Positions 1-64,000 of a stretch of 64,000 nt of DNA are shown here, piece by piece. This stretch comes from Terriglobia bacterium. GTDB lineage: Bacteria; Acidobacteriota; Terriglobia; Terriglobales; Acidobacteriaceae. Within the stretch, counting starts at the first letter, position 1; each line of letters starts with the position of its first letter. The notes under the pieces are model-generated. The model did not search any database, was not told the origin of the DNA, and saw only the letters and a list, made by a program, of their open reading frames with translations. The stretch is taken from contig JAIQGK010000006.1 in the NCBI GenBank assembly GCA_020072645.1, positions 186,001 through 250,000 of the forward strand, in the 5' to 3' direction. Made by a program: the position numbers and the translations under genes.

Positions 1-1
1 G

Positions 2-328
2 GTCGCAGAAGAGATTGGAGTTCATCCATCCACGGTGAGCCGGGCAGTTGCCAGCAAATACGTTCATACTTCGCAAGGTGTGTTTGAACTGCGCTACTTT
101 TTCTCAGAAAGCGTGCAGGGCCCTGAAGGCGCGGGCACATCGCTGCTGATCCTGAAGCGCCGCGTTAAGAAGCTGATTGAAGAAGAAGATCCTGCCCATC
201 CGCTGACCGACGACCAGATCACACGCGTCTTGCAGTCGCAAGGCATCCAGGTGACGCGGCGCACAGTGGCGAAATATCGCGAAGACATGAAGATACCCAG
301 CACGCATCAAAGGAGGACGAAGAGCTAA
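2..328 (+). CDS. rpoN: RNA polymerase sigma-54 factor, C-terminal part (5' truncated by window)
   Basis: This is the C-terminal 108 residues of sigma-54, the sigma factor that recognises -24/-12 promoters and needs AAA+ activators. The frame is open to the left edge; the GTG at position 35 is an internal codon, not a start. Residues encoded near positions 2-55 form a helix-turn-helix (VAEEIGVHPSTVSRAV), and TRRTVAKYRE near positions 257-286 matches the RpoN box (consensus ARRTVAKYRE) that contacts the -24 element. hpf follows 131 nt downstream, the usual neighbour of rpoN. An NtrC-type sigma-54 activator lies at 42119-43483. Confidence 0.96.
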   Translation, partial: VAEEIGVHPSTVSRAVASKYVHTSQGVFELRYFFSESVQGPEGAGTSLLILKRRVKKLIEEEDPAHPLTDDQITRVLQSQGIQVTRRTVAKYREDMKIPSTHQRRTKS

Positions 329-459
329 ATCGGGAAGCGCGGACACATCCGAGCCGGCGCTTTTCGGGCAGACGTTAAAAAGCCGCCTGTACCCGTGCCG
401 TATCTCCCAAAGCACCCGGCAGACGACTCTCAGTTGGACCCAATTTCAGGAGGGAGTCA

Positions 460-1062
460 ATGAACGTCGAATATACTGGCCGCCAGTACGAAATCACTCC
501 TATCACCCGCAAGCAGGTCGAAGGCGGGCTTGAAAAAATCCAGAAAATCCTTGGCACATTTGAGACGCACGTGATTCTCTCAACGGAGAAACGCCGTCAT
601 ATTGCGGAGATCACAATTACAGTGCGCAATCACGCCCCGATTGTTGGCCTCTCTGAAGCCCAGGAGATGAATACAGCAATAGGAGGAGCGCTGGACAAGA
701 TCGAGCGCCAGGCCGTGAAATACAAGACGCGATGGAAGAGCAAGAAACGCCAGGCACGAAAAAAAATGGAATTAGCCGGCGAGTCGCAACAAGAACCCAC
801 GATCGCCATTGCAGTAAACGGCGACCTGACGACGGCTGTGCCGGTAAAGGTCCACAGTTTTCCCAGCAGAGTAAAAGTGACTGAGACGCACGTGACCAAG
901 AGCTCTGATTCGGTCTCATACAAGCCTTTGACTTTGGAGGAAGCGGTAAAAGAAGCAGAATTTCGCGACCGCGAAGTATTTGTTTTTCGCGATCTGGAAG
1001 GCAGAGTGAAGGTGCTGCATCGCAAGCGTGACGGGAAAATGGAGTTGATCGAAGCGCCGTGA
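460..1062 (+). CDS. hpf: Long-form ribosome hibernation promoting factor
   Basis: A 200-residue protein of the long HPF (S30AE/RaiA) family, which binds the 30S decoding region in stationary phase and dimerises 70S ribosomes into inactive 100S particles. Residues 1-100 are the beta-alpha-beta ribosome-binding domain (MNVEYTGRQYEIT..., basic segment KYKTRWKSKKRQARKK). A linker leads to the C-terminal dimerisation domain at about 145-195 (KPLTLEEAVKEAEF...VFRDLEGRVKVLHRK). The ATG follows a strong AGGAGGG at 448-454. Position after rpoN and length agree with long HPF proteins. A perfect hairpin terminator follows. Confidence 0.95.
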   Translation: MNVEYTGRQYEITPITRKQVEGGLEKIQKILGTFETHVILSTEKRRHIAEITITVRNHAPIVGLSEAQEMNTAIGGALDKIERQAVKYKTRWKSKKRQARKKMELAGESQQEPTIAIAVNGDLTTAVPVKVHSFPSRVKVTETHVTKSSDSVSYKPLTLEEAVKEAEFRDREVFVFRDLEGRVKVLHRKRDGKMELIEAP

Positions 1063-1120
1063 TTTTCACATTTGGCATTCAAACAGTTCCATTATCGTGG
1101 ACTGTAACGATTTAGATATA

Positions 1121-1152
1121 AAAACCCGCTGAGCTCAGGCCCAGCGGGTTTT
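1121..1152. terminator. Bidirectional Rho-independent terminator after hpf
   Basis: A perfect 11-bp stem, AAAACCCGCTG (1121-1131) with CAGCGGGTTTT (1142-1152), closes a 10-nt loop. The A/T flanks give a U-tract in both directions, so it can end hpf from the left and the converging PfpI gene (stop at 1180) from the right. Confidence 0.85.
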
Positions 1153-1179
1153 GTCATAGCTTATACGTTATTTTAAATC

Positions 1180-1749
1180 TTACGCGGCTGGCCGCTTTTG
1201 TTGAACTCCTGCGCTAAACAGCTCGATCATGGCGCGATTGAATGCGGGAATATCATCGGGCTTGCGGGCTGTCACAAGATTGCCGTCGGTGACTGCTTCC
1301 TTATCGACCCACTCCGCACCGGCATTGCGGATATCAGTCTTGAGCGAAGGCCACGACGCGATCTTGCGGCCGCGCGCCACGCCGGCTTCAATGATCGTCC
1401 ATGGACCATGGCAGATTGCCGCCACGGGTTTGCCTGCGTCAAAGAACGATTTCACGAAAGCGACGGCCTTCGGTTCCATGCGCAGCTTGTCTGGGTTGAT
1501 CACTCCGCCGGGAAGCAGTAGAGCGTCAAAGTCTTCCGGCTTTGCGTTATCAAGCGTGAGATCTGCCGGGACTTCCTTGCCCCACTTTGTCATGTCCCAG
1601 CCCTTTACGGGCCCTTCTTTCAGCGATACGACTTTGGTTTCAGCACCGGCTTTGTTCAAAGCTTCGCGAGGTTGCAATAGCTCGACTTGCTCAAATCCAT
1701 CGGTGACCAAAATTGCTATTTTCTTGCCTTTCAGATTTTCATTAGCCAT
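1180..1749 (-). CDS. DJ-1/PfpI family protein (type 1 glutamine amidotransferase fold)
   Basis: A 189-residue protein of the DJ-1/PfpI superfamily, whose members act as stress-induced deglycases, chaperones or peptidases. Near the N-terminus ILVTDGFEQVEL holds the conserved glutamate, and AAICHGPWTI holds the nucleophile-elbow cysteine followed by histidine. The ORF extends upstream to 1890, but the ATG at 1749 has AAGGAAAGGA just ahead and the family begins there (MANENLKGKKIAILVTDGFE). It is the last of three co-directional genes after the alcohol dehydrogenase, separated by 116 nt containing a strong hairpin. The exact reaction cannot be read from sequence. Confidence 0.92.
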   Translation of the reverse strand: MANENLKGKKIAILVTDGFEQVELLQPREALNKAGAETKVVSLKEGPVKGWDMTKWGKEVPADLTLDNAKPEDFDALLLPGGVINPDKLRMEPKAVAFVKSFFDAGKPVAAICHGPWTIIEAGVARGRKIASWPSLKTDIRNAGAEWVDKEAVTDGNLVTARKPDDIPAFNRAMIELFSAGVQQKRPAA

Positions 1750-1811
1750 TTTGTGATTCCTTTCCTTCAGAAATAAATGCTTTTCAATATGAGTGTGTTT
1801 GGAATAAATGA

Positions 1812-1844
1812 CAGACGCGCGCCGGTATGAGCCGGCGCGGTCTG
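1812..1844 (-). other. Strong intercistronic hairpin between alcohol dehydrogenase and PfpI genes
   Basis: CGCGCCGG (1818-1825) pairs with CCGGCGCG (1832-1839) around a 6-nt loop, and CAGAC (1812-1816) pairs with GTCTG (1840-1844) after a one-base bulge: about 13 bp. No T-run follows on the minus strand, so RNA processing or stabilisation fits better than intrinsic termination. The function is inferred. Confidence 0.6.
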
Positions 1845-1865
1845 CCAACAAATCAGAGAATGCGA

Positions 1866-3062
1866 CTAAGCTGCGGCTCCATTTGCCCACGGATCAAGAA
1901 CAACCTTGGTGCAATGGTCCTGCTTGTCGCGGAACACTTTGTACATCTCAGGGGCCTTGTCGATGGGCACCCGGTGGCTTATGACAAAGCTGGGATCGAT
2001 CTTGCCACCCTGAATCAACTCCAGCAGCGGTTTCATGTAGCGCATCATGTGCGTCTGGCCGGTCTTCATGGTCAGGGCTTTATTCACATAAGCGCCCATT
2101 GGCATTTTGTCGATGAATCCGCCGTACACACCCGGGACGGAAACCGTACCACCCTTACGGCAGGCCATAATGGCCTGCCGCAGGACTCCAGGACGGTCAG
2201 GCTGCATCTTTAACATCTGCTTTGTCCTGTCGATGGCCCACATTGGTCCGCTGTAATGCGCTTCCATTCCCACGGCGTCCATGCAGGCGTCTGGACCGAT
2301 GTTGCCGGTCATGTCTTTCAGAAGCTGAACGACGTCGTCAACTTCTTCATAATTGATGATTTCCGCGCCAGCCTGCTCGGCCAGTTGCAGACGGTAGTCA
2401 AAGCGGTCAATGGCGATCACACGTTCAGCGCCGAGAAGGAAAGCGCTGCGAATCGCGAACTGTCCCACAGGGCCGCAGCCCCAGATTGCCACCGTGTCGC
2501 CAGGCTTGATGTTGCAGTTTTCCGCGCCCATATAACCTGTTGGAAAAATGTCTGAGAGAAAGACGACTTGTTCGTCGGGAATGCCGGCCGGAATTTTCAA
2601 TGGGCCCACGTCAGCAAATGGTACGCGAGCGTATTGCGCCTGGCCTCCGGCGTAGCCGCCCAGCATGTGTGTGTAACCGAATAAACCTGAAGGCGAATAG
2701 CCCATCAGCTTTTCAGCAATCCAGTAGTTGGGGTTTGAATTGTCACAGCAGGACCACAATTGCTGCTGGCAGAAGAAACACCGCCCGCAGGCAATGGTGA
2801 AGGGTACGACCACCCGATCACCCACCTTTAGTTTTTCACGGTCGACGCCCGCGCCAATTTCCACTACTTCGCCCATGAACTCATGGCCCATGATGTCGCC
2901 TTGCTCCATGGTAGGCATCAATCCGTTGTATAAGTGCAGATCAGAACCGCAAATGCAGGTGCTGGTAATGCGGACAATCGCATCGCGCGGATTCAGAATT
3001 TTTGGATCGGGCACGTTCTCCACAGTCATCTTCTCAGTGCCCATCCAGCAAACTGCTTTCAT
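1866..3062 (-). CDS. Zinc-dependent alcohol dehydrogenase, formaldehyde-dehydrogenase-like (MDR family)
   Basis: A 398-residue medium-chain dehydrogenase/reductase: NAD(P)-linked oxidation of an alcohol or aldehyde adduct. [13 protein letters not shown] carries the catalytic-zinc cysteine, [12 protein letters not shown] the second zinc region, and [15 protein letters not shown] the four-cysteine structural zinc site. A Rossmann segment [14 protein letters not shown] follows. Length and the extended C-terminal half resemble the glutathione-independent formaldehyde dehydrogenase branch; the substrate is not determinable. Its ATG overlaps by 4 nt the stop of the SRPBCC gene upstream, so the two are translationally coupled. 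Confidence 0.92.
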
Positions 3063-3835
3063 GAGGCCCTCCTTTTGGCGTTTGCAATGTCAGTTAAATT
3101 TCCTTCGCCCTTGATGGGATCGTCTGGGTTGAGCACGCGCGCAATGGCTGCCATCCCAGAACGTGGCCCATGCGACTGGCCTTCTACGGTAGGAATTTCG
3201 CCGGCTTCAATCAGGGCTTTCAGACGACGCAGGTCTTGACGCATCATAAAGCTGGGGTCTTTGCCTAGAATTTTGGCCAACGCTCCCCCAATGGCGCCTG
3301 CTGGCGGCTGATAAACCACAACCACGGTGATAATGGTTCCACGGTTCCCAGGAGCATTGCGGAACTTGACGATGCCATCGACGTAAATTTCAGAATCGGG
3401 CAGGGAACGCCATGCGATCACATCGTCTTTGCGATCAAAAGCAATTTCTGCGTCCCAGATAACGCGCCTGCCCAGCGGGCCAATGGCGGTCCACCTGGAG
3501 CGGCTATCGCTCAGGAGCGTGACGGATTCAAGATGACGCATGAATAGCGGCAAGTTTTCAAACTTACTCCAGAACTCGTACGCCTGTTCCGGAGTACAGT
3601 TCAGCAGGATACTGCTGCGGGCGATCAGTTCCCGTTGGCGGGTGCCGGCCTTGGCTCCCGCATAAGATAGAAGTCCGCCGGCGGTTGCAATGGCAACGCC
3701 GGATTTGGAACGTTTAGACAATCCTATTAGGGCAAGCGCGCCCCCGGTGATCAGCGCACCCCAGCGGAATGCAGTAGCTGCCCGGTAACGGCGGCCTTGA
3801 GCATTCCTTAGGTGAATGCGTGCAGCTTCGCTCAT
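3059..3835 (-). CDS. SRPBCC (START/cyclase-like) domain protein with membrane-proximal N-terminus
   Basis: A 258-residue protein. Residues about 20-60 are two glycine/alanine-rich hydrophobic stretches ([30 protein letters not shown]) that probably insert in the membrane. From about residue 75 an SRPBCC fold follows ([20 protein letters not shown]...), the Polyketide_cyc/CoxG-like hydrophobic-ligand pocket. The ATG at 3835 is preferred over the in-frame start at 3925 because AAGGAAAGG stands about 12 nt upstream. It is the first gene of an operon with the alcohol dehydrogenase (4-nt overlap). The ligand is unknown. Confidence 0.82.
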
Positions 3836-4018
3836 AACAACACGACCTTTCCTTTGGGAATAATCGGTGAGATGCCACGGGGATTTGAGAGGTGCGCTCG
3901 CCAGCAGGTTTTTCGCGGAGCTCACGATGAGGAGAGAGATGAGGCGTTGCGGGTGTAAAACTTTCGTAATAGAAAAAGCGGCTGCTTGGATAACGAGTAT
4001 TAGCAGCGCTGGCTCGAA

Positions 4019-4678
4019 CTAAGGGGACGTCGGCTGCGCAGGTTCTTGCTTTTCATTCCAGAGAATAACACCAGCGCTGATGAACCAGACTGCTTGTCCG
4101 ATTACGACCATGCCAAAACCGTGCACGTTAAGCCGTATATGTCCGGAAAGAACACCTAGGATGGTCAGGGGGCCCAGAATACATCCGTAAATTCCAAGTG
4201 CCCGGTTGAAGATGCTGCTTTTTAGGATTGCTGCTGACCAGAACACAATCGCAACCGATGAGGCCACGGTAAAGATCAGGGCAAATGCCTGGTTCAAATG
4301 TCCATTGAGTGCCATAGCGGCGCGCCATGCGTCGGCTGCAGCCGGGCCGGCCTCTGACATGTGATGAAAGAGACCGGGCGTAATCAGTCCGCTTGCCGCT
4401 GCTGCAATCATCACTGCAACCTCGGCAAATCCAAACAGCACCAGCCCTGACAGCGCAAGCCGGTTGGGCGAGGCTAGCCGTTGTGTCAGGCCAAGCGCGC
4501 CCAGAAATAGTATGGGAACGCACACCAGGGCCAGCGTATGAACCGCCACATTCAGTTGCATCATGGAAGCAGCGTGTCCAGAGATCAGATCGTGTCCGGT
4601 TGGATGGAGCGCCATGGTTATAATGGTGCCCGCCATTCCCGTAATCAATGCGATTCCGCTCTTGCGATCGTCTGTCAT
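4019..4678 (-). CDS. Multi-pass membrane protein of unknown function
   Basis: About 219 residues with roughly seven hydrophobic segments (for example IALITGMAGTIITMAL, LALVCVPILFLGALGL, AVMIAAAASGLITPGLF and AVWFISAGVILW) and two lone histidines in GHDLISGHAA. I do not recognise the family. The ORF opens at a TTG (4714), but the ATG at 4678 is the more ordinary start; neither has a clear ribosome-binding site. It diverges from the TetR gene at 4761 across a short gap, the classic layout of a TetR regulator and its target, so regulation by that protein is likely. Confidence 0.7.
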   Translation of the reverse strand: MTDDRKSGIALITGMAGTIITMALHPTGHDLISGHAASMMQLNVAVHTLALVCVPILFLGALGLTQRLASPNRLALSGLVLFGFAEVAVMIAAAASGLITPGLFHHMSEAGPAAADAWRAAMALNGHLNQAFALIFTVASSVAIVFWSAAILKSSIFNRALGIYGCILGPLTILGVLSGHIRLNVHGFGMVVIGQAVWFISAGVILWNEKQEPAQPTSP

Positions 4679-4760
4679 GAGTGTGACGTTAAAATTGAAA
4701 CGCAGCGCAGTCAATATGCCCTGACCGGAAAAGCCGAGTTACGGAACAAAGGGGCCGACA

Positions 4761-5381
4761 ATGTCCGGAAAAAAGCCGGGAGCTAAATCAACACGCGCGG
4801 AAAAGTCCCGGACAAAGTCTCCCGCCAAAGTGAAAGGCAAGCCGAGAACTGACAGGCGCACGCTCCGGACGAGAGACGCGCTTGGTGATGCGCTGGTTGA
4901 GTTAATGCATGAGAGACCGTTCAAGTCTATTACCGTGCAGGATGTGCTGGATCGCGCCGGAGTCGGTCGCTCCACTTTTTACACACACTACCGCGATAAA
5001 GACGATCTGTTCATCAGCGATGTTGAGGACTTCTGGGAAATGATGTCCAGCATGCTGGATCGGAGCGGCGAAAGCTCAACGCGTGTTGCTCCCGTGCGCG
5101 AGTTGTTTTCCCACATTGCCGATGTGAAGATTTTCCGCGATGCGCTGGTCGCCGCCGGCAAAATGCACGATGTGATGGAGTTGGGCCAAGGACACTTTGC
5201 CCGCGCCATTGAGAAGCGTCTTGTGAAGCTGACCAGCGGACAGGGAACTGTGCTCGCGCAGCTTTCCGCCACGGCTCATGCGTTGGCGGGCGCACTGTTT
5301 TCATCCATGATGTGGTGGATCGACCGCGGCATGCCAGCTTCTCCCGAAGCGATGGATGAAGCCTTTCACCGACTAGTCTAG
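4761..5381 (+). CDS. TetR/AcrR family transcriptional regulator
   Basis: A 206-residue repressor-type protein. A lysine/arginine-rich leader (residues 1-35) precedes the TetR DNA-binding domain at about 36-82, with recognition segment ITVQDVLDRAGVGRSTFYTHYRDKDDLF. The rest is the helical ligand and dimerisation domain. It is divergent from the membrane protein gene at 4019-4678, with only about 80 nt between the two ATGs, so it probably represses that gene and itself. The inducer is unknown. Confidence 0.93.
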   Translation: MSGKKPGAKSTRAEKSRTKSPAKVKGKPRTDRRTLRTRDALGDALVELMHERPFKSITVQDVLDRAGVGRSTFYTHYRDKDDLFISDVEDFWEMMSSMLDRSGESSTRVAPVRELFSHIADVKIFRDALVAAGKMHDVMELGQGHFARAIEKRLVKLTSGQGTVLAQLSATAHALAGALFSSMMWWIDRGMPASPEAMDEAFHRLV

Positions 5382-5455
5382 TCGGGCGTGAACGCCTCAG
5401 CGAAGGGTTAGTCCAATGAAGCACAAATCATTCTAATCTTGCGGAGAACACAGAA

Positions 5456-5481
5456 GAGAGGCCATGAACCGGATGGCTCTC
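5456..5481. other. Hairpin between tetR and dnaX
   Basis: GAGA (5456-5459) plus GCCAT (5461-5465) pair with ATGGC (5473-5477) plus TCTC (5478-5481), with one bulged G and a 7-nt loop. There is no proper T-run, so it may be a weak terminator for the TetR gene or part of an untranslated leader. Confidence 0.35.
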
Positions 5482-5493
5482 CGGGTTTGCCTG

Positions 5494-5525
5494 TTGAAAA
5501 TCTGTCCGCTTGAAAGCGGTATAAT
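5494..5525 (+). promoter_or_regulatory. Possible sigma-70 promoter for dnaX, implying a very short leader
   Basis: A consensus TATAAT (5520-5525) lies 12 nt before the dnaX ATG at 5538. The best -35 candidate is TTGAAA (5494-5499), at a long 20-nt spacing. If it is used, transcription would start around 5532 and leave about 6 nt of leader, which fits the absence of a Shine-Dalgarno sequence before dnaX. Confidence 0.4.
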
Positions 5526-5537
5526 CTAAGTTCCAGC

Positions 5538-7328
5538 ATGAGCTATCAAGTTCTAGCGCGCAAGTACCGGCCACAGCGTTTTTCTGAGGTAATTGGGCAG
5601 GAACACGTGACCCGCACCCTGAAGAATGCCATCGATCAGCAGCGGATTGCGCACGGTTATATCTTCAGCGGTCATCGCGGCATCGGCAAAACGACCATTG
5701 CTCGCATTCTGGCTATGGCGCTGAATTGCCGTGGTATTGATGGCAAAGCGGACAAGCCGACGCCAGAACCCTGTGGCATGTGCGACTCATGCGTGGAAGT
5801 GCGTGCAGGTAGCTCGGTGGATGTAATTGAAATCGATGCGGCGACGAACCGCGGCATTGATGAGATACGGGAGCTGCGCGATGCAGCACGGTATCGACCG
5901 GCGCGTGATCGTTTCAAAATTTACATTCTGGACGAAGCGCACCAGATTACCGATGCGGCGTTCAATGCTCTGCTCAAGACACTGGAAGAGCCACCGCCAC
6001 ACATTATCTTTATGATGGCGACCACGCAGGCCGAGGATATTCCGCAGACCATCCGGTCGCGCTGCCAGCATTTCAGTTTCCACGCGGTCAAGTTCGATGA
6101 GATTGTCAGCCAATTGGGCGCGATTGCCGCCAAAGAAAATATTCAAACAGACGATGAAGCATTGGCTGTGCTGGCTGAGGCCGGCGATGGTTCCATGCGC
6201 GACGCTCTCTCCATCATGGACCAGGCCATCGCTTGCTGCGGCACCAAGCTCAGCGGTGAACTGGTGCGCGGGCTGGTTGGGAACGTGGGCTCTGAGGTTT
6301 TTGAAGATTTGATGGGCACCGTGTCGCGTGGTTCCAGTGAAGAAGCTTTGCGAACACTTGACCGGCTCATGACTGAAGGACACAACCCAGCGCATTTTGC
6401 CCGGCAGTTGGTACGTTTTCTGCGTAATACAGTGGTTGCCAAAGTAGCGGGCGACGATTCGTCGCTGCTGCAAATCTCATCGGACGAACGTGCACGCGTG
6501 GGACGGGTGGCCAGCCAGTTTTCTGAGGAAGAGCTGGCGCGGTTTCTTCAGATTATGCTTCGCACTTTCGATGAATTGGGATACCGGCAGGAGCAAAGAT
6601 TTCATCTTGAACTTGGCGTACTGAAGTTGGTCCACGCGCAGCGTATTCTTCCGTTGGAACAGATACTGAGCCAGGTTAGCGCAGAAACTCAGAAAATCCC
6701 TGACGTGCAACGGGTGGCGTCGACGCGGCCCGCACCTGTCAATGCTTCCTCGACGGCCCCAGCAATAGGCGGTGTTCCGAGGCAGCAAAGCCCCGTTTCG
6801 CCGTTTGAAGCTGATCGTGCCCGCAAAGGCCGCAGCTTCGACCCGGAAATGTCAGCAGCAACCGTGACAGCGGTCCAAGAACAGACGTCTGCAGCGGCTA
6901 TAGCAGTTGCAGTGGAAGAGCCAGAATCTACCGAAGATCCTGGGAGGGTCATGGGCCACGTGTTGGCGGAGTTGGAGAAAGCAGGGCACAAGATGTTGGC
7001 TTCAACGCTGGAAAGCGGCAGTGTGACACTGAAGGGGAATGAAGTTGTTGTGAGCATTGCTCAATCGGCGGCGGTAATTGATTTGATGATGAGCGCGGAA
7101 CCCAAGCGCCTGGCCAATGCCGCCGCCAGCACGGCAATGGGACGCCCAGCAAAAGTCAATGTGGTGAGCGGTGTTGCTGGGGCATCGAATGGAGCGACGG
7201 CCGTGGTGCGGCCACGCAATGGCGCCAGCGCGCGCAGCCGCGCGGCAGAAGACCCAATCGTACAGCGCATGCGCGAGAAATTTGGCGCAGAGATTCGCAC
7301 GGTGATTGATCATCGCGATAAGAACTAG
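5538..7328 (+). CDS. dnaX: DNA polymerase III subunit tau (clamp loader ATPase)
   Basis: A 596-residue DnaX, the ATPase of the replicative clamp loader. The canonical N-terminus MSYQVLARKYRPQRFSEVIG is followed by Walker A GHRGIGKT (45-52), four zinc cysteines (C64, C79, C82, C85), Walker B ILDEAH (130-135) and the SRC sensor (174-176). Domain III runs to about residue 370. An alanine/proline-rich linker then leads to a C-terminal segment (DPIVQRMREKFGAEIRTV) like other tau tails. I see no A-rich slippery site for gamma production. It heads the conserved dnaX-ybaB-recR operon, and no ribosome-binding site is visible before the ATG. Confidence 0.96.
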   Translation: MSYQVLARKYRPQRFSEVIGQEHVTRTLKNAIDQQRIAHGYIFSGHRGIGKTTIARILAMALNCRGIDGKADKPTPEPCGMCDSCVEVRAGSSVDVIEIDAATNRGIDEIRELRDAARYRPARDRFKIYILDEAHQITDAAFNALLKTLEEPPPHIIFMMATTQAEDIPQTIRSRCQHFSFHAVKFDEIVSQLGAIAAKENIQTDDEALAVLAEAGDGSMRDALSIMDQAIACCGTKLSGELVRGLVGNVGSEVFEDLMGTVSRGSSEEALRTLDRLMTEGHNPAHFARQLVRFLRNTVVAKVAGDDSSLLQISSDERARVGRVASQFSEEELARFLQIMLRTFDELGYRQEQRFHLELGVLKLVHAQRILPLEQILSQVSAETQKIPDVQRVASTRPAPVNASSTAPAIGGVPRQQSPVSPFEADRARKGRSFDPEMSAATVTAVQEQTSAAAIAVAVEEPESTEDPGRVMGHVLAELEKAGHKMLASTLESGSVTLKGNEVVVSIAQSAAVIDLMMSAEPKRLANAAASTAMGRPAKVNVVSGVAGASNGATAVVRPRNGASARSRAAEDPIVQRMREKFGAEIRTVIDHRDKN

Positions 7329-7336
7329 GAGAAGCC

Positions 7337-7651
7337 ATGGGCGGATTTAATTCACGCCAATTTCAAGAGATGTTGGAGAACGCACAGAAGCAGGCACAAG
7401 ACCTGCAGAGCAAGATGAAGCAGACGGTTGTCGAGGCTTCTTCCGGCGGCGGCACGGTCACCATCAAGATGAATGGGCAGAAGCAGGTGCTAGCGACAAA
7501 GATCGATCCGGAAGCGGTGAAATCCGGCGACGTGGAGATGCTGCAGGACCTTGTGACTGCAGCCGTCAACGCGGCGGGGCAGAAGGTGGATGAAGCAATG
7601 CAATCGACCGTGGGCGGCATGCTGGGCGGAATGGGAATTCCGGGAATTTAG
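7337..7651 (+). CDS. ybaB: YbaB/EbfC family nucleoid-associated protein
   Basis: A 104-residue homodimeric DNA-binding protein of the YbaB/EbfC family. The N-terminal helix ([19 protein letters not shown]), the central strand set ([24 protein letters not shown]) and a glycine/methionine-rich tail are typical. AGGAGA lies ahead of the ATG. It sits between dnaX and recR with gaps of about 8 nt, the usual order, so it is co-transcribed with them. Confidence 0.95.
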
Positions 7652-7659
7652 AGGGACCT

Positions 7660-8259
7660 GTGTCAAAGTTCGCCGAGCCAATGGCTCGACTGATTGATGA
7701 GTTAAAAAAACTTCCGGGCATTGGCGGCAAGAGCGCCCAGCGTCTGGCATTTCACATATTGCGCTCCAGCGCCGAAGATGCCGATGATCTGGCCGCGGCC
7801 ATCCGCAACCTTAAAGAGAAACTTCACCTTTGCTCCGTATGTAGCAACATCACGGATGTTGATCCGTGTAGCTATTGCACCAGCGCCACTAGAAATCAGC
7901 GATTGGTTTGCGTGGTTGAAGAGCCCACGAATATTGCTTCCATTGAGAAGGCCCGGTTTTATAACGGCGTTTACCATGTGCTTCACGGAGCCATTTCTCC
8001 CCTGCATGGGGTCGGGCCGGAGCATTTACGGATACCGTCGCTGATGAGACGAATTGAGAGTGGCAGCCTGGATGAAGTCATTATCGCAACTAATCCAACG
8101 ATTGAAGGCGAGGCGACCGCCGTTCATCTTACTGGTTTGCTGAAGCGTCCAGGCGTAAAGATCACGAGGATTGCCACCGGAATTCCCGCCGGTAGCGACA
8201 TTGAATATGCTGATGAAGTGACGATGCTGAAGGCGATGGAAGGCAGAAGAGAGCTGTAA
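7660..8259 (+). CDS. recR: Recombination mediator protein RecR
   Basis: A 199-residue RecR, which with RecO/RecF loads RecA at gaps. It has a helix-hairpin-helix ([16 protein letters not shown]), a C4 zinc finger (C58, C61, C70, C73) and a Toprim domain ([16 protein letters not shown] ... [16 protein letters not shown]). It starts at a GTG after GAGGGA, 8 nt after the ybaB stop. The stop runs directly into an inverted-repeat element. Confidence 0.96.
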
Positions 8260-8351
8260 CCACAAAGGACACGAAGGACACGAAGGACCACAAAGAAGTT
8301 GAACCGAGGAGTCACCTAAGTCCTTTGTGGGCCTTCGTGACCTTTGTGGTT
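8258..8351. repeat. Dispersed inverted repeat, copy 1 (ACCACAAAGGACACGAAGG type)
   Basis: The left arm 8258-8277 and right arm 8332-8351 are reverse complements at 19 of 20 positions. Inside, further CACGAAGGAC and CTTTGTGG units repeat the theme. A second copy with 25-bp perfect arms lies at 53177-53329. Sitting between recR and a converging receiver gene, it could act as a transcription stop for both. Confidence 0.85.
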
Positions 8352-8356
8352 AAGTC

Positions 8357-8734
8357 CTAATTCCTCAACTTTGCCAGTAAATCCTGGGGATGAACTGGTT
8401 TTGCAAGAATCTCAAACTCGTGCCCTTGGGCGCGGGCTTTTTCCAGTAAATCGGCGGTTGCAGCCTGGCCGGAAAAGAGAAGAATCTTGCATCCGGGCAG
8501 TGCCTTACGGATCCGGATGGCAGCTTCAATGCCGTTCATATCCGGCATGATTACATCGCTAATGATCAGGTCGGGCTTGGTTTCGCGGGCGCGATCCACG
8601 GCCGCAGTTCCCGTATAGACGGCTGAAGCGTCAAATCCGTTCTGATTGAGAATTATCGCCAGGGTGTCGGCGATAACGCGCTCGTCATCCACCACCAAGA
8701 CTCGGGGTTTGGAAGGCTGACCATTGGATGTCAA
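8357..8734 (-). CDS. Stand-alone response-regulator receiver domain protein
   Basis: A 125-residue CheY-like protein with no output domain. It has the acidic pair D16-D17 (VLVVDDERV), phospho-acceptor D60 (LIISDVIMPDMNG), S/T switch position S88 (LLFSG) and K112 (ILAKPVHP). The protein begins with a short polar leader. No kinase is adjacent; the nearest in the window is at 34091-35881. It is one of three single-domain receivers here, the others being at 14434-14808 and 52795-53172. Confidence 0.92.
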   Translation of the reverse strand: MTSNGQPSKPRVLVVDDERVIADTLAIILNQNGFDASAVYTGTAAVDRARETKPDLIISDVIMPDMNGIEAAIRIRKALPGCKILLFSGQAATADLLEKARAQGHEFEILAKPVHPQDLLAKLRN

Positions 8735-8925
8735 TTTGGGAACTCCTGTAGCGGTAAGATCAGAACCGGTTCATCGACCAAGAAACATTATAACGTGTGA
8801 CGGCCTACAGCTGTCTCTTTAACAGAGATGCTGGATTTGGCAAAAAAGAGGGCTGACCCAGGCCAACCTGCGATCAATTGGCAGCTTCTCACCTGTGGTG
8901 TAACCACATGGAGGACGTTTACTTT

Positions 8926-9714
8926 ATGCGCAGGACAGCCACGCTCATACTGTTCGTGCTTGTGGCTGCGGCCATGGGGTTTGCCCAGAACCCGCCCGGA
9001 ACCAACAATAGCCCGGCAACCACGCGGCAAGCGCAAAATCCGGCCATACCGAATCCCAATAATGGCGCCGTACCGCCTGCACGCACATCGCCCGCCGACA
9101 TGCCACAAGGGAATAATGGACAAGCGGCGAACCCTGCCCAGAGCGCAAACACAGCCGTGCTCGATGAAGTGGGTGCGGGTACGGAAATCCATGCAGCCCT
9201 GGATACCCCCCTCTTTAGCAAGACTTCCAAGCCGGGTGATCGCTTTACTGCCACGGTGAGTGATCCAGTGCGGGCGAATAATGGCGCGGTGGTTATTCCT
9301 GCAGGCGCTCGTGTAGAGGGCGAAGTAGCTGAGTCAGACGATGAGAAGACGCTGGCCGCTCTTAAGGATAAGCCCAAGCTGAGCCTGCGCTTCAGGGACG
9401 TAGTGCTTCCCAGTGGCCAGACACTGCCGCTGACAGCAACCTTGGTTTCAGTACACGATAGCAGCAGCAAGAATTCCAAGAAGGTGATTAAAGAAGGCCA
9501 GGGCGAACCGAGCAGAAGTGCCATTGGGGCTACTGAACAGGGTCGGAATTTCGGCGGACCGATCAAGGGCTTAGCCATTGGTACGCTTTCCGGCGGTGGC
9601 TACGTGGTAGCGACTAATGGAAAAGATGTGCATCTTCCTGCGTCCGCTGGGATGCTTATCCGCGTGGACCAGCCAGTGAGTTGGAATGGGACTTCTGCGC
9701 CGACGCCAAGATAG
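8926..9714 (+). CDS. Secreted protein of unknown function
   Basis: About 262 residues. MRRTATLILFVLVAAAMGFAQ is a Sec signal peptide. A low-complexity N/P/A/Q-rich linker runs to about residue 75, followed by a beta-rich domain (TEIHAALDTPLFSKTSKPGD, then VVIPAGARVEGEVAES and LSLRFRDVVLPSGQTLPL) of a type seen in acidobacterial exported proteins and faintly reminiscent of TrbI/VirB10 beta barrels. The ATG at 8926 is chosen over 8878 because the signal peptide starts there and GGAGG lies 11 nt upstream. The function is unknown. Confidence 0.75.
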   Translation: MRRTATLILFVLVAAAMGFAQNPPGTNNSPATTRQAQNPAIPNPNNGAVPPARTSPADMPQGNNGQAANPAQSANTAVLDEVGAGTEIHAALDTPLFSKTSKPGDRFTATVSDPVRANNGAVVIPAGARVEGEVAESDDEKTLAALKDKPKLSLRFRDVVLPSGQTLPLTATLVSVHDSSSKNSKKVIKEGQGEPSRSAIGATEQGRNFGGPIKGLAIGTLSGGGYVVATNGKDVHLPASAGMLIRVDQPVSWNGTSAPTPR

Positions 9715-9745
9715 ATCGAAATTGATTTCGTAGAAAACACGCAAT

Positions 9746-9766
9746 GCCGTCGCCAGAAGCGGCGGC
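9746..9766 (+). terminator. Probable hairpin terminator
   Basis: GCCGTCGC (9746-9753) pairs with GCGGCGGC (9759-9766), including one G-T pair, around a 5-nt loop. A short CCTTTT follows a few bases later. It separates the secreted-protein gene from the converging SET gene. Confidence 0.45.
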
Positions 9767-9797
9767 ACTGCCTTTTAGAAGCTGGTCAGGGCTTTCG

Positions 9798-10304
9798 CTA
9801 ACCCCTCCGGGCTGCCACCCGTTTTTCTTTTTTGCGACGCAGGCGAGCGGCTTCCCTCCGCTTCTTGCGCTGGCGCAGAACTTTTTTCTGGCGCGCAACT
9901 TCCTCCTCAGAAAACATGGTGCGGCGGCAGTTTTTCAGACCGCAATAGCACGGCGCGCTCTCGCCGATATCGCCATCAAAGAGATTGTAGTCATAGGTGA
10001 GCTCTTCTCCGGCTTCGATGTCGCGAAGGGCCATGATCCAAATTCGGTTGTCGATCTGATCGGTTTCGCAGTTCGGGTCACAAGTATGGTTTACGAAAGC
10101 GGCCATGCCGAAGCCATCGATGATTGTGTCGCCGTCATCCATGGCAAAGAGGTACGTTACCTCGGTATCCGCATACATTCCTTCGCAAGCCTTTGCTGTA
10201 AGCCGAGGGCCCGTATATTCCAGGATGAGAGTGCCTTTTTTTATGGGAGCAGTGGTGTAAACGCCGGCGCCATGCAACGAGGAAGATTTAACGATTATGG
10301 CCAT
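9798..10304 (-). CDS. SET-domain protein (putative lysine methyltransferase)
   Basis: About 168 residues with a complete SET fold: LHGAGVYTTAPIKKGTLILEYTG (10-32), the knot motif VNHTCDPNC (71-79), ELTYDY (101-106) and a post-SET zinc-type motif CYCGLKNC (119-126). SET proteins transfer methyl from S-adenosylmethionine to protein lysines. The last 40 residues are strongly basic (KKRREAARLRRKKEKR), suggesting nucleic-acid or acidic-partner contact. An upstream GTG at 10340 is possible; neither start has a clear ribosome-binding site, and ATG 10304 opens directly on the SET fold. The substrate is unknown. Confidence 0.85.
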   Translation of the reverse strand: MAIIVKSSSLHGAGVYTTAPIKKGTLILEYTGPRLTAKACEGMYADTEVTYLFAMDDGDTIIDGFGMAAFVNHTCDPNCETDQIDNRIWIMALRDIEAGEELTYDYNLFDGDIGESAPCYCGLKNCRRTMFSEEEVARQKKVLRQRKKRREAARLRRKKEKRVAARRG

Positions 10305-10363
10305 TGGTTTATCTGATGAATGATAAATGATAAACAACACTGCCTTGGCATTGGCATGATGTA

Positions 10364-11569
10364 TTACTTTGACTGCCGCTGCACCGCGCGCTGCAATGTT
10401 TTATCCAGCGCTGCTTTGGCGGTCTGATAGTCCTGCGGATTGATCTTGCCTTGCAAGCGGTCTGATTCAAGCTGAAATACTTCTTCTTTCATGGCTTCCA
10501 TCAGCAAGGCAGAGCGATCTTGCGGGATGGCCGGACCTGCCGTGGCAGCTACATTCTGGTTGGAGGTGTAAACAAAGACTCCGCCCGCAGCCAGAAAGAG
10601 CGACAACACACCCAGGAAGAGCCATTGCCCGGAATGGAGAGGATCAGGTCTTTCATTGGGCACACCCAGACCGCCGCCGGGACCAGCGGGCTCTCCGGGT
10701 GCGCCGCCGTTCGAGGCGGTCTGCTCCTGCTCACGCGGCATTGCGCCTTTGCCTGAAATCGTGAAAGCTACTTTCTGTTTTGGCGTGACGTTTTTGGCGA
10801 TGAAAAAATTTACGCTCTTGAATTGAGGATTGGATTTTGCCTCATAGACGGCGCTGTCACTGGCGGCAAACTTGATCGAGTCAGGTGCTGCCACCATCAA
10901 TGTTCCTGTCGGCAAATCGGAGCGTGGGTCGAGCTCCAGTTTTCCGGAGTAGGGCAGCGTGTACAGGATGTGAAACTGGGTCTGCCCCGGCCGTATTGGA
11001 AAGACGAAAGCGTATTTATTTTTTTCTCCAGCGGGAACCACCGCCGTCTTCAACTGTGTTTTGCCGGTCTGAACGCTGGACTCGCTGAGCGAAGCGCCTT
11101 CAGGCAGATAGAACTCCAGCGTTTGTTTTCCAGTGAGAGTCCGGGGCGGCGATGATTGGTTCCCCACGGTATAAAACTCTTCGCCGCTCAACGTGGCGCC
11201 ATCTTCAGACGTCTGGATTGCGATGGCATGGTCAAGAATGCTGATTTCTTTGATGCTGCTGGCCGCATCAAAAACCCGCACTGCCACGGGCACGCCTCCC
11301 GGCAAACCCGCTTGGGTGTAAGTGACTCCCTGATGCTGTACCCAGACCAAATAGGGCTGCTGCGCCGGAGGAACGTTAAACGTGAACTCTCCCCTGGCGT
11401 TGGTCTTTGTCTTGGCAACATCCTCCATGCCATTGCCAATTTTCTTGAGCGTAACTTCATCGCCCGCAGAAGGCTTATTGGTAGTGCTGTTCTGCACAAC
11501 GCCCTTCAGCGTGTCCGCCGCGGCGGCAAGTGAACAGACAAGGAGAAGTGTGAACGCAACTTGCTTCAA
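10364..11569 (-). CDS. Exported carboxypeptidase-regulatory-like domain protein with C-terminal TM
   Basis: A 401-residue protein. A signal peptide (MKQVAFTLLLVCSLAAAA) precedes a carboxypeptidase regulatory-like beta-sandwich (LKGVVQNSTTNKPSAGDEVTL ... TNARGEFTFNVP), further beta-rich regions, a glycine/proline linker at about 290-310, one transmembrane helix (WLFLGVLSLFLAAGGVFVY) and a cytosolic helical tail (EEVFQLESDRLQGKINPQDY). The tail resembles the one in the 98-residue neighbour. It is the last gene of the ccmF-ccmH operon, so a role in cytochrome c maturation or assembly is likely but unproven. Confidence 0.75.
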   Translation of the reverse strand: MKQVAFTLLLVCSLAAAADTLKGVVQNSTTNKPSAGDEVTLKKIGNGMEDVAKTKTNARGEFTFNVPPAQQPYLVWVQHQGVTYTQAGLPGGVPVAVRVFDAASSIKEISILDHAIAIQTSEDGATLSGEEFYTVGNQSSPPRTLTGKQTLEFYLPEGASLSESSVQTGKTQLKTAVVPAGEKNKYAFVFPIRPGQTQFHILYTLPYSGKLELDPRSDLPTGTLMVAAPDSIKFAASDSAVYEAKSNPQFKSVNFFIAKNVTPKQKVAFTISGKGAMPREQEQTASNGGAPGEPAGPGGGLGVPNERPDPLHSGQWLFLGVLSLFLAAGGVFVYTSNQNVAATAGPAIPQDRSALLMEAMKEEVFQLESDRLQGKINPQDYQTAKAALDKTLQRAVQRQSK

Positions 11570-11583
11570 TGGGATGGACTCCT

Positions 11584-11880
11584 TCAGGCTTTCGCCGATT
11601 CCAGCATTTCGATTTCGGCCAGGATGCGCGCAGCCTCTGCTTCCAGGCCAAGACGCATGCCGTCATAGTCAGCCTGGGTAAATTTACCGGACTTAAATTC
11701 AAAACTCAGGTCGCGCAGGTTCTCATAGACCACTTCTTTGCGCTCATTGAGGTAGGCGGTCCGGGTCTTGGTGACTCCAGTATCGGTATCACGGCTGGGA
11801 TAGAAGACGTAAATCAAAATGCCAGCCGCAAAAACGCAACACACCATCTTGATGATGTAGTCAAAGATGGCCGGATTCAT
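11584..11880 (-). CDS. Small single-pass membrane protein in the ccm operon (CcmI-like segment)
   Basis: 98 residues: one N-terminal transmembrane helix (IIKMVCCVFAAGILIYVFY) and a cytoplasmic helical region (YLNERKEVVYENLRDLSFEFKSGKFTQADYD). The latter resembles the short CcmI-type motif of small proteins in cytochrome c maturation loci. It starts 4 nt inside the end of ccmH and lies 14 nt before the next gene, so the operon is tight. It probably recruits apocytochrome or bridges CcmF and CcmH; this is inference from context. Confidence 0.7.
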   Translation of the reverse strand: MNPAIFDYIIKMVCCVFAAGILIYVFYPSRDTDTGVTKTRTAYLNERKEVVYENLRDLSFEFKSGKFTQADYDGMRLGLEAEAARILAEIEMLESAKA

Positions 11881-12338
11881 AGCTCAGTCTCCCGGCGGGC
11901 GCGCTCGCGGAGAATTTCAAGATCGGGGGCAAGACTCATGTCTGCGGCGGCAACCGGCGCCGGGCGCATTTTCCAATTGCGGATCAACACGACGACCAGC
12001 ATAAGTCCCAAGCCCAAACCGGCGGCGGGCAGGATCCAGGCCAGCAGTTCAAAGCCATGCGTGGAAGGCTCCACAACAGCCGTAACGCCCCATTTGGCGC
12101 GAAACCAGTTCAGGACGGCTTCATCATCCTTTGTCTGTGCGACGTTGGCACGGAGCTCGCGAATCATCTGGTCAGAATTGGGGCAGCCTACGTGGTTGCA
12201 CTTTAGCAGCATTTGCGAGCAACTGCAGGTGCACATGATTTTGCCACCCAGATTCTGGAAGCGGGCTTCCTGATTGTCGGCCCCCATGAGCAATACCAGA
12301 GCGCAGGGAAGCAGCAGAGCTTTTAGAAGTTTCTTCAC
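11877..12338 (-). CDS. ccmH: Cytochrome c-type biogenesis protein CcmH
   Basis: 153 residues. A signal-like N-terminus (LLKALLLPCALVLLMGA) is followed by the CcmH redox region with MCTCSCSQMLLKCNHVGCPN. The second pair, CNHVGC, is spaced wider than the usual C-x-x-C. A helical DQMIRELR segment and a C-terminal TM helix (LAWILPAAGLGLGLMLVVVL) follow. CcmH delivers reduced apocytochrome c to the CcmF haem lyase. It overlaps ccmF by 4 nt upstream and the 98-residue gene by 4 nt downstream. Confidence 0.88.
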   Translation of the reverse strand: MKKLLKALLLPCALVLLMGADNQEARFQNLGGKIMCTCSCSQMLLKCNHVGCPNSDQMIRELRANVAQTKDDEAVLNWFRAKWGVTAVVEPSTHGFELLAWILPAAGLGLGLMLVVVLIRNWKMRPAPVAAADMSLAPDLEILRERARRETEL

Positions 12339-14389
12339 TTGCCTGCTCCCGCGGGATGCATGCCCCGCTCATCCATCTGTGATACGGCGACGGAGCTTCG
12401 GACGGGCACGCTGACGGGCGCCGCGTTCGGAATCAATGCCATGCCGGTTCCCATCACTATTACCAAAACGCCAATCCATATCCAATTCACCAGCGGATTG
12501 ATAATGATCTTGATAATGGGATGGTCGGTGTCAGGGTTGCGGCCTTCATAGACCACATAAAGATCTTCGCGCAGGGTGGAGTGGTTCGCCACAATGTGGA
12601 CTGGCTGACCGCCACTGGCTTTAAAGAAACGTTCTTCAGGATTGAGTCGAGTAAGAAATTTACCGTCTTTATAAACTTCCAGTAGCGCGGCCTGAGACCT
12701 GTAATTGGCGTTATCGTCCTCGGTATATTCCTCGCCTACGACCGTGTATGAGCCGATCTTGACTGTATCGCCCTTACCAATTTCCTGTTCTTTATCCTGG
12801 TTAAAAGCTGCGCCGGCCAGCCCGATCACGACCAGCACCACGCCAAAATGGACAACGTAGCCACCGTAGCGGCGCATGTTGCGGCGCGATAGCTGATAGA
12901 TTCCAGCAAGCAAATTGGTCTGCAGCTTGTTTTTCCAGACAATGCCGCCGCGGACGAACTCAGATGCAACCGTGGCGAAAACCAGCGTGCTCAGACAGAA
13001 AGCGATCATCGCGTACATCTGGCCCATATCCGTCCAGAAGCGGACGCCACTTCTATAGAGCACGAAGCCGACGACAATTTCAATCAGCAGGGCCGCTGTT
13101 GCTGGTATGGCAAAGTTGCGCTTGATGCTACCTACGGATGTGTTGCGCCACGCAAGCAGAGGCCCGATGCCGGTAAGAAAGATCAGCGACAGGCCGATCG
13201 GAACCATTACCTTGTTATAGAAGGGAGCGCCCAGGTTCATTTTTACGTCACGCACCGCTTCAGAAAGGATGGGGAAAAGTGTGCCGCACAACACGGCAAA
13301 ACATGCGCCCAATAACAGCAGGTTATTGAACATGAAGCTGGATTCGCGTGATACCAGCGATTCAAGCTTATTTTCAGACCGCAGATGGTCGCGGTTACGG
13401 ACGTAAAAGACCATGCAGACGGCAAAGATGATCGCCAGAAATCCTGAGAACCAGTTGCCGATGCTGGACTGAGCGAATGAATGCACAGAACTGACAATGC
13501 CACTGCGCGTAAGCAGCGTTCCGAGCACGGAGAGCATGAAGGTGATAAAGATCAACCAGACGTTCCAAACCTTCATCATGCCGCGCTTTTCCTGCATCAT
13601 CACGGAATGCAGGAACGCAGTTGTGGAAAGCCACGGGAGCAGGGAAGCGTTTTCTACCGGGTCCCAGCCCCAATATCCGCCCCAGCCCAGAACCGCATAT
13701 GCCCAGTGCGCGCCCAGTGAGATGCCAAAGGTGAGAAAGAGCCATGCCACCATGGTCCAGCGGCGGGTAATGTGTATCCATTTCTCACCGGGATAACGCA
13801 TGATCAGTGCGGCCAGCGCAAACGCGAATGGAACCGACACGCCGACATAGCCCAGGTAAAGCATCGGCGGATGAATGACCATCTCCGGATACTGCAATAA
13901 GGGATTCAGGCCGTTTCCATCGGAGGCGAGGCGATCCATGATCCCAAAGGGATTGGCTACAAAATTAACCAGAATCAGGAAGAAAATTTGAATGGCGGCC
14001 AGAACCATGGACGCCATCGCGACCAGGCGCTGATCGACCTTGTGGCGCAAGCGCAGAACAAACCCATACGCGGAGAGCAGCAGCGCCCAAAAGAGAATCG
14101 AGCCTTCCTGGCCAGACCATAAGACTGCAAATTTGTAAGGCCCCGGCAGAGCGCGATTGGAATGATGAAGAATGTAAGCGACGGAAAAATCATCCGTCAG
14201 CGCGGCATATACCAGCGCACCCGCAGCCACCAGAACAGCAAAAAAAGACGCCATGCCGGCACGCCGGGCCGTTTCCGCCAGGCGATACCCAAGGGCGTCT
14301 TTGCGGACAGCTGCGATGACCCCAGCTACAAAACAGTAGCCGGCCAGCGCCAAAGCGAATAAAAGACAGAAGCTTCCTAGTAATGGCAT
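12335..14389 (-). CDS. ccmF: Cytochrome c haem lyase subunit CcmF
   Basis: A 684-residue polytopic membrane protein of the haem-handling family. The WWD signature is clear (WGGYWGWDPVENASLLPWL), with conserved histidines in transmembrane segments and a large periplasmic segment near residues 540-640 (KGDTVKIGSYTVVGEEYTED ... HPIIKIIINPLVNW). CcmF ligates haem from CcmE to apocytochrome c in the periplasm. It is the first gene of a four-gene operon on the minus strand. ccmA-E are not in the window and must lie elsewhere. Confidence 0.95.
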   Translation of the reverse strand: MPLLGSFCLLFALALAGYCFVAGVIAAVRKDALGYRLAETARRAGMASFFAVLVAAGALVYAALTDDFSVAYILHHSNRALPGPYKFAVLWSGQEGSILFWALLLSAYGFVLRLRHKVDQRLVAMASMVLAAIQIFFLILVNFVANPFGIMDRLASDGNGLNPLLQYPEMVIHPPMLYLGYVGVSVPFAFALAALIMRYPGEKWIHITRRWTMVAWLFLTFGISLGAHWAYAVLGWGGYWGWDPVENASLLPWLSTTAFLHSVMMQEKRGMMKVWNVWLIFITFMLSVLGTLLTRSGIVSSVHSFAQSSIGNWFSGFLAIIFAVCMVFYVRNRDHLRSENKLESLVSRESSFMFNNLLLLGACFAVLCGTLFPILSEAVRDVKMNLGAPFYNKVMVPIGLSLIFLTGIGPLLAWRNTSVGSIKRNFAIPATAALLIEIVVGFVLYRSGVRFWTDMGQMYAMIAFCLSTLVFATVASEFVRGGIVWKNKLQTNLLAGIYQLSRRNMRRYGGYVVHFGVVLVVIGLAGAAFNQDKEQEIGKGDTVKIGSYTVVGEEYTEDDNANYRSQAALLEVYKDGKFLTRLNPEERFFKASGGQPVHIVANHSTLREDLYVVYEGRNPDTDHPIIKIIINPLVNWIWIGVLVIVMGTGMALIPNAAPVSVPVRSSVAVSQMDERGMHPAGAGK

Positions 14390-14433
14390 TGTCAGGAGCT
14401 TAATATGCTTTCACATCTACTGCAATGATTCAA

Positions 14434-14808
14434 TTAGGCGGAGGCCCTAACATTTAGCGCGGATTTCACTAGGGCAATTAAGTCCTCTGGATCACACGGC
14501 TTAACCCGGAAAATGACGCTCAGCCCGGCATATTCAGTATCAGCGTCCGGGAGGCCACTGATCACGATTACCGGTACTTCCTTATTAAAAGCCCGCAACT
14601 GGCGGACGAACTCCACGCCATCCATGTCCGGCATCAGGTGGTCTGTGATGACCACGCCGATTTTTGTCCGTCCGGGATCACTGCGCAAAAAGGCCAGCGC
14701 GCTTTGTCCCTTGGTGGCGACATGGCTTTCAATCTCCGCTTTGCGCAGCACCAACTCACGCACTGTGAGCTGTGCAATATTGTCGTCCAGCAGAAGGGCC
14801 TGCTTCAT
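14434..14808 (-). CDS. Stand-alone response-regulator receiver domain protein
   Basis: 124 residues, a receiver domain only: acidic pair D8-D9 (LLLDDN), phospho-acceptor D56 (VVITDHLMPDMDG), switch S84 (VIVISGLP) and K103 (RVKPCDPED). It lies directly after the DUF2934 gene (5-nt gap), suggesting co-transcription. No output domain and no adjacent kinase are present. Confidence 0.9.
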   Translation of the reverse strand: MKQALLLDDNIAQLTVRELVLRKAEIESHVATKGQSALAFLRSDPGRTKIGVVITDHLMPDMDGVEFVRQLRAFNKEVPVIVISGLPDADTEYAGLSVIFRVKPCDPEDLIALVKSALNVRASA

Positions 14809-14813
14809 GCGGG

Positions 14814-15107
14814 CTATGCCGTTTTGTCCCTTCGATATTTAGCCAGGACTTCAGCCTCCGCCCGTGCCCAATCTTCGTCATGAAAGCCTTCCAGCCTTCC
14901 GCGCTGCTCAAAAAGTTCATAGGCGCGGATGCGGATCTCTTCTTCGATTCTCTGGTCTCCTGAAGGCTTGTGGTCGATTGGCTGGAATGCACGATTGCTG
15001 GTTTCCGCAACACTGGAACCCTGGCCGATCTGGGTGACGGTGGATTTTTGCTGTGTTCCTTCTTTTGCAGACGTGGTTTTGCGGGGTTTAGACGGTTTCG
15101 TTGCCAT
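14814..15107 (-). CDS. DUF2934 family protein
   Basis: 97 residues. A lysine/serine/threonine-rich N-terminal half, probably disordered, precedes a DUF2934 domain: EEEIRIRAYELFEQRGRLEG followed by HDEDWARAEAEVLAKY. DUF2934 proteins are small, of unknown function, and common in acidobacteria and proteobacteria. It is paired with the receiver protein gene downstream. Confidence 0.82.
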   Translation of the reverse strand: MATKPSKPRKTTSAKEGTQQKSTVTQIGQGSSVAETSNRAFQPIDHKPSGDQRIEEEIRIRAYELFEQRGRLEGFHDEDWARAEAEVLAKYRRDKTA

Positions 15108-15354
15108 GCTTTTCTTCTTGCTCCCTCAGCTCCGGAAATGGTGATTTTCAAACGAGAGCGGCGTTGCTTTGATTATAGAAGAATCCCCGCCCGCCTGCGG
15201 GCAGACGACAACAAAAATTGAGGATATTGCTATCGATCCGACAGAGGTGTTAAGTGTTTTGTGTCACACCCATTTGTATCGCGGTACGAGACCCTGATTT
15301 TTTAAAGCATTGGAAAGAAAAGGCAGCAATTTGATAACAGTAAACCGGACGGGA

Positions 15355-15385
15355 TTGCTCTGGGGCCTTAGAGCTTTGTTATACT
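15355..15385 (+). promoter_or_regulatory. Possible promoter of tRNA-Glu
   Basis: TATACT (15380-15385) lies 25 nt before the mature tRNA 5' end. The best -35 candidate, TTGCTC (15355-15360), has a 19-nt spacing. The -10 is good and the -35 weak. Confidence 0.35.
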
Positions 15386-15409
15386 GCATAAGCCCCCGCA
15401 CAACAGAGT

Positions 15410-15484
15410 GGCGCTATCGTCTAGGGGTTAGGACGTGAGATTCTCAATCTTAAAACCCGGGTTCGATTCCCGGTAGCGCTACCA
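15410..15484 (+). tRNA. tRNA-Glu (anticodon CTC), island integration site
   Basis: A cloverleaf can be drawn: acceptor 15410-15416 with 15474-15480 (first pair G-U), D-stem GTCT/GGAC, anticodon stem TGAGA/TCTTA with loop TTCTCAA (anticodon CTC), T-arm CCGGG-TTCGATT-CCCGG, discriminator A and encoded CCA. The 3' 35 nt are also the end of the serine recombinase reading frame on the other strand, so this is the left attachment site of the island. Confidence 0.93.
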
Positions 15485-16958
15485 AACCTTCTTTTTTGAT
15501 TGCCTTTGTTCCCATCCCATTGAAAAGTAAGCAGGTTACAGCGGTTCGATATTTCCCGTCTGAATAGGTGACGCCCTCGGGGAATAGAACCTGCTGCAAA
15601 CGCTGCTTCTGCTCAGATGGCGCGGCTTTCCAGAGGTTCGATGCATTCGTTAAAACCATCTCCGCGTAGTCCAGAACGGTCTCTATTTCGATTTCTTCGG
15701 CTTGTGCTTCCCGCAGCTCCATTTCGGCGAGGGTGAGGTCCTCAGTCAGTTTTGCGCGCATTTCCTTATACGTGGATGCATCGATGGCCTTTTGATAGAT
15801 AAATGCTTCTTCCAGCTTGGTCTTGTTTTTGCGCAGCTCCGCGATTTTCCGAGATACAACGCCTTGCACCTGCTGGCTGTCGCCTTGCTTCTTTCGCCAG
15901 ACATCCAGCACGATCTCGCGATACAGGCGCATATACCCGGCGTTCGGTTGCAACTGCCGCATGAACTCCTCAAATTGGCCCTCCATCGCGTCCTTGGTCA
16001 CGCGGATGCAGCCATCCTGACAATGATAGTAGGCGTAGTAGCGATTGCGGCCTTTGGACCAGCTTCCAGTGAGCGCCTCAGCGCAATATCCGCATTGCAC
16101 GAAACCCCGCAGCGGAAAATCGGCATGGCTGCGAGCGCGAGGGGTAACCGATACTGTCCTGCCGTTGAGGATCGCTTGCACCTTGTCGAAGATGGCCTCA
16201 GTCACCAAAGGCTGGAATTTGCCCGAAACGTCAATATTCCATTCAGGCACGACAATGCGACCGGAATAAACCGGCTTCCTGAGCGTCTGTGAGAACGTCT
16301 GAGAACTGAGGAATTTGCCTTTTTTGGTTCGCAACCCAAGCTGAGTAACCTTGCGGAGCACCTGCTCTCTCGTATGAAGGCCGGTCGCGAACTCCTCGAA
16401 TGCTTGGGTAATGAGGGGAGCGGAATGCTCGTCTGGCATGATCGTCTTTGCGCCGGTCGCATCTCGTCCAGCCCGATAACCAAGCGGAGGCGGAAACGTC
16501 CAGCAGCCACTTTGAAGACGCTGCTTCATACCTTTGACGCTCCGCTCGGTTCGTATGTCATTGTCCAACTGAGCGACTCCAGAGAGAACTACCTCCATAA
16601 ATCTCCCGGTTGAGGTCTCGTCAATCGGCTCAGTTACGGAGCGAAGTTGAACGCCCAAGCCGCTCAGAACGGCACGTAATTGAGCGTGATCCGTAGTATT
16701 TCGGGAAAACCTGTCCAGCTTGTGAACCACAACAGCTTTAATGTTTTTGTCTTCCCGACAATATTTGAGCATGGCCTTCAACTCAGTCCGGTTTGCTGTC
16801 TTTGCAGACTCGCCCTCTTCCACAAAGACCCTAGCCACCTTGAATCCCTGCTTCTCGCAATACTCCAGACATGCGGCTTTCTGACCGGCAAGGCTAGTGC
16901 CGCCCTTGGCCTGTTCCTCTGTCGATACGCGGGTATAAATTACGACTCGCTCGGCCAT
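15450..16958 (-). CDS. Large serine recombinase (site-specific integrase)
   Basis: 502 residues. The N-terminal resolvase/invertase catalytic domain carries nucleophile S12 (VIYTRVSTEEQ) and the arginine-rich HKLDRFSRNTTDH region. A recombinase domain (about 170-270) follows, then a zinc ribbon (CGYCAEAL ... YYHCQDGC), a long coiled coil (about 360-440) and a C-terminal tail. The last residues, LVALPGIEPGF, and the TAA stop are encoded by the reverse of tRNA-Glu, so the C-terminus is formed by the attachment site. It follows the HTH gene by 3 nt. Serine integrases seldom target tRNA genes. Confidence 0.93.
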   Translation of the reverse strand: MAERVVIYTRVSTEEQAKGGTSLAGQKAACLEYCEKQGFKVARVFVEEGESAKTANRTELKAMLKYCREDKNIKAVVVHKLDRFSRNTTDHAQLRAVLSGLGVQLRSVTEPIDETSTGRFMEVVLSGVAQLDNDIRTERSVKGMKQRLQSGCWTFPPPLGYRAGRDATGAKTIMPDEHSAPLITQAFEEFATGLHTREQVLRKVTQLGLRTKKGKFLSSQTFSQTLRKPVYSGRIVVPEWNIDVSGKFQPLVTEAIFDKVQAILNGRTVSVTPRARSHADFPLRGFVQCGYCAEALTGSWSKGRNRYYAYYHCQDGCIRVTKDAMEGQFEEFMRQLQPNAGYMRLYREIVLDVWRKKQGDSQQVQGVVSRKIAELRKNKTKLEEAFIYQKAIDASTYKEMRAKLTEDLTLAEMELREAQAEEIEIETVLDYAEMVLTNASNLWKAAPSEQKQRLQQVLFPEGVTYSDGKYRTAVTCLLFNGMGTKAIKKEGLVALPGIEPGF

Positions 16959-16961
16959 GAT

Positions 16962-17201
16962 TTACCTTGCCCTTCCTCTGGCTCTCTTCGGCTCGCGATG
17001 CCGGGTTCTTCGTCCATCGGTAAAACCGTCAACAATCGCCTTTGCTTTAAAGATGTCTTTGTCCTTCCAGAGCCGTACCGTCACCCCGCCCACTCGGGTT
17101 AGCGGAGGAACTGGGATTGTCCCGGCCACGATATAGCGGTTAATGGTCGCCATGCTCACGCCCAACAATTTCGCCGCCTCTCTAGTTGAGTAACTCGCCA
17201 T
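16962..17201 (-). CDS. Small HTH protein, excisionase-like (MerR/HTH_17 type)
   Basis: 79 residues beginning MASYSTREAAKLLGVSMATINRYI, a winged-HTH DNA-binding segment of the excisionase type, followed by VRLWKDKDIFKAK and a basic tail. The ATG at 17201 opens exactly on the domain; the in-frame start at 17213 adds only four residues. The stop lies 3 nt before the recombinase ATG, so the pair is coupled. It is a probable recombination directionality factor, or a transcriptional regulator of the element. Confidence 0.8.
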   Translation of the reverse strand: MASYSTREAAKLLGVSMATINRYIVAGTIPVPPLTRVGGVTVRLWKDKDIFKAKAIVDGFTDGRRTRHREPKRARGRAR

Positions 17202-17237
17202 AGTGATATACACCTATCTCATATATAGCATAAGATG

Positions 17238-17594
17238 TCAAATGGATTTTGACTTCCTCGGTTTTTTCTTCCGGGCATTCCTACGTGGCTCGCCTGGAGG
17301 TTTCTTTGACTGTACCCACTCCCCAAATGCCTGCCGCTCGGCTTCGGGTTTTTTCAGGTTCCCCTCGTACTCCAGGATCGCAGCCCGCTCTGCAACGGTC
17401 TCGCGTTCGTCGTCCGGAATTGCGTCTAGGCAGCTCTCAACGATTGGACCTACTCGGGGCGTTTTAGACGCACGGAATGATTCCAGAGCAATGTCGGCAT
17501 AAGCATACAGTTCCTGCCGAAGTTGCTCTAGCTCTGCGTCTGTCAATTTGCAATCAATGCCGAGAAGAGATCGGCACCTTTGCAAAGTCAGCAC
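17238..17594 (-). CDS. Hypothetical protein at the head of the integrase operon
   Basis: 118 residues, mostly helical: CKLTDAELEQLRQELYAYADIALESF, then an acidic region (DAIPDDERETVAERAAI) and a strongly basic C-terminus (RRNARKKKPRKSKSI). I do not recognise a family. It is co-directional with the HTH gene (36 nt gap) and the recombinase, forming a three-gene integration module. Confidence 0.65.
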   Translation of the reverse strand: MLTLQRCRSLLGIDCKLTDAELEQLRQELYAYADIALESFRASKTPRVGPIVESCLDAIPDDERETVAERAAILEYEGNLKKPEAERQAFGEWVQSKKPPGEPRRNARKKKPRKSKSI

Positions 17595-18305
17595 GGCTCT
17601 CCTGGAGAGAATCGTGACATTTGAATCGGACCCATGACAACGTCAACAAACGAATAATTACGCGCTATCTAAAACGAGGGCCAACCCGCTCGAACGCGGG
17701 AACCGGATTGAAACCATCAGAATGTTTGGAAATGTCAGGTATAAGAATCGGATTTTTGGGCGTTTTACCACATCCCTAGGCACGATGAATGCCTAGCTGG
17801 TCAACCGCTTTAACGTGCGGGCTACGTTTCCGGTCGGTTCCACTTTACTTCTCAAGGCCGCCGTTCCGCATTATGTTTAACCGGTTGCGGAGAACCAATT
17901 TTTCATGGTGTTTTCTTCTGCCCTACCTGCCTAGCGGACGATACACGAGGGGCTTTGGTAGACTTCAACACCCCGTAAGCGCCGATGCTTCGCCGTGCGG
18001 TCGATCAAAGCCGCTGTTTCCGTCATACACATAAGCTCCTTGAATCGCCTACCCCTGGGATCAAGAAGGACGGGGGAACAACGCCTTTCCGCAACGATAA
18101 GATTTTGGGTCTTTCCACCTCGCAGTGCCCTGGAAGTCGCCGGGTTGGGCTACGAAGCTAGATTCAGCATAGGAGAAAATCTGGCGACACTCAAGTAAAA
18201 AATGAGCCCGACCGATATCTAAAATTCTGTCGTCTTTTGGAGTCATTCGGTGCAAGGTGTAAGCTATCCGGTCTCAACATTGTTCAACAGCCCGGAGTCT
18301 CCTGA
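17595..18305. other. Long non-coding stretch between integrase operon and type III RM operon
   Basis: About 710 nt with no convincing reading frame. It contains small perfect hairpins, such as CTAGGCA (17776-17782) with TGCCTAG (17790-17796), and a CCCGC/GCGGG stem near 17678-17694. It separates two divergent operons, so promoters for both must lie here; I could not assign a clear -35/-10 pair. A structured RNA is possible but not demonstrated. Confidence 0.5.
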
Positions 18306-21059
18306 ATGCCACGCAAGAGCACGACGCCCGCGCGCAGCAAGTCTGCCAAGAGTTACAAGCACCCTGAATCTGAAAGCCCCATGCGGCCCGAGGTCGGGAC
18401 GCAGGCGCAATTCAAGAAGAAGAAAGCGCCGCAAAAGTACCGTTACGATGATTCCCTCGCTCCGTCGCTGGAATGGGACGGGCAGAATCCCGCCCGAGAG
18501 CGAGGCGAGACAAGGATCGCCAGAGCTGAGGCAGAACTCAGCGAGGCCCGAAAGAAGCTCAACGGAAAGCCGGAGGCGAAAGAGGCTGCCGCGCATGTCT
18601 CTGCCGCTCAAAAGGCCGTCGCTGAACTGAAGGCCATGAGCAAGCCCTTCCTGAATTGGGCAGGGAAGGCCGAGCGGCTCTCTTTTGACGTTCCCACGCT
18701 GCCCTTGTTCATTCACGAGCGGCTTTCTACCAAGGCGATTCTGGACACGCTGAAGGGCCACAAGCGAGATAAGCAAACAGACTTGTTCGACCTCTTCGGC
18801 GATCCTCAGCACTCAATCACAGATCAAGTCCTCCGAGCGTACGAACATAAAGACAAATGGGTCAATCGCATGATCCTGGGCGACTCGCTCGTCGTAATGA
18901 ATTCTCTTTTGCGCTACGAGAATCTCGGCGGACAGGTGCAGATGATCTATATCGACCCGCCGTATGGAGTGAAGTTCGGCTCAAACTTCCAGCCGTTTGT
19001 ACGTAATCGAGATGTTAGCCACAACGACGACGATGATATGACTCGCGAACCTGAAATGGTCCAAGCCTATCGAGATACTTGGGAGTTGGGGCTGCACTCG
19101 TATCTAGCGTATCTGCGTGACCGATTTCTTCTGGCCCGTGATTTGCTTTCCATAAGTGGCAGTATCTTTGTCCAGATCAGTGACGAAAACCTTCACCACT
19201 TGCGTGAGTTGCTTGATGAGATATTTGGAAGTGAGAATTTTTGCTCTGTCATAAGCATTAAGAAGACCAGCGGACTTGGCGCTACATTGCTTCAGAGTAC
19301 CCAGGATTTCTTACTCTGGTATGCCAAGGACAAGAGTCACGTAAAGTTCCACCGGCTATTTGCTGATAAAGCCGAAGCCGCCGAAGGTGACTCACATTAC
19401 ACCAGCGATGAATCAGGACGCTTGTACACCCTCAGCGATCTCACAGCACAGAACAACAACGTCCGGTCTTGTCTGTACGACTTCACGTTTGAAGGGCAAG
19501 TCTTCCACCTGCCAAGAGGCAGGCAGTGGAAAACAACCGAAGAGGGGATGAAACGTTTGGTAGAGGCGAAGCGAGTCGTCGCGTCTGGAAATTCGATCCG
19601 ATATAAACGATTTCTCGATGATTTCGCGATGAGTCCAATTACTGATACCTGGCATGACATAGGCGGCAGTGTCCAGAGTCGCTCTGATCCAAAAATTTAT
19701 GTGGTGCAAACTGGTACGACCATCGTCCAGCGTTGTTTGCTAATGACAACCGATCCCGGCGAGTTGGTCCTCGATCCGACTTGCGGGAGTGGTACCACAG
19801 CATATTGCGCAGAAATGTGGGGAAGACGTTGGCTCACTATTGATACGAGTCGGGTACCCCTTGCCCTCGCACGCCAGCGTTTGCTCACCGCAACTTTTCA
19901 TTGGTGGGAATTAACCGATGAAAGCCGAGGCCCCACTGCTGGCTTTCGCTATGAACGTAAGCAAAATCGAAAAGGAGAACACATTGGCGGTATTGTGCCG
20001 CACATAACCCTTGAGTCATTTGCGAAAGATGAACCAGCCGAGGAAGAGGTCATAGTTGATCGACCGGAAGTATTTACAAATATCACGCGGGTTACCGGCC
20101 CGTTCTGCGTCGAGGGCACTATTCCCACTCCCATTGATTGGGAACAGACGAGCGCAAGCTCTTCAGAGACCGATGCGGACCTCTCTTTTGTTGACCGCAT
20201 GATGGAAATTTTGCGGAAATCGCCTGTTCTAAGGTTGGAAGGAAATCGCACTGTAACGCTCAAGAACATCCGTCCACCGGCAAAGAGCCTCTCCCTTTCT
20301 GCCGAGGCCACGCTTAACGGCAGCAATGGAAACGGAAAATCTAAGTCCCTGCCGGAAGCAGTACAGGAAGCAGCCGAAGCCAGCGGCAAGTCATTGCCAT
20401 TCTCACAGAAGACTGTCGCCCTGGTCTTCGGCCCGGAAAATGGAGCAGTGAGCGAGAAGCTCGCATACGAAGCCGCACGGGAAGCCCGCGCTAAAGATTA
20501 TTTCCATCTATACGTGATTGGCTTCGCGATCCAGCCAAACGCACGGCAGCTAATCGAGAAATGCGACGAGGTGGTCGGGATTTCCGCGACCTACATTCAG
20601 GCGACGCCCGACCTGATGATGGGCGACCTGCTCAAGAACATGCGTTCAAGCCAGGTCTTCAGCGTCTGCGGTATGCCTGAGGCTGAATTGCGTCGCGTTA
20701 AACCTCAGAGCAAGGACGACGCGCCGAAATATGAAGTGCAGCTTCTCGGGATGGACGTATTCGACCCTGCGACGATGGAGGTCATTCATCGAAAGGGGGA
20801 AGAGGTCCCGGCATGGTTCCTGGACACGGATTACAACGGCCTCTGCTTTCATGTCTCCCAAGCTTTCTTCCCACGTACCGGCGCATGGGAGAGCCTGAAA
20901 AAAGCTCTCAAGGGAGAATACGAGGAATCCGTCTGGGACCATCTTGCAGGAACCACGAGCACACCTTTTGAAGCCGGAGACCAAATTGCCGTAAAGGTTA
21001 TTGACGACCGAGGGAATGAATTGTTGATCGTGAAAGCTCTGAGCGAGGCAAAGAGATGA
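18306..21059 (+). CDS. Type III restriction-modification DNA methyltransferase (Mod)
   Basis: 917 residues, an N6-adenine methyltransferase of the beta class. The catalytic motif DPPY is at 217-220 (MIYIDPPYGVKFG) and the AdoMet-binding motif LDPTCGSGTTA begins near D490, in the order expected for type III Mod. A lysine-rich leader and a coiled region precede it, and the target-recognition region lies between and after the motifs. The protein is longer than typical Mod (600-700 residues) because of a C-terminal region of about 350 residues after the methylase core. GGAG lies shortly upstream of the ATG. It overlaps res by 4 nt. Confidence 0.93.
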   Translation: MPRKSTTPARSKSAKSYKHPESESPMRPEVGTQAQFKKKKAPQKYRYDDSLAPSLEWDGQNPARERGETRIARAEAELSEARKKLNGKPEAKEAAAHVSAAQKAVAELKAMSKPFLNWAGKAERLSFDVPTLPLFIHERLSTKAILDTLKGHKRDKQTDLFDLFGDPQHSITDQVLRAYEHKDKWVNRMILGDSLVVMNSLLRYENLGGQVQMIYIDPPYGVKFGSNFQPFVRNRDVSHNDDDDMTREPEMVQAYRDTWELGLHSYLAYLRDRFLLARDLLSISGSIFVQISDENLHHLRELLDEIFGSENFCSVISIKKTSGLGATLLQSTQDFLLWYAKDKSHVKFHRLFADKAEAAEGDSHYTSDESGRLYTLSDLTAQNNNVRSCLYDFTFEGQVFHLPRGRQWKTTEEGMKRLVEAKRVVASGNSIRYKRFLDDFAMSPITDTWHDIGGSVQSRSDPKIYVVQTGTTIVQRCLLMTTDPGELVLDPTCGSGTTAYCAEMWGRRWLTIDTSRVPLALARQRLLTATFHWWELTDESRGPTAGFRYERKQNRKGEHIGGIVPHITLESFAKDEPAEEEVIVDRPEVFTNITRVTGPFCVEGTIPTPIDWEQTSASSSETDADLSFVDRMMEILRKSPVLRLEGNRTVTLKNIRPPAKSLSLSAEATLNGSNGNGKSKSLPEAVQEAAEASGKSLPFSQKTVALVFGPENGAVSEKLAYEAAREARAKDYFHLYVIGFAIQPNARQLIEKCDEVVGISATYIQATPDLMMGDLLKNMRSSQVFSVCGMPEAELRRVKPQSKDDAPKYEVQLLGMDVFDPATMEVIHRKGEEVPAWFLDTDYNGLCFHVSQAFFPRTGAWESLKKALKGEYEESVWDHLAGTTSTPFEAGDQIAVKVIDDRGNELLIVKALSEAKR

Positions 21060-24000
21060 GCGGCTACACAGCGCCTGAAGTTGACGAGCCAATTCTCAAT
21101 ACGCCGTTTGAGAAGCCGCTGCGCTACTGGTATATCCAGGAAGGCGAGCCGCCGGTCAAACGCGAAGGCAAGCGCCGGCCAGCGATTGTGTTTCCGCCTC
21201 GCGACCAGCGAGAGCCTTGGCAGACCGATGAAAAATTGCTCAAGGTCTCTCAGGAATATCCCTCGGGGTACGATCTCGCTCTCGTCAATCTAGTTCGCGA
21301 GCGCGTGGAGAACTGGCAGTCGCAAGGTTGTCCTGGAGTGACTCGCACGACGCTTGAACTGATCCAGTGGTGGACACGCGACGGAAGAGAGAAGCGGCTC
21401 TTCTTCGCGCAATTGGAAGCCGCTCTCACAATCATTTTTCTGACCGAAGCGAGAGCCGATTTTCTTCAAGGAATTTCAATACCTCGCGACGAGCCGAGCG
21501 ACGACCGAAAGGCCGAAGGCTATACCGGCTTTCAGCGATACGCCTGCAAGATGGCGACCGGCAGCGGCAAGACTACGGTAATGGGGATGCTTACGGCCTG
21601 GAGCATTCTCAATAAGGTGAACAATCGCAGCGACGCGAGGTTCTCAGACGTGGTCCTTGCTGTTTGTCCAAATGTGACAATCCGGGACCGTCTACAAGAG
21701 CTAAATCCCGAGAGGGGCGAAGCGAGTATCTATCTCAGCCGTGATCTTGTCCCGCCTCATCTCATGCCTTCACTTACACAGGGCAAAGTCCTGGTCACGA
21801 ACTGGCATATCTTTGAACCGCAAACCACGCAAACCGGAGGGGTCGGCGGAAAGGTAATAAAGGCTGGCGTTCCTGTCTGGAGCAAGGAAAAAATCCTCAT
21901 CGGTAGGAAGACTCAGACCGCACGGGGAAAGCGTTATTTCACCTTGGCCGCTCTCGAAGCAATGAAAGCTCAGGGCAAAGTGGACGTGGTTCCCGGCAGC
22001 GAAGAATACGACGAGACCGGCAATTTAGTAAAAGTCGAAATAGGTACGCTGCGGTACGTTGAGAGCGACACATCCGTCATCAATCGTGTGATTGGTCGCG
22101 AGGTTGGCGGCAAACAGAACATCCTTGTTCTGAATGACGAAGCTCATCATGCGTATAGACTTAGACGCGACGAGCCGCAAACCGGAGAAGAGGACGAATT
22201 CGGCGAAACGGAAGAGGCTGACGAGTTTTTCCGCGAGGCCACCGTGTGGATTGATGGCCTCGACAAGATCCAAAAGCTACGCGGCATCAATGTCTGCATA
22301 GACCTCTCAGCAACGCCTTATTTCCTTGGGCGAGTCGGCCAGGAAACAAATAAACCATTTCCCTGGGTCGTGAGTGACTTCGGCCTGATTGACGCCATAG
22401 AAGCCGGACTAGTGAAAATTCCACAACTCGCGGTACGCGACACGACCGGCGCTGAGATACCGGGCTATTTCAATATCTGGCAATGGATTCTGCCGCAACT
22501 GACTCCAGCCGAGCGAGGCGGAAAGAAGGGAAGCCCGAAGCCGGAAGCCATCCTCAAGTTTGCTCATCACCCGATTGCGATCCTAGGCGCGAAATGGGAA
22601 AAGGAACGCGAGGAATGGAAAAAAGAGGGAGTGGACCCGCGTCCCCCAGTTTTCATTCTGGTTTGCAAGAATACGGCAATCGCGAAAGTAATTTATGAGT
22701 GGCTGGCGAATGACGCTGAGCCTGTCGGAATTCCCCCTGCAAAAATAGACGGCTTTCGCAACAAGAACGGTCAGATCAATACCATTCGCGTCGATTCCAA
22801 AGTCGTGCATGAGACCGATACGGGAGAAGCGAAGAGCGACGAATCGCGATGGATGCGAATCACTCTCGACACGGTGGGCAAAATGGATTGGACCCGCGAC
22901 CGGCAGGGAAGGGCGATCTACCCCGAGGGATTTGAAGAACTGGCAAAGAAACTTGAGCGCCCGTTGCATCCTCCCGGACGAGATATTCGCTGCATAGTAA
23001 GCGTCGGAATGCTTACCGAGGGCTGGGACTGCAATACCGTGACTCAGATCGTCGGTTTGCGTCCTTTCATGTCGCAATTGCTCTGCGAACAAGTAGTCGG
23101 ACGCGGACTTCGCCGAGCTAGTTACGAAATCCGCGAAGACGGGAAATTCACGGAAGAAGTCGCTCAGGTCTTCGGAGTGCCTTTTGAGGTTATTCCGTTC
23201 AAAGCTAGCAAGACCGGAACATCAGCCCCAAGAGTTAAGCGGTTTCACGTTCATGCTTTGCCTCAGCGGGCAGAGTTTGAAATCAGATTTCCTCGCGTTG
23301 AAGGTTACACTCAGGCGATTCGTAACAAAGTAACTGTGGACTGGACCAGTGTTCCCAAACTCGTCCTTCAACCTGACCGTATTCCGCCCGAAGTCCAGAT
23401 GAAGGGGCTGAGTGTCAATAACAAAGGGCGATTGTCGCTAATGGGACCGGGACGAATCAGCGACGCATCTTTACAGGAATTTCGCGCTAACCGCAGATTG
23501 CAGGAACTCGTTTTTGATCTGGCAAAGGCATTTACCCGCGACTGTCTCGCGCAGCCACAATGCATAATTCCGAGTCACGTCCTATTCCCGCAACTCGTCC
23601 AGATCGTTTCTCGGTACCTGCAAGCGAGAGTCGAAGTGCGTCCACCGGCAGACCTGAAAGACCTCTTCCTCGCTCCTTATTACGGCTGGCTGGTCGAAAT
23701 TCTGCTGGAAGCCCTGCGGCCCGACACCTCAGCCGGAGAAGCGCCGGAGATTCCACGATATGAATCCACTCGCGGCCCTGGTTCAACCGCAGACGTGGAT
23801 TACTGGACGAGCCGCGATCCTGTCGAAGTGCTTCGCAGTCACGTCAATTACGTGGTTCCCGATACCAAGAGATGGGAGCAGTCTGCCGCTTACTACATTG
23901 ACAAACATCCGGCAGTGCATTCATTCGTCAAAAACGCGGGACTCGGCTTCGCCATTCCGTACCTGTACAACGGCCAAATGCACGATTACATGCCGGACTT

Positions 24001-24211
24001 CATCGTTCGCCTGAAAAGCGACTCGCCCGTTCACATGATCTTGGAAACCAAGGGATACGACCCCCTGGAGGAAGTGAAGAAAGACGCGGCAAACCGCTGG
24101 GTTTCGGCTGTGAATGCTGAGGGAAGCTATGGAAAATGGTTTTATCGTGTCGTGAAAAAGACTACCGATGTTTCAGGGACGCTTTCTGAGCAGCAAATTG
24201 AAAGCGCTTAG
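21056..24211 (+). CDS. Type III restriction enzyme, Res (DEAD/DEAH helicase-nuclease)
   Basis: 1051 residues. A superfamily 2 motor: Walker A MATGSGKTT (from about residue 166), a DEAH-type motif NDEAHHAYR (D361), SATPYF (motif III), and motif VI-like QVVGRGLRR. The C-terminal PD-(D/E)xK nuclease reads DYMPDFIVRL ... ILETKGYD (D about 981, E/K about 997-999). Res cleaves DNA after translocation from two unmethylated sites together with Mod. The start ATGA overlaps the mod stop. The protein is intact, with no frameshift. Confidence 0.93.
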   Translation: MSGYTAPEVDEPILNTPFEKPLRYWYIQEGEPPVKREGKRRPAIVFPPRDQREPWQTDEKLLKVSQEYPSGYDLALVNLVRERVENWQSQGCPGVTRTTLELIQWWTRDGREKRLFFAQLEAALTIIFLTEARADFLQGISIPRDEPSDDRKAEGYTGFQRYACKMATGSGKTTVMGMLTAWSILNKVNNRSDARFSDVVLAVCPNVTIRDRLQELNPERGEASIYLSRDLVPPHLMPSLTQGKVLVTNWHIFEPQTTQTGGVGGKVIKAGVPVWSKEKILIGRKTQTARGKRYFTLAALEAMKAQGKVDVVPGSEEYDETGNLVKVEIGTLRYVESDTSVINRVIGREVGGKQNILVLNDEAHHAYRLRRDEPQTGEEDEFGETEEADEFFREATVWIDGLDKIQKLRGINVCIDLSATPYFLGRVGQETNKPFPWVVSDFGLIDAIEAGLVKIPQLAVRDTTGAEIPGYFNIWQWILPQLTPAERGGKKGSPKPEAILKFAHHPIAILGAKWEKEREEWKKEGVDPRPPVFILVCKNTAIAKVIYEWLANDAEPVGIPPAKIDGFRNKNGQINTIRVDSKVVHETDTGEAKSDESRWMRITLDTVGKMDWTRDRQGRAIYPEGFEELAKKLERPLHPPGRDIRCIVSVGMLTEGWDCNTVTQIVGLRPFMSQLLCEQVVGRGLRRASYEIREDGKFTEEVAQVFGVPFEVIPFKASKTGTSAPRVKRFHVHALPQRAEFEIRFPRVEGYTQAIRNKVTVDWTSVPKLVLQPDRIPPEVQMKGLSVNNKGRLSLMGPGRISDASLQEFRANRRLQELVFDLAKAFTRDCLAQPQCIIPSHVLFPQLVQIVSRYLQARVEVRPPADLKDLFLAPYYGWLVEILLEALRPDTSAGEAPEIPRYESTRGPGSTADVDYWTSRDPVEVLRSHVNYVVPDTKRWEQSAAYYIDKHPAVHSFVKNAGLGFAIPYLYNGQMHDYMPDFIVRLKSDSPVHMILETKGYDPLEEVKKDAANRWVSAVNAEGSYGKWFYRVVKKTTDVSGTLSEQQIESA

Positions 24212-24219
24212 GACGAGAA

Positions 24220-25332
24220 ATGGCTTCAATTCGCCAAATCCGCGGAGCACTACTAGAAGAGATTATCCTGTTTTTGCTCGAACACTCGGGATACAGAATT
24301 GTGCTCCTCGGCGAAGAAGGGACTCACGACGGTCGGGCTGGGCTGGAAGTAGAAGGACGAGGTTCTCGCCATCAAATTGATGCTCTTGCTACGCCACTGC
24401 ACGCCCAAGCTTTTGTTTATCCCATCCGGCTCATCGTGGAAGCAAAATGCGAAATCAAGCCGGTACGATTAGGGACGATCCGTTCTGTGGTCGGAACCGT
24501 AGCTGACATTAATCAAAACTACTTTTCTGCGCCGGTCAGACGTGGAAAGAGCGTCAGAATGCAACGCTTCAACTATCATGCGGCAATGTTTGCAGCAAAC
24601 GGCTACTCAGACAACACGGAACGATTTGCGATGGCCCATCAAGTGTTCTTGATTGATTATTCGCATGTTGCCAGCATGAGACCTGTTGTCGATGCTCTAT
24701 TTGAGCTGGACATTGACGACATTGGGGAACTCGCTGAGAACGGGAGAAGGCTCGGACTGACGGAGATTCGCCTTGGATTTAGGGCACTATTGCGAACACG
24801 GGAGGTCCAAGCTGCTGAAGAAATATTTTCGCTTCGAGGCACAGCCAAGATTCAAGAACGGCTCTTGCCTGCACTCCAGCAACTTCGCGGCTCCTATTAC
24901 GGCATGATAGAGAGTATTTACCCTGTTCATCTAGTTTCGCGCAGGCCGATACCGACACGATTAATTCGCGAACAGGGAGAAATTCCCTGTGAGATTCGAG
25001 TAAGTGACGACGATCAAACCTGGGCATTCGAGCCTTCGCGGATTCCACCAAATTCACCCGATTTCTTCCGCTTAGAATTCTCAATTCCCGATTTCATTGC
25101 TGACATGCTAAATGTCACTACCGGACCGGAAGGCAGGCGAATTCCTGGTTGGCGACATCTCGTAAACATCAAACGCGAGTACATGCGTTACATTGACGTT
25201 ACAGCCGTGTTGGATGGTCGCTTACTTGGTTTCAAATTAACTTTAGACGAAGATTGGCTTAACCAGTATGCGGAGAACCGGGAGAGGCTAGCGCGTCGGG
25301 CGAGACGGAACCGTGAATTTATGGAAGAGTAA
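24220..25332 (+). CDS. Restriction-endonuclease-like protein accompanying the type III RM genes
   Basis: 370 residues. The N-terminal 80 residues look like an Mrr/PD-(D/E)xK nuclease core: helix LLEEIILFLLEHSGY, then RHQIDALA (acidic residue) and RLIVEAKCE (E-x-K). The remainder is alpha/beta with no family I recognise. It starts 8 nt after res and reads as the third gene of the operon, so it is probably an accessory nuclease or a regulator of the system. Catalysis is inferred from motif spacing only. Confidence 0.7.
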   Translation: MASIRQIRGALLEEIILFLLEHSGYRIVLLGEEGTHDGRAGLEVEGRGSRHQIDALATPLHAQAFVYPIRLIVEAKCEIKPVRLGTIRSVVGTVADINQNYFSAPVRRGKSVRMQRFNYHAAMFAANGYSDNTERFAMAHQVFLIDYSHVASMRPVVDALFELDIDDIGELAENGRRLGLTEIRLGFRALLRTREVQAAEEIFSLRGTAKIQERLLPALQQLRGSYYGMIESIYPVHLVSRRPIPTRLIREQGEIPCEIRVSDDDQTWAFEPSRIPPNSPDFFRLEFSIPDFIADMLNVTTGPEGRRIPGWRHLVNIKREYMRYIDVTAVLDGRLLGFKLTLDEDWLNQYAENRERLARRARRNREFMEE

Positions 25333-25381
25333 GTGGCCATTGAAACAGCAAGCCTTTTGGCGGGGTGAGAATCAGCGCTTT

Positions 25382-27109
25382 TCACTGATACATTGCAAAC
25401 AAAGAAGCGATTTCGTTCACATATGACTCTTTTCGCACGACGGCATCCCAAAGCGCATTCAGAACTGCAGTTGGTGCCGCATCAGGCACTCTACCATTCT
25501 GGAGAGCTTCTTTCACTTTGGTTTTGGCGTCATCATGTTCAGTGACTGTGTACGGTCGGGGAACCAAGGCTTGAATATCGCGGCTTAAGGTGTTACCGAT
25601 TGTTTCGTCTCCCACTGTCAGGAGCTTAGATTGGAACGGAACATCAAACCCCCTGGCTTTTAGAAATGCAAGACAGCAGCGTAATCTATTAGCAAATGGA
25701 GGGTGCGTCTGCGTGCCCTTGCGGCGCGACTCGCTCAAAGTGCCGGTTGCGAACCTTGCCATGGCATAAAGAAATGCCGGTCCAGCAATCAGCGCTGCAA
25801 CGCAATCGGCAAGGAGCTCAAGTGCCCACGCACGGGCCATTTCAGCCTCCTGCATTTTGCTAGGCAAATCATCTTCGGCCATCTGGCTAATTTCCTCGAT
25901 AGTTGTCGTGAGTGAATCTTTTTCCGCACGGTATTTGCGATCGGCCAATTTCTCAACGAGTAGAGAGTGATCGAGAACCAGATGAGCTATTTCGTGTGCA
26001 AGCACCGGCAGAGCCCCCAATCGCAATCGGAATTGAACTGGTATCGTGGCAAGCACCGTTTTTTCAAAAGTGTCCGACCAGTCCGTAGAATATCTAACAA
26101 AAAAAGGATCGTTATGGATGGTAAACGCGTCCGCAATGACAGGAATAACTTTCGTTCTAGCAATTCCGGACCTACTTACAAATTCCTCCGCGAGATTTCT
26201 GGCAGCTCGCAAGAAAAAAGGAGCAACCGCCTCCGAATAAGAGGCAGTCTCGGCGACGGGTTCTGTCAACAAGTTTTTCGGTGAGGCGTATTGATTGGCT
26301 TGTCGAATGAGTCTATCGAAATTACTTGAAAAGGCATTAATCTGAGCGCTCAAATTATCTACCAACCCTAGAGCAATGGCTTGTTCGCGTCGATCATCCG
26401 CAAAGACCTCTAGAAACTCTCGCAGAGTCTCTCTGTTTTTCATGATCGTATTCTCGATGACTCGTAACTCCTGCGGCGGAGTGCCGCCTACAGAATGTCG
26501 CCAAACCGTGCCGAGCGTCTTTAACTGTTCGGCGATTACTGCGGAACTGCTATTTAAGACTTCTCTTATTTGCGCATTTAAAGGGTCATAAGCTCCTTGA
26601 CTCGGTTTGCGGGGTTCTCGTAGCGATAAAACTTCATGGCAGCACACGAGACCTGTGAGAGGGCGAGGTAACTGTTGGTGCTTCCGAAATAGTTGGAGTC
26701 CTTCCGCGCTCGGCAAAATTCCACAAATCAAATTCGGTGCCACTGCGCAAAAAATGTTCCCAAGCTCCTCGTCGGCATTTAACAGGCCACTTTTCTTTGG
26801 ATCACTTGCGTCATAGAAGAGATATGCGTCTCTCTTTGGAGGGACCAGAGCTGAACCCTCCAGAATTCCCGCAATCACGGATGAGCCGTCGATCATCTCA
26901 TGGGCTTTGTGTAACCAAGCCTGCACGGGTTCAGCATGTTGTTCACCCACAGCAATGGCCACTGTTACTTCGGGGGATGCATACACCCAAACAGACAGCC
27001 CTTCGACGGGAGAAAGACTAGAAAGGACTGTCTCTGACTGTGATACGCGGGAAAAGAACAGGCCAGCGTAGCTGTCCGCGAAATGTAGGTGAGTTAGCAC
27101 AATTGTCAA
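25382..27109 (-). CDS. Zincin-type metalloprotease-like protein of unknown function
   Basis: 575 residues. The central region has a zinc-protease motif VLAHEIAHLVLDH (HExxH near residue 370), followed about 60 residues later by ALELLADCVAALIAG, which supplies a glutamate/aspartate as the likely third ligand, in the manner of gluzincins. The N-terminal 350 residues are alpha/beta then helical. No signal peptide or TM segment is visible, so it is cytosolic. It converges on the RM operon and diverges from the membrane protein gene at 27259. A protease role in a conflict system is inference. Confidence 0.72.
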   Translation of the reverse strand: MTIVLTHLHFADSYAGLFFSRVSQSETVLSSLSPVEGLSVWVYASPEVTVAIAVGEQHAEPVQAWLHKAHEMIDGSSVIAGILEGSALVPPKRDAYLFYDASDPKKSGLLNADEELGNIFCAVAPNLICGILPSAEGLQLFRKHQQLPRPLTGLVCCHEVLSLREPRKPSQGAYDPLNAQIREVLNSSSAVIAEQLKTLGTVWRHSVGGTPPQELRVIENTIMKNRETLREFLEVFADDRREQAIALGLVDNLSAQINAFSSNFDRLIRQANQYASPKNLLTEPVAETASYSEAVAPFFLRAARNLAEEFVSRSGIARTKVIPVIADAFTIHNDPFFVRYSTDWSDTFEKTVLATIPVQFRLRLGALPVLAHEIAHLVLDHSLLVEKLADRKYRAEKDSLTTTIEEISQMAEDDLPSKMQEAEMARAWALELLADCVAALIAGPAFLYAMARFATGTLSESRRKGTQTHPPFANRLRCCLAFLKARGFDVPFQSKLLTVGDETIGNTLSRDIQALVPRPYTVTEHDDAKTKVKEALQNGRVPDAAPTAVLNALWDAVVRKESYVNEIASLFAMYQ

Positions 27110-27258
27110 CTCGAAAGGTGTCCAATATGGTACTCGAAATCGCGAGCGCTTGGAGCGTCGGTTCTGCTGTCTAAGAATCTCTTCAGTAAGTTGTGAAATT
27201 GTTAACCCGAATCTGCCCGCGTGCTAAGATTCCCGATGTTCTACGGCATCGGAAGACA

Positions 27259-27879
27259 ATGGAAGATGAAAGAATGGACCAAAATAATATTGGTGATTCA
27301 ATTTTGAAGGAAATGCACAAGGCATTCCTAGAAGCATTGCGCCAACGCGAACAGGAAATATTTACGTATCTGACGACACTTGGACTGGCCTTCGGCGGAT
27401 TTGCCTGGTTACTAGTCCAACAGAACTCGAAAGAACCCCCTCCCACAACGATCCCATTTCTATTCGGAACAATGGGCGTTTTGTTCCTCCTCTGCCTAGG
27501 AGCTGTTTATGCTGCCGCCCTTGGTTACAACTATCGTTATCTCACGTTTCAACTCGCAAAAATTGAGGACTTTTTGAAAATCAAAGAAGTCATTCTGCGC
27601 GGTTGGCCTAGAACAGTTCGGGAATTTGAAAAATACTCGCGATGGTGCGATCCTCCGGAGATTATCAAAGTTTTTTGGTTCTCTTTCATAGCGGGAATTC
27701 CCTTCGTCACTTGGTTCGCTGCCAAAGTAAGCGGGTTGCCGGTTCGTATTTGGCTGTGGGGTGGCGTCTTTTTCTGCATCGGCACATTAAGCCCAGGCTA
27801 TTTTGCACTCCGGTTCGGTCGGCTGTTGAGAAAGGAAACCCATTGGTCGGAGCGGCAGAGCGAAACAGCAAGAAGTTAG
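27259..27879 (+). CDS. Predicted four-TM membrane protein
   Basis: About 206 residues. An acidic/helical N-terminus (ILKEMHKAFLEALRQREQEI) precedes two hydrophobic helices (LGLAFGGFAWLLV, LFGTMGVLFLLCLGAVYAAALGY), a cytosolic loop of about 60 residues and two further helices (FWFSFIAGIPFVTWFAA, WGGVFFCIGTLSPGYFAL). The frame opens at 27193, but the ATG at 27259 (or 27274) is likelier. It diverges from the metalloprotease gene. I do not recognise a family; a membrane effector partnered with the protease is possible. Confidence 0.6.
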   Translation: MEDERMDQNNIGDSILKEMHKAFLEALRQREQEIFTYLTTLGLAFGGFAWLLVQQNSKEPPPTTIPFLFGTMGVLFLLCLGAVYAAALGYNYRYLTFQLAKIEDFLKIKEVILRGWPRTVREFEKYSRWCDPPEIIKVFWFSFIAGIPFVTWFAAKVSGLPVRIWLWGGVFFCIGTLSPGYFALRFGRLLRKETHWSERQSETARS

Positions 27880-27898
27880 CGCGACAATTCTCGTTCTT

Positions 27899-28489
27899 CT
27901 AAACGCTTCGGGCTAACAGCTTAAGAATCATCGGAGGCCAGCTGTGGTCTTCCGCTTCATCTGCTTTTTGCTTCCAGCGCCAATATGTCCGCCAGTGCAT
28001 CCCTTTGGGTTTCTGCGGGAATTCATCGGCAACGCAAGGCGTTCCACCGAGTTTTTCGCGAATTGCCTGGGCTTTGAGAAGCATTCGACCATGACGCGTT
28101 TCACTCTGGCTGTCATACGCTAGATTGTGACAACGCCTGCAAGCGAAGATGGAACCGCCGTACAGGATCGCCACACGTCGCCCGCATCCTAAAGCGGGAC
28201 ATCGGAACCAAGCTCGCTCACCACCGTAGTTGCACCGCGTCCACTCTACCGACACGGGATATTCTTTTTGCTCCCATTCATCGCTTCCCCGATCCCTCGT
28301 GCGATATGACAGTGTGACGTGTCCATCCCACGCGCTCAAGTTGATGGAAGCGAACTGTTCACCACGTCGCGACCATTTTTGCGAAGAGCCCGTGCCCGGA
28401 CGCAAATATCCATTCCGTTGAAGATACCGCACGTCCAGAAACAAATATCCCGAGGTCGTTGACCGTCCGCTGCCGCTATACCTACTCAT
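27899..28489 (-). CDS. Zinc-ribbon protein of unknown function
   Basis: 196 residues. A serine/glycine-rich start is followed by a beta-rich part (SINLSAWDGHVTLSYRTR), a C4 zinc ribbon (WFRCPALGCGRRVAILYGG ... FACRRCHNLAYDSQ) and a basic helical end (HWRTYWRWKQKADE). Proteins with this CRRCHNLAYxSQ signature are common in mobile elements; the function is unknown. AAAGG precedes the ATG. A 16-bp repeat copy (28505-28520) lies just upstream. Confidence 0.72.
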   Translation of the reverse strand: MSRYSGSGRSTTSGYLFLDVRYLQRNGYLRPGTGSSQKWSRRGEQFASINLSAWDGHVTLSYRTRDRGSDEWEQKEYPVSVEWTRCNYGGERAWFRCPALGCGRRVAILYGGSIFACRRCHNLAYDSQSETRHGRMLLKAQAIREKLGGTPCVADEFPQKPKGMHWRTYWRWKQKADEAEDHSWPPMILKLLARSV

Positions 28490-28504
28490 GATTGCCTTTC
28501 GGTG

Positions 28505-28520
28505 CCATTTCCGAAATCAT
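28505..28520. repeat. 16-bp direct repeat, left copy
   Basis: CCATTTCCGAAATCAT, identical to 28890-28905. The two copies bracket a single small gene (28553-28864). The core ATTTCCGAAAT is nearly palindromic. Confidence 0.8.
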
Positions 28521-28552
28521 AAGACAAAAAATGCTTTCCAACATGCGGCAAT

Positions 28553-28864
28553 TTGGGTGCGCCCACTAAGGGGAATCTGATTTCGTACATCAAAAGACTC
28601 ATGGAAATACAAAAAGATCTGACGGAAGAGATCGTGATAGAAATCGCATTCGCCATCAAAAAATTGGGCGGCGAACCTGGGGCTCTGAATCTGACCGACA
28701 CGTGGGCTGTTAATCGTTTACTCGAATTTTTAGGAGCGGATATTTACTTGATGGCAGCCGTGGGCTCTTGGCGCGACACTCTTTCCGACGATGAGGTTCT
28801 AGCGGACTTACGGAGATGGAATCGCGGTGAATCGCTTGGCCCAGAAATCTCTTTTGTTAAGTGA
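28553..28864 (+). CDS. Small hypothetical protein between 16-bp direct repeats
   Basis: Up to 103 residues. The frame opens at a TTG (28553); an internal ATG at 28601 (MEIQKDLTEEIVIEIAFAIK) is an alternative, and neither has a good ribosome-binding site. The product is helical and acidic/basic mixed, with NLTDTWAVNRLLEFLGADIY in the middle and no cysteine motif. No family recognised. Its bracketing by direct repeats suggests a cassette-like acquisition. Confidence 0.5.
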   Translation: MGAPTKGNLISYIKRLMEIQKDLTEEIVIEIAFAIKKLGGEPGALNLTDTWAVNRLLEFLGADIYLMAAVGSWRDTLSDDEVLADLRRWNRGESLGPEISFVK

Positions 28865-28889
28865 TTTCAGGCGGTGAGGGCTACGCTTT

Positions 28890-28905
28890 CCATTTCCGAA
28901 ATCAT
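28890..28905. repeat. 16-bp direct repeat, right copy
   Basis: CCATTTCCGAAATCAT, identical to 28505-28520 and 385 nt away in the same orientation, just after the stop of the small gene at 28864. Confidence 0.8.
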
Positions 28906-29221
28906 TAGGTAAGTTACCTGTTTTTCAAACAAGCTTTTCCGCTCACTGGAACCTGATAAAACTTGAGTTTTCTTTAAGCTACGTGTTCAACCAACGACCC
29001 GTTTTTCACCATGCCGGGGGGTGATCCCACCCGGTGCCCTTTGTGGGACTCCAGTAACCTTTTCTCGCTTGTTAAATGCCTGTTCTCAGGCATTGATATC
29101 AACGTCCCCGCGACTCTGACACGCCTGTGATCCAATCGGTGCCATGACCGATTCGCAGTTCACTGCTACGTTCACAGTTCTGAGTGAAATGCTCTCGGCA
29201 AGGGCTGCACCTCAGCTACAA
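28906..29221. other. Non-coding stretch with hairpins
   Basis: No supported gene. A perfect 8-bp hairpin with a 4-nt loop, AATGCCTG (29075-29082) / CAGGCATT (29087-29094), and a GGGTG/CACCC hairpin near 29019-29032 are visible. The spacing suggests a structured transcript or a degraded region of the island. Confidence 0.45.
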
Positions 29222-29248
29222 AGAAAAAAGGGCACCGAGGAGATGCCC
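29222..29248 (-). terminator. Rho-independent terminator for the gene at 29292
   Basis: Read on the minus strand, GGGCA (29248-29244) and TGCCC (29234-29230) form a stem followed by TTTTTTCT (29229-29222). It stands about 45 nt after the stop of the 114-residue gene. Confidence 0.75.
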
Positions 29249-29291
29249 CTTAACGTGATATGGAGAGTGCCTTCCTGTTTTGCAGAATTTT

Positions 29292-29636
29292 CTACTTGGT
29301 TGTTCTCTTTCGTTGTTTGGCAAGTTGCTTTTTGCGTTCTTTGGCGTGAATGAAAACGTCGTCGGGATCGCGGAGATGCTTTTCGTATTTGTCTCTGGCC
29401 TTTCCGTAACGTCCCCAATCATCAAGCTCAAGCTGATGCAGGTGTTCGAGAAATTCTTGGTTAAATTCGGCTTGCAGCTCTTGGGTGAAACTCGGAAAAA
29501 GTTTGGCCGCTTTTGATTTGAACAGTCCGGTTTTCTGAAGGGTTTGAAGGTGCTGGACAATTCCAGCAAAGGCCATGTTGAGAGATGACAGAGTTTCATA
29601 AACCTCCGTCTTTTGGGTAACATCGAAGGTAGCCAT
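29292..29636 (-). CDS. Hypothetical helical protein
   Basis: 114 residues: a helical N-terminal part (VYETLSSLNMAFAGIVQHLQ), an acidic/aromatic middle (FLEHLHQLELDDWGRYGKAR) and a basic C-terminal tail (KERKKQLAKQRKRTTK). It has a good terminator and an AGAGG-like ribosome-binding site. No family recognised. It follows the HTH gene at 29711-29953 in the same direction, 74 nt apart. Confidence 0.6.
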   Translation of the reverse strand: MATFDVTQKTEVYETLSSLNMAFAGIVQHLQTLQKTGLFKSKAAKLFPSFTQELQAEFNQEFLEHLHQLELDDWGRYGKARDKYEKHLRDPDDVFIHAKERKKQLAKQRKRTTK

Positions 29637-29710
29637 TGGTCGCCTCTAATCCAGGTGATTTTTTGGTTAGGGCGCGTTCGGTGCTCATTACACCGGGCGC
29701 TGCCCGTTAG

Positions 29711-29953
29711 TTAAGGTTTGGACTTGCGTCCCGTTTGTTTCTTTCGTTGTTTCTGATACCGGGTCTTTCTGCCGTTGGCAATCTTCGGCAGTAAGGCCCG
29801 GACTCGTTCTATGTCCTCTTCTGTCCAGCCGTGCAAACTGGCGCTTCCAACCTTCATGATCTCGGGTGCTGGCACTTTTTTCGATGCGACATACCGGCTG
29901 AGAGTCTTGGGAGCCAATCCGAGTTTTGCAGCGGCTTGCCTTGTAGAGAACAT
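29711..29953 (-). CDS. Small HTH DNA-binding protein (excisionase-like)
   Basis: 80 residues starting MFSTRQAAAKLGLAPKTLSRYV, an HTH_17/excisionase-type fold, followed by GWTEEDIERVRALLPK and a highly basic tail. It is similar in plan, though not in detail, to the HTH protein at 16962-17201 at the opposite end of the island. It could be the directionality factor of the element whose recombinase is now a remnant at 30721. Confidence 0.75.
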   Translation of the reverse strand: MFSTRQAAAKLGLAPKTLSRYVASKKVPAPEIMKVGSASLHGWTEEDIERVRALLPKIANGRKTRYQKQRKKQTGRKSKP

Positions 29954-30194
29954 GTGCGCCAGTGTGACAGATTGCTTTACTGAGAGTCAAGCGAATCGCC
30001 GATCTCAAATTTTCTCAGTCTCTAGGTGTTTGGCTTCCGCCGGTTTTTTGACCATCCCCCTTGGGGTGTCCTGCCACTCGGTTCGCTCGGGTCCCCGGAA
30101 AAAGAATTCTTTTATGCCTGTTTACAGTAAGAGCGTCAAGGGCCATTTAGTTCAACAAATGTTAACAGGCCCTCAGTAACGGCATGAGAGCCGC

Positions 30195-30422
30195 TCAGGT
30201 CGCCTTGTGACGCGGTACAAGGGTATTTGGCGTTACTCTCTGAATCCGGTGACCGCACAAAGGACAAGAACCAGCTTTCGCTTGCTGCCTTTTTGCTTGA
30301 ATGCGTTCTCGCTTGTCTGCATTCTTACAGTCAGGCCCGCAAAAATGCCGATGGTAGTCAGGTGCTCCGTCCTTGCGGACGAGACGCCTTGCGCAACCTT
30401 CGCGAGCGCAGATTCTCGGCAT
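30195..30422 (-). CDS. Small zinc-finger protein
   Basis: 75 residues with two cysteine clusters: CAREGC ... HFCGPDCK (near 5-31) and CPLCGH (near 53-58), separated by a basic helix (KRERIQAKRQQAKAG). The pattern suggests one or two zinc sites. No family recognised. It is the last credible gene before the right end of the island. Confidence 0.55.
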   Translation of the reverse strand: MPRICAREGCARRLVRKDGAPDYHRHFCGPDCKNADKRERIQAKRQQAKAGSCPLCGHRIQRVTPNTLVPRHKAT

Positions 30423-30473
30423 TGATTAAGCCCTCATGAATCAAAAGAATCAGACCCGGTGAATACGTGGCTG

Positions 30474-30500
30474 CTGGGAGAAGGGACACCCTTCTCCCAG
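30474..30500. other. Perfect 12-bp hairpin near the island right end
   Basis: CTGGGAGAAGGG (30474-30485) pairs completely with CCCTTCTCCCAG (30489-30500) around a 3-nt loop. No long T-run follows (GTTTTG about 10 nt later). It may be a terminator or a recombination-related palindrome. Confidence 0.6.
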
Positions 30501-30720
30501 TCCCTCATCCCGTTTTGTTAGTGAAAAAATGCCCGTCTTCGGAGGACCAATAGAGGTTCAATGCAGTCTTGGGAGCAGGGAAGATGCGGCAACCGGCGTC
30601 TTTGGCCGTCCTGGGGCGCTTTCCTGAGAACTCTAGGCTGCACGGAAGAGGCCCTCACGCCTCAAGAGGTCCATTTCCCGCAAGCCAGTGACAATTTGGT
30701 TCCAACCGGCAACCGTTTGG

Positions 30721-30850
30721 GCTACCAACCCTTCCTTTGCGACCGCGTTTGTTTATTCCACTGAAAAGCAAGCAAGTTACAGCGGTTCGATAATTTCCTT
30801 CGGAATAGTCACGCCCTGCGCGCCAAGCTCGCCTCGGTTCTGGTACATCA
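30721..30850 (-). pseudogene. Remnant of a serine recombinase C-terminus (island right boundary)
   Basis: Read on the minus strand, this segment encodes YSEGNYRTAVTCLLFSG, matching YSDGKYRTAVTCLLFNG near the C-terminus of the intact recombinase (about 15510-15570). The nucleotide similarity runs from GCTACCAA (30721-30728, also 15478-15485) for about 95 nt. Upstream the match continues only in a different frame (GAQGVT versus FPEGVT), so the copy is frameshifted, and the rest of the gene is missing. It is not identical to the intact gene and therefore derives from a related, older element. Confidence 0.75.
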
Positions 30851-30924
30851 ACGTTGGCTATGGTCGTCTCTCTGGTGTGGGTTCCCTCTCCCCCCTTTCG
30901 CGGGATCGGGATTACAGAAAAAAG

Positions 30925-31734
30925 CTATTCCAATCCCGCCTCATGCATACGCTGATTGTGGTTCGCATAAGAGATCTGCTGGATGCGTTCCCGATCGAGC
31001 CCGAGTGGATTGGGCGTAAATACAAAATCCGTCCGGCGAGGAATGTTCGCGGCCTGTGTATTGAATAATTCACGCACTGGCGCCACATGCTCCGGATACT
31101 TCATTAACTGTTCGCGAAGGAAATCCATGCCGTGAACCAGGTGGCGGCCTTCGTCGGCGCGAATTAGCTTGATTCCTTCAAGCAGGCGAGGGAACATTCC
31201 GGTTTTGGCCAGCAAGTCTTCAAAAAATTCATACCCGGTGAGCGCCATTGTGCCTTCCACCACGGCCATGTAATGGCACGCGAAGAGGCTAAGCGCCAAG
31301 GGAAGGTCGCCTTTGCCGCTGGTGAGCGCCTGACCAATGGTTTCACCTCGCTGGCGGAGTTCGTCGAGCAGGACGCCTTTGTATTCCGGGACGAGGTAAG
31401 CCGATGTATCCACCTTGCCGCAGACTTCCTGAAAATAGCGTTCAAAGAACTCAGCGTGCTTTACTTCTTCAAAAATCTGGGTGGAAAGAAACATGCGGCG
31501 ATCGAGATCAGGCATGGCCAGCATGAACCAGGCGAGTGTGTCTGATACGCTGACTTCGCCTTCATAAAAGAGAGCACAGGTCTTGATGAGCTGCTCGCGC
31601 TGATCTGGATTCAGCATCTGCCAGTGCGCTTTGTCTTCCGTCAGGTCAATCTTTGCCGGGTCCCATACGCCAAGCGTTTTGGCGATGTTATAAAGCTGGC
31701 GTGGAGATTTGCTGGTATGAGCGGCCGTGGACAT
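30925..31734 (-). CDS. R2-like ligand-binding oxidase (ferritin-like, Mn/Fe type)
   Basis: 269 residues, related to ribonucleotide reductase R2 but of the R2lox type. Metal ligands read E60 (FYEGE), E90/H93 (EEVKHAEF), E160 (AVVEGTM) and E195/H198 (DEGRHL). V63, three residues after the first ligand, and Y155, five before the fourth, sit where R2lox proteins form the Val-Tyr ether cross-link. The ATG at 31734 is chosen over 31830 because GGAGG lies about 10 nt upstream. R2lox binds a long-chain fatty acid; its physiological substrate is unknown. It is the first core gene after the island. Confidence 0.88.
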   Translation of the reverse strand: MSTAAHTSKSPRQLYNIAKTLGVWDPAKIDLTEDKAHWQMLNPDQREQLIKTCALFYEGEVSVSDTLAWFMLAMPDLDRRMFLSTQIFEEVKHAEFFERYFQEVCGKVDTSAYLVPEYKGVLLDELRQRGETIGQALTSGKGDLPLALSLFACHYMAVVEGTMALTGYEFFEDLLAKTGMFPRLLEGIKLIRADEGRHLVHGMDFLREQLMKYPEHVAPVRELFNTQAANIPRRTDFVFTPNPLGLDRERIQQISYANHNQRMHEAGLE

Positions 31735-31939
31735 AAATAAAGCCTCCGCTGAAGCAATAACAGTATCAAAAAATTCGATGCCGGGAGCATGCGGGACAAA
31801 GTGCACTGCTTCTGCCACTGCTATCGGCACGTGAGCGGCTTACAATTTGTTAGACCGAAAAAAATGAGCGGGAGAATAATAAATCTTGCGCCTCCGGCAT
31901 GGGTACAATCATCTGATCAACGATTATTCAGGAGGCACC

Positions 31940-32473
31940 ATGGCTGCACAGCCACAGACATTCCAGCAAGGAAGCAGAAACATTAGCCAGGCACTTCTGC
32001 CGGAGTTCGACCACGAAATGGCCAACACGCGCAAGTCACTGGAGCGCGTTCCGGAAGATAAGTTCAGCTTTAAACCACATCCCAAGTCCATGACGCTGGG
32101 CGCACTCGCGACGCATCTGGCAACCATCAACCATTGGGCTGAAGCGATTTTTGGCCAGGACAGTTTTGACGTGAGCACAGCGCCGCCCAACCCCGAACTC
32201 AAGACGAGGGCTGAAGTGCTGGCGTCCTTCGATAAAACCACCGCGGCCGCACGCAAGGCAATCGCAGATTCCACTGACGCTCACTTCATGAAACCCTGGA
32301 CTCTGACGGCAGGGAACCAGACAGTACTTTCGCTGCCACGCGTGGCGGTGGTGCGCAGCTTTTTGCTGAACCACAACATCCACCATCGCGCGCAGCTGGG
32401 CGTTTACCTGCGCCTGAATGATGTGCCTGTTCCCTCGATTTATGGGCCCTCGGCTGATGAGAGAAATATGTAA
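31940..32473 (+). CDS. DinB/YfiT-like four-helix bundle protein
   Basis: 177 residues of the DinB superfamily of putative metal-dependent enzymes, which include thiol-transferases. ATHLATINHW gives the first histidine and HNIHHRAQLGVYLRL the second histidine cluster. AGGAGG (31930-31935) fixes the start at 31940 rather than 31886. It diverges from the R2lox gene and is followed by a strong terminator. The reaction is unknown. Confidence 0.88.
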   Translation: MAAQPQTFQQGSRNISQALLPEFDHEMANTRKSLERVPEDKFSFKPHPKSMTLGALATHLATINHWAEAIFGQDSFDVSTAPPNPELKTRAEVLASFDKTTAAARKAIADSTDAHFMKPWTLTAGNQTVLSLPRVAVVRSFLLNHNIHHRAQLGVYLRLNDVPVPSIYGPSADERNM

Positions 32474-32536
32474 GCTGGAGTTTGGGCGAGCTTGGTCCGA
32501 TGTCCGGCGAGCTAGCTGGGAAATATGCTAAAAACT

Positions 32537-32564
32537 ACAGGCCTCGGTTTAAGCCGAGGCCTGT
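32537..32564. terminator. Strong hairpin terminator after the DinB gene
   Basis: ACAGGCCTCGG (32537-32547) pairs perfectly with CCGAGGCCTGT (32554-32564). T-rich tails are short on the plus strand and better (AGTTTTT) on the minus strand. From here to 32930 I see no further feature apart from the rsgA ribosome-binding site. Confidence 0.75.
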
Positions 32565-32930
32565 TTAAGAGCCCTAATCTGACCGGGTGCTTTCCCCCGA
32601 AACCACCAGCCAGATTCTTGATGCACAGTGATCATCGCAGGGACCGACAAAACCAACAAGAGTACCGAGGTAACAAGCGGGAAGGCTTAATTTTCCACGT
32701 TTTCCCGGTTTCTGCCGGCCGCACAAAATGCCGTAATTCATGATGAGTAGCTCAGGAAAAAACCTTAACTTCCGCCGCCACCTGCGATACACTTCTTTTG
32801 AACGCCTATGACTGCCATCCTTTAATTCGGTTCGTTCTGTAGCAACTCCTCACAATCAGGTTCCCGGACGTGTGCCTGCGTCTTTCGCGTGGAATGCGTT
32901 GGTTTCCGCAACCGACTTGGAGTGTACCGA

Positions 32931-34055
32931 ATGCTGCAACAAGCAGGATGGGATGAAGTGTGGGAAAAGAAATTTGCTGAGTTTGCCGGGAAAGGGCTGA
33001 AGCCGGCGCGCGTTCTGGCGCAACACAGACACAGCTATTCACTTTGGAGAGCGGCGGGCGAAGCCGACGCCGAACTTGCGGGAGCGCTGCTGTATCGCGC
33101 TGAAACGGGTGATCTACCAGTTGTGGGCGATTGGGTTGCCGTTCGCCAATATTCGCCTGCGGACATGGCCATCATCACAGATGTTTTGCCGCGAAGGACG
33201 AAGTTTTCCCGCAAGGCCAGCGGAACATCCGGGGAAGAGCAGGTCATTGCCGCGAATATCGACCTGCTGTTCATCGTTTGCGGGCTGGACCATGACTATA
33301 ACTTACGTCGGCTGGAACGCTATCTGATAGCGGCAGCGCAGAGCGGAGCAAAGCCGGTCATCGTGCTCAACAAAGCCGACCTTTATAAGGCCGATCTTCA
33401 TCATGCAGATCTGGGTGCCGATCTGCAAGCGCGTATTGCGGAAGTGAATGCCATTGCTGCGGGCGTTCCGGTGCAGGCGATCTCGGCGCTGAGAGAAGGC
33501 TGCAGTGGCCAGGACTCAGCAGCAACATTGCTGCCGATGATCGCCTCTGGACAAACCGCAGCGTTGTTTGGATCTTCAGGCGCGGGTAAATCGACAATCG
33601 TGAATCAACTTTTGGGAACAGCGGCGCAGACAACGCAACCGACGCGCGAGTCTGACAGTCGTGGACGCCACACGACGACGCATCGGGAGCTATTCTTTCT
33701 GTCGAATGGCGGATTGATTCTGGACAATCCGGGAATCCGTGAACTGCAATTGTGGTCACAAGATTTGCGGCAGGGAAGCCCACGATCCGCAGTGGATGAA
33801 GCTTTCCCGGAGATTGAAGCGCTGGCAGCGACGTGCGCTTTTCGCGACTGCACTCACATTGCTGAACCTGCGTGTGCCGTGCAGCAGGCTTTGGCGTCTG
33901 GTGAAATCGACGACGCGCGATGGCGCAGCTATCTAAAGTTGCAGCGTGAACTGCGCCATGCGGCGGCGCAGGTGGACCCAAATCTGCGTCGCACAGAAAA
34001 AGAGCGATGGAAGAAGCTGTGCAGCGGCGTGAAACGTAACCAGAAGCGGAGATGA
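32931..34055 (+). CDS. rsgA: Small ribosomal subunit biogenesis GTPase RsgA
   Basis: About 374 residues, a circularly permuted GTPase that checks late 30S maturation. An OB-fold N-terminus is followed by G4 VLNKADLY, G1 FGSSGAGKST and G3 LDNPGIRE in the permuted order. The C-terminal zinc motif is CAFRDCTHIAEPACAV. The ATG at 32931 follows TGGAG at 32918-32922; the frame itself opens at 32889. It converges on the histidine kinase gene. Confidence 0.93.
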   Translation: MLQQAGWDEVWEKKFAEFAGKGLKPARVLAQHRHSYSLWRAAGEADAELAGALLYRAETGDLPVVGDWVAVRQYSPADMAIITDVLPRRTKFSRKASGTSGEEQVIAANIDLLFIVCGLDHDYNLRRLERYLIAAAQSGAKPVIVLNKADLYKADLHHADLGADLQARIAEVNAIAAGVPVQAISALREGCSGQDSAATLLPMIASGQTAALFGSSGAGKSTIVNQLLGTAAQTTQPTRESDSRGRHTTTHRELFFLSNGGLILDNPGIRELQLWSQDLRQGSPRSAVDEAFPEIEALAATCAFRDCTHIAEPACAVQQALASGEIDDARWRSYLKLQRELRHAAAQVDPNLRRTEKERWKKLCSGVKRNQKRR

Positions 34056-34090
34056 GCGCTGCTAAGAATTCTGCGAACAAAGTTCGGTCC

Positions 34091-35881
34091 TTATTCCGGC
34101 AGAAAAATAGAAAACACCGTCCCGCTGTGGCCGGGGGCAACGCTGCTGCGCAGCGTAATGTTGCCACCGTGTTTCTGCACAATTTCGCGTGACACCCAGA
34201 GTCCCAGCCCTGTGCCCACGTCTTGCTTGGTGGTATAGAACGGCTCAAAAAGCTTCTTGCGATGTTCCGGCGTGATTCCGCTGCCGGTATCGGCGATAAC
34301 AATTCTTCCGCCTGCCCGATGTGAGTTGTTCAGCTCTGTGGCATGGTGCACGCGGATACGCAACGCACCGGCTGCGGGCAGGGCATCAATGGCATTGGCG
34401 ACCAGATTGGAAACCACCTGGCGGATTTCTCCCGGCAGTCCCATAACTTTTACCGTCTCATCGTACTCGCGGGAGAGCCGGATATTTTTTGCCTGAATGC
34501 GCGGCAGGTACAAAGACAATGCTTCTTCCACGATTTTCGGCAGGTCCATTACATGTGGCGAAGTAGTGTCGCGATAAAAACCCAGAGTTTGCCGCGTCAC
34601 ATGCGCAATGCGCGCCAGTTCATGCTCGGCCTGGGCAAGGTAGCTGCGGGTGTTATCGTCCCACTTGTCGGTCAGGCGCAGGATGTAGAACAGGTTCGTC
34701 ACGGCTTCCAGCGGGTTGTTGATTTCATGCGCAATGGTGGCAGCCAGCCGTCCTGCGGCAGCCAATTTTTCTGATTTGCGCAATGCATCCTCCGCCAGCT
34801 TCTTGCTGGTAATGTCCATGGCGACGCCAATCATCCGCTCAGGCTGGCCGGTTTTATCAAAGATGACCCGGCCGCGAGCGCCAATCCAGTGCACGCTTCC
34901 ATCAGGGAACGTGGTGCGATATTCAGTTTCATATTCGCCTTTACCCGCCAGGGCGTCCTGGAGCGCCAGTTGCACTCGATCACGATCATCCTGATGAATG
35001 AACGCCATTCCATGTTCAAAGCTCGGCGCCATGAGGCCGATAGGTTGGCCATGCACCAGCCACATGCCATCAGCCCACCATAGTTCGTTCGTCTTTACGT
35101 TCCACTCCCACGAGCCCAGGCGGGCGGAAACCTGCGCAATCTGTAGCCGGCGCTCCGTGGTGCGCAGGGCTTCACGCGTTTGCCGGGTCTCTGAGATGTC
35201 CTGGAAAATCACCGTAAGGCCAAGCGATCCGGGATAGCCGGAAATCGTGTACCAGCGGTTCAGCCGCGGATAAAACGACTCAAAGTGTACGGGCTCGCGC
35301 TCGCGCATCGCCTTCTTGAAATTGGCTTCCAGCTCGGTACCCACACTGTCCGGGAAGAGTTCCCACAGTTTGCGCCCGGTCATTTCCGCCACAGTTGAAC
35401 CGCATAACCGCGCTCCGGCGGGATTTACGTAATTAACTGTCCAGTCAGGGCTGTAGGAAATAAAACCTTCTGTGATCGTCCTGAGCGTTTCCGCCAACTG
35501 ACTCTGGCTCTTGAACGCGGCCATTTCCGCCACCGATTTCTGCAAGGCAACGTTGGTGATCAACAGTGAAACCATCACAAAAAGAAAAACCTGGATCAGC
35601 GCGTTGGGTCCAAAACCAAACGAAAAGTAAGGCGGCAAAAAAAAGAAATTTGCCAACAAGCCGGAAAGCACCGTGGCCATAACCGCCGGGCCAAAGCCGC
35701 ACAGCCGCGCCGTGAGCGCCACTGCGGCAAAAAAGAAGAAGAAAGGGAGCCGCTGCCCAACGATGGGCATAAAATTTGCCGTCAGCGCCGCTAACACAAA
35801 AAACAGCGCCAAGCCATACCGCAACACAGGATTCTCGCGATATAAGTCGATACCTGCAAGCCGATGGAGCAGCCCATCCAT
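34091..35881 (-). CDS. Membrane sensor histidine kinase with DUF4118 and two PAS domains
   Basis: 596 residues. The N-terminal four-TM DUF4118/KdpD-like module (about 20-112) is followed by PAS (about 132-235), PAS/PAC (about 245-360, FPDGSVHWIGARG), HisKA with H385 (IAHEINNPLEAV) and HATPase (N-box NLVANAIDAL, DTGSGI, FEPFYTTK, GTGLGLWVSR). It autophosphorylates on histidine and passes phosphate to an unknown receiver; no response regulator is adjacent. Single-domain receivers at 8357, 14434 and 52795 are possible partners. Confidence 0.93.
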   Translation of the reverse strand: MDGLLHRLAGIDLYRENPVLRYGLALFFVLAALTANFMPIVGQRLPFFFFFAAVALTARLCGFGPAVMATVLSGLLANFFFLPPYFSFGFGPNALIQVFLFVMVSLLITNVALQKSVAEMAAFKSQSQLAETLRTITEGFISYSPDWTVNYVNPAGARLCGSTVAEMTGRKLWELFPDSVGTELEANFKKAMREREPVHFESFYPRLNRWYTISGYPGSLGLTVIFQDISETRQTREALRTTERRLQIAQVSARLGSWEWNVKTNELWWADGMWLVHGQPIGLMAPSFEHGMAFIHQDDRDRVQLALQDALAGKGEYETEYRTTFPDGSVHWIGARGRVIFDKTGQPERMIGVAMDITSKKLAEDALRKSEKLAAAGRLAATIAHEINNPLEAVTNLFYILRLTDKWDDNTRSYLAQAEHELARIAHVTRQTLGFYRDTTSPHVMDLPKIVEEALSLYLPRIQAKNIRLSREYDETVKVMGLPGEIRQVVSNLVANAIDALPAAGALRIRVHHATELNNSHRAGGRIVIADTGSGITPEHRKKLFEPFYTTKQDVGTGLGLWVSREIVQKHGGNITLRSSVAPGHSGTVFSIFLPE

Positions 35882-35989
35882 TTGCGATCATTCTAGCTGA
35901 ATCAGAGCAGCAGGGCGGACGTGCGAGAAAGAGAGACCTTACTACTGATCACGCTTCGAAACAACGCAGTATTCCGGGCCAGATCCGCA

Positions 35990-36290
35990 ATTGGTCCGCA
36001 GTGATCTGCGGTAGCCTTCTTATTCTCGCGATGTCCCGGTCGCGCTCCTTTGGCAATCGCCCGATGGATCGCGTACGGGTCTCCCGGGTTCGGCAGATCA
36101 ATCTTCTCCGGCCTCGCCGATTTTCAGCATCTCGTGCATGTAATATTTCTTCCCGTGCAGTCGGGGCACGCGGCTTGTCGTAGCGATGAATCCGTAGGCC
36201 GTTTCCAACGGTCTGTCAATAACTCGTCTCTCTTTAAAATAATTTTGCCAACGTATGAGAAGAAGATGATCATTCTCCTGCTGCCCGGGA
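35990..36290 (-). other. Possible frameshifted small gene remnant
   Basis: Minus-strand translation gives ETAYGFIATTSRVPRLHG and YYMHEMLKIGEAGE up to a stop near 36100. The neighbouring frame then continues KIDLPNPGDPYAIHRAIAKG as though a single protein had been broken by a frameshift. I do not recognise it and cannot exclude coincidence. Apart from this, 35882-36296 holds nothing I can support. Confidence 0.25.
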
Positions 36291-36296
36291 TTCGGC

Positions 36297-37799
36297 TTAT
36301 TTCCCCACAAATCGCACCAGGCCGTCGCGATAATCGATCATCACTTTCATGTTCTCCATGGCGCTGAAGCCAATCTGCCCGGAAACTTCAATCCCCAGGT
36401 CTTTGCTCACCGAGTGAAGATCGAGCGTGCTGATGCGGTCATTGCGGTTTACCTTGGCAAATCGCAGCGTTGCGTCATCGGCGATGAAGGCGCTGTTCAC
36501 CACGCCGCTGGCCCCGGACATGGGCGAATTAAAGGCCCGCATCTCCGGCATCAACCTGGCCAGCTCAGGTGAGATGGTGTTGGCATTCGAGCCGCTATCG
36601 ACCACAAACAGCCCGGTGGCTTTTTTGCCCACTTCAGTTGGCAAAAGCAGAAAATGCCCGAGTGTAAAGGTCTGACTGAAGGCGTCTGTCTGCGCAGGCT
36701 CGCCGTCATTGCGTCGAGCTGGCATCGGTTCCAAGCGAAGCTTGCGCGCAGGCATGTCCAGCGTGACCAGGTATTTTGAGAAAACATCCATGCCAATGAT
36801 TCCGTCCACTTCCGCAATCTCTCGCGGTGTGGCCTGGACAAAGCAGTCATGAAATTCAAGATCGCCAATCACAACCTTGTCCACCCACGCCTTGTAGCCC
36901 ACCGCTGCTCCCGATTTACCTACGCCTTCCAGCGCCTGCTCAGATAGCTTGCTCGCGCCAATCTTTTCCGCCAGCTTGCGGGTGATCGTGATGCCAGAAG
37001 ATCCGGTATCCACCAGCAATGTCACCGTGGCGCGGTCATTCAGCCGTGCTCGAACGCCGTAACCACGCAGCACAAAGTTGGCGCTTACGGTCAGCGCTTC
37101 CATCTTGATTTCCGCGCGCTCCACGTCACGCGCCGGTATCCAGGTCTTGCGGCCGGCCAGGGCTTTTACAAAGTCTTTGTATTCCCGTTCATGCCGTTCT
37201 GCTTCTGGATCACTGTGGAACTCCGCCAGATGGCGCTCAAGCGCCGCCACATTTTCCGGATAGGCCAGCCGGATGGCCCATTCATAAAACGCATCATTAT
37301 CTTGCGGATCAAGCTCGTGTGCTTTGGCGATGGCTGCTTTTGCTTTGCTGTGACGCGTATAAACAGCATCAACCTTCCCCTGTCCCAGCCACGCGCGAGC
37401 GCATTTGTCGTCGAGCTTAAGCGCTGCCCGGAACTCATCTTCAGCCTGCGGAATTAAGCCGCGGCGATAGTAAACATCACCTCGCGCGGAGTGAATGATT
37501 GCTGATTCCGGGAATAAGGCCAGCGCTTTTTGTGAGCTTTCTTCGGCGGCCTTGACGTCATCGGCTTTCAAGAGGCTGCGCACCAGACCCGTATACGCTT
37601 CAGCGGAGGGTTTTGCGTCAACAATCTTTCGGTATGCAGCCGCCGCGCCGCGAAAATCGGCCTGGAGAAACAGATGATGCGCGTTGGCTAAGGCCGCGTC
37701 GTCGGGCGTGCCCGACAAGCTCTGCGCCCGTGAGAGCGGCGCGACAACTACGATCAGCAGGAAGCAGCAGAACCGGGACACAACTCCAGAACGCATCAC
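36297..37799 (-). CDS. Exported TPR protein with tandem retropepsin-like aspartyl protease domains
   Basis: 500 residues. A signal peptide (FCCFLLIVVVAPLSRAQ) is followed by TPRs at about 30-190 (one reads LFLQADFRGAAAAYRKIVDA), then two aspartyl-protease half-domains with active-site motifs LVDTGSSGITI and VVDSGSNANTI. Retropepsins usually dimerise to supply two aspartates; here both may lie in one chain. It is a paralogue of the next gene upstream (37842-39443), with the same order and intermotif spacing. The substrate is unknown; it is probably periplasmic. Confidence 0.85.
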   Translation of the reverse strand: MMRSGVVSRFCCFLLIVVVAPLSRAQSLSGTPDDAALANAHHLFLQADFRGAAAAYRKIVDAKPSAEAYTGLVRSLLKADDVKAAEESSQKALALFPESAIIHSARGDVYYRRGLIPQAEDEFRAALKLDDKCARAWLGQGKVDAVYTRHSKAKAAIAKAHELDPQDNDAFYEWAIRLAYPENVAALERHLAEFHSDPEAERHEREYKDFVKALAGRKTWIPARDVERAEIKMEALTVSANFVLRGYGVRARLNDRATVTLLVDTGSSGITITRKLAEKIGASKLSEQALEGVGKSGAAVGYKAWVDKVVIGDLEFHDCFVQATPREIAEVDGIIGMDVFSKYLVTLDMPARKLRLEPMPARRNDGEPAQTDAFSQTFTLGHFLLLPTEVGKKATGLFVVDSGSNANTISPELARLMPEMRAFNSPMSGASGVVNSAFIADDATLRFAKVNRNDRISTLDLHSVSKDLGIEVSGQIGFSAMENMKVMIDYRDGLVRFVGK

Positions 37800-37841
37800 C
37801 AGAGAATACTTGCGGCAAGAATCATTGGCAAAGAATTCCCC

Positions 37842-39443
37842 CTATTCGCGGGCTTTCTTAAACTCATACACTTCAAAATTAACCAGCCCGTCGCGATAGT
37901 CAATCGCCATTTTCATCTGTACAAGCGTACGAATACCAATGAATCCTGCTATCTCTGTGCCTTCAGAAGCGCTGATGTTGTCAGTAGAGAAAACAGGAAG
38001 GTCATGGCTTTCAATCCGCATCTTGGCAAACTGCAGGATCGCTTTCTGTCCGGTCAAAACTTCCTGCACCTTGCCGCTCACCCCTTTCATGGTGTAATCA
38101 CCGTCCGCGCTGGCTTTAGTCACCTGCGAGGCAAGCTTCGGGCTCATGATGTTGAGGTCTGCGCCGGTATCGAGGATAAAATTTCCCACCGCCTTGTCGT
38201 TGACCACCACAGGCACCACAATGTCATGCCCAAAACGATAAAACTTGGTGAAAGACTGCATCTCAGGCGCGATATAGCGGTCCTGGGCCGGATCATCGTC
38301 GCTGACGGCATTCGGGTTTTTGGGCAGAGGAGTCAGCAAGACCTTCTGTTCGCGGAAATTCAGCGTGACCAGGAACTTCCTGAAGACGTCCGCCCCAATA
38401 AGGCCGGCTTCATCGGCGATATCATTTTTGCTGGAAACCGTGACAACGCAGTTATGAAACTCCACGCTGCCAATGGTGATCTTATCGACCCACGCCTCGT
38501 AGCTGAGCGTAGATCCCTGATCTCCGATGCCGCCAATCCGGCTGTCCGCGATCTTCACCGCGCCCGCCTTCTCCGCCAGTTTTCGTCCAATCGTGATTCC
38601 CGGCGCACCCGTGTCCAGCAGCAGAATGGCTGAAGCTCGATCGTTAAATTTCACCTGCAGACCGAAGCCCTTGCTGATATTCATGGGGCCGTTGCGATTG
38701 ATGTCATAGACGCCGGTGATCTCCTTGCCATAGGGCAGTGCTTTCAGTTCAGTGGGCTTAAGCTGGCTGGCCATGATCCAGGGTTGCTTGCCTGCAACGG
38801 CGGTAAGATATTTGATCCGGTTGGCGTCGGCGTCAGTGGGATGGTCCCCGGCCGATTTTTTGATTGCCTCAAGCTGCTCCGCATAAGGCAGTGTCTCTAC
38901 CCAATATTCATAAATCTGTTCATCCTGCGGATCGAGTTCATGCGCCTTGGCGAACGTCTCTTTGGCCCGCTTGTTCATGGAGACCATTTGAAACATGCGG
39001 CCCATGCCGAACAGGGCGCGGGCGGAGTTGGCATCCAATTTTAAGGCAGCGCGATATTCAGTTTCCGTATCTGCAAATTTTCCCGCGCGAAAAGCCACGT
39101 CACCCGCCGCTGCATGCACCATGGCTGAGTTTGGGACGGCGACAACTGCTTTCTTCGCGGCTTCCTCGGCCTCATCAAGCTTGGACGCGCGCAGTAAGCT
39201 GCGGACCAATCCGGCATTCGCTTCCGGTGACGATGGGTTCTTGGCAAGAATGGCCTGGAACGCTGTGGCAGCCTCTGCAAATTGCCTCTTGCTCATCAAC
39301 AACTGGGCATCCACCAGGGGATCCGGAGCGGCGGCGGCAGCGCTGCGGGCCGCGGGCGGCACGGCAGGCTTGGCATTGTCCGCGGTGGTCTGCGCCGTGG
39401 CGGACGCAGCAAGGCATAGGGCGAGCAAAAAACTGGATTTCAT
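37842..39443 (-). CDS. Exported TPR protein with tandem retropepsin-like aspartyl protease domains, paralogue
   Basis: 533 residues. The signal peptide MKSSFLLALCLAASATAQ fixes the start at 39443 (the frame opens at 39584). An alanine/proline linker precedes TPRs (QLLMSKRQFAEAATAFQAIL, YRAALKLDANSARALFGMGR), then protease motifs LLDTGAPGITI and ILDTGADLNIM. Both aspartates and the G-rich flaps are present. The gap to the downstream paralogue is 42 nt, so they form a tandem duplication transcribed together. Confidence 0.85.
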   Translation of the reverse strand: MKSSFLLALCLAASATAQTTADNAKPAVPPAARSAAAAAPDPLVDAQLLMSKRQFAEAATAFQAILAKNPSSPEANAGLVRSLLRASKLDEAEEAAKKAVVAVPNSAMVHAAAGDVAFRAGKFADTETEYRAALKLDANSARALFGMGRMFQMVSMNKRAKETFAKAHELDPQDEQIYEYWVETLPYAEQLEAIKKSAGDHPTDADANRIKYLTAVAGKQPWIMASQLKPTELKALPYGKEITGVYDINRNGPMNISKGFGLQVKFNDRASAILLLDTGAPGITIGRKLAEKAGAVKIADSRIGGIGDQGSTLSYEAWVDKITIGSVEFHNCVVTVSSKNDIADEAGLIGADVFRKFLVTLNFREQKVLLTPLPKNPNAVSDDDPAQDRYIAPEMQSFTKFYRFGHDIVVPVVVNDKAVGNFILDTGADLNIMSPKLASQVTKASADGDYTMKGVSGKVQEVLTGQKAILQFAKMRIESHDLPVFSTDNISASEGTEIAGFIGIRTLVQMKMAIDYRDGLVNFEVYEFKKARE

Positions 39444-39611
39444 GCGCGATATAGTACAACAAAAGGCTAGATTACTTCCGCCAGTTTTTCCCCTTATAAA
39501 CCACGGAATCCAAACCATCCATACTGGGAATGTTTTTATTATGGCTAGGCTTAACGGGCTTCCTTCGCACATGAACAGCCTCACGATTTACAATACAAAT
39601 TGCTCACACAT

Positions 39612-39696
<85 letters not shown>

Positions 39697-39835
39697 GCAA
39701 ACTTTCATTTGAATCGCAGCGAGCATGGATGCAAGTCACGCGAGCACGAGATTTTCTTCCGCATTCTCCATGCATTTACGCGCAAAGACCTGGGGTTGAA
39801 TCCGCAAACCTTCCCAATTTACTATTCCGCTCATC

Positions 39836-40282
39836 ATGGGAACCAGGACCAGAGCAGGACAATTTTTCGTCACGCTATTGGCGACTACACTTTTTATCGC
39901 CAGCGCTGCGGCGCCCCAACCCACCGCCACAATCGACAAACCCAAGTCGCGGACTGTGACCGGAGGCTTTTGTCGAATTCTGAGCAACAACACCTTTTCT
40001 GGCAACTTTGGCCCAAATAGCTCAATGCCCACGCTGGCCCTGACGATCGGACCAGCTTCCGCAATGGCCGACGCATTGCACGCAAACAAGGCCAACTTTA
40101 CCGGCCCCGGCACTTATAAGAATGAGATCATTGCGGTCTACCTGGGCAAGACCGCGCTGGAAGATAGCTACATGGGGCTTGGCACAGTCGTTATCAATGC
40201 GGACAAGCACTCTGGAACTTTTTCATTGAACGACAAATCCACTTCCGGGCATTTCGACTGCGGCGCTCCACCAGCATCCTGA
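39836..40282 (+). CDS. Small exported hypothetical protein
   Basis: 148 residues. A Sec signal (FFVTLLATTLFIASAAA) precedes a beta-rich domain with two cysteines (GGFCRIL, HFDCGAP) that could form a disulfide, one near each end. Repeated motifs such as TFSGNFGPN and TFSLNDKSTSGHF suggest a small beta barrel or sandwich. No family recognised. Confidence 0.65.
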   Translation: MGTRTRAGQFFVTLLATTLFIASAAAPQPTATIDKPKSRTVTGGFCRILSNNTFSGNFGPNSSMPTLALTIGPASAMADALHANKANFTGPGTYKNEIIAVYLGKTALEDSYMGLGTVVINADKHSGTFSLNDKSTSGHFDCGAPPAS

Positions 40283-40329
40283 TGGTTCCAAATACCTGGC
40301 AGGTGGCGAAGCTGGCCTTATTAACGTCT

Positions 40330-40350
40330 TAACGTCCTTAAGCCCAATTC
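40330..40350 (+). terminator. Hairpin terminator
   Basis: AAGCCC (40330-40335) pairs with GGGCTT (40343-40348), 7-nt loop, followed by TT. It ends the small exported protein gene. Confidence 0.5.
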
Positions 40351-40514
40351 CGGGGCTTTTCGCCGACCAGGTACTAGCACCTTTGCCTTCCAGCTCTGGA
40401 TTGTATAAACCCTGCAAATGTGGTGAAATCTGATACACCCAGTACGTCGTTTGGATACACTTTTGGCTCCAACGAACGGTCCCGACCTGTCTATGTCATT
40501 GAAAAACAGGTTTA

Positions 40515-40528
40515 GGCCGATCACTTGC
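40515..40528 (+). promoter_or_regulatory. Candidate sigma-54 promoter upstream of the TPR outer-membrane protein
   Basis: GG at 40515-40516 and GC at 40527-40528 are separated by the required 10 nt, within TAGGCCGATCACTTGCC, which keeps the GGC and TTGC cores but misses some consensus bases. It would start transcription near 40540, 27 nt before the ATG. The sigma-54 activator gene two steps downstream makes the match more plausible. Confidence 0.4.
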
Positions 40529-40566
40529 CTGCTAATAGAGATAACCAAGCACGCGGGCTCGAACAC

Positions 40567-42006
40567 ATGAAACGTCAAGCCATCTTCGTCAGGATTATTA
40601 CGGCCATGCTCGCCCTGGTGAGCACGCACCTTTTTTCCCAGCAGACCCTTTCACAGCAGACGCCCGAACAGGAAATTGCGCAGATCGTCGCGCAAAGCCA
40701 GGAGGCGCTAAGCGAGCACAATGAGCAAAAGGCGCTTTCGATTATTCAGCAAGGGCTAATCAAGTTTCCGAATCGCGAAGAACTGCAAATCCAATTGGCG
40801 CGCATCTACGTGGAGCAGAAGCGAGATCGCCAGGCGATTGGCTTGCTGAATTCCGTCCTGTTGGCCAATGCATCCAGCCGTAACGCCAAACTGGAGCTGG
40901 CACAGATTTTTGGGTATCGGGAGAACTACCGCGAATCTGACCGACTCTATCGCGAACTGCTCGCGGTCGATCCGGATGACGAAACCGCAGCGCTTGGGCT
41001 GGTTCACAATCTTGCGCTGGAAGGCAAGCGCGCAGAAGCGCGAGCACAGTTGCAGCAGGCTTTTTCACGCCACCCCACCAGCCTGCAACTGCAGCAGTAC
41101 AGTGATTATCTGGCATCCGAGCCTATTGAAGGCCAGGCGCGGAAATTCCATCGCGTACAAAACTCTGAATCATTCTTTACCGATACTTCAGGAAACAGCT
41201 CTGTTTATTCCAGCCAGGGCGTTGTCTATCAGTTCAGTAAAAACATGACCAGCCGAGTGGGCGTGGAAGAAACATCGCTGTGGAAGACCGGCACCTTCAC
41301 TGAGACGGTGCTTTCCGGCGCGGCGGACACTCGCCTGCGGCTTGGTAAATATGTTGCCGTGCGTACCAGCCTGGGAGCCGTTCGCTTTGCCGATACCAGC
41401 AGCCAGCTTCTTTATGGCGGAGACCTGGAACTCTACCCTCTGAAGGGACTTTATCTTTCTGGTGGTTTCTCGCGATATCCAATTTCGCCCACGTTTGATT
41501 CCACCGCGTTCGATCTGCTGGCGCACGGCTGGCACGGCCATCTTGATTACCGCGGACACAATTTTTCCGTCGCGGGTAGTTTTTCCCTGACGCACTACTC
41601 TGACAGCAATCATGGCGAGCGCGAGTGGGGAGAAGTGTTGCGCTGGTTCCCATGGCATGACAATCAGTTTGCCATCGGCGGCGGCTACGCTTTTCGCCAT
41701 ATTCATTTCACCAAAGATCTGAATCACGGCTACTTCAGTCCCAACCAGTATCGCAGCCACCTTGGCGCGGCCGGATTCCGCATGCGGCTGGGAAAACATT
41801 ATCGCGGGGAATATTTGGGCTATGGCGGCGGTGAAATTCTGGAAGATTTTGCCGGCTACTCGCCTGCAGGCGTGGCCGTGATGAAAAACGACTTTTTATT
41901 TGGTCCGTGGGACCTTTCCGCGGACTACACCTATTACCACCTCATACAGTCAACCGGCGCTTTCCGCACGAATGCCGTGAGCGTGACCTTGGGGTACAAA
42001 TTTTAA
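40567..42006 (+). CDS. TPR-containing outer-membrane beta-barrel protein
   Basis: About 479 residues. A signal peptide (RQAIFVRIITAMLALVSTHLFS) precedes TPRs at about 40-185 (QKALSIIQQGLIKFP, RQAIGLLNSVLL, RESDRLYRELLAVDP), followed by a region of alternating beta strands ending in GYKF, with the C-terminal aromatic residue typical of outer-membrane barrels. The ATG at 40567 is preferred to a TTG at 40525. It heads a signalling cluster and may be the secretin/exporter-like output of that system; PgaA/YaiO-type TPR barrels are the closest idea. Confidence 0.78.
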   Translation: MKRQAIFVRIITAMLALVSTHLFSQQTLSQQTPEQEIAQIVAQSQEALSEHNEQKALSIIQQGLIKFPNREELQIQLARIYVEQKRDRQAIGLLNSVLLANASSRNAKLELAQIFGYRENYRESDRLYRELLAVDPDDETAALGLVHNLALEGKRAEARAQLQQAFSRHPTSLQLQQYSDYLASEPIEGQARKFHRVQNSESFFTDTSGNSSVYSSQGVVYQFSKNMTSRVGVEETSLWKTGTFTETVLSGAADTRLRLGKYVAVRTSLGAVRFADTSSQLLYGGDLELYPLKGLYLSGGFSRYPISPTFDSTAFDLLAHGWHGHLDYRGHNFSVAGSFSLTHYSDSNHGEREWGEVLRWFPWHDNQFAIGGGYAFRHIHFTKDLNHGYFSPNQYRSHLGAAGFRMRLGKHYRGEYLGYGGGEILEDFAGYSPAGVAVMKNDFLFGPWDLSADYTYYHLIQSTGAFRTNAVSVTLGYKF

Positions 42007-42118
42007 GGAACAAGTTTTAAAGACATTAGTTTTGAAGACGCAAGTTTTTGACGAAACAAATTTCGATGGATGCAAGTTGTGGCCACAGCCGTGACAGGCT
42101 GTAGAAAGGCTCTTTCGG

Positions 42119-43483
42119 ATGTCCGGCAGCGAAAAAAATCGTAACTTCAGAATTCTGGTGGTGGACGACGACGATTCCACCCGCAGCTTGCTCAGCTCCG
42201 TGCTGGCCGCGGAAGGTTATGAATGCCTTACCGCGAACAGCGTGGCCTCGGCAGACGTAATCCTGCGCCAGGAGCCGGTGCAGCTTGCGCTGCTTGATCT
42301 TTATCTGGGCACGGCCAACGGGCTAAACGTGCTTGACCTCATCAAAGTTCTGCAGCCGCAGTGCGCCTGCGTGATCATGACGGCGCATACCAGCGTTGAG
42401 ACTGTAACCAAGTCTCTTGGCTCCGGAGCCATTGAGTATCTGGGCAAGCCCTTGCTCATCGATGATCTTTTGACTCTGGTGCGACGGGTGCAGGCCAGCA
42501 AACGCGCATCAGGCGAGGCCACAGCCACTGTCGATGAAGGCCCGGAGACATCCATCATCGGACGCACGCCGAAAATGCTGGAAGTCTATCGCGCGATTGC
42601 GCGCGTCGCGCCCACGGAAGCCAGCGTGCTGATTCTGGGCGCAAGCGGCACAGGCAAAGAGCTGGTGGCGCGCGCCTTGCACGATCATAGTTCGCGCGCA
42701 GACAAGCCGTTTGTGCCAGTAAACTGTGGCGCTCTTCCGGAAAACATTCTGGAAAGCGAGCTTTTTGGCCATGAAAAAGGCGCATACACCGGCGCGGACA
42801 GCGCCCGTCCCGGCCTGTTTGAAGCCGCCCACGGCGGCACGCTTTTTCTGGATGAAATCTCTGAAACCAAGCCCGGCTTCCAGGTGAATCTTCTGCGCGC
42901 GGTGCAAGAGCAGCAAATCCGGCGCGTTGGCTCGCATAAGTACACGCAGATAAATGTCAGAATTCTCGCGGCCAGCAATCGCGACCTGACCAAGCTGATG
43001 ACCGAGGGCCGCTTCCGTGAAGACCTCTACTATCGGCTGAGCGTTGTGGTGATCAATCTCCCCGGACTCGAAGAGCGCCGCGAAGATATTCCGCTGCTAG
43101 TGCAACATTTCCTGAAACGTTCCAACAACAAGAGCAAGCGCAATATCACCATCACGGATTCCGCAGTAAAGATGCTGACCAATGCGGCGTGGCCGGGAAA
43201 TGTCCGTGAACTGGAAAATCTGGTGGAGCGGCTGGCAATTTTCTGCTCGTCCGGTGAAATCGGCGTGGCCGATGTGGAGCGTGAACGGCAAATGGTACGC
43301 ACCAATGGCCTTCCCGACAAGACTCCACCTTCTTCACTGGAAGACATGGAGCGGCAGCACATTTTGCGCGTGTTGCAGGAGCATGCGGGCAACAAGTCCA
43401 AGGCCGCCCGTGCCCTGGGCATTGAACGAAAGACTCTGTACCAGAAGGCACGCCGGCTGGGGATTGATCTGATGGTCGGCTGA
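42119..43483 (+). CDS. NtrC-family sigma-54-dependent response regulator
   Basis: 454 residues. Receiver domain with D60 (LALLDLYLG) and K109; AAA+ domain with Walker A GASGTGKE (173-180), the sigma-54-contacting loop GAYTGA (220-225, a GAFTGA variant), Walker B GTLFLDEI and arginine-finger region; C-terminal Fis-type HTH (KSKAARALGIERKTLYQKARRL). It activates RpoN promoters on phosphorylation. The CHASE2 kinase gene begins 14 nt later and is its obvious partner. Confidence 0.95.
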   Translation: MSGSEKNRNFRILVVDDDDSTRSLLSSVLAAEGYECLTANSVASADVILRQEPVQLALLDLYLGTANGLNVLDLIKVLQPQCACVIMTAHTSVETVTKSLGSGAIEYLGKPLLIDDLLTLVRRVQASKRASGEATATVDEGPETSIIGRTPKMLEVYRAIARVAPTEASVLILGASGTGKELVARALHDHSSRADKPFVPVNCGALPENILESELFGHEKGAYTGADSARPGLFEAAHGGTLFLDEISETKPGFQVNLLRAVQEQQIRRVGSHKYTQINVRILAASNRDLTKLMTEGRFREDLYYRLSVVVINLPGLEERREDIPLLVQHFLKRSNNKSKRNITITDSAVKMLTNAAWPGNVRELENLVERLAIFCSSGEIGVADVERERQMVRTNGLPDKTPPSSLEDMERQHILRVLQEHAGNKSKAARALGIERKTLYQKARRLGIDLMVG

Positions 43484-43497
43484 TTGCAAGGAATTCA

Positions 43498-45864
43498 TTG
43501 GGTTCAGCGATGAAGTTTTTCTCCAATTCGAGGCACGCAAAGCCCATCCCGTGGGGCCGTTGGATCAGGCTCAACGCGGTGTTGCTGGCATTGGTGTTCC
43601 TTGTGGGCCTGAGCTTTCCCGTTTCCACGCTGAGCCAGAAGCTGAATGACTTTTTCTTTCGCGTGCGGCGTCCGCTGCCGACTTCGACTCAGGTTGCGCT
43701 GGTGTTGATTGACGATGCCACACTGGAGCAGCATGGACGCTGGCCGTGGCCGCGCGCAGAACTGGCTAAGCTGATCCGCGCCGTGAGCGCGCAGAACCCA
43801 AAAGCCATTGGCGTGGATGTGCTTTTACCTGAGCTTGAGGACGAGCAGAATGATTCCGCGCTGGCCAGCGCCATACAGTCCGCTCCCAACCTTGTGCTGG
43901 CGGCTAAAATTTCCACGTCGCCCACCGGCAATTTGTGGATGGATCCGCTTCCCCGCTTTGCGCAGGCCGCTAAAGGCGTAGGGCACGTACAGGCAATCAT
44001 CGACTTTGACGGCCTCTGCCGCAGCATTCCCGTGCAGGAACCAAGCGCGGACGGAGTGCGGCCAGCGTTTGCGCTCAAGCTGGCTGAACTGGCCAAGCCG
44101 GGAGTGCTCCCCAAAAAAATTGTCCTCGACACAAACTTGCCCGGCGTCGAACGCATGGCAACGCTGCCGCCTATGCTTATTGATTATCGTCCGCAGTTTG
44201 AGCCGGGAGAGTCGAATCCGCCTTTCGTCGTGGTCTCGGCAGGCGATCTGCTGGCTGGGAAGGCCGCGCCGCAACTGGCGGGCAAAGCTGTATTAATCGG
44301 CTTTGGCGGAATCGACATCAGTGACCGACTTATCACTCCCGTCAGCAACCAGCTTCCGATGCCTGGCGTGGAGATCAACGCTAATGTGGCAGACATGGCT
44401 TTGAGCGGAAGGATCCTGTCACAGATTGGCAACTTCGGCCAGGTCACGCTTTTAGTCTTGATGAGCGTCGCTTCTCTCTGGGTGGTAGTGCGATATCCGG
44501 GCGTGCGCGGACTGCTGGTTCTCGTCGGCATGCTCGCTGGCGTTTATGTGGCAGCATATTTCCTGTTTGCGGATTTTCACCGCCTGCTGGCCTATGGCCC
44601 ATTGTTGGTCGCCGGTGTTTTGGCTGCGCCAATCGCGCAGCTTGAGAATCTGCTAATCGTCGATCGCGAAGTCACGTCGCGCCTGCAGCAGCTTCGCCAC
44701 GCTATCAGTCCTCACTATGGACAGCTCAAGCCAGCGCACCCCGGCGACGATCTCGCCAAATGGCCCGCCTCTGACCGGCTGCATTGGAAGCTGGCTGCGC
44801 TTAAAGACCTGCAAGCGGAACTGTCGTCGCTCTATTCCTTTAACCAGACGCTGCTTGAAACCATGAATGAAGGCCTTGCCGTTTATAGCGCTGACGGCGC
44901 GCTGCTTTTCAGCAATGAAACGTGGAAAGCGTTTTGCGTCCGTCATTCACTTACGATGGACAAGCTTTCGGGCGTAACGCAACTTGCCGGTGGATGGCAG
45001 GAACTGGCGACATTGTCTCCGCAGCCGGCATCCTGGGCGGAGAATGAAGTGTCGCTCGATGAAGAGTTGTGGCTCTTCCACGCGGTCCGGCTGCCGTGGA
45101 CTTCTTTTGCTGAAGCGGGCGCTCTGCTGTTGATCGCAGAAGACATCACGGCCCGCCGCCAGCGTGACCAGGCACGATCCGAGGCCCTGAGTTTTGTCAC
45201 GCATGAGCTGCGCACTCCGCTCATCTCCATTCAGGGTTTTTCTGAATTGCTGATGCGCTATCCCAACTCTCCGGCAACGCGTGAAGCTCCTTCTACCATC
45301 TTTCGCGAGACGAATCGCCTGGTAGCCATGATCAATACGTATCTTGAAGTCCTGCGGCTGGATGCTGGAGCGCGGCCATTGCGACTGGCACGCACCAGCA
45401 TCAGCACCATGGTGGAGCATGTGCAAAAAGTGGTGCAGCCGCTGGCTGTGGCAGCCAAGATCACGGTCCGGGCAGAACTGGATTGTGATGATGGATTTGT
45501 GCAGTGCGATGAGACCCTGATCTCCGGCGCTCTGCTCAATCTGGTCAGCAATGCCATCAAATACGGAGCCGGCGGGACGGAAGTCCTCATGCGCGTGCAT
45601 TCTTCCGGCGACGAAGTCCAGTTTGAAGTGCAAAACTCCGGCCCGGTGATACCGGAAGCCGAATTGCAGCAATTATTTGAACGCTTTTATCGTCCCGCCC
45701 GCAGCGAATCCATTCCCGGGTGGGGCCTGGGGCTAAGTTTTGTCCGCCGCATCTCACAGCAACACGGCGGAAGGGTCCATGTAACTAGCAATCAATCTGC
45801 AGGCACCACGTTCGCATTTACACTGCCGCGCGGCGCCTGTGAAGTCTCTGAGGTGACACCATGA
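43498..45864 (+). CDS. CHASE2-domain sensor histidine kinase
   Basis: 788 residues. TM1 at about 28-46, an extracytoplasmic CHASE2 sensor (about 55-300, VALVLIDDATLEQHGRWPWP), three TM helices (about 315-375), a PAS-like segment (TLLETMNEGLAVYSADGALL), HisKA with the phospho-histidine near 569 (FVTHELRTPLISI) and HATPase (LLNLVSNAIKYG, GWGLGLSFVRR). The start may be TTG 43498 (AAGGA 6 nt upstream) or ATG 43510. It forms a two-component pair with the NtrC regulator and overlaps the FecR gene by 4 nt. Confidence 0.92.
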   Translation: MGSAMKFFSNSRHAKPIPWGRWIRLNAVLLALVFLVGLSFPVSTLSQKLNDFFFRVRRPLPTSTQVALVLIDDATLEQHGRWPWPRAELAKLIRAVSAQNPKAIGVDVLLPELEDEQNDSALASAIQSAPNLVLAAKISTSPTGNLWMDPLPRFAQAAKGVGHVQAIIDFDGLCRSIPVQEPSADGVRPAFALKLAELAKPGVLPKKIVLDTNLPGVERMATLPPMLIDYRPQFEPGESNPPFVVVSAGDLLAGKAAPQLAGKAVLIGFGGIDISDRLITPVSNQLPMPGVEINANVADMALSGRILSQIGNFGQVTLLVLMSVASLWVVVRYPGVRGLLVLVGMLAGVYVAAYFLFADFHRLLAYGPLLVAGVLAAPIAQLENLLIVDREVTSRLQQLRHAISPHYGQLKPAHPGDDLAKWPASDRLHWKLAALKDLQAELSSLYSFNQTLLETMNEGLAVYSADGALLFSNETWKAFCVRHSLTMDKLSGVTQLAGGWQELATLSPQPASWAENEVSLDEELWLFHAVRLPWTSFAEAGALLLIAEDITARRQRDQARSEALSFVTHELRTPLISIQGFSELLMRYPNSPATREAPSTIFRETNRLVAMINTYLEVLRLDAGARPLRLARTSISTMVEHVQKVVQPLAVAAKITVRAELDCDDGFVQCDETLISGALLNLVSNAIKYGAGGTEVLMRVHSSGDEVQFEVQNSGPVIPEAELQQLFERFYRPARSESIPGWGLGLSFVRRISQQHGGRVHVTSNQSAGTTFAFTLPRGACEVSEVTP

Positions 45865-46739
45865 AAAACAAATCGATTTTTTCGCTCATCGGCTTAGTGC
45901 TGTTTTGCGCGGCTGCCGTAGCCCAGGAATCGCAGCAAGCGGCTACCGCCAGCGCGCCTTATGCCGGAGCTACAATTTCCGACTTCAAAGGGAAGGTCAG
46001 CATACAGCTTCCCGCACAGGCGTTTGCAGCGCCTGTTCGAGGCGAAATCCTGCCCCCGGATACGACCGTGAGCACAGACGAGGGACGCCTGCTGCTGAAG
46101 CTCTCTGACGGAAGCGACGTGCTGGTGCGCGCCCACACCAAGCTCTTGTTGAAGCAACCGGAAGCCAGCGGCTGGAAATATTTTCAGCTCCTGATGGGCC
46201 GCGTGCGCACGCAGATTCAAAAGCGCATGGGCGGATCGCCGGCTTTCCAGATCGGTACGCCCAGCGCGGTCATTTCCGTGCGCGGAACAAAGTTTGACGT
46301 TGAAGTTGACCGTCGCGGCTTCACTGAAGTTGACGTGGATGAAGGCGTGGTGGAAATGGAAGCCGTGACGGGCCGCGGCCAGTCCGTGCTCATCACCGCA
46401 GGCTTCTCCAGCCGAGTAGGCATGGAGGGCGGGCCGGAAGCGCCCCGACCCACACAGGATTTGCGTCCGCAGCTTGACCGCCCCAGCCGCCACGACAACG
46501 GAAGTACGTCGAGTGACGATGACGATCCCATCAAGAGCCTGCGCATCGCTGACCAACGCGATCCAGGCGACCACCACGGTGGTGGCGATCCAGACAGCGG
46601 CGGCCATTCGTCTGGGTCGGGGGACGGAGACCATTCATCCGGACCGGGTTCTGGATCCGGCTCCGATGGCGGTTCGGGATCTGACGGCGGCAGCGGCGAC
46701 CATCATGATCACGGTGGAAAACCGCCGGAGCTGATTTAG
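45861..46739 (+). CDS. FecR-domain exported protein with low-complexity tail
   Basis: 292 residues. A signal peptide (IFSLIGLVLFCAAAVAQ) precedes a FecR-type domain (EILPPDTTVSTDEGRLLLKL, FQIGTPSAVISVRGTKFDVEV) that here is periplasmic without the cytoplasmic anti-sigma part. The last 90 residues are a G/S/D/H-rich repeat (GSGSGSDGGSGSDGGSG) that may bind metal or the cell wall. It overlaps the CHASE2 kinase by 4 nt. CHASE2 and FecR domains recur together, so it may feed the sensor. Confidence 0.88.
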   Translation: MKNKSIFSLIGLVLFCAAAVAQESQQAATASAPYAGATISDFKGKVSIQLPAQAFAAPVRGEILPPDTTVSTDEGRLLLKLSDGSDVLVRAHTKLLLKQPEASGWKYFQLLMGRVRTQIQKRMGGSPAFQIGTPSAVISVRGTKFDVEVDRRGFTEVDVDEGVVEMEAVTGRGQSVLITAGFSSRVGMEGGPEAPRPTQDLRPQLDRPSRHDNGSTSSDDDDPIKSLRIADQRDPGDHHGGGDPDSGGHSSGSGDGDHSSGPGSGSGSDGGSGSDGGSGDHHDHGGKPPELI

Positions 46740-46769
46740 TCGAACCGCAATTTACCAAGCAGCCTCTGA

Positions 46770-46811
46770 CTGCGGCCGATGTTCAGATTCGAGGACAAGG
46801 CCGCAGTTTTT
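46770..46811 (+). terminator. Rho-independent terminator of the signalling operon
   Basis: CTGCGGCC (46770-46777) pairs with GGCCGCAG (46799-46806) around a 21-nt loop, followed by TTTTTGTTTG. It lies 30 nt after the FecR stop. Confidence 0.75.
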
Positions 46812-47242
46812 GTTTGTCCACCGAGTTGCACGTGAACCTGTGTCCGGAAGACACGCTTTCCGAGTTGGATTTACTCACCAGCGCTTTTCAACAAAACCAG
46901 AGTTGCTGAAACTAAAGGGTTTAGTAACGGTCCCAAATTGGCCCTTCGACTGCATTATCCCATCGCAAGTCAGCATAGATTCCCCTGTGCTACTTCGCCA
47001 CTGAAAGGAAAAAAGGTACAAGCCTGAAAAGCTTTCCCCAAGCTCTGAACTCTGCCGCTGTTGCCGCGCATGTTCCGCTGCATCGTCGCACCAGAGGTCC
47101 GTTGTCTTGGCGAATACCCGGGCATGTACAAGGGAGCGATGATACGACGGAGTCGCGCCTCTATCAGGACGATGTTCATAGTACTCTACTAACACAACGC
47201 CACTCGATCGAATCCTCAGACATTTTTATTCTTGGAGGCCCA
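46812..47242. other. Intergenic region before the DUF4382 lipoprotein
   Basis: About 430 nt. No gene supported; an in-frame extension of the lipoprotein to 47102 lacks a ribosome-binding site and would bury the signal peptide. Only the GGAGG at 47234-47238 is clear. Confidence 0.6.
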
Positions 47243-48580
47243 ATGAAACGGGTTTATTTGTTCACACTACTATGCGTGGTGTTTGCTTTGTTGCTGACAG
47301 GTTGCGGAGGCGGTGGTACCACCAACCAGGTTTCCACGGGTGCGGGACAAGTCGTCCTGCAGACTGGCGACGCCCTCAATGACCAGATTGCAAAGTTTGA
47401 GCTCAACATCAGCTCGATTACCCTTACCGGCGTGAGCCCAACTGCGACCACAGCGAATTTGCTGGCAAAACCAGCCGAAGTTGAATTTTCACATCAAGCC
47501 GCCACTTTTGAGCCGCTGACCCTGGCTAACCTGCCGCCAGGCACCTACAACGGAGCCACCATCACCGTAACCGGCGCTGAAGTTGTGGTGCTCAATGCCG
47601 GCGTTCCAACAAAAGTTCCAGCTACAATTTCCAGCGGCACAGTGTCCGTGACCTTCGCTAACATCACCGTCACGACGACACCGCTGTTCCTGAACTTTGA
47701 TCTTGATCTGGCAGGCTCCGTGGTCTTGAACGGAACGCCGATCACTTCAGCCACCATTACTCCCAAATTCAATGTGACTTCAGCTGCCACGCCGCCGGTC
47801 GGCAATGAAGGCAATGAAGATCACGATAACGGAGAAATGGACGACGTTCACGGCAGCGTGAAATCCATCAGCGCTCCAAATTTCACCATCACCACCAATA
47901 CAACTGACATCACGTTTGCCACCGACGCGAACACCCGGTTCAAGGATGGCATCACGCAGTTGTCTGACTTGAAAGTTGGCGACATTGTTGAAGTTGACGC
48001 TATCACCAAGAGCGATGGCACCAAACTGGCGACCAAGGTCGAAAGAGAAGGTCCCCAGGCTGGTGAAGAAGTGGAAGGTCTGATCTCGGCACTGGATAAT
48101 CCGCTGACAAAGATCACGGTTATCCATCAGGAAGACTCAACCGGCAACTCCAACTCGCCCGTTACAGTTGATATCGGCGTGAATGCCAGCACAGTTTACA
48201 GCGTGCGCGCAGACAAGCTGAATGTTACCGCTCCGGCGTTTGACGCAACCCACATTGGCAAAGGCCAGCGCATTGAAGCTGATTCCAGCACCAGTGCTCC
48301 TGCCGTCCTGGCCAACAAGGTCAAGCTGCGCGAGCAGGCCTTGATCGGTACGGTTGCGGCTTCACCGGCTCCGACCGCTTCAGGCTTCACGATCACTATC
48401 AGTCCAACGTCCGCCTTCGGTACTTTGAGCGGCGCGACCAGCGTGGCGGTAACGTTCGCCAACGGCGCAACTCTTAAGACGACTCCTGTGGCTGGAGCCA
48501 CCATCCGCGCACGCGGCCTGGTGTTCTTCAACGCCGGAACTTATTCGATGATTGCGGTCCGCGACGACGACAATCACTAA
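47243..48580 (+). CDS. Lipoprotein with DUF4382 and DUF5666-like domains
   Basis: 445 residues. MKRVYLFTLLCVVFALLLTGC ends in a lipobox (LTGC), followed by a glycine-rich spacer. The DUF4382 domain (about 30-185) has VVLQTGDALNDQIAKFELNI and LPPGTYNGATITVTGAEV. A DUF5666-like barrel (about 200-290; HGSVKSISAPNFTIT, LKVGDIVEVDAITKSDG) repeats more loosely to the C-terminus. GGAGG at 47234 fixes the start. Likely an outer-membrane-anchored surface protein; function unknown. Confidence 0.85.
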   Translation: MKRVYLFTLLCVVFALLLTGCGGGGTTNQVSTGAGQVVLQTGDALNDQIAKFELNISSITLTGVSPTATTANLLAKPAEVEFSHQAATFEPLTLANLPPGTYNGATITVTGAEVVVLNAGVPTKVPATISSGTVSVTFANITVTTTPLFLNFDLDLAGSVVLNGTPITSATITPKFNVTSAATPPVGNEGNEDHDNGEMDDVHGSVKSISAPNFTITTNTTDITFATDANTRFKDGITQLSDLKVGDIVEVDAITKSDGTKLATKVEREGPQAGEEVEGLISALDNPLTKITVIHQEDSTGNSNSPVTVDIGVNASTVYSVRADKLNVTAPAFDATHIGKGQRIEADSSTSAPAVLANKVKLREQALIGTVAASPAPTASGFTITISPTSAFGTLSGATSVAVTFANGATLKTTPVAGATIRARGLVFFNAGTYSMIAVRDDDNH

Positions 48581-48607
48581 ACAGTGTTCCTCTACCCCTC
48601 AAACCTT

Positions 48608-48639
48608 GACGGCCTGTTTGCGCAGGCCGTCGTTTTTTT
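48608..48639 (+). terminator. Rho-independent terminator after the lipoprotein gene
   Basis: GACGGCCTG (48608-48616) pairs perfectly with CAGGCCGTC (48623-48631), 6-nt loop, followed by GTTTTTTT. Confidence 0.9.
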
Positions 48640-48660
48640 ATGTCGCTTCGCTCCAAACCG

Positions 48661-48807
48661 CTAGTGTGGTGTCTCAAATACCTACAAAGAGTTGGCCTGA
48701 TACTTGCTTGCCCAAAAGATTATTCCGCGCAGCCGAGGGCGGCTGCGGTCCACAATGATTTGTTTTATTGCATGCATTGTCGAGTTATTTCAGAGACACC
48801 ACACTAG
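48661..48807. mobile_element. MITE-like element with 15-bp perfect terminal inverted repeats
   Basis: CTAGTGTGGTGTCTC (48661-48675) and its exact complement (48793-48807) bound 147 nt without a gene. Inside is an 8-bp hairpin CGCAGCCG/CGGCTGCG near 48729-48748. The outer CTAG is palindromic, so it may be target duplication rather than repeat. The length and structure fit a non-autonomous miniature transposable element; no transposase with matching ends is in the window. Confidence 0.7.
48692..48708 (+). promoter_or_regulatory. Sigma-54-like promoter motif inside the MITE
   Basis: TTGGCCTGATACTTGCT keeps the -24 TTGGC and -12 TTGCT blocks of the sigma-54 consensus with GG and GC exactly 10 nt apart. 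Only the bases after GGC deviate. It points toward the BNR-repeat gene at 49359. Confidence 0.4.
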
Positions 48808-48949
48808 AGAGCTTTCTGATTGGGAACATTTGTCGGCTCCTGATGCAGCGGGCTCGCCGCTATTCCAGTACTTGGTATTTAGTACTTAGTATTTGACGGA
48901 CCAAGCCCACTCAATAGGCAAATCATTGTGTCCTTCTCTGGAATGCGAC

Positions 48950-49060
48950 CCTGCCTGGCAGGGGACATTCTCTTCGGGCGCCTTCGACTTGTCCTCATCC
49001 GCCGTTGTCGGCACTCCGCGCTGCGCCAGTACGGCAGGGCAGGGGACATTTTCCGGTTGC
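48950..49060. repeat. Short direct repeats in the region before the BNR-repeat gene
   Basis: GGCAGGGGACATT appears near 48957 and again near 49038, each followed by a C/T-rich stretch. The region 48808-49340 has no supported gene; open frames here lack ribosome-binding sites and family features. Confidence 0.5.
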
Positions 49061-49358
49061 GCCCAAACGTCTTGCCTGTCTCTTGTCTGTCCCTGTTTTC
49101 CCTAGGCGAATAAAATACGATACAATCACACCCGGCGATAAGTGTTTTTAGGTGGCTCTGCTGCCCAGGCGGCGGCAAAAATGGTCTTTCAAAAGTAAGT
49201 AGATCGGTCTTAAGTCCCAGCAGTCAGGACCGTTTTGTCTGTTACCCAAAGAGTGAAATCGGCAATCGGAACAGCTGAAAAATTGAACGCGAATTGCAAG
49301 TTGCTCTCTAACACCCGTATCATTACCCGCTTGGCCCTACATAAGGAGTGTGTCCGCT

Positions 49359-52300
49359 ATGGTCCTCCGCAGTCGTGTGTTTGTTTTGGCATTGATCTGT
49401 CTTTTCACCACCGCATTTGCCCAGTCACCCAAGAACCCTCAGACATCTGAAGACAAGCAAAACAAGAAGCCTGCCGGCGCTCCGGCTAAAAGATCGGCCA
49501 CCAAGACAGTGGCTCCGGCACAAACACCGCCGCCCGCAACGGGACAGATTGACGAAAAAGTTTTTGGCGCGATGCGCTGGCGACAGGTAGGGCCATTCCG
49601 TGGCGGGCGCGTACTGGCCGTGACCGGCGTACCGGGCGAGCCAAACGTTTTCTATTTTGGCGGAGCTTCCAGCGGCGTATGGAAGAGCACTGATGCGGGC
49701 ACGAACTGGCAGCCGCTGTTTGATAGGCAACCTATTGCCTCGATTGGCGCGATTGCTGTGGCGCAATCTGACCACAACGTGATTTATGTAGGCTCCGGCG
49801 AAGCGTGCATTCGCGGCAACATTTCTTACGGCAACGGCGTTTACAAATCAATAGACGCGGGCAAGACGTGGAAGAACGTTGGCCTGAAAGATACGCAGCA
49901 TATCGGTGCGCTGATAATTGATCCCAGAAATCCTAATGTGGTTTTTGTGGCTGCGCTGGGCCACGCGTATGGGCAGAATGAAGAGCGCGGCGTCTTCCGC
50001 ACGACTGACGGCGGCGTTACGTGGCAAAAAGTCCTATACAAGGACAACAAGACTGGGGCGATCGACGTGGTGTTTGATCCCAACAACGCCAACACGTTAT
50101 TTGCGTCGTTGTGGGAGGTCTATCGCAATCCCTGGAGCCTGAACAGTGGCGGTCCCGGCAGCGGACTGTACAAATCCACTGATGGTGGGACCACGTGGAC
50201 GCACATTGAGGGACACGGCCTGCCAGCGGGAATCATGGGGCGGATTGGCGTCTCGGTTTCCGGTGCAGACTCAAACAAGGTTTACGCGATGGTGGAATCA
50301 AAAGAAGGCGGGTTGTATCGCTCAGACGACGGCGGCGATAACTGGATACGCATGAATGAAGATGGCCGCCTGCGCCAGCGCGCATGGTACTTCAGCCATA
50401 TCTTTGCCGATCCAAAATCGGCGGACACGGTTTATGTGCTGAATACCGGAATGTTCCGCTCCACGGATGGCGGGCGCACTTTCAGCCTGCTGCCCGCGCC
50501 GCATGGCGACCATCACGGGCTGTGGATTGATCCTGACAATCCTGATCATTTGATTAACGGCAATGACGGCGGCGCAACTGTTTCACTCGACGGGGGCCGC
50601 ACGTGGTCCACGCAATACAACCAGCCGACGGCGCAGTTCTACCACGTGATTACCGACAATCGCTGGCCGTATTACATCTATGGCGCGCAGCAGGATAATT
50701 CCACCATCGCCATTAAGAGCTATGACGATGATGGGGTGATTGGCCGCCAGGATTGGTATGCCGTGGGCGGCGGCGAGAGCGGATATATTGCGCCGTATCC
50801 ACCTGATCCGAATATTACATTCGCGAACGCTGAGGCATTTACTTCGCGCTTTGATAAGCGTACGGAGCAGGTGGTGGACATATCAGTCTGGCCGCTGGAT
50901 GTTTCCGGCAACGGCGCGGAGAAATTGCTGCATCGCTTCAACTGGACATCGCCACTCATGATTTCACCGCACGATCCCAACACGCTGTATACCGCGAGCG
51001 AGATGGTGTTCAAGTCCACCAATGCAGGACAGAGCTGGACGGCGATCAGCGGCGACCTGACGCGCAACGACAAGAGTAAACAAAAACCATCCGGAGGGCC
51101 GATTACGCTGGACATTACCAGCGTTGAATATTACGACACGATCTTTGCGCTGGCGGAGTCGCCGCTTAAGAAAGACACAATCTGGGCCGGCACAGACGAC
51201 GGCCTGATCCAACTCACTACCGATGGCGGCCAGCACTGGGCCAACGTGACACCCAAAGACATGCCGGAATGGAGCATGATCAGCATCATTGAGCCGTCAC
51301 ATCACGATCCCAATACCGTGTACGTTGCCGTTGATCGGCATAAGTTTGATGATTTTCGTCCGCTGATTTTCCGCACCAGGGACAACGGCAAGAGTTGGAT
51401 CCTGACGGCCAATGGAATCCCGCAAGGTTCATACGTTCGCTCCGTAAGGGAAGACCCCAAACGCAAAGGCCTGCTCTATGCGGGAACGGAAACCGGCGTT
51501 TACTTTTCCGTGGATGATGGCGGCCATTGGCAGCCGCTGAAGCTGAACCTGCCGGCAGTGCCAGTTCATGATCTCGAAATTCATGGCGATGACCTGATTG
51601 CCGCCACCCACGGGCGCGCTTTCTGGGTGCTGGATGACATTACTCCGCTGCGGCAGCTGGACTCAGTATCCTCCTCGGCAGAGATGGTCCTGTTTAAGCC
51701 GGAGACGGCGTTGCGCCTGCATTTGCCGACTGACATTGAGCGGCGCGGGCCAGTAGGGGACAATCCGCCGCCGGGAGCGATCATTAACTATTACTTCAAG
51801 ACTGCGCCGAAAGATGAAGTAAAGCTTGAGATTGTTGATTCGGCTGGCAAAGTGGTTCGAACGCTTTCCAGCAAGGAAAAGAAAGGCGACGAGCAGCCGC
51901 CAGAATGGCCCGACCAGGTGAAGGAAGTCACCACGATTCCCGCCGCAGCCGGCATGAATCGATACGCTTGGAACCTGCGCTGGGAGCCGCCGGTAAAAAT
52001 TCCCGGAGCGTTTTACAGCGACATCGGCCCGCAAGGCCCACTGGTGCAGCCCGGGCAATACACCGTGAAGCTGACATCGGGGAAGCAAAGCGTTTCACAG
52101 CCGCTGGAAATTGTGATGGACCCGCGGACTAAAAACATCAATCCTGACGATCTGCGCAAACAGTTTGAACTGGCGGCACAGGTGAACCAGGCGAACAATG
52201 ATTTGCATCGCGCGGTGAACCAGGTGCGAACCATGCGAGCTGAAATCAAGACCGTCCAGCAGCGATTTGACGATGATCCGAAAATGAAAGCTTTAATTGA

Positions 52301-52616
52301 ACAAGCCGCCGCGCTGGATAAGAAAATGGCTCCGGTTGAGGAACATCTGATCCAGGTAAACATGAAGGGATCAGAAGCGAACCTGGCATTCCCTAACATG
52401 CTGAATGAGCAGTTGGATTCTTTCAGCGCCATTGTGCAAGCGGGTGACAGCGCGCCCTCTGCGCAGCAATATGAAGTGTTCAAGATGCTGCGCAGCCAAC
52501 TGGACGACCAACTGGCGGCATGGAAGCAGCTTATGTCCACGGATGTGCCGGCGTTCAATGAAGCCATGAAAAACAGCAATACGCCGGCGCTGTACTTACC
52601 GCCGGAAGGCGAGTAA
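49359..52616 (+). CDS. Secreted VPS10/BNR-repeat (Asp-box) beta-propeller protein
   Basis: About 1085 residues. A signal peptide (SRVFVLALICLFTTAFAQ) and P/T/K-rich linker precede a large sortilin-like beta-propeller with many Asp-box motifs: STDAGTNW, SIDAGKTW, TTDGGVTW, STDGGTTW, SDDGGDNW, STDGGRTF, SVDDGGHW. A C-terminal beta-sandwich and helical part (about 800-1080; ELAAQVNQANNDLHRAVNQV) follows. Such proteins are annotated as exo-alpha-sialidase or glycosyl hydrolase, but the activity is unproven. AAGGAG at 49341-49346 leaves ATG 49359 as the best start; GTG 49350 is too close. Confidence 0.88.
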   Translation: MVLRSRVFVLALICLFTTAFAQSPKNPQTSEDKQNKKPAGAPAKRSATKTVAPAQTPPPATGQIDEKVFGAMRWRQVGPFRGGRVLAVTGVPGEPNVFYFGGASSGVWKSTDAGTNWQPLFDRQPIASIGAIAVAQSDHNVIYVGSGEACIRGNISYGNGVYKSIDAGKTWKNVGLKDTQHIGALIIDPRNPNVVFVAALGHAYGQNEERGVFRTTDGGVTWQKVLYKDNKTGAIDVVFDPNNANTLFASLWEVYRNPWSLNSGGPGSGLYKSTDGGTTWTHIEGHGLPAGIMGRIGVSVSGADSNKVYAMVESKEGGLYRSDDGGDNWIRMNEDGRLRQRAWYFSHIFADPKSADTVYVLNTGMFRSTDGGRTFSLLPAPHGDHHGLWIDPDNPDHLINGNDGGATVSLDGGRTWSTQYNQPTAQFYHVITDNRWPYYIYGAQQDNSTIAIKSYDDDGVIGRQDWYAVGGGESGYIAPYPPDPNITFANAEAFTSRFDKRTEQVVDISVWPLDVSGNGAEKLLHRFNWTSPLMISPHDPNTLYTASEMVFKSTNAGQSWTAISGDLTRNDKSKQKPSGGPITLDITSVEYYDTIFALAESPLKKDTIWAGTDDGLIQLTTDGGQHWANVTPKDMPEWSMISIIEPSHHDPNTVYVAVDRHKFDDFRPLIFRTRDNGKSWILTANGIPQGSYVRSVREDPKRKGLLYAGTETGVYFSVDDGGHWQPLKLNLPAVPVHDLEIHGDDLIAATHGRAFWVLDDITPLRQLDSVSSSAEMVLFKPETALRLHLPTDIERRGPVGDNPPPGAIINYYFKTAPKDEVKLEIVDSAGKVVRTLSSKEKKGDEQPPEWPDQVKEVTTIPAAAGMNRYAWNLRWEPPVKIPGAFYSDIGPQGPLVQPGQYTVKLTSGKQSVSQPLEIVMDPRTKNINPDDLRKQFELAAQVNQANNDLHRAVNQVRTMRAEIKTVQQRFDDDPKMKALIEQAAALDKKMAPVEEHLIQVNMKGSEANLAFPNMLNEQLDSFSAIVQAGDSAPSAQQYEVFKMLRSQLDDQLAAWKQLMSTDVPAFNEAMKNSNTPALYLPPEGE

Positions 52617-52794
52617 AGTGTTGGTTTAGAGCGGGTTAGAACCTCAGAAGTGCCTGCCTGGGCTAAAAATACTGTGCCCGGCAGGCATCTTTTCAGGCGT
52701 ATTATGAAACAAAGAACTGAGGCCGAAGCTGCTGTCGGATTTTACGGTCCTTTTGTAAGTGCTCCCATCCGTTTGTTGCCACAAGGAGTCATCC

Positions 52795-53172
52795 ATGCGC
52801 GCGATCCTTTTCGTTGACGATCATGAAGTGCTGGCGCGATTGAGCTGCGAAATTCTGGAAATGCAGGGCTATCGTGCGGTGAGCGCTTACAACGGGACAG
52901 AAGCCCTGAAAAAGTTCGACGAAGAAGACTTCGACATTCTGGTGACTGACTTCCGCATGGACGGCATGAACGGCGTTGAGCTTGCCAAAAAAGTCCATGA
53001 AAAGAATCCTGACGTTCCGGTAATCATCGTTACTGGTTATGGCCCTATTGACGGTGGCAAGGACGTTGCCGCTTGCCTGCAAAAAGAAGACCTCTTTCCC
53101 GCGCTGCTGGAAAAAATCAAGATGTTCCTTGGTGAAAGAGAGCCGCGTCCGCAAGAAGTAAAGACAGCTTAA
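52795..53172 (+). CDS. Stand-alone response-regulator receiver domain protein
   Basis: 125 residues, receiver only: D8-D9 (LFVDDH), phospho-acceptor D52 (LVTDFRMDGMNG), switch T80 (IIVTGYG) and K97 in CLQKEDLF, which replaces the usual K-P. AAGGAG at 52783-52788 fixes the ATG at 52795. No kinase is adjacent. It is followed by a long inverted repeat. Confidence 0.9.
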   Translation: MRAILFVDDHEVLARLSCEILEMQGYRAVSAYNGTEALKKFDEEDFDILVTDFRMDGMNGVELAKKVHEKNPDVPVIIVTGYGPIDGGKDVAACLQKEDLFPALLEKIKMFLGEREPRPQEVKTA

Positions 53173-53176
53173 GCTT

Positions 53177-53329
53177 AACCACAAAGGACACGAAGGAACA
53201 CAAAGCTAACTCTTCGCTGTCCTGTGAAATTTTCTGTACGCTCTCTGTTGTGTTTTTCAAGCGTTGTTTTTACCTCAAAAAATCATTTCATCGTGCTTTT
53301 CTTGGTGTTCCTTCGTGTCCTTTGTGGTT
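53177..53329. repeat. Dispersed inverted repeat, copy 2
   Basis: Arms 53177-53201 and 53305-53329 are perfect 25-bp reverse complements of the ACCACAAAGGACACGAAGG type, enclosing about 100 nt of unrelated DNA. The inner 20 bp of each arm match copy 1 at 8258-8351. Confidence 0.88.
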
Positions 53330-53374
53330 GATGGGTTAGTTTGGTGGTCAATAGGTTTTTGTTAGACTCACCCA

Positions 53375-54232
53375 GTGCGTCGTCTCATTGTTAACGCAGA
53401 TGATTTTGGCCTTACCTCGGGCGTGAACCGCGCGATCATCGAAGGCAATCGATTGGGCATTGTGACTTCAGCGACGCTCATGGCCAATGCAAAAGCTAGT
53501 GATGCCGCGATCGATCTGGCTAAGGCGCAGCCTGGTCTCAAGACTGGATGCCATGTTGTACTGATCGACGGTGTTCCGCTGACGGCAAATCTTGCTTCAC
53601 TGACAGAAGATTCGCAGCGTTTCCGTACCAGCCTGAAGCAGTTTGCCATGGCCGCAATTCGCAAGCAGATTTCCGCGGAGGAGGTTCAGCGGGAAGTGGA
53701 AGCGCAGGTGCGCAAGCTCCAGTCGCGCGGAATTACGCTGACGCACCTTGACAGCCACAAGCACACTCATATGTTTCCGCATATCTTGCGATCGCTCCTG
53801 CGCGCCGCCAAAGCCTGCGGCGTTCGCGCGGTAAGAAATCCGTTTGAGCCGCTGCGCTGCTGGCCCGCTGGAATGGTGTTGAGTACTCCGGGACTTTGGC
53901 TGCGTTCGGCCGGAGTTACGGCGTTCCAGATGTTTGCCGCCGACTTCCACCGTGCAGTAAAAGAAGAGGGAATGGTTTCGACGGACGGAACGGTTGGCAT
54001 CGCGGTCACCGGCATGCTGGATCAGAAAACGCTCTTGCGAATTCTTGAAGCACTGCCTGACGGCACGTGGGAACTGGTCTGCCATCCTGGATATTCAGAC
54101 GCTGATTTACAGGCAGCCGGAACACGCCTGACACAGTCGAGAGAAATTGAGCTTTCAGCGTTGACATCAGAGGAGACAAAAAAAGCACTTGCGCGTCGCC
54201 AGATCGAGCTTATCTCTTACGCCGATCTTTAG
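53375..54232 (+). CDS. YdjC/ChbG-family polysaccharide deacetylase-like protein (HpnK-like)
   Basis: 285 residues. RLIVNADDFGLTSGVNRAII carries the conserved DD metal-binding aspartates, GCHVVLIDG the next motif, and LTHLDSHKHTHMFP the histidines. The family removes N-acetyl groups from diacetylchitobiose (ChbG), or acts in hopanoid glycoside biosynthesis (HpnK); this protein is nearer HpnK in layout, but no hopanoid genes flank it. It starts at a GTG without a strong ribosome-binding site. Confidence 0.85.
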   Translation: MRRLIVNADDFGLTSGVNRAIIEGNRLGIVTSATLMANAKASDAAIDLAKAQPGLKTGCHVVLIDGVPLTANLASLTEDSQRFRTSLKQFAMAAIRKQISAEEVQREVEAQVRKLQSRGITLTHLDSHKHTHMFPHILRSLLRAAKACGVRAVRNPFEPLRCWPAGMVLSTPGLWLRSAGVTAFQMFAADFHRAVKEEGMVSTDGTVGIAVTGMLDQKTLLRILEALPDGTWELVCHPGYSDADLQAAGTRLTQSREIELSALTSEETKKALARRQIELISYADL

Positions 54233-54381
54233 CTGTGCGGGTTCTGCATTGGAATAGCGAGCCTCCGCGAAAAATTTCCGGTTCCAGCTGCGCTCGGCTG
54301 CGCAAGATCTGCCGCAAAAAGGATCCTTTTCTGATGTGGGCGATTGCGTTGATTTGGTCGGTCGCAGGTTTTAATCTTCAA

Positions 54382-54457
54382 TTTTGGCAATTTTGGCGGT
54401 TTTGGCAATTCCATCGCGTAGGATGTACGCAGACACTGTAGGATGTAAGCAGACACT
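54382..54457. repeat. Tandem repeats upstream of a small basic protein gene
   Basis: Three 9-bp units TTTTGGCAA / TTTTGGCGG / TTTTGGCAA (54382-54408) are followed by two 20-bp units (54418-54437 and 54438-54457) that differ at one base. No gene is present from 54233 to 54496. Confidence 0.7.
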
Positions 54458-54496
54458 TAAGACCATTTTGATCCTGAAGATGAGGGAGCCTCACCC

Positions 54497-54676
54497 ATGC
54501 CAAAACTCAATGCCCGCGAGAACACGCGTAACCGGTCGCAAGCCGCCAAGCGTGAGCGCAACCGCACTTTAAGAGCGTCACTCAACATGCCTGCCGGGGC
54601 CGTTGGCAAGCATCCTGCCAAGGCTGCGGACAATGCCCGCACCGCCGCTCGCAAGACCGCTAAAGCCGCTAAATAA
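54497..54676 (+). CDS. Small basic alanine/arginine-rich protein
   Basis: 59 residues: MPKLNARENTRNRSQAAKRE at the start and NARTAARKTAKAAK at the end, almost without hydrophobic residues. GAGGGA precedes the ATG and a terminator follows the stop at once, which supports a real gene. Composition suggests nucleic-acid binding or intrinsic disorder, as in lysine/alanine-rich histone H1-like tails, but no family is recognised. Confidence 0.65.
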   Translation: MPKLNARENTRNRSQAAKRERNRTLRASLNMPAGAVGKHPAKAADNARTAARKTAKAAK

Positions 54677-54681
54677 AAAGC

Positions 54682-54710
54682 CCGGAGTTTACGCTCCGGA
54701 CTTTTTACTT
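54682..54710 (+). terminator. Rho-independent terminator
   Basis: CCGGAG (54682-54687) pairs with CTCCGG (54694-54699), 6-nt loop, followed by ACTTTTTACTTTTTC. It immediately follows the small basic protein gene. Confidence 0.85.
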
Positions 54711-54775
54711 TTTCTTCAACTGCCGCTGTCTTTTAATCCAGCAAGCTTTAATATCACGCTCTATAGTCTGGCGAT

Positions 54776-55141
54776 CTATCGATGATCGTGATCGTGGTCA
54801 TGGTCTTTGTGGTCATCGCGATCATGATCGTTGTCGCCGTGCTGATGACGCCAGTTCCAATACGCGTTCTGGTCTTTTTTGTTCAGCCGGTTGTAGTCGC
54901 GATATTTCTTGTTCCGGTGCGACTCCGTATACCATTGCCGGTAATCGCGGTCTTCGTCCTGGTTCCAGTTGTGATAGTCCTTGTGATTGCGGTCGTAGAT
55001 GCGCTGGTTTTTTGCGTGATCGTCTTTGTCGTGGTGGTCGTCGCGGTCTTGTGCGCGCATGGCCAGCGGCGCAGCCAGCGCGCCCATCAGTATCATCGAA
55101 CTCAAAATACGCATTCCCTTATGAATCTTCATTCGTGCCAT
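54776..55141 (-). CDS. Exported His/Asp-rich small protein
   Basis: About 121 residues. A signal peptide (ILSSMILMGALAAPLAMRAQ) precedes a strongly polar mature part with repeated H/D/N/Y clusters (DRDDHHDKDDHAKNQRIYDR) and aromatic YxxW motifs (RDYRQWYTE, NAYWNWRHQH), ending in a DHDHDHDHR run. GGGAGG lies directly before the start region; ATG 55141 or 55132 is possible. The histidine-rich tail may bind metal. No family recognised. Confidence 0.65.
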   Translation of the reverse strand: MARMKIHKGMRILSSMILMGALAAPLAMRAQDRDDHHDKDDHAKNQRIYDRNHKDYHNWNQDEDRDYRQWYTESHRNKKYRDYNRLNKKDQNAYWNWRHQHGDNDHDRDDHKDHDHDHDHR

Positions 55142-55983
55142 CCTCCCGGGCCAATGCGGATGAATTGCGAGTAACAAATCTGCACCGCCCTGAATCTTTT
55201 TTGGTTCCTTTGTGATTCCCTTGTTAGATGCAAGGCGGCTGCGGCAGGCAGGCGCAACGGATGTTTACTTTTGATAACGCTGAACATGCGTTGTATTCCG
55301 TCTATTTCTGACGAATCGAAGGCGGAACGCATTGGGTTGCGAGGGATGCAGCGGCACGGGATTGCGTCAGGCCAACAAAGAGGGAAGGCTCCGCCGCGTT
55401 GCGGCTTGTTTTTAGTCGCTCCACTTCGCTTGGCTGTTTTCTGGTCGCTCCGCTGCGCATGCGCGAGGGGGGGCCTGCGGCAGCAAGGAGTTGTTCTTTT
55501 CTTTGCGCTGGACGGCACGAGTAAACTCATGCCCTGACACTTGTGATCTGGCCTGTTGTGGTTCCGGTTGCGCAGGCGGAGAAGCTGCTGTTTTCTCGCG
55601 GGGCATCCGGCACTGGGCGCAGCTCGCGATCCCATCTGCGCCAGAAGGGCTACAAGCAGGACTGGATGCATGATTTCATTGCGTCCCGGGTGATTAAGTA
55701 AGGGCCGAAGGAGGGCAGTCCTACCCCGAGATATTCCTTGGCCTGGGAGTGTCAGCCTAATGGGGATCTTATGGATACCCCTACCCCCTCCCTTGGTCCC
55801 CATTTCTAAAGGACTTACACGGGCAATAATATCGTTGGCTAACCTGAGCTGAATTTTCTTCCCGCCATCATTTTTTCTTTGCATTCGCTTTGTCGCAAGG
55901 GTTATAAGCAGAGACGGGACGCGCTACGGTTGTAGCCGCAACGCGCCCCTGACCACAATCCACCTTCTCGTGAAAGGCGAATC
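55142..55983. other. Long intergenic region with dispersed-repeat remnants
   Basis: About 840 nt without a supported gene. The 251-codon minus-strand frame has no ribosome-binding site, no family features and mixed composition. A quasi-palindrome (55514-55533, GGCACGAGT with ACTCATGCC, one mismatch) and a G/C-run followed by TAAAGGACTTAC (55770-55820) are typical of acidobacterial intergenic repeats, as far as I recall. Confidence 0.5.
55821..55844. repeat. 24-bp inverted repeat, left copy
   Basis: Exactly reverse-complementary to 59128-59151, 3.3 kb away. The pair encloses the winged-helix gene, the IS1595 transposase and the small membrane-protein pair. Confidence 0.8.
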
Positions 55984-56253
55984 ATGGCTGTCTCTAAGGC
56001 TACCCGCTCACGCGCAAGAAAGAAAGCCGCTCCGTATCAGCGCGTTCTCACATTCCCCATGGCAAAAGGCAAGATCGTTGCCGAAGTGGAATTATCCATC
56101 TCACCTGACTACCGCATCATTGAAATTGTCTTTCAGGATAAGACCTCGCTCACGTTCAATCTGGAATCGTGTTTGCAGGTCACTCCTGAAATTGTTAGCT
56201 GGAAGTCCGGCAGTTACAAGCCGCTCAAACGCTGGCGACCTGTTCACAGCTAA
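55984..56253 (+). CDS. Small basic hypothetical protein
   Basis: 89 residues. A basic leader (MAVSKATRSRARKKAAPYQR) precedes a beta-rich core (VEVELSISPDYRIIEI-like: AEVELSISPDYRIIEIVFQD). AAAGG precedes the ATG and a perfect terminator follows. No family recognised; the leader suggests nucleic-acid binding. Confidence 0.6.
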   Translation: MAVSKATRSRARKKAAPYQRVLTFPMAKGKIVAEVELSISPDYRIIEIVFQDKTSLTFNLESCLQVTPEIVSWKSGSYKPLKRWRPVHS

Positions 56254-56260
56254 AAAGTAA

Positions 56261-56282
56261 CCCGCCGAAAGGCGGGTTTTTT
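56261..56282 (+). terminator. Rho-independent terminator
   Basis: CCCGCC (56261-56266) pairs with GGCGGG (56271-56276) across a GAAA tetraloop, followed by TTTTTT. It directly follows the small basic protein gene and faces the end of the winged-helix gene. Confidence 0.9.
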
Positions 56283-56291
56283 GTTTCAAGT

Positions 56292-57023
56292 TTACTGCGG
56301 TAAGGTCTTTTCCCACGCCTCTAAAAACGCTTTCAGGCGGCTTAAATACTCCCGCTTAATAGGTGCATTAAACAGCACTCGGGCGACAACGGCCTGTTGC
56401 CCATCGCCCGCAAACTCAACAGGAACAGACAGTTCCGCAGAGGTAGCGGGTGTGAATTTAGCGGGAGATGCAGTACTGATACTGGCGGCAGAAACGGGTT
56501 CAGGCACGGTTCTCTCCTCTCCGTTATTATAGCTACCACCATGCTCACCTGCAAGAGACATCGTGTTTCTAAATATAGTGACAACGTCCGAAACAGCAGC
56601 AGGATTAAAGCCCCTACTAAGCAGTTCATTCTTCAAGGTAGCGTCTGAGGGCAGCTCCTCGCCATACTTTTCCAGCAGTTCTTTGAACAGGACTGGACGG
56701 CGGGAAGCATCCACCACGGCCCGCTTCCATTCTTCAGAATCACGGCTGAAATGAACTAGAGTGTATCCCAAGTCGGATATACGATAGCGACCTGCATTTT
56801 CCTCTAACAGCCCATATTGGCGAAGCGCAGAGACAGCACGACCGCCGGGGCCAGTGGCTTGGCTATACCCTACGTGAGAAGCAATCACTTCGGACGTGGT
56901 AGCCGTTCGCTTTTCCGCTTTATAAACCGCTTCCGCCTTCTGAATCGCCTCACCCAGATCAAAAGCTGGATAACTGGGGCTGCGGTGCACTTTGCGCTTC
57001 GATTTCTCGTTCTCTGATTCCAT
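56292..57023 (-). CDS. Winged-helix DNA-binding protein, DUF5343-like
   Basis: 243 residues. After a lysine-rich start, residues about 20-120 form a winged helix (FDLGEAIQKAEAVYKAEKRT, ... GPGGRAVSALRQYGLLEENAGRYRISDLGYTLV), then a helical region and a variable, threonine/alanine-rich C-terminal part ending REYLSRLKAFLEAWEKTL. AGGTGAGG precedes ATG 57023, chosen over GTG 57032. It diverges from a promoter that contains inverted ATACAGGC operator half-sites and probably controls itself and the neighbouring cassette. Confidence 0.7.
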   Translation of the reverse strand: MESENEKSKRKVHRSPSYPAFDLGEAIQKAEAVYKAEKRTATTSEVIASHVGYSQATGPGGRAVSALRQYGLLEENAGRYRISDLGYTLVHFSRDSEEWKRAVVDASRRPVLFKELLEKYGEELPSDATLKNELLSRGFNPAAVSDVVTIFRNTMSLAGEHGGSYNNGEERTVPEPVSAASISTASPAKFTPATSAELSVPVEFAGDGQQAVVARVLFNAPIKREYLSRLKAFLEAWEKTLPQ

Positions 57024-57050
57024 AACCCTCACCTGAATACAGAGTGTATC

Positions 57051-57121
57051 ATACAGGCATGGTGAGTCAATAGAATTTTGTATAAATTTTGTATTGACAG
57101 CCTGTATCCGTGATGTACAAT
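57051..57121 (+). promoter_or_regulatory. Divergent promoter/operator region
   Basis: TTGACA (57094-57099) and TACAAT (57116-57121) with a 16-nt spacer form a good sigma-70 promoter reading right. Inverted half-sites ATACAGGC (57051-57058) and GCCTGTAT (57100-57107) lie 41 nt apart, the second inside the spacer, so a bound dimer or looped pair would block the promoter. The likely regulator is the winged-helix protein encoded on the left. Confidence 0.65.
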
Positions 57122-57128
57122 CCTAATC

Positions 57129-57245
57129 ATGGACAACGGCAATAAATACGAAACGCCCACTGCGTCAACAGTGAGCGTTCAGATAGGGGGGAAGCCAAAT
57201 GCCGCCGCCACCTTGAAACCAAAACCGCTAGTTGTCAAACCCTAG
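57129..57245 (+). CDS. Possible 38-residue leader peptide or small protein
   Basis: ATG 57129 lies 8 nt after the promoter -10 box and the frame is open for 38 codons (MDNGNKYETPTASTVS...), ending at TAG. It has no visible ribosome-binding site because the leader is too short. A large hairpin (57259-57291) follows. It could be a leaderless leader peptide for the transposase or a chance frame. Confidence 0.35.
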   Translation: MDNGNKYETPTASTVSVQIGGKPNAAATLKPKPLVVKP

Positions 57246-57258
57246 ACTTTTAACCTAC

Positions 57259-57291
57259 GCCCCGTCGCCAGCGTCAACTGGACGGCGGGGC
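57259..57291 (+). other. Long GC-rich hairpin before the transposase gene
   Basis: GCCCCGTCGCCAG (57259-57271) pairs with CTGGACGGCGGGGC (57278-57291), one bulge and one wobble, 6-nt loop. No T-run follows. It sits 24 nt before the transposase ATG and could limit read-through translation. Confidence 0.55.
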
Positions 57292-57314
57292 AATCAGCAC
57301 ACGGAGCGACCCGC

Positions 57315-58319
57315 ATGCCGATCTCAGTAACATTATCCGTTAAGACCCTTCAGCAAGCAATCCTTTTCTACAGCGACGAACAAACCTGTATTCATGCCGT
57401 AGCCTCAATGCGCTGGCCCAATGGCCCTGAGTGCCCTGCCTGTGGCCACAAAGAGCACTGGTATCTCAAGACTCAAAAACGCTGGAAATGCAAAGACTGC
57501 AATCGGCAGTTCTCCGTCAAGCTCGGAACCATCTTTGAAGATTCTCCGCTTGGACTGGATAAATGGTTGCTGGCAATGTGGATGATTGCGAATTGCAAAA
57601 ACGGTGTTAGCTCTTACGAGATTCATCGAGCTATCGGTGTCACGCAAAGATCGGCATGGTTCATGCTTCACAGAATCCGACTTGCCATGAAGAACGGCAC
57701 GTTTGAAAAGCTAGGGGCTGGCCCTGTCGAAACAGATGAAACCTTTGTTGGCCCTGATCCGCGCCGGATGCACAAATCCCGCAGAGCTAAAATTCTGGCC
57801 CTCGCCAGCAAAGACCCTGCCCTGAATAACCGTGCACCCGGAAAGACTATTGTCATGGGGATGCTTGACCGCAGCATGAGACAGGTTCGCGCAATGGTAA
57901 TTCCCGATGTAAAACGCGCAACCCTGCAAGAGAAGATTCTGGATAATGTGGAAGCCGGATCGCACATCATTACCGATGATTTTCCTAGCTACCGATACGC
58001 TCTTGCGAACCAATTCGCGCATGACGTGATTGACCACGTTAAGGGCTATGTTGATGGACAGGTTCACACAAACGGAATCGAGAATTTCTGGTCATTGCTG
58101 AAACGTGGCTTGCGCGGAACGTATGTTGCCGTGGAACCCTTCCACCTTGACCGCTACGTTGATGAACAGGTGTTTCGTTTCAATAATCGGGGAAGCAAAG
58201 ATAAACCCGTAAACGATGGTGAGCGTTTTGAATTGCTGCTCTCGCAAGTCGCCGGAAAGAGACTCACTTACTCCGCTCTTACTGGCAAGGATTCACTTCC
58301 AACAGAAGCAGCGTTCTGA
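57315..58319 (+). CDS. IS1595-family transposase (ISXO2-like DDE)
   Basis: 334 residues. N-terminal zinc ribbon CPACGHKEHW ... CKDCNRQF (C40, C43, C59, C62), then the ISXO2-like DDE/DDN-type catalytic domain: VETDETFVGP (D141), IITDDFPSYRYALA, and VHTNGIENFWSLLKRGL. The frame is complete. I cannot find convincing terminal inverted repeats or a target duplication flanking it, so it may be an immobile or hitchhiking transposase of the surrounding accessory region. Confidence 0.92.
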   Translation: MPISVTLSVKTLQQAILFYSDEQTCIHAVASMRWPNGPECPACGHKEHWYLKTQKRWKCKDCNRQFSVKLGTIFEDSPLGLDKWLLAMWMIANCKNGVSSYEIHRAIGVTQRSAWFMLHRIRLAMKNGTFEKLGAGPVETDETFVGPDPRRMHKSRRAKILALASKDPALNNRAPGKTIVMGMLDRSMRQVRAMVIPDVKRATLQEKILDNVEAGSHIITDDFPSYRYALANQFAHDVIDHVKGYVDGQVHTNGIENFWSLLKRGLRGTYVAVEPFHLDRYVDEQVFRFNNRGSKDKPVNDGERFELLLSQVAGKRLTYSALTGKDSLPTEAAF

Positions 58320-58369
58320 AATGCTGGTGCTTAGATACCGATTGCGGAGAGGAAGAGCCAGCATAAAAA

Positions 58370-58394
58370 AAGGCCGCGCATCTTGCGCGGCCTT
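58370..58394. terminator. Strong hairpin terminator, best on the minus strand
   Basis: AAGGCCGCGC (58370-58379) pairs with GCGCGGCCTT (58385-58394), 5-nt loop. The minus strand then has a seven-T run; the plus strand has none. It ends the small membrane-protein pair and may also stop the transposase transcript. Confidence 0.8.
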
Positions 58395-58410
58395 GGCTGA
58401 ATTGTAAAAG

Positions 58411-58578
58411 CTATCTTGTCAACTGGTGGCGTCTTTCCTCGCCAGAATACCCGCCCGCAGTCGCTGCTCTTCCTCGTTCTGGTCTCTTCGATGCCTTGTG
58501 TTTCATCCAGAGCATCGTGGCCGTGAATGCAGCCAGGCCATAGCCTGCAACGATAATAAGTGGAAGATAATTACTCAT
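58411..58578 (-). CDS. Small single-pass membrane protein
   Basis: 55 residues: MSNYLPLIIVAGYGLAAFTATMLW is one transmembrane helix, followed by a basic cytoplasmic tail (KHKASKRPERGRAATA) and EERRHQL. GAGGAGG precedes ATG 58578, so the longer frame to 58626 is not needed. It overlaps the upstream gene by 8 nt. No family recognised; holin-like or toxin-like peptides are possible. Confidence 0.6.
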   Translation of the reverse strand: MSNYLPLIIVAGYGLAAFTATMLWMKHKASKRPERGRAATAGGYSGEERRHQLTR

Positions 58579-58765
58579 CGGGTCGCCTCCTCTCAATGTA
58601 GCAGCCCCCAAGAAAGAAAAACGCACTAACCGCTACAGCGCCAACAGACCACCAAGCAGTTATGCGGCCACTGATGATAGGCTCCAAAAGAGCGAAAACG
58701 AGAACCAATTCGCCAACCTCTCGGAAACCATCGGCTACCATTTCCTCAAGGTTCTTTCTCGCCAC
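58571..58765 (-). CDS. Small two-TM membrane protein
   Basis: 64 residues from a GTG. An amphipathic N-terminus (MARKNLEEMVADGFREVGE) precedes two hydrophobic segments (LVLVFALLEPIISG, WWSVGAVAVSAFFFLGG) and a basic end (CYIERRRPDE). It is translationally coupled to the 55-residue gene by an 8-nt overlap. No family recognised. Confidence 0.5.
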   Translation of the reverse strand: MARKNLEEMVADGFREVGELVLVFALLEPIISGRITAWWSVGAVAVSAFFFLGGCYIERRRPDE

Positions 58766-59782
58766 GCCCGTTCTTTCTTTCTCAATGATTTAGACTGGTT
58801 AATCTTTGCCCGGTGTTGCCAGAGGGGTACAGCGCCGGGGCTGAGTCGTTTGTACCTCATCGGAGGTTAGAAACGAATTAAAAACACATTAGGAATTCTA
58901 ATATACTAATTTAAGACCCAATTTGTCTAGAAAAGTAGCGAAAATACACCCAAAAGGGCTGTTCACTTTCGAGTAAATAGTACCCTAAAAAAGGCCTTCA
59001 CTCCGTCCCAAACGGCTTGCACCTGCAACCCAGCACGGATCGCACCTTCTTTATTCATCCAGCCTCGCATAGCGGGGGAATCATATCAGTGATGGCGATC
59101 ACGAGGATAGGCATTTTTGGGGGTGTTGGTTAGCCAACGATATTATTGCCCTTACACGTTTCCTCCCCATGTATCCCCACGACCCGGTGTTGCAAACAAA
59201 ACCACTTATCTGAATCCTCCCCATTGCCTCCCCATTTGGCGTGAGGTTGGGGGCGATTTTTGGTTTTGTTCTTAGCTAAGAGCCAATGGCTAAGAGCTAA
59301 TGGCTAAATTGTCAAAGATCCACACACTTCAACCCCTGAGGGCTGCCTGAGAATAGCGCAATTTGTAGAGGCGAAGCAAGCACGAAAGAGGACATGCCGG
59401 ATAACCTATCCGCCATGTCCTTTTCCTCGTCTGTGACAACTCCTTGCTGAACTGCGCGAATAGGGGTCTGGGAAGGGACCAACTCAGACTCACCATTCCC
59501 CAGCCCGCCTTTGGCGGGCGCCCGAGCGCAGCCTATCGCCAACTGAAGCTAGTGCAAAAAATGTTTCGACAAAACGAGCTCGTTGAAGGACTCGCTCGCA
59601 CACCCGATCACTTTGGCTGATACTTTTCTCGCAGTCCAAGATGCTATGAGGATACGACGAACCGATGTTTGCAAACATGAATGGCTTGATCCTAAGCCGA
59701 GGCCGAAGCTCCCGGCCCTGACCTGAGGAAAGTCTCTTTACATCGCACGAATACAATTTGGTTTAGGCGAGAACGCCTCCAG
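58766..59782. other. Long intergenic region before the TIR system
   Basis: About 1 kb, AT-richer in its first part, with no supported gene; the minus-strand frames at 59312-59756 lack ribosome-binding sites and family features. It contains the right copy of the 24-bp inverted repeat (59128-59151), CCTCCCCAT repeats (near 59165 and 59225), and a near-tandem AATGGCTAAGAGC/TAATGGCTAA (near 59283-59305). Confidence 0.5.
59128..59151. repeat. 24-bp inverted repeat, right copy
   Basis: Exact reverse complement of 55821-55844. Confidence 0.8.
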
Positions 59783-59788
59783 TATAAT
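59758..59788 (+). promoter_or_regulatory. Possible promoter of the TIR operon with an internal hairpin
   Basis: TATAAT (59783-59788) lies 33 nt before the ATG; the best -35 candidate is TTGGTT (59758-59763), 19-nt spacing. AGGCG (59765-59769) and CGCCT (59774-59778) form a small palindrome in the spacer that could be an operator. Confidence 0.45.
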
Positions 59789-59821
59789 CCCGACACAAGC
59801 GCGTTTCAGGAAAGAAGATCA

Positions 59822-60478
59822 ATGTTACTTGATTACGAAGCAGATCAATGGCTCTTGAATGAAGGTGGATATAAATATCACGTCTTCATTAGCTGGCCCC
59901 ACACTATTAACACCGACTTAACCGAATGTGCGCAGATACTGGAGACGGAAATCAGCCGGCGGCTAGCGACGTTTTTTCCGTTGCCCAAAGTATTTCTCGA
60001 TCAGCATGAGTTGAAGGGAGGCGATGAGTGGAAGGAGAGGCTAAGACATGAGCTGTGCAGAAGTGTTGCGATGATCGCTATCTGTGCGCCAATTTACTAT
60101 CATCCAATGCATGATTGGTGCGGACGAGAATGGGCTGCGATGGAACAACTCGGTGAGTGCAGACTCAAAGGCCAAGATCACAAGACAATAATTCCAGTAC
60201 TCTTCAAAAAGAGTGAACCCCTGCCCAACGCGGTCTCGAAAATTCAATATATTGACATAACAAATGTGATTCTTCAGGGAAGGCGATATTACACGATTCA
60301 GGAATTTCGAAAAAAGGTTGAAAGCATTGTAGAACGAGTCCGCAGGATCGCGTTACATATAGGGGAAAACCAAATTAAGGCGAATTGCGAGAAATTTGAG
60401 ATTCCAGAGAAATCAGCATTTGCTGATTACAAAGGCTCTCCTCTACCCCACTTACCCTTAACAGGTGCGAAATGGTGA
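59822..60478 (+). CDS. TIR-domain protein, probable NADase effector
   Basis: 218 residues. TIR fold at about 17-165: strand A YKYHVFISWPHT, the BB-loop region VFLDQHELKGGDEW, then SVAMIAICAPIYYHPMHDWC and CGREWAAMEQL, in which W99-C100-x-x-E103 matches the catalytic glutamate pattern of NAD+-cleaving TIR domains. A helical C-terminal 50 residues follow. AGGAAAGAAG precedes the ATG. It overlaps the KGGxGR-TIR-TPR gene by 7 nt (ATGGTGA), so the two are translationally coupled. Base usage is AT-richer by eye than the core. Confidence 0.85.
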   Translation: MLLDYEADQWLLNEGGYKYHVFISWPHTINTDLTECAQILETEISRRLATFFPLPKVFLDQHELKGGDEWKERLRHELCRSVAMIAICAPIYYHPMHDWCGREWAAMEQLGECRLKGQDHKTIIPVLFKKSEPLPNAVSKIQYIDITNVILQGRRYYTIQEFRKKVESIVERVRRIALHIGENQIKANCEKFEIPEKSAFADYKGSPLPHLPLTGAKW

Positions 60479-63264
60479 ATTCTCCTCAGATTATTACGTT
60501 TTACTCTTATAAGGGAGGAACGGGAAGGTCGATGGCGCTGGCGAATGCAGGTTGTCTTCTGGCTCGCGGCGCGGGGCGAGTTTTGCTCATGGATTGGGAT
60601 TTGGAGGCGCCCGGACTACATCGGTTTTTTCCTAAGTCCTCGGAGCATCCAGAACACGCTTCACGGCCGGGAATCATCAATTATTTTCATGCTCTCGAAA
60701 GCTTCCTGTCTAAATCGAAGGATCTTTATGACGAGATAAGCCAGCCAACAGGGTGGCGCACGCTCGGCAATATTCTTCCTCTGGACCGGTACTTAGTCTC
60801 GGATGTGAGGCCCAATGTAGATCTAATGAAAGCCGGGAGCTTAGATCCGCGAAGTAACGGAAACCTTGATGCCGACTATGCGCGACTAGTGAGCTCGTTT
60901 CATTGGGCCTCATTCTATGCTAAATATCCTGCTATTTTCGTTGCATTCCGAAGTCTTGTAACAAGTCACTACGACTACTGCCTTGTTGATTCTCGCACTG
61001 GCATTACCGATGTTAGTGGTATTTGCACAACGCTTTTGCCCGAAAAACTTGTTGGTGTCTTCACTCCAAACCGGCAGAGTTTATACGGTCTTCTTCAGGT
61101 GATTGATGAGGTACTGGCCTACCGGAAAACGTCAGACGATTTCCGCCCACTATCGGTTTTTCCGTTACCAAGCCGAATTGATATTAACGAGAAGATATTG
61201 AAGGAGCAATGGCGTTTAGAGTATCAGAAGAATATTGAGACGTTATTTTGCAAGGCCTACGGACTCGCCGAATGCGACATGAACGAATATTTCGATGAAG
61301 TTCAGTTACCTTATCTTAGCTATTATTCTTATGGTGAGAATGTCGCAGTTCTCGAGGAGCGACCAGATGCCTTATCTTTGAGTAGAGCATATCAGGCCTT
61401 TGTGACGAAGCTGATTGAGTCTGAATTGCCGTGGAAACCAATCCCCATAGATCAGGAACGTAGGCTCCGCGTATTTATTAGCTACGCGTCGCCAGATAAA
61501 GATGACGCTCTTCGGTTATGTGATCGTCTGATAGTCGACGGTATTCGGCCTTGGATAGATGATACAGACATCCTTCCTGGAGAGAGTCTGCAACAGTCAA
61601 TAGCAAACGCAATTCGCGAAAGTGATGTAGGCGTGATCTGTATGTCCTCAAAATCGCGGCACGCTCCAAATGACGTTGCATCGGCGAGCTTTCAAGCTGT
61701 TCGTCGCCTCGGAGAAAGCCTCGATTCATTCAAGATTGTGCCGGTTAGGTTTGATAAATCTGATTTGCCAGATTGGCTTCAGAATCGCCAGAGTGCTGAT
61801 TTGTTTGAACCTGATGGGTACTCCAAGCTGCTGACCTCCTTGCGTTCAATTGCAAAGGATATTGGTGCAGTTGCGCTGCCCGACGAAGCTTCCGATTCAG
61901 AAGTATTGGCATTAGCTACCCGTTACAGAAATGAAGGTAAGTTTGGCGACGCCGAGGCACTGTACAAGCGGGCAATTGAGACGAATGAAAAGACTTTCGG
62001 CCGCGACCACCTTAGCGCGGTCACATTCATCAAGAACCTAGCTAACTTGTGTGCCGATCAAGGCAGACTAGTTGAAGCTGAGTCGCTCTACTGTCGTGTT
62101 GTGATGATCCTCGAAAAAAATCCGGCATTGGGCGGGATAAGCGCGATTGACACGATGGAAAGCCTCGCTCTTGTTTATCGCTCTCAAGGAAAATATGCCG
62201 AAGCTGAAGCGATCTATTTACGCGTTTTAGATTTGACAACTCAAACGTTGAGCAAAAGTGAACCTGGGTTGGCTTCAATCCTGAACCGCACAGTCGGCAA
62301 TTTAGCAACAATCTACAGGATACAAGGGCGTTTTCAGGAATGGGAATCTCTTTATCATCGAGTGATTGCTGTCAAGACTCAAGTCTTCGGGTCCGAACAT
62401 CCTGAAATCGCAATCACGCTGAACCGCCTCGGGGTATTCCTGAGAATGCAAAAGCGATACAACGAAGCGGAAGTAACATATAAGAAGTCACTAAGAATTG
62501 CGGAGCTCAGCTATGGAAATGAGCACCCAGAGGTCACGGCGATACTCACGAATCTAGCGATGCTCCTTCGTGTCCAAGCCAGATACGCCGAAGCAGAAGC
62601 CTTATTAAAGCAGGCTCTCTCAATTAAGGAAAAAACCTTTGGCCCAGACCACCCCGACATAGCCAACACACTAAATAGCTTGGCCAGTACTTGCCAGCGA
62701 GAAGGGCGCTACGATGAGGCTGAAATGTTTTATCGGCGGGCATTGAAAATTAAAGAGGCGGCATTGTCACCCTCTAATCCGGATATTTCCAACCAACTCT
62801 TCAGTTTAGCATCCTTGTACTTAAGAGCTGAACGCTACCTGGAGGCTGAACCGCTTCTTGTGCGCGCGCTGGAGCTTAAAGAGAAGACGTTCGGATCGGA
62901 TCACCCAGATGTTGTTGCTAGTATGAACAGTTTGGCAGGGATATATGCGCTTACAGGGCGGTTTAGCGAAGCCGAATTGCTTCTAGAGCGAGCACTATCG
63001 ATCCGGCAACGAGCACTGGGAGCCGAGCATCCTCGGACCGCCAGCAGCCTTGCAAGGCTGGCTTCATTGTATCGTCAGGAGCATCTCTACCGTCAGGCTG
63101 AGCCATTATATTTAAGGGCATTGGAAATAAGAACAAAAGTCTTAGGCGCAGATCATGTGCAAACGCTTCACACTCTGAAGCAGTTGGCGGGATGTTATCG
63201 TGAATTGGGAAGAAACACCGAGGCAGAGACTCTTCTTTTGCGCGGAAGGCTCAGTGAACAGTAG
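60472..63264 (+). CDS. KGGxGR ATPase - TIR - tetratricopeptide repeat protein
   Basis: 930 residues. Residues 1-320: a MinD/ParA-like SIMIBI ATPase with deviant Walker A YKGGTGRSM (K14, G18-R19-S20), switch LLMDWDLEAPGL (D41, D43) and Walker B YCLVDSRTGITD. Residues about 331-465: a TIR domain (LRVFISYASPDKDDALRLCD, RPWIDDTDILPGESL, IVPVRFDKSDLPDWL) in which A405 stands at the usual catalytic glutamate position. Residues about 480-925: about ten 42-residue TPRs of the kinesin-light-chain type (AEAEALLKQALSIKEKTFGP). Resembles, by my recollection, FxsT-type proteins. Likely the sensor or scaffold for the adjacent TIR effector. Confidence 0.85.
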   Translation: MVNSPQIITFYSYKGGTGRSMALANAGCLLARGAGRVLLMDWDLEAPGLHRFFPKSSEHPEHASRPGIINYFHALESFLSKSKDLYDEISQPTGWRTLGNILPLDRYLVSDVRPNVDLMKAGSLDPRSNGNLDADYARLVSSFHWASFYAKYPAIFVAFRSLVTSHYDYCLVDSRTGITDVSGICTTLLPEKLVGVFTPNRQSLYGLLQVIDEVLAYRKTSDDFRPLSVFPLPSRIDINEKILKEQWRLEYQKNIETLFCKAYGLAECDMNEYFDEVQLPYLSYYSYGENVAVLEERPDALSLSRAYQAFVTKLIESELPWKPIPIDQERRLRVFISYASPDKDDALRLCDRLIVDGIRPWIDDTDILPGESLQQSIANAIRESDVGVICMSSKSRHAPNDVASASFQAVRRLGESLDSFKIVPVRFDKSDLPDWLQNRQSADLFEPDGYSKLLTSLRSIAKDIGAVALPDEASDSEVLALATRYRNEGKFGDAEALYKRAIETNEKTFGRDHLSAVTFIKNLANLCADQGRLVEAESLYCRVVMILEKNPALGGISAIDTMESLALVYRSQGKYAEAEAIYLRVLDLTTQTLSKSEPGLASILNRTVGNLATIYRIQGRFQEWESLYHRVIAVKTQVFGSEHPEIAITLNRLGVFLRMQKRYNEAEVTYKKSLRIAELSYGNEHPEVTAILTNLAMLLRVQARYAEAEALLKQALSIKEKTFGPDHPDIANTLNSLASTCQREGRYDEAEMFYRRALKIKEAALSPSNPDISNQLFSLASLYLRAERYLEAEPLLVRALELKEKTFGSDHPDVVASMNSLAGIYALTGRFSEAELLLERALSIRQRALGAEHPRTASSLARLASLYRQEHLYRQAEPLYLRALEIRTKVLGADHVQTLHTLKQLAGCYRELGRNTEAETLLLRGRLSEQ

Positions 63265-63297
63265 GCCGTAGCCGTACAAACGGATAGTTGACTACTC

Positions 63298-64000
63298 CTA
63301 CTCCCGCAACTCCACTACCGTCGCGCCGGCTCCGCCTTCATTCTGTTGCGGCTCTGCAACTGTCGCCACGTGAGGATGCTTTTGCAGGTATTGACGCAGC
63401 GCTTTCCGTAGAATCCCCATGCCGCTGCCGTGGACGATGCGCACGCGCGTGAGCCCCGCCAAAAATGCGCGGTCGATAAACTTTTCTACCGCGCTGGTGG
63501 CTTCGTCCACATTGCGACCGATGACGTTGAGCTCAGTGGGCGCCCTGGAATCTTCTTTTAACGTTACGGAGATGCCACGCGCTCGGGCCGCCGCGACAGG
63601 ATTTATGGCGCCGCGTGCCGCAGCTCCGCCGGGAGAGAAAACTTCCGCAACATCATGCCGGGGAATCTTCATCTTCATGTTGCCGATTTCGACTTCAAAG
63701 GTGTTCTCATCGAGTTTGCGCTTGATCACGGCGGTGCGGCCAAGGGACTTGAGCTTGACGGTATCGCCTTCAGAGATGTGCTTGACCTCATGGGGACGCG
63801 CGTTGGGATCGCCCTGGTCTGCGCCGGTTTTGTGCGCCACCACGCCGGCGTCAAACTGCTCTTTGAATTCACGGCGCAGCTTGGCGATGCGCTGCTCCGC
63901 CTGCTTGCTGAGCTTTTGCGCGGCGGCGCGGTCCTGCACGGCGCTGACGGCCTCGCGCACCTGGTACTCAAAGTCCTTGATGAGCGATTCCATCTTGCGC
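63298..64000 (-). CDS. mutS2: Endonuclease MutS2, C-terminal part (cut by window end)
   Basis: 231 residues and more visible. A coiled-coil segment (AAAQKLSKQAEQRIAKLRRE), a KOW-like beta segment (EGDTVKLKSLGRTAVIKRKL), and a C-terminal Smr nuclease domain (ELNVIGRNVDEATSAVEKFI ... VRIVHGSGMGILRKALRQYL). Reading continues beyond the right edge, so the ATG at 63993 is internal. MutS2 acts in recombination suppression and ribosome rescue. It marks the return of core genes and converges on the TIR operon with a 33-nt gap. Confidence 0.93.
   Translation of the reverse strand, partial: RKMESLIKDFEYQVREAVSAVQDRAAAQKLSKQAEQRIAKLRREFKEQFDAGVVAHKTGADQGDPNARPHEVKHISEGDTVKLKSLGRTAVIKRKLDENTFEVEIGNMKMKIPRHDVAEVFSPGGAAARGAINPVAAARARGISVTLKEDSRAPTELNVIGRNVDEATSAVEKFIDRAFLAGLTRVRIVHGSGMGILRKALRQYLQKHPHVATVAEPQQNEGGAGATVVELRE

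Follow-up and report, generated by a model that had tools for sequence, protein, structure and literature searches.

The large serine integrases of A118/LI, TP901-1, Bxb1 and phiC31 combine Resolvase, Recombinase and zinc-ribbon domains, as does the recombinase described here, which shares with them a 5-bp shift of the zinc-ribbon (ZD) motif and gives profile matches to the solved TP901-1, A118 and phiC31 integrases. The block on reversal of serine integration is normally credited to a separate directionality factor. In serine integrases the ZD motif of attP is displaced outward by 5 bp relative to that of attB (PMC3783163). tRNA genes are common attB sites in the available portion of the Integrase-On-Demand paper (PMC12884075), and in the accessible sections of a Mycobacterium (M. 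abscessus) survey the tRNA attB sites belong to tyrosine integrases, the serine enzymes being found elsewhere (PMC10654092). A further precedent comes from mycobacteriophage BPs, whose attP lies inside the repressor gene (PMC4557955); integration shortens the C-terminus of the product, and the long free form carries an ssrA-like degradation tag and is degraded.

The locus analyzed here compares with each of these systems in a different way. Unlike A118/LI, TP901-1, Bxb1 and phiC31, its recombinase family targets the T-loop and acceptor end of tRNA genes of many isotypes, and the gene overlaps its own att site, with the consequence that integration is predicted to exchange the C-terminus of the enzyme. 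Like BPs, it has an attP within a reading frame and, by its sequence, a C-terminus that integration would change; unlike BPs, the integrase itself would be altered, with a host tRNA supplying the new end, and most free tails lack Ala-Ala. As in the islands of tyrosine integrases, insertion is at the 3′ part of a tRNA gene, which is left intact, but the enzyme is a serine recombinase and the ends share approximately 7-9 nt rather than tens of nucleotides. The best NCBIfam matches are CcrB and XisF, over the N-terminal ~300 residues, with scores far below both cut-offs (126.9 against 900 bits and 95.2 against 375). CcrB and XisF have targets other than those of this recombinase. The tRNA attB list in the available portion of PMC12884075 contains no case of a tail-exchanging serine integrase, and a literature search, conducted mostly outside the subscription literature, returned no paper describing an integrase that trades its own C-terminus when it integrates. 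Judged against these partly accessible sources, the domain order, the att rule and an integration-exchanged C-terminus (the BPs repressor) are known, and an integrase that swaps its own tail by way of a tRNA appears to be new.

The window, the whole stretch of 64,000 nucleotides from a Terriglobia bacterium that we analyzed, contains a recombinase gene on the minus strand (15450..16958) that encodes 502 amino acids in its integrated form and ends ...KKEGLVALPGIEPGF-TAA. Its tail, LPGIEPGF, is supplied by an intact tRNA-Glu(CTC) gene on the plus strand (15410..15484), the integration target, which provides the attB-left half and the core; the two overlap in antisense over 35 nt (15450-15484). 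An earlier note on this DNA had placed the end of a large serine recombinase frame in an intact tRNA-Glu(CTC), within its last 35 nt. The open reading frame call and ARAGORN agree with that placement, and the label is correct, since Resolvase (1.7e-34), Recombinase (1.5e-11) and Zn_ribbon_recom (1.6e-5) all exceed the curated Pfam cut-offs. R10 and S12, the latter presumably the catalytic serine, are among the residues invariant in 15 relatives. The host genome (42 contigs) holds a single full-length copy of the recombinase and two weak, distant matches, and one full copy of the tRNA-Glu(CTC) gene was found in it. Elsewhere in the same genome (L002, C5:224442-228062), a broken related recombinase lies beside a tRNA-Pro(GGG) gene that is intact and is accompanied by a partial copy of 27 nt; it represents an older insertion.

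When the tRNA region was compared with the window by blast, the recombinase's last codons turned up a second time, in decayed form, at 30713-30818, and the decayed 3′ end of a related recombinase occupies 30728..30818 on the minus strand. To the left of this remnant stands TTTGGTTCCAACCGGCAACCGTTTGGGCTACCA, the last seven letters of which are the 3′ end of tRNA-Glu and the remainder of which is not tRNA. The two ends of the element therefore share a core, GCTACCA, at 15478..15484 on the attL side, with the crossover somewhere within it, and at 30721..30727 on the right (both plus strand); the far end of the element, 30698-30727, is 15,243 bp away from the tRNA end. The proposed attB recognition (zinc-ribbon) motif is the T-loop, GGTTCGAT (15460..15467, plus strand), which starts 25 nt from the CCA end, whereas the attP-left motif, GGTTCCAA (30698..30705, plus strand; half-site GGTTCnAA), starts 30 nt from the end of the core. 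The 5-bp shift of the ZD motif between attP and attB is thus present in this element, as read from its left half-sites. Because that outward shift distinguishes attP from attB, we infer that the far end is attR, composed of the attP-left half and the old right flank, and that the tRNA is attL. No long direct tRNA repeat of the tyrosine type was found at the right end within the window. The earlier note had proposed that the recombinase's element is inserted at the tRNA, and the right end now completes that picture; an attachment site elsewhere was also sought, and the one identified lies at the tRNA.

The same arrangement recurs in related elements. On the far sides of those in G137, G344, G039 and G168, GTTCnAA or ATTCnAA occurs at one constant spacing from the terminal nucleotides of the respective tRNA, starting 30 nt from the CCA end as in the window. 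We searched 31 elements with island sequence, a part of the matches from a 398-genome search, for the terminal 6 nt of the tRNA belonging to each element, with TTCnA fixed at 28 nt, and found a right end of the predicted kind in 19 of them (21 sites in total); resampled islands gave 0.76 sites per set on average and at most 3 in 50 sets. Five elements had suggested the rule, and the fresh test is accordingly the 14 successes among the 26 others. Other offsets from 20 to 39 yielded 0-2 sites, except for 6 at offset 23, which is the geometry of the tRNA itself. When T-arm and attP-left were matched at every shift, the peak fell at +5, some of the 12 compared positions belonging to the search motif. 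A right end of the predicted kind was absent from 12 of the 31 (G007, G026, G432a, G048, G317, G038, G085, G147, G285, G129, G235 and G116), of which G007 and G026 lie near contig starts. Measured to the nearest site, the elements span 1.8 to 18.3 kb; the smallest value, that of G296 by its predicted right end, counts against the overall reading. Two attP-like right ends stand behind one tRNA-Pro both in G040 (L183, minus strand, 11326 and 11419) and in G149 (L187, 1582 and 16010), a pattern that fits the one expected of tandem insertions (accretion). G137 has a recombinase remnant beyond attR, as the window does, and these remnants fit earlier insertions at the same tRNA.

Since the core precedes the last codons of the recombinase, the gene in its integrated state terminates within the tRNA, and the circle form would read into attP-left. 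When the ends of the window's element are joined in silico, the reading frame continues through attP into another tail, predicted to be LVAQTVAGWNQIVTGLREMDLLRREGLFRAA. The attP-left frame (30633..30727, minus strand; stop codon 30633-30635) would encode the free-form tail ...QTVAGWNQIVTGLREMDLLRREGLFRAA, and 8 tRNA-encoded residues replace 28. The signature of free tails in the window's clade is SWNQ...L...L. Predicted circle tails are LVVQAVASWNRIMNCLQEMTLLSK... and LASHLAVSWNQTLEWLKQLNTLRNSCD (G137a and G137b), LASHLFENWNQTMQYLASMAQFKQADPLG (G168), LVSQETTSWNTLFKELHLLDSFRR... (G432b), LVALFRHYWNELAHDIRSGI (G039), LASPGTLSLNQVG (G436), MVRPSSASLNSLAELLRQAQPLY... (G296) and, in G001, G344 and G160, L[AV]SL[TS][ST]QSLNQF...AEALS.EIASI.... 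The tails of G436 and G039 are short, extending 10 and 17 residues beyond L[AV][SA], and the final residues of free tails are without conservation; a minority (the window, the phage contig L258 and one of two G149 sites) end in Ala-Ala. G397 has a different frame at the core, and its circle tail still ends LLKWLSNLDLLRVAGL, like the IVTGLREMDLLRREGL of the window. In the tRNA-Pro clade, the circle tails of all seven elements (nine sites) read WS[AG]L.[DEN]DFRT... (WSALxDDFRT), and the integrated tails WSGRxDxNxRPxxPxxxALPG in six of the seven, with WSGRLDSN in G289. Across isotypes and clades, integrated-state tails run from 8 to over 30 residues and vary in sequence.

Uncut tails also occur naturally. 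The recombinase of L258, a 42,361-bp IMG/VR contig with tail-fibre and baseplate genes, shares 48% identity with that of the window over the best segment and ends MVDLRMPTWNHVNTFLRHFTPLAA; its GGTTCCAA lies exactly 30 nt from a tRNA-like ...GGTCCACCA, and no tRNA was found within the 13.7 kb examined. On a 3.6-kb contig (L163), a clade-B recombinase runs uncut through attP as EEWSALVDDFRTFWGSDLSLTLVRKYIADRTQST. The L258 gene is split by a frameshift and the ends of the L163 contig do not overlap, and we therefore regard both only as candidate free elements. A sister clade outside tRNAs (L126, L128, L129 and L130) has the one-piece ending SW[NH]QLA.E...L..I, to which a fifth row, L012, fits only loosely. 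AlphaFold2 models a helix at residues 496-514 in the L126 tail (block pLDDT 56, 83 and 74); for the C-terminal half of L258, the tail has a pLDDT below 50.

The attP-left DNA is constrained as coding sequence in G001, G344 and G160, where, in the integrated state, over 5 kb separate it from the 3′ end of the recombinase gene. Differences by codon position over 28 codons are 1:6:10, 1:6:14 and 0:3:12 in these three frames, with pN/pS values of 0.21, 0.17 and 0.08, respectively. In codons 11-28, position-3 differences make up 8/12, 10/15 and 10/12, an excess that extends beyond the motif. A hydrophobic residue occupies +7 in 11 of 12 tails and +13 in 10 of 11. An HMM of natural tails, run over six frames, placed 5 of 19 attP-left frames in the best ~40 of 26,286 segments, none of them significant. 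Part of the WNQ conservation may be a by-product of the DNA motif that encodes it. Taken from sequence comparison, the evidence indicates that the alternative tail is real, in that it exists in nature and is under codon-level constraint, and that integration would exchange a conserved C-terminal helix for eight residues encoded by the tRNA. The earlier suggestion that insertion fixes the C-terminus of the recombinase and that excision would change it is borne out at this level by the circle frame and the natural uncut tails.

Protein searches found matches to the recombinase in 19 of 100 related genomes and in 78 of 398 in a larger set. The 3′ end of the gene lies repeatedly antisense in a tRNA: Glu(CTC), Glu(TTC), Gln, Ala, Asn, Pro (three anticodons), Met, Arg or Ser. 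A tree was built from 70 distinct rows, leaving out near-identical ones and any shorter than 440 amino acids. In it, 49 recombinases end antisense in or at a tRNA or its 3′ part, spanning eight isotypes and two clades; the count is the 50 tRNA labels minus L163, which is an attP form, and labels were assigned by hand for L122, L123, L142, L157, L024, L169 and L163. All 23 rows of clade A, which includes the window, are at tRNAs (Glu, Gln, Arg, Pro, Met, Ala). Clade B has 28 rows (Pro, Asn, Gln, Arg, Met, Ser), one of them without a tRNA label and one (L163) the attP form. The non-tRNA rows form separate groups, five of them sister to clade A. The nine labels require 13 changes on the tree against a mean of 39.7 when shuffled (as low in 0 of 200 shuffles); target therefore follows enzyme descent, with several switches of isotype. 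Among 360 other reading frames with 300 codons or more, drawn from 80 loci, a single one ends inside an antisense tRNA, and its locus also holds a broken relative of the recombinase. The overlap of recombinase and tRNA is no accident and exceeds chance. tRNA genes are the regular target of this family, probably because its attB motif is the T-loop common to tRNAs. The generalization in the earlier note, that tRNA genes are usually targets of tyrosine integrases and large serine recombinases mostly use protein genes, does not hold for the window's family, with its 49 of 70 rows at tRNAs.

The habit of overlapping a tRNA reaches other phyla. On a Legionella adelaidensis plasmid (NZ_LR134433; L270, 1495-2994), a distant serine recombinase ends antisense in tRNA-Asn, and on a faecal phage-like contig (MT837677; L272, from 847) another overlaps tRNA-Leu. 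Phage and plasmid collections contained no close relative of the window's recombinase, every match having less than 60% identity, and a scan of a genome-contig collection gave one distant match. Scans of viral contigs returned three loci with the clade alignment, two with L120 and one, a previously found locus, with L127; there was no match with L153 and none with the attP pattern.

No empty tRNA site was found in relatives at the four loci tried (G006, G344, G289 and G039). G006 is colinear with the window up to 2 nt past the tRNA; it was rejected as an empty site, since it continues with chromosomal genes that the host genome carries on other contigs and its right flank also lies elsewhere, so that it is rearranged. 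The right flank of G344 was matched in 17 of 20 genomes, including its own, and the 11 loci scanned, out of 20, contained no tRNA. For G289, matches in 9 of 41 genomes were all weak except its own and revealed no empty site; G039 was matched from base 423-424 on in five genomes, without a tRNA-Gln within the adjacent 20 kb (8.6 kb in one). At G004:C8, G016:C14, G019:C2 and G035:C12, partial copies of tRNA-Glu, 37-56 nt long, lie 1-15 kb away from the intact gene; these are probably tyrosine-integrase islands at the same hotspot.

A second mode of tRNA-Glu use breaks the gene at the anticodon loop. In G160 (two places; L122 and L192), G129 (L144) and G397:C432 (L150), another, similar attP-left arm, approximately CCGTnCCGTCTAGTTTCAATAAGTTAC-N13-ACTTTCACGG, stands before a tRNA-Glu 3′ half that starts at the anticodon loop. 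In G129 and G397:C432 the recombinase tail is VGVPDGI and the overlap 22 nt. Since the stop codon there lies in the half of the tRNA that accompanies the recombinase, the C-terminus would stay unchanged, and tail exchange therefore belongs to some clades and not to tRNA targeting as such.

We consider it highly probable that the window holds a 15.2-kb element with type III-like restriction-modification cargo, inserted in tRNA-Glu by its own serine recombinase, and that integration swaps the C-terminus of that enzyme. The recombinase would recognize as attB the T-loop and 3′ acceptor end common to tRNAs, with the attP motif 5 bp further out, and a crossover within the last ~7 nt of the tRNA would leave it intact. 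That the exchange occurs in the shared core, and what it yields, follow by analogy from established serine-integrase chemistry, as does excision with a directionality factor, perhaps the product of the HTH_17 gene at 16962-17213. The recombinase gene would span attP, its free form ending in the conserved helical tail (SWNQ...L...L); on integration, the tail-coding DNA would be stranded at the far end of the element, and the gene would acquire eight tRNA-encoded residues and a stop codon instead. It is very improbable, by comparison, that annotation produced the overlap by accident, with an ordinary intergenic recombinase simply running into a tRNA on an island that does not move or that a tyrosine integrase put in place. 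tRNA genes are the usual sites of tyrosine integrases, and the partial tRNA-Glu copies of G004, G016, G019 and G035 do look tyrosine-type, but the geometry of the window is common to 49 of 70 relatives against 1 of 360 other long frames, its far end carries both the core and the 5-bp-shifted motif, and a Pfam scan of the 10 other island genes detected no tyrosine recombinase domain. We also think it improbable, if less so, that the attP-left frame is conserved as a DNA binding site only and looks coding merely in consequence. In frame, GGTTCCAA does read WN(Q), and the motif of the tRNA-Pro clade encodes DDFRT, as such a reading would have it; the third-position excess in codons 11-28, the hydrophobic residues at +7 and +13, and the same tail at the normal gene end of the sister clade all point instead to a translated tail.

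What the exchanged tail does is a separate matter. The long form, produced in the incoming circle, would be the integrating enzyme, and loss of the last helix would make the resident enzyme different. The short form may be weaker, locking the element in, or poor at re-integration, favoring a clean exit, or more stable, and where the free tail ends in Ala-Ala that end could act as a degradation tag. We suggest, as a possibility that falls well short of an even chance, that the long form serves integration and that the short form is unlike it in activity, stability or direction and so marks the enzyme as integrated. The broader proposal, that T-loop-reading tRNA serine integrases make two isoforms by their own reaction and that loss of the helix alters direction, activity or half-life as a one-gene memory of integration, is likewise tentative. 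There is an even chance that the same anatomy operates without a switch, with attP placed over the last codons for compactness, the swapped tail tolerated, and the free tail an aid to integration only. Integrated tails vary in length and sequence with no conservation beyond the tRNA's own, and the anticodon-loop mode uses tRNAs with no change of tail, both as expected if the resident tail is of no consequence. Against this, a constrained tail is lost with every integration and the resident enzyme is always a different protein; irrelevance of the loss to excision is possible, but not obvious.

If the exchanged tail does act as a switch, an enzyme that rewrites its own C-terminus on integration would constitute a second layer of directionality, and one that is directly testable. 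Reading of the T-loop, common to tRNAs, suggests a route by which one recombinase family can pass between tRNA isotypes. The core and the 5-bp-shifted GTTCnAA provide a simple rule for locating the elusive ends of serine-integrase islands. Caution is also warranted with annotated recombinase C-termini such as ...GFEP... or ...LRPPGPEP..., which are possibly tRNA antisense and not the native tail.

The remaining genes of the element include two small helix-turn-helix proteins. The 83-residue HTH_17 protein encoded just upstream of the recombinase (16962..17213, minus strand; Pfam 1.1e-6) is, as a guess, a candidate directionality factor; a conserved factor of this kind was considered and rejected, the window's HTH gene standing beside the recombinase in only 2 of 76 loci (the window and G007). 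An 80-residue HTH_17-like protein lies near the right end (29711..29953, minus strand; E 7.8e-5, under the Pfam cut-off). The cargo consists of a type III-like DNA methyltransferase, Mod (18306..21059, plus strand), and a type III-like restriction subunit, Res (21056..24211, plus strand; weak ResIII 4.6e-6, REase_III 1.3e-7). Cargo may be shared between elements: a stretch of the tRNA-Pro island of G116 (L190/L132) reads, by eye, like the Mod gene of the window.

Follow-up and report, generated by a model that had tools for sequence, protein, structure and literature searches.

Why does an island inserted at a tRNA gene carry, at its far end, a broken piece of a second serine recombinase gene, and where does that island stop? 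We addressed these questions in a window of 64,000 nucleotides (the whole stretch of DNA that was analysed; G000:C6:186001-250000, G000 being the source genome), the features of which are collected in Table 1. The element itself is referred to here as E1, and the related element of which a fragment survives beyond it as E2. The element ends, the split coding sequence, the tandem junction and their recurrence were established by comparison of sequences. Our reading, to which we assign a probability of roughly 0.8, is that E1 integrated itself by splitting its own recombinase gene and came to abut the related E2, which decayed and was later joined to the gene for an R2-like ligand-binding oxidase (R2lox).

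Table 1. Features of the tRNA-Glu island in the window, and tail exon units elsewhere (L-numbered loci)
Feature	Position	Strand	Basis
tRNA-Glu(CTC), integration target	15410..15484	+	ARAGORN
Left core copy GCTACCAA, attL of E1	15478..15485	+	sequence
E1 large serine recombinase, integrated form, 502 aa	15450..16958	-	Resolvase PF00239, Recombinase PF07508, Zn_ribbon_recom PF13408
Small HTH_17/excisionase-like protein, directly upstream of recombinase	16962..17213	-	PF12728; TIGR01764 below its cut-off
Type III-like methyltransferase	18306-21059	+	PADLOC MTase_III 5.5e-141
BPTD_3080-family restriction enzyme	21056-24211	+	NF046055 1028.8 bits, cut-off 800
Third cargo protein of the 18306..25332 set	24220-25332	+	sequence
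Cargo protein with HEIAHLVLDH (HExxH-type) motif	25382..27109	-	sequence
Second small HTH protein near E1 right end	29711..29953	-	PF12728 23.3 bits, gathering score 27
Displaced 3' end (tail exon) of E1 recombinase gene	30633..30720	-	with core encodes LVAQTVAGWNQIVTGLREMDLLRREGLFRAA*; fused ORF; 31 homologous tails
Right core copy GCTACCAA, E1 end	30721..30728	+	G007 homology 30658-30727, then ancestral downstream sequence
E2 scar: decayed, truncated C-terminal fragment of second serine recombinase	30728-~30822	-	similarity to E1 recombinase
Junction of E2 scar and host DNA other than original right tRNA flank	30823..30827	.	G006 alignment starts 30827
R2lox gene, host flank	30925..31830	-	family and neighbourhood comparison
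Tail exon + core units with toxin-antitoxin genes	L173 6482-8864; L210 905-2749; L212 9546-11660		
Tail exon + core units with toxin-antitoxin genes	L213 14194-15042; L214 3879-4862; L211 649-2637		

Extent of the element at tRNA-Glu

At the left end, 7 nt of the core copy (GCTACCA) are the last nucleotides of tRNA-Glu(CTC), and the integrated E1 recombinase terminates in VALPGIEPGF*, which is the antisense reading of the tRNA gene. The protein contains an N-terminal resolvase catalytic domain (PF00239, 1.7e-34), a recombinase domain (PF07508, 44.9 bits) and a zinc beta-ribbon that passes narrowly (PF13408, 25.6 against a cut-off of 25.3), and matches TP901-1 integrase and resolvase structures. 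The small HTH protein encoded directly upstream, for which a similar ORF is also present in G007, is a candidate directionality factor. The second small HTH protein was considered as a part of E2 and rejected, because upstream genes of E2 would be expected on the opposite side, beyond 30822. The cargo encoded at 18306-25332 constitutes a restriction-modification set, the third protein of which has a motif, IVEAKC, that hints at a PD-(D/E)xK nuclease; family searches (Pfam, PADLOC, NCBIfam) returned no match for the HExxH-type protein that follows.

The first-pass annotation had proposed looking for relatives with an empty site or with only one of two elements. In G006, the closest congener found (about 89% nucleotide identity), the same tRNA-Glu is unoccupied; homology to the window stops at 15486, where G006 continues into downstream sequence common to G004, and alignment resumes at 30827, at R2lox. 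The tRNA-Glu of G004 is taken up by a tailed prophage that encodes a tyrosine integrase and has a 5' tRNA fragment at its far end (L037 2131-17499); it is therefore not an empty site, and its downstream sequence, once restored, agrees with that of G006. G007 carries the same type of element at this tRNA, with a recombinase 78% identical to that of E1. A search with the right end of the window identified a G007 stretch matching 30658-30727 at 84.5%, past the core of which lies CACCTGATTTTTCCTGCACTT, the ancestral flank as at the empty G006 site; the ends of the G007 element lie on different contigs, both of which stop inside the element. E1 therefore comprises 15485-30727, and the E2 scar stands in for the host half of attR. 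A further relative (G005:C710) carries part of the right end (30552-30669, 87%), its contig end being divergent. The attL, attR and empty site fit a core of at most 8 bp, and a long direct repeat of the tRNA 3' end was rejected, as merely 8 bp are common to both ends.

Beyond the core, 15470-15577 and 30713-30817 are 78.7% identical over 108 nt (BLAST E about 1e-17 to 1e-19) and constitute the largest direct repeat in the island; their local alignment score is 84, whereas none of 500 shuffles exceeded 29. This agrees with the earlier claims that similarity starts at GCTACCAA in both places and runs about 95 nt into recombinase coding sequence. Relative to E1, the right-hand copy has a 1-nt deletion upstream of YSEGNYRTAVTCLLFSG, itself present, and a 2-nt gap downstream, and its description as a frameshifted tail was therefore correct. 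The same annotation had argued that this was not a simple attR, and the simple attR reading is indeed rejected: a true attR is seen in G007, and the window differs from it in having a junction with a related, decayed second element. The right limit placed at 30850 did not hold. Recombinase similarity stops near 30822 and host DNA alignable to G006 starts at 30827, so that 30850 falls within host intergenic DNA.

The displaced 3' end of the recombinase gene

The first-pass account of the right end was incomplete in one respect, in that the 88 nt before the core, which it missed, are the native 3' end of the E1 recombinase gene. When the ends of E1 are rejoined at the core, the reading frame extends to LVAQTVAGWNQIVTGLREMDLLRREGLFRAA*, giving a total of 522 aa. 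The rejoined ends of the G007 element also give 522 aa, ending in LVAQTVANWNQTVSWLQEMDLLRRAGSFRAA* with the stop codon at the same place as in G000, and the two fused frames differ at 6, 6 and 13 first, second and third codon positions, respectively (i.e. mostly third). Comparison of the two ends places the attachment site inside the recombinase gene, which is cut, as is characteristic of self-disrupting integrases.

Among 31 homologous tails, the recombinase frame has a mean BLOSUM62 score of 2.26 and no stops, compared with 0.14 and 0.05, and 28 and 10 stops, in the other forward frames, and pairwise differences by codon position are 0.48/0.33/0.63. In this pattern of substitution, the 31 tail exons show coding constraint at the protein level. 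All 31 right ends have a core that matches the target tRNA, followed by 11 nt and AGTTGGAACC, a nearly invariant DNA decamer just after the core; given this near-invariance, part of the conservation probably reflects attP recognition and not protein, with the decamer probably serving also as a recognition motif.

Of 396 genomes of the phylum, 24 encode the recombinase (E<=1e-70) and 30 contain tails detected with the tail profile. Both occur in 16 genomes where 1.8 are expected (p 6e-15), and co-occurrence persists when genomes used to train the profile are removed (p 3e-8). The C-terminal residues of most complete recombinases are read antisense from a tRNA gene (Glu, Lys, Ala or Gln), and the geometry of recombinase and tail recurs at tRNA-Glu, -Lys and -Ala. 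In the islands of G111, G684, G620, G721 and G728, and in two islands of G859, recombinase and tail share a strand and occupy opposite ends, separated by about 4-16 kb, and the same layout is found in three genomes held out of profile building (G676, G824 and G879). The island in G111, which is from a different family, is a 5-kb element with the homologous tail at its distal end. The tail profile identified no tail in G708 and G853, and a search for tails in the islands of distant recombinases (G154, G241, G001 and G395) gave nothing convincing. Relatives of E1 among phages and plasmids were solely below 60% identity, viral contigs yielded none, and a peptide-pattern search of GTDB representatives for close relatives returned one distant match. 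In G584 the C-terminus of a full-length relative (L178 4397-5917) is continuous and not tRNA-encoded (MVAPTVATLNPREFVSGLLRLRDRIAA), and the adjoining DNA yielded no tRNA; a tandem arrangement or an alternative site may account for this form.

The alternative that survives best, although we consider it unlikely, is ordinary accretion, i.e. two serine-recombinase elements at one tRNA, with the far-side ORF being an attP arm devoid of protein function. The near-invariance of AGTTGGAACC as DNA in the 31 right ends is compatible with such an arm, as is the fact that integrated recombinases, with 491 native residues, retain all catalytic and DNA-binding domains. Past AGTTGGAACC, however, the frame is free of stops in all 31 sequences, variation is lowest at codon position 2 and highest at position 3, and the stop codon has the same position in both G000 and G007, whereas attP arms need no open frame.

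Under the self-splitting reading, the E1 recombinase would insert E1 into the 3' end of tRNA-Glu through an attP x attB-like crossover inside its own gene. In the excised circle, a form that is predicted and was not observed, the gene would be continuous, encoding the 522-aa protein; upon integration, the last ~29 codons would be displaced to the island's opposite end, and the remaining gene would run into the tRNA to give the 502-aa form. The 522-aa form would presumably be the one acting in integration, and splitting of the gene could make integration self-limiting. We propose that the native-tailed enzyme would act from the circle, and that integration would down-regulate or redirect the recombinase.

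The second element and the right flank

A second related element could integrate next to the first by attP x attL or attP x attR recombination, and E1 lies directly against the left end of E2, in our reading because one integrated into the junction made by the other. Their junction is thus an attP-like hybrid composed of the E1 tail exon, the core and the 3' end of the E2 recombinase gene, and an intact E2 gene would therefore have been completed by the E1 exon. E2 later decayed through frameshifts and truncation, and a deletion or rearrangement joined what is left of it, the final ~95 bp, to the R2lox region. With the host half of its attR gone, normal excision of E1 is probably blocked.

Recombinase remnants also lie behind tails in G684 (two places), G859, G721 and G620. 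Two of these remnants, that of G721 and the one at the second G684 junction, continue in frame into the tail of the element before them; in the window the frames of E2 and of the E1 tail disagree because of decay. At G684_1, G859b and G620 the remnants lie a few hundred bases further on, and these cases are therefore comparable to the window and not identical to it. The cut-off E1 tail joined to the decayed tail of E2 indicates that islands of the E1 type cut their own recombinase gene on insertion and stack one behind another.

The composite island had been drawn as running cleanly to 30850, and a relative with an empty site had been expected to show its limits. G006 does place the boundaries at 15486 and 30827, but the sequences that flank them are not neighbours in that genome and occur at separate locations; a deletion or rearrangement has therefore eliminated most of E2 together with the original right flank. 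In the relatives examined the R2lox flank was not found beside tRNA-Glu, so that the island also sits on a rearrangement; R2lox instead adjoins a GGDEF gene in G004, G005, G006 and G007. Between these two genes G006 has a 273-aa gene (L016 5764-6585), for which the other genomes searched gave no counterpart. Searches of G000 located neither the ancestral tRNA flank nor a second tail exon, and the remainder of E2, including its right end, has therefore been lost along with the old flank, while R2lox was brought next to the E2 scar by deletion or rearrangement.

A flank whose break lies a few bases from the E2 scar, next to an R2lox that relatives do not have beside tRNA-Glu, is also what a contig mis-join at 30823-30827 would produce, in which case the right flank would be uninformative. 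We regard this as improbable, since the GGDEF gene expected beside R2lox sits inside another contig of G000 (C4:310071-312535 of 336803), joined to response-regulator genes, and the separation of R2lox from GGDEF is therefore visible in two places; moreover, the tail-core-E2 part is independent of this junction.

Over the same stretch, E2 shares 74% identity with E1 and 73% with G007, compared with 86% between E1 and G007, and E2 therefore branched off before the E1 and G007 elements separated. This earlier split is the ground for rejecting, as very improbable indeed, the idea that 30721-30822 duplicates the recombinase end of E1 itself (a tandem E1 copy followed by deletion), even though the fragment is of the same family and at the same position relative to the core. 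E2 may be the older occupant, as the first-pass annotation had it, but insertion of E2 into the right junction of E1 would leave the same arrangement; what the comparison shows is the decay of E2 and its early divergence.

Relation to known systems and small modules

The closest parallel is provided by the ssrA islands of Dehalococcoides, in which the gene for a CcrB-like serine recombinase likewise overlaps attL and an RNA gene with its 3' end, and which form tandem islands downstream of the RNA gene, some without their own integration module (PMC3146451). McMurdie et al. (2011) suggested that dsiB may be complete solely in the circular form or where it follows a neighbouring island with a 3' fragment (PMC3146451). 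The E1 family shows the same overlap of the recombinase 3' end with an RNA gene and the same tandem islands; it differs in targeting tRNA-Glu/Lys/Ala/Gln and not tmRNA (ssrA), in having no recognised DsiA-ParB-Mom module, and in that the 3' fragment is identified and has coding constraint. The 2011 suggestion, apparently without follow-up in the open-access papers searched, thus gains sequence evidence.

SCC/SCCmec elements (CcrAB, CcrC) form composite islands through repeated insertion at one site. Their large serine recombinases are broadly of one type with that of E1, for which the best NCBIfam model is CcrB, but the E1 protein scores 126.9 bits against a family cut-off of 900 and thus falls outside the Ccr family, and E1 has a tRNA target and not rlmH, a single recombinase, and a split gene.

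Archaeal suicidal integrases of the SSV type use tRNA-type targets. As in E1, their recombination site lies in the integrase gene, which is cut on integration, and a 2021 review describes self-disrupting recombinases as exclusive to archaea (PMC8371274). Those enzymes are tyrosine recombinases in which the cut separates the N-terminal and catalytic C-terminal parts, whereas the bacterial serine recombinase studied here loses just a ~29-aa C-terminal tail; it has serine recombinase domains only, and not the tyrosine-type Phage_integr_3. Search of the open-access literature, with subscription journals mostly outside its range, found no bacterial serine self-splitting case, which is not proof of absence. 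Judged from its genes, the E1 family is a bacterial serine-recombinase family with self-disrupting logic, present in tens of genomes of one phylum, and it would add a bacterial serine case to integrases described as archaeal and tyrosine-type only (PMC8371274). Two questions become testable, namely whether integration switches the direction or activity of the enzyme, and how tandem islands keep or regain mobility. The family provides recombinases targeting tRNA 3' ends, and core + N11 + AGTTGGAACC + WLRxxxxLR can be used as a search key for the right ends of islands that are hard to delimit.

Tails also occur in succession at 0.7-1.5 kb in G620, G742, G891, G852, G782 and G906, and in some of the arrays the tails are separated by toxin-antitoxin modules of 0.8-1.5 kb. 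At least one ORF of a toxin-antitoxin family (PIN, MazE, RHH, HigB, Gp49, ParE, HicB) is present in 8 of the 10 inter-tail intervals under 2 kb, the module ORFs having been picked by eye and checked with Pfam afterwards. Like integron cassette arrays, these modules are in tandem, several have toxin-antitoxin genes, and their boundaries resemble recombination sites; unlike integrons, they are tRNA-anchored, have a recombinase tail exon at the boundary, and are associated with serine recombinases rather than with an IntI tyrosine recombinase, with one array adjoining a tyrosine integrase. We tentatively suggest, at somewhat less than even odds, a wider scheme in which the circle would produce the native-tailed enzyme and the integrated island the tRNA-tailed one, tandem insertion would pass the tail exon on, and toxin-antitoxin modules without a recombinase would be stacked in trans in an integron-like manner.

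The listed units, with toxin-antitoxin genes between their tails (HigB/HTH, PIN/MazE, PIN/RHH, ParE, HicB), resemble a cassette array at tRNA genes. At L210 2669-4204 the frame of a tyrosine integrase crosses the core and continues into the third of the array's tail exons, and tyrosine and serine elements therefore share junctions. In the 60 nt preceding the core at L168 8402 and at L173 6559 and 8864 there is a GC-rich, inverted-repeat-like sequence that ends in GAGCGAAGG immediately ahead of the core, at tails that have no recombinase end directly preceding them.
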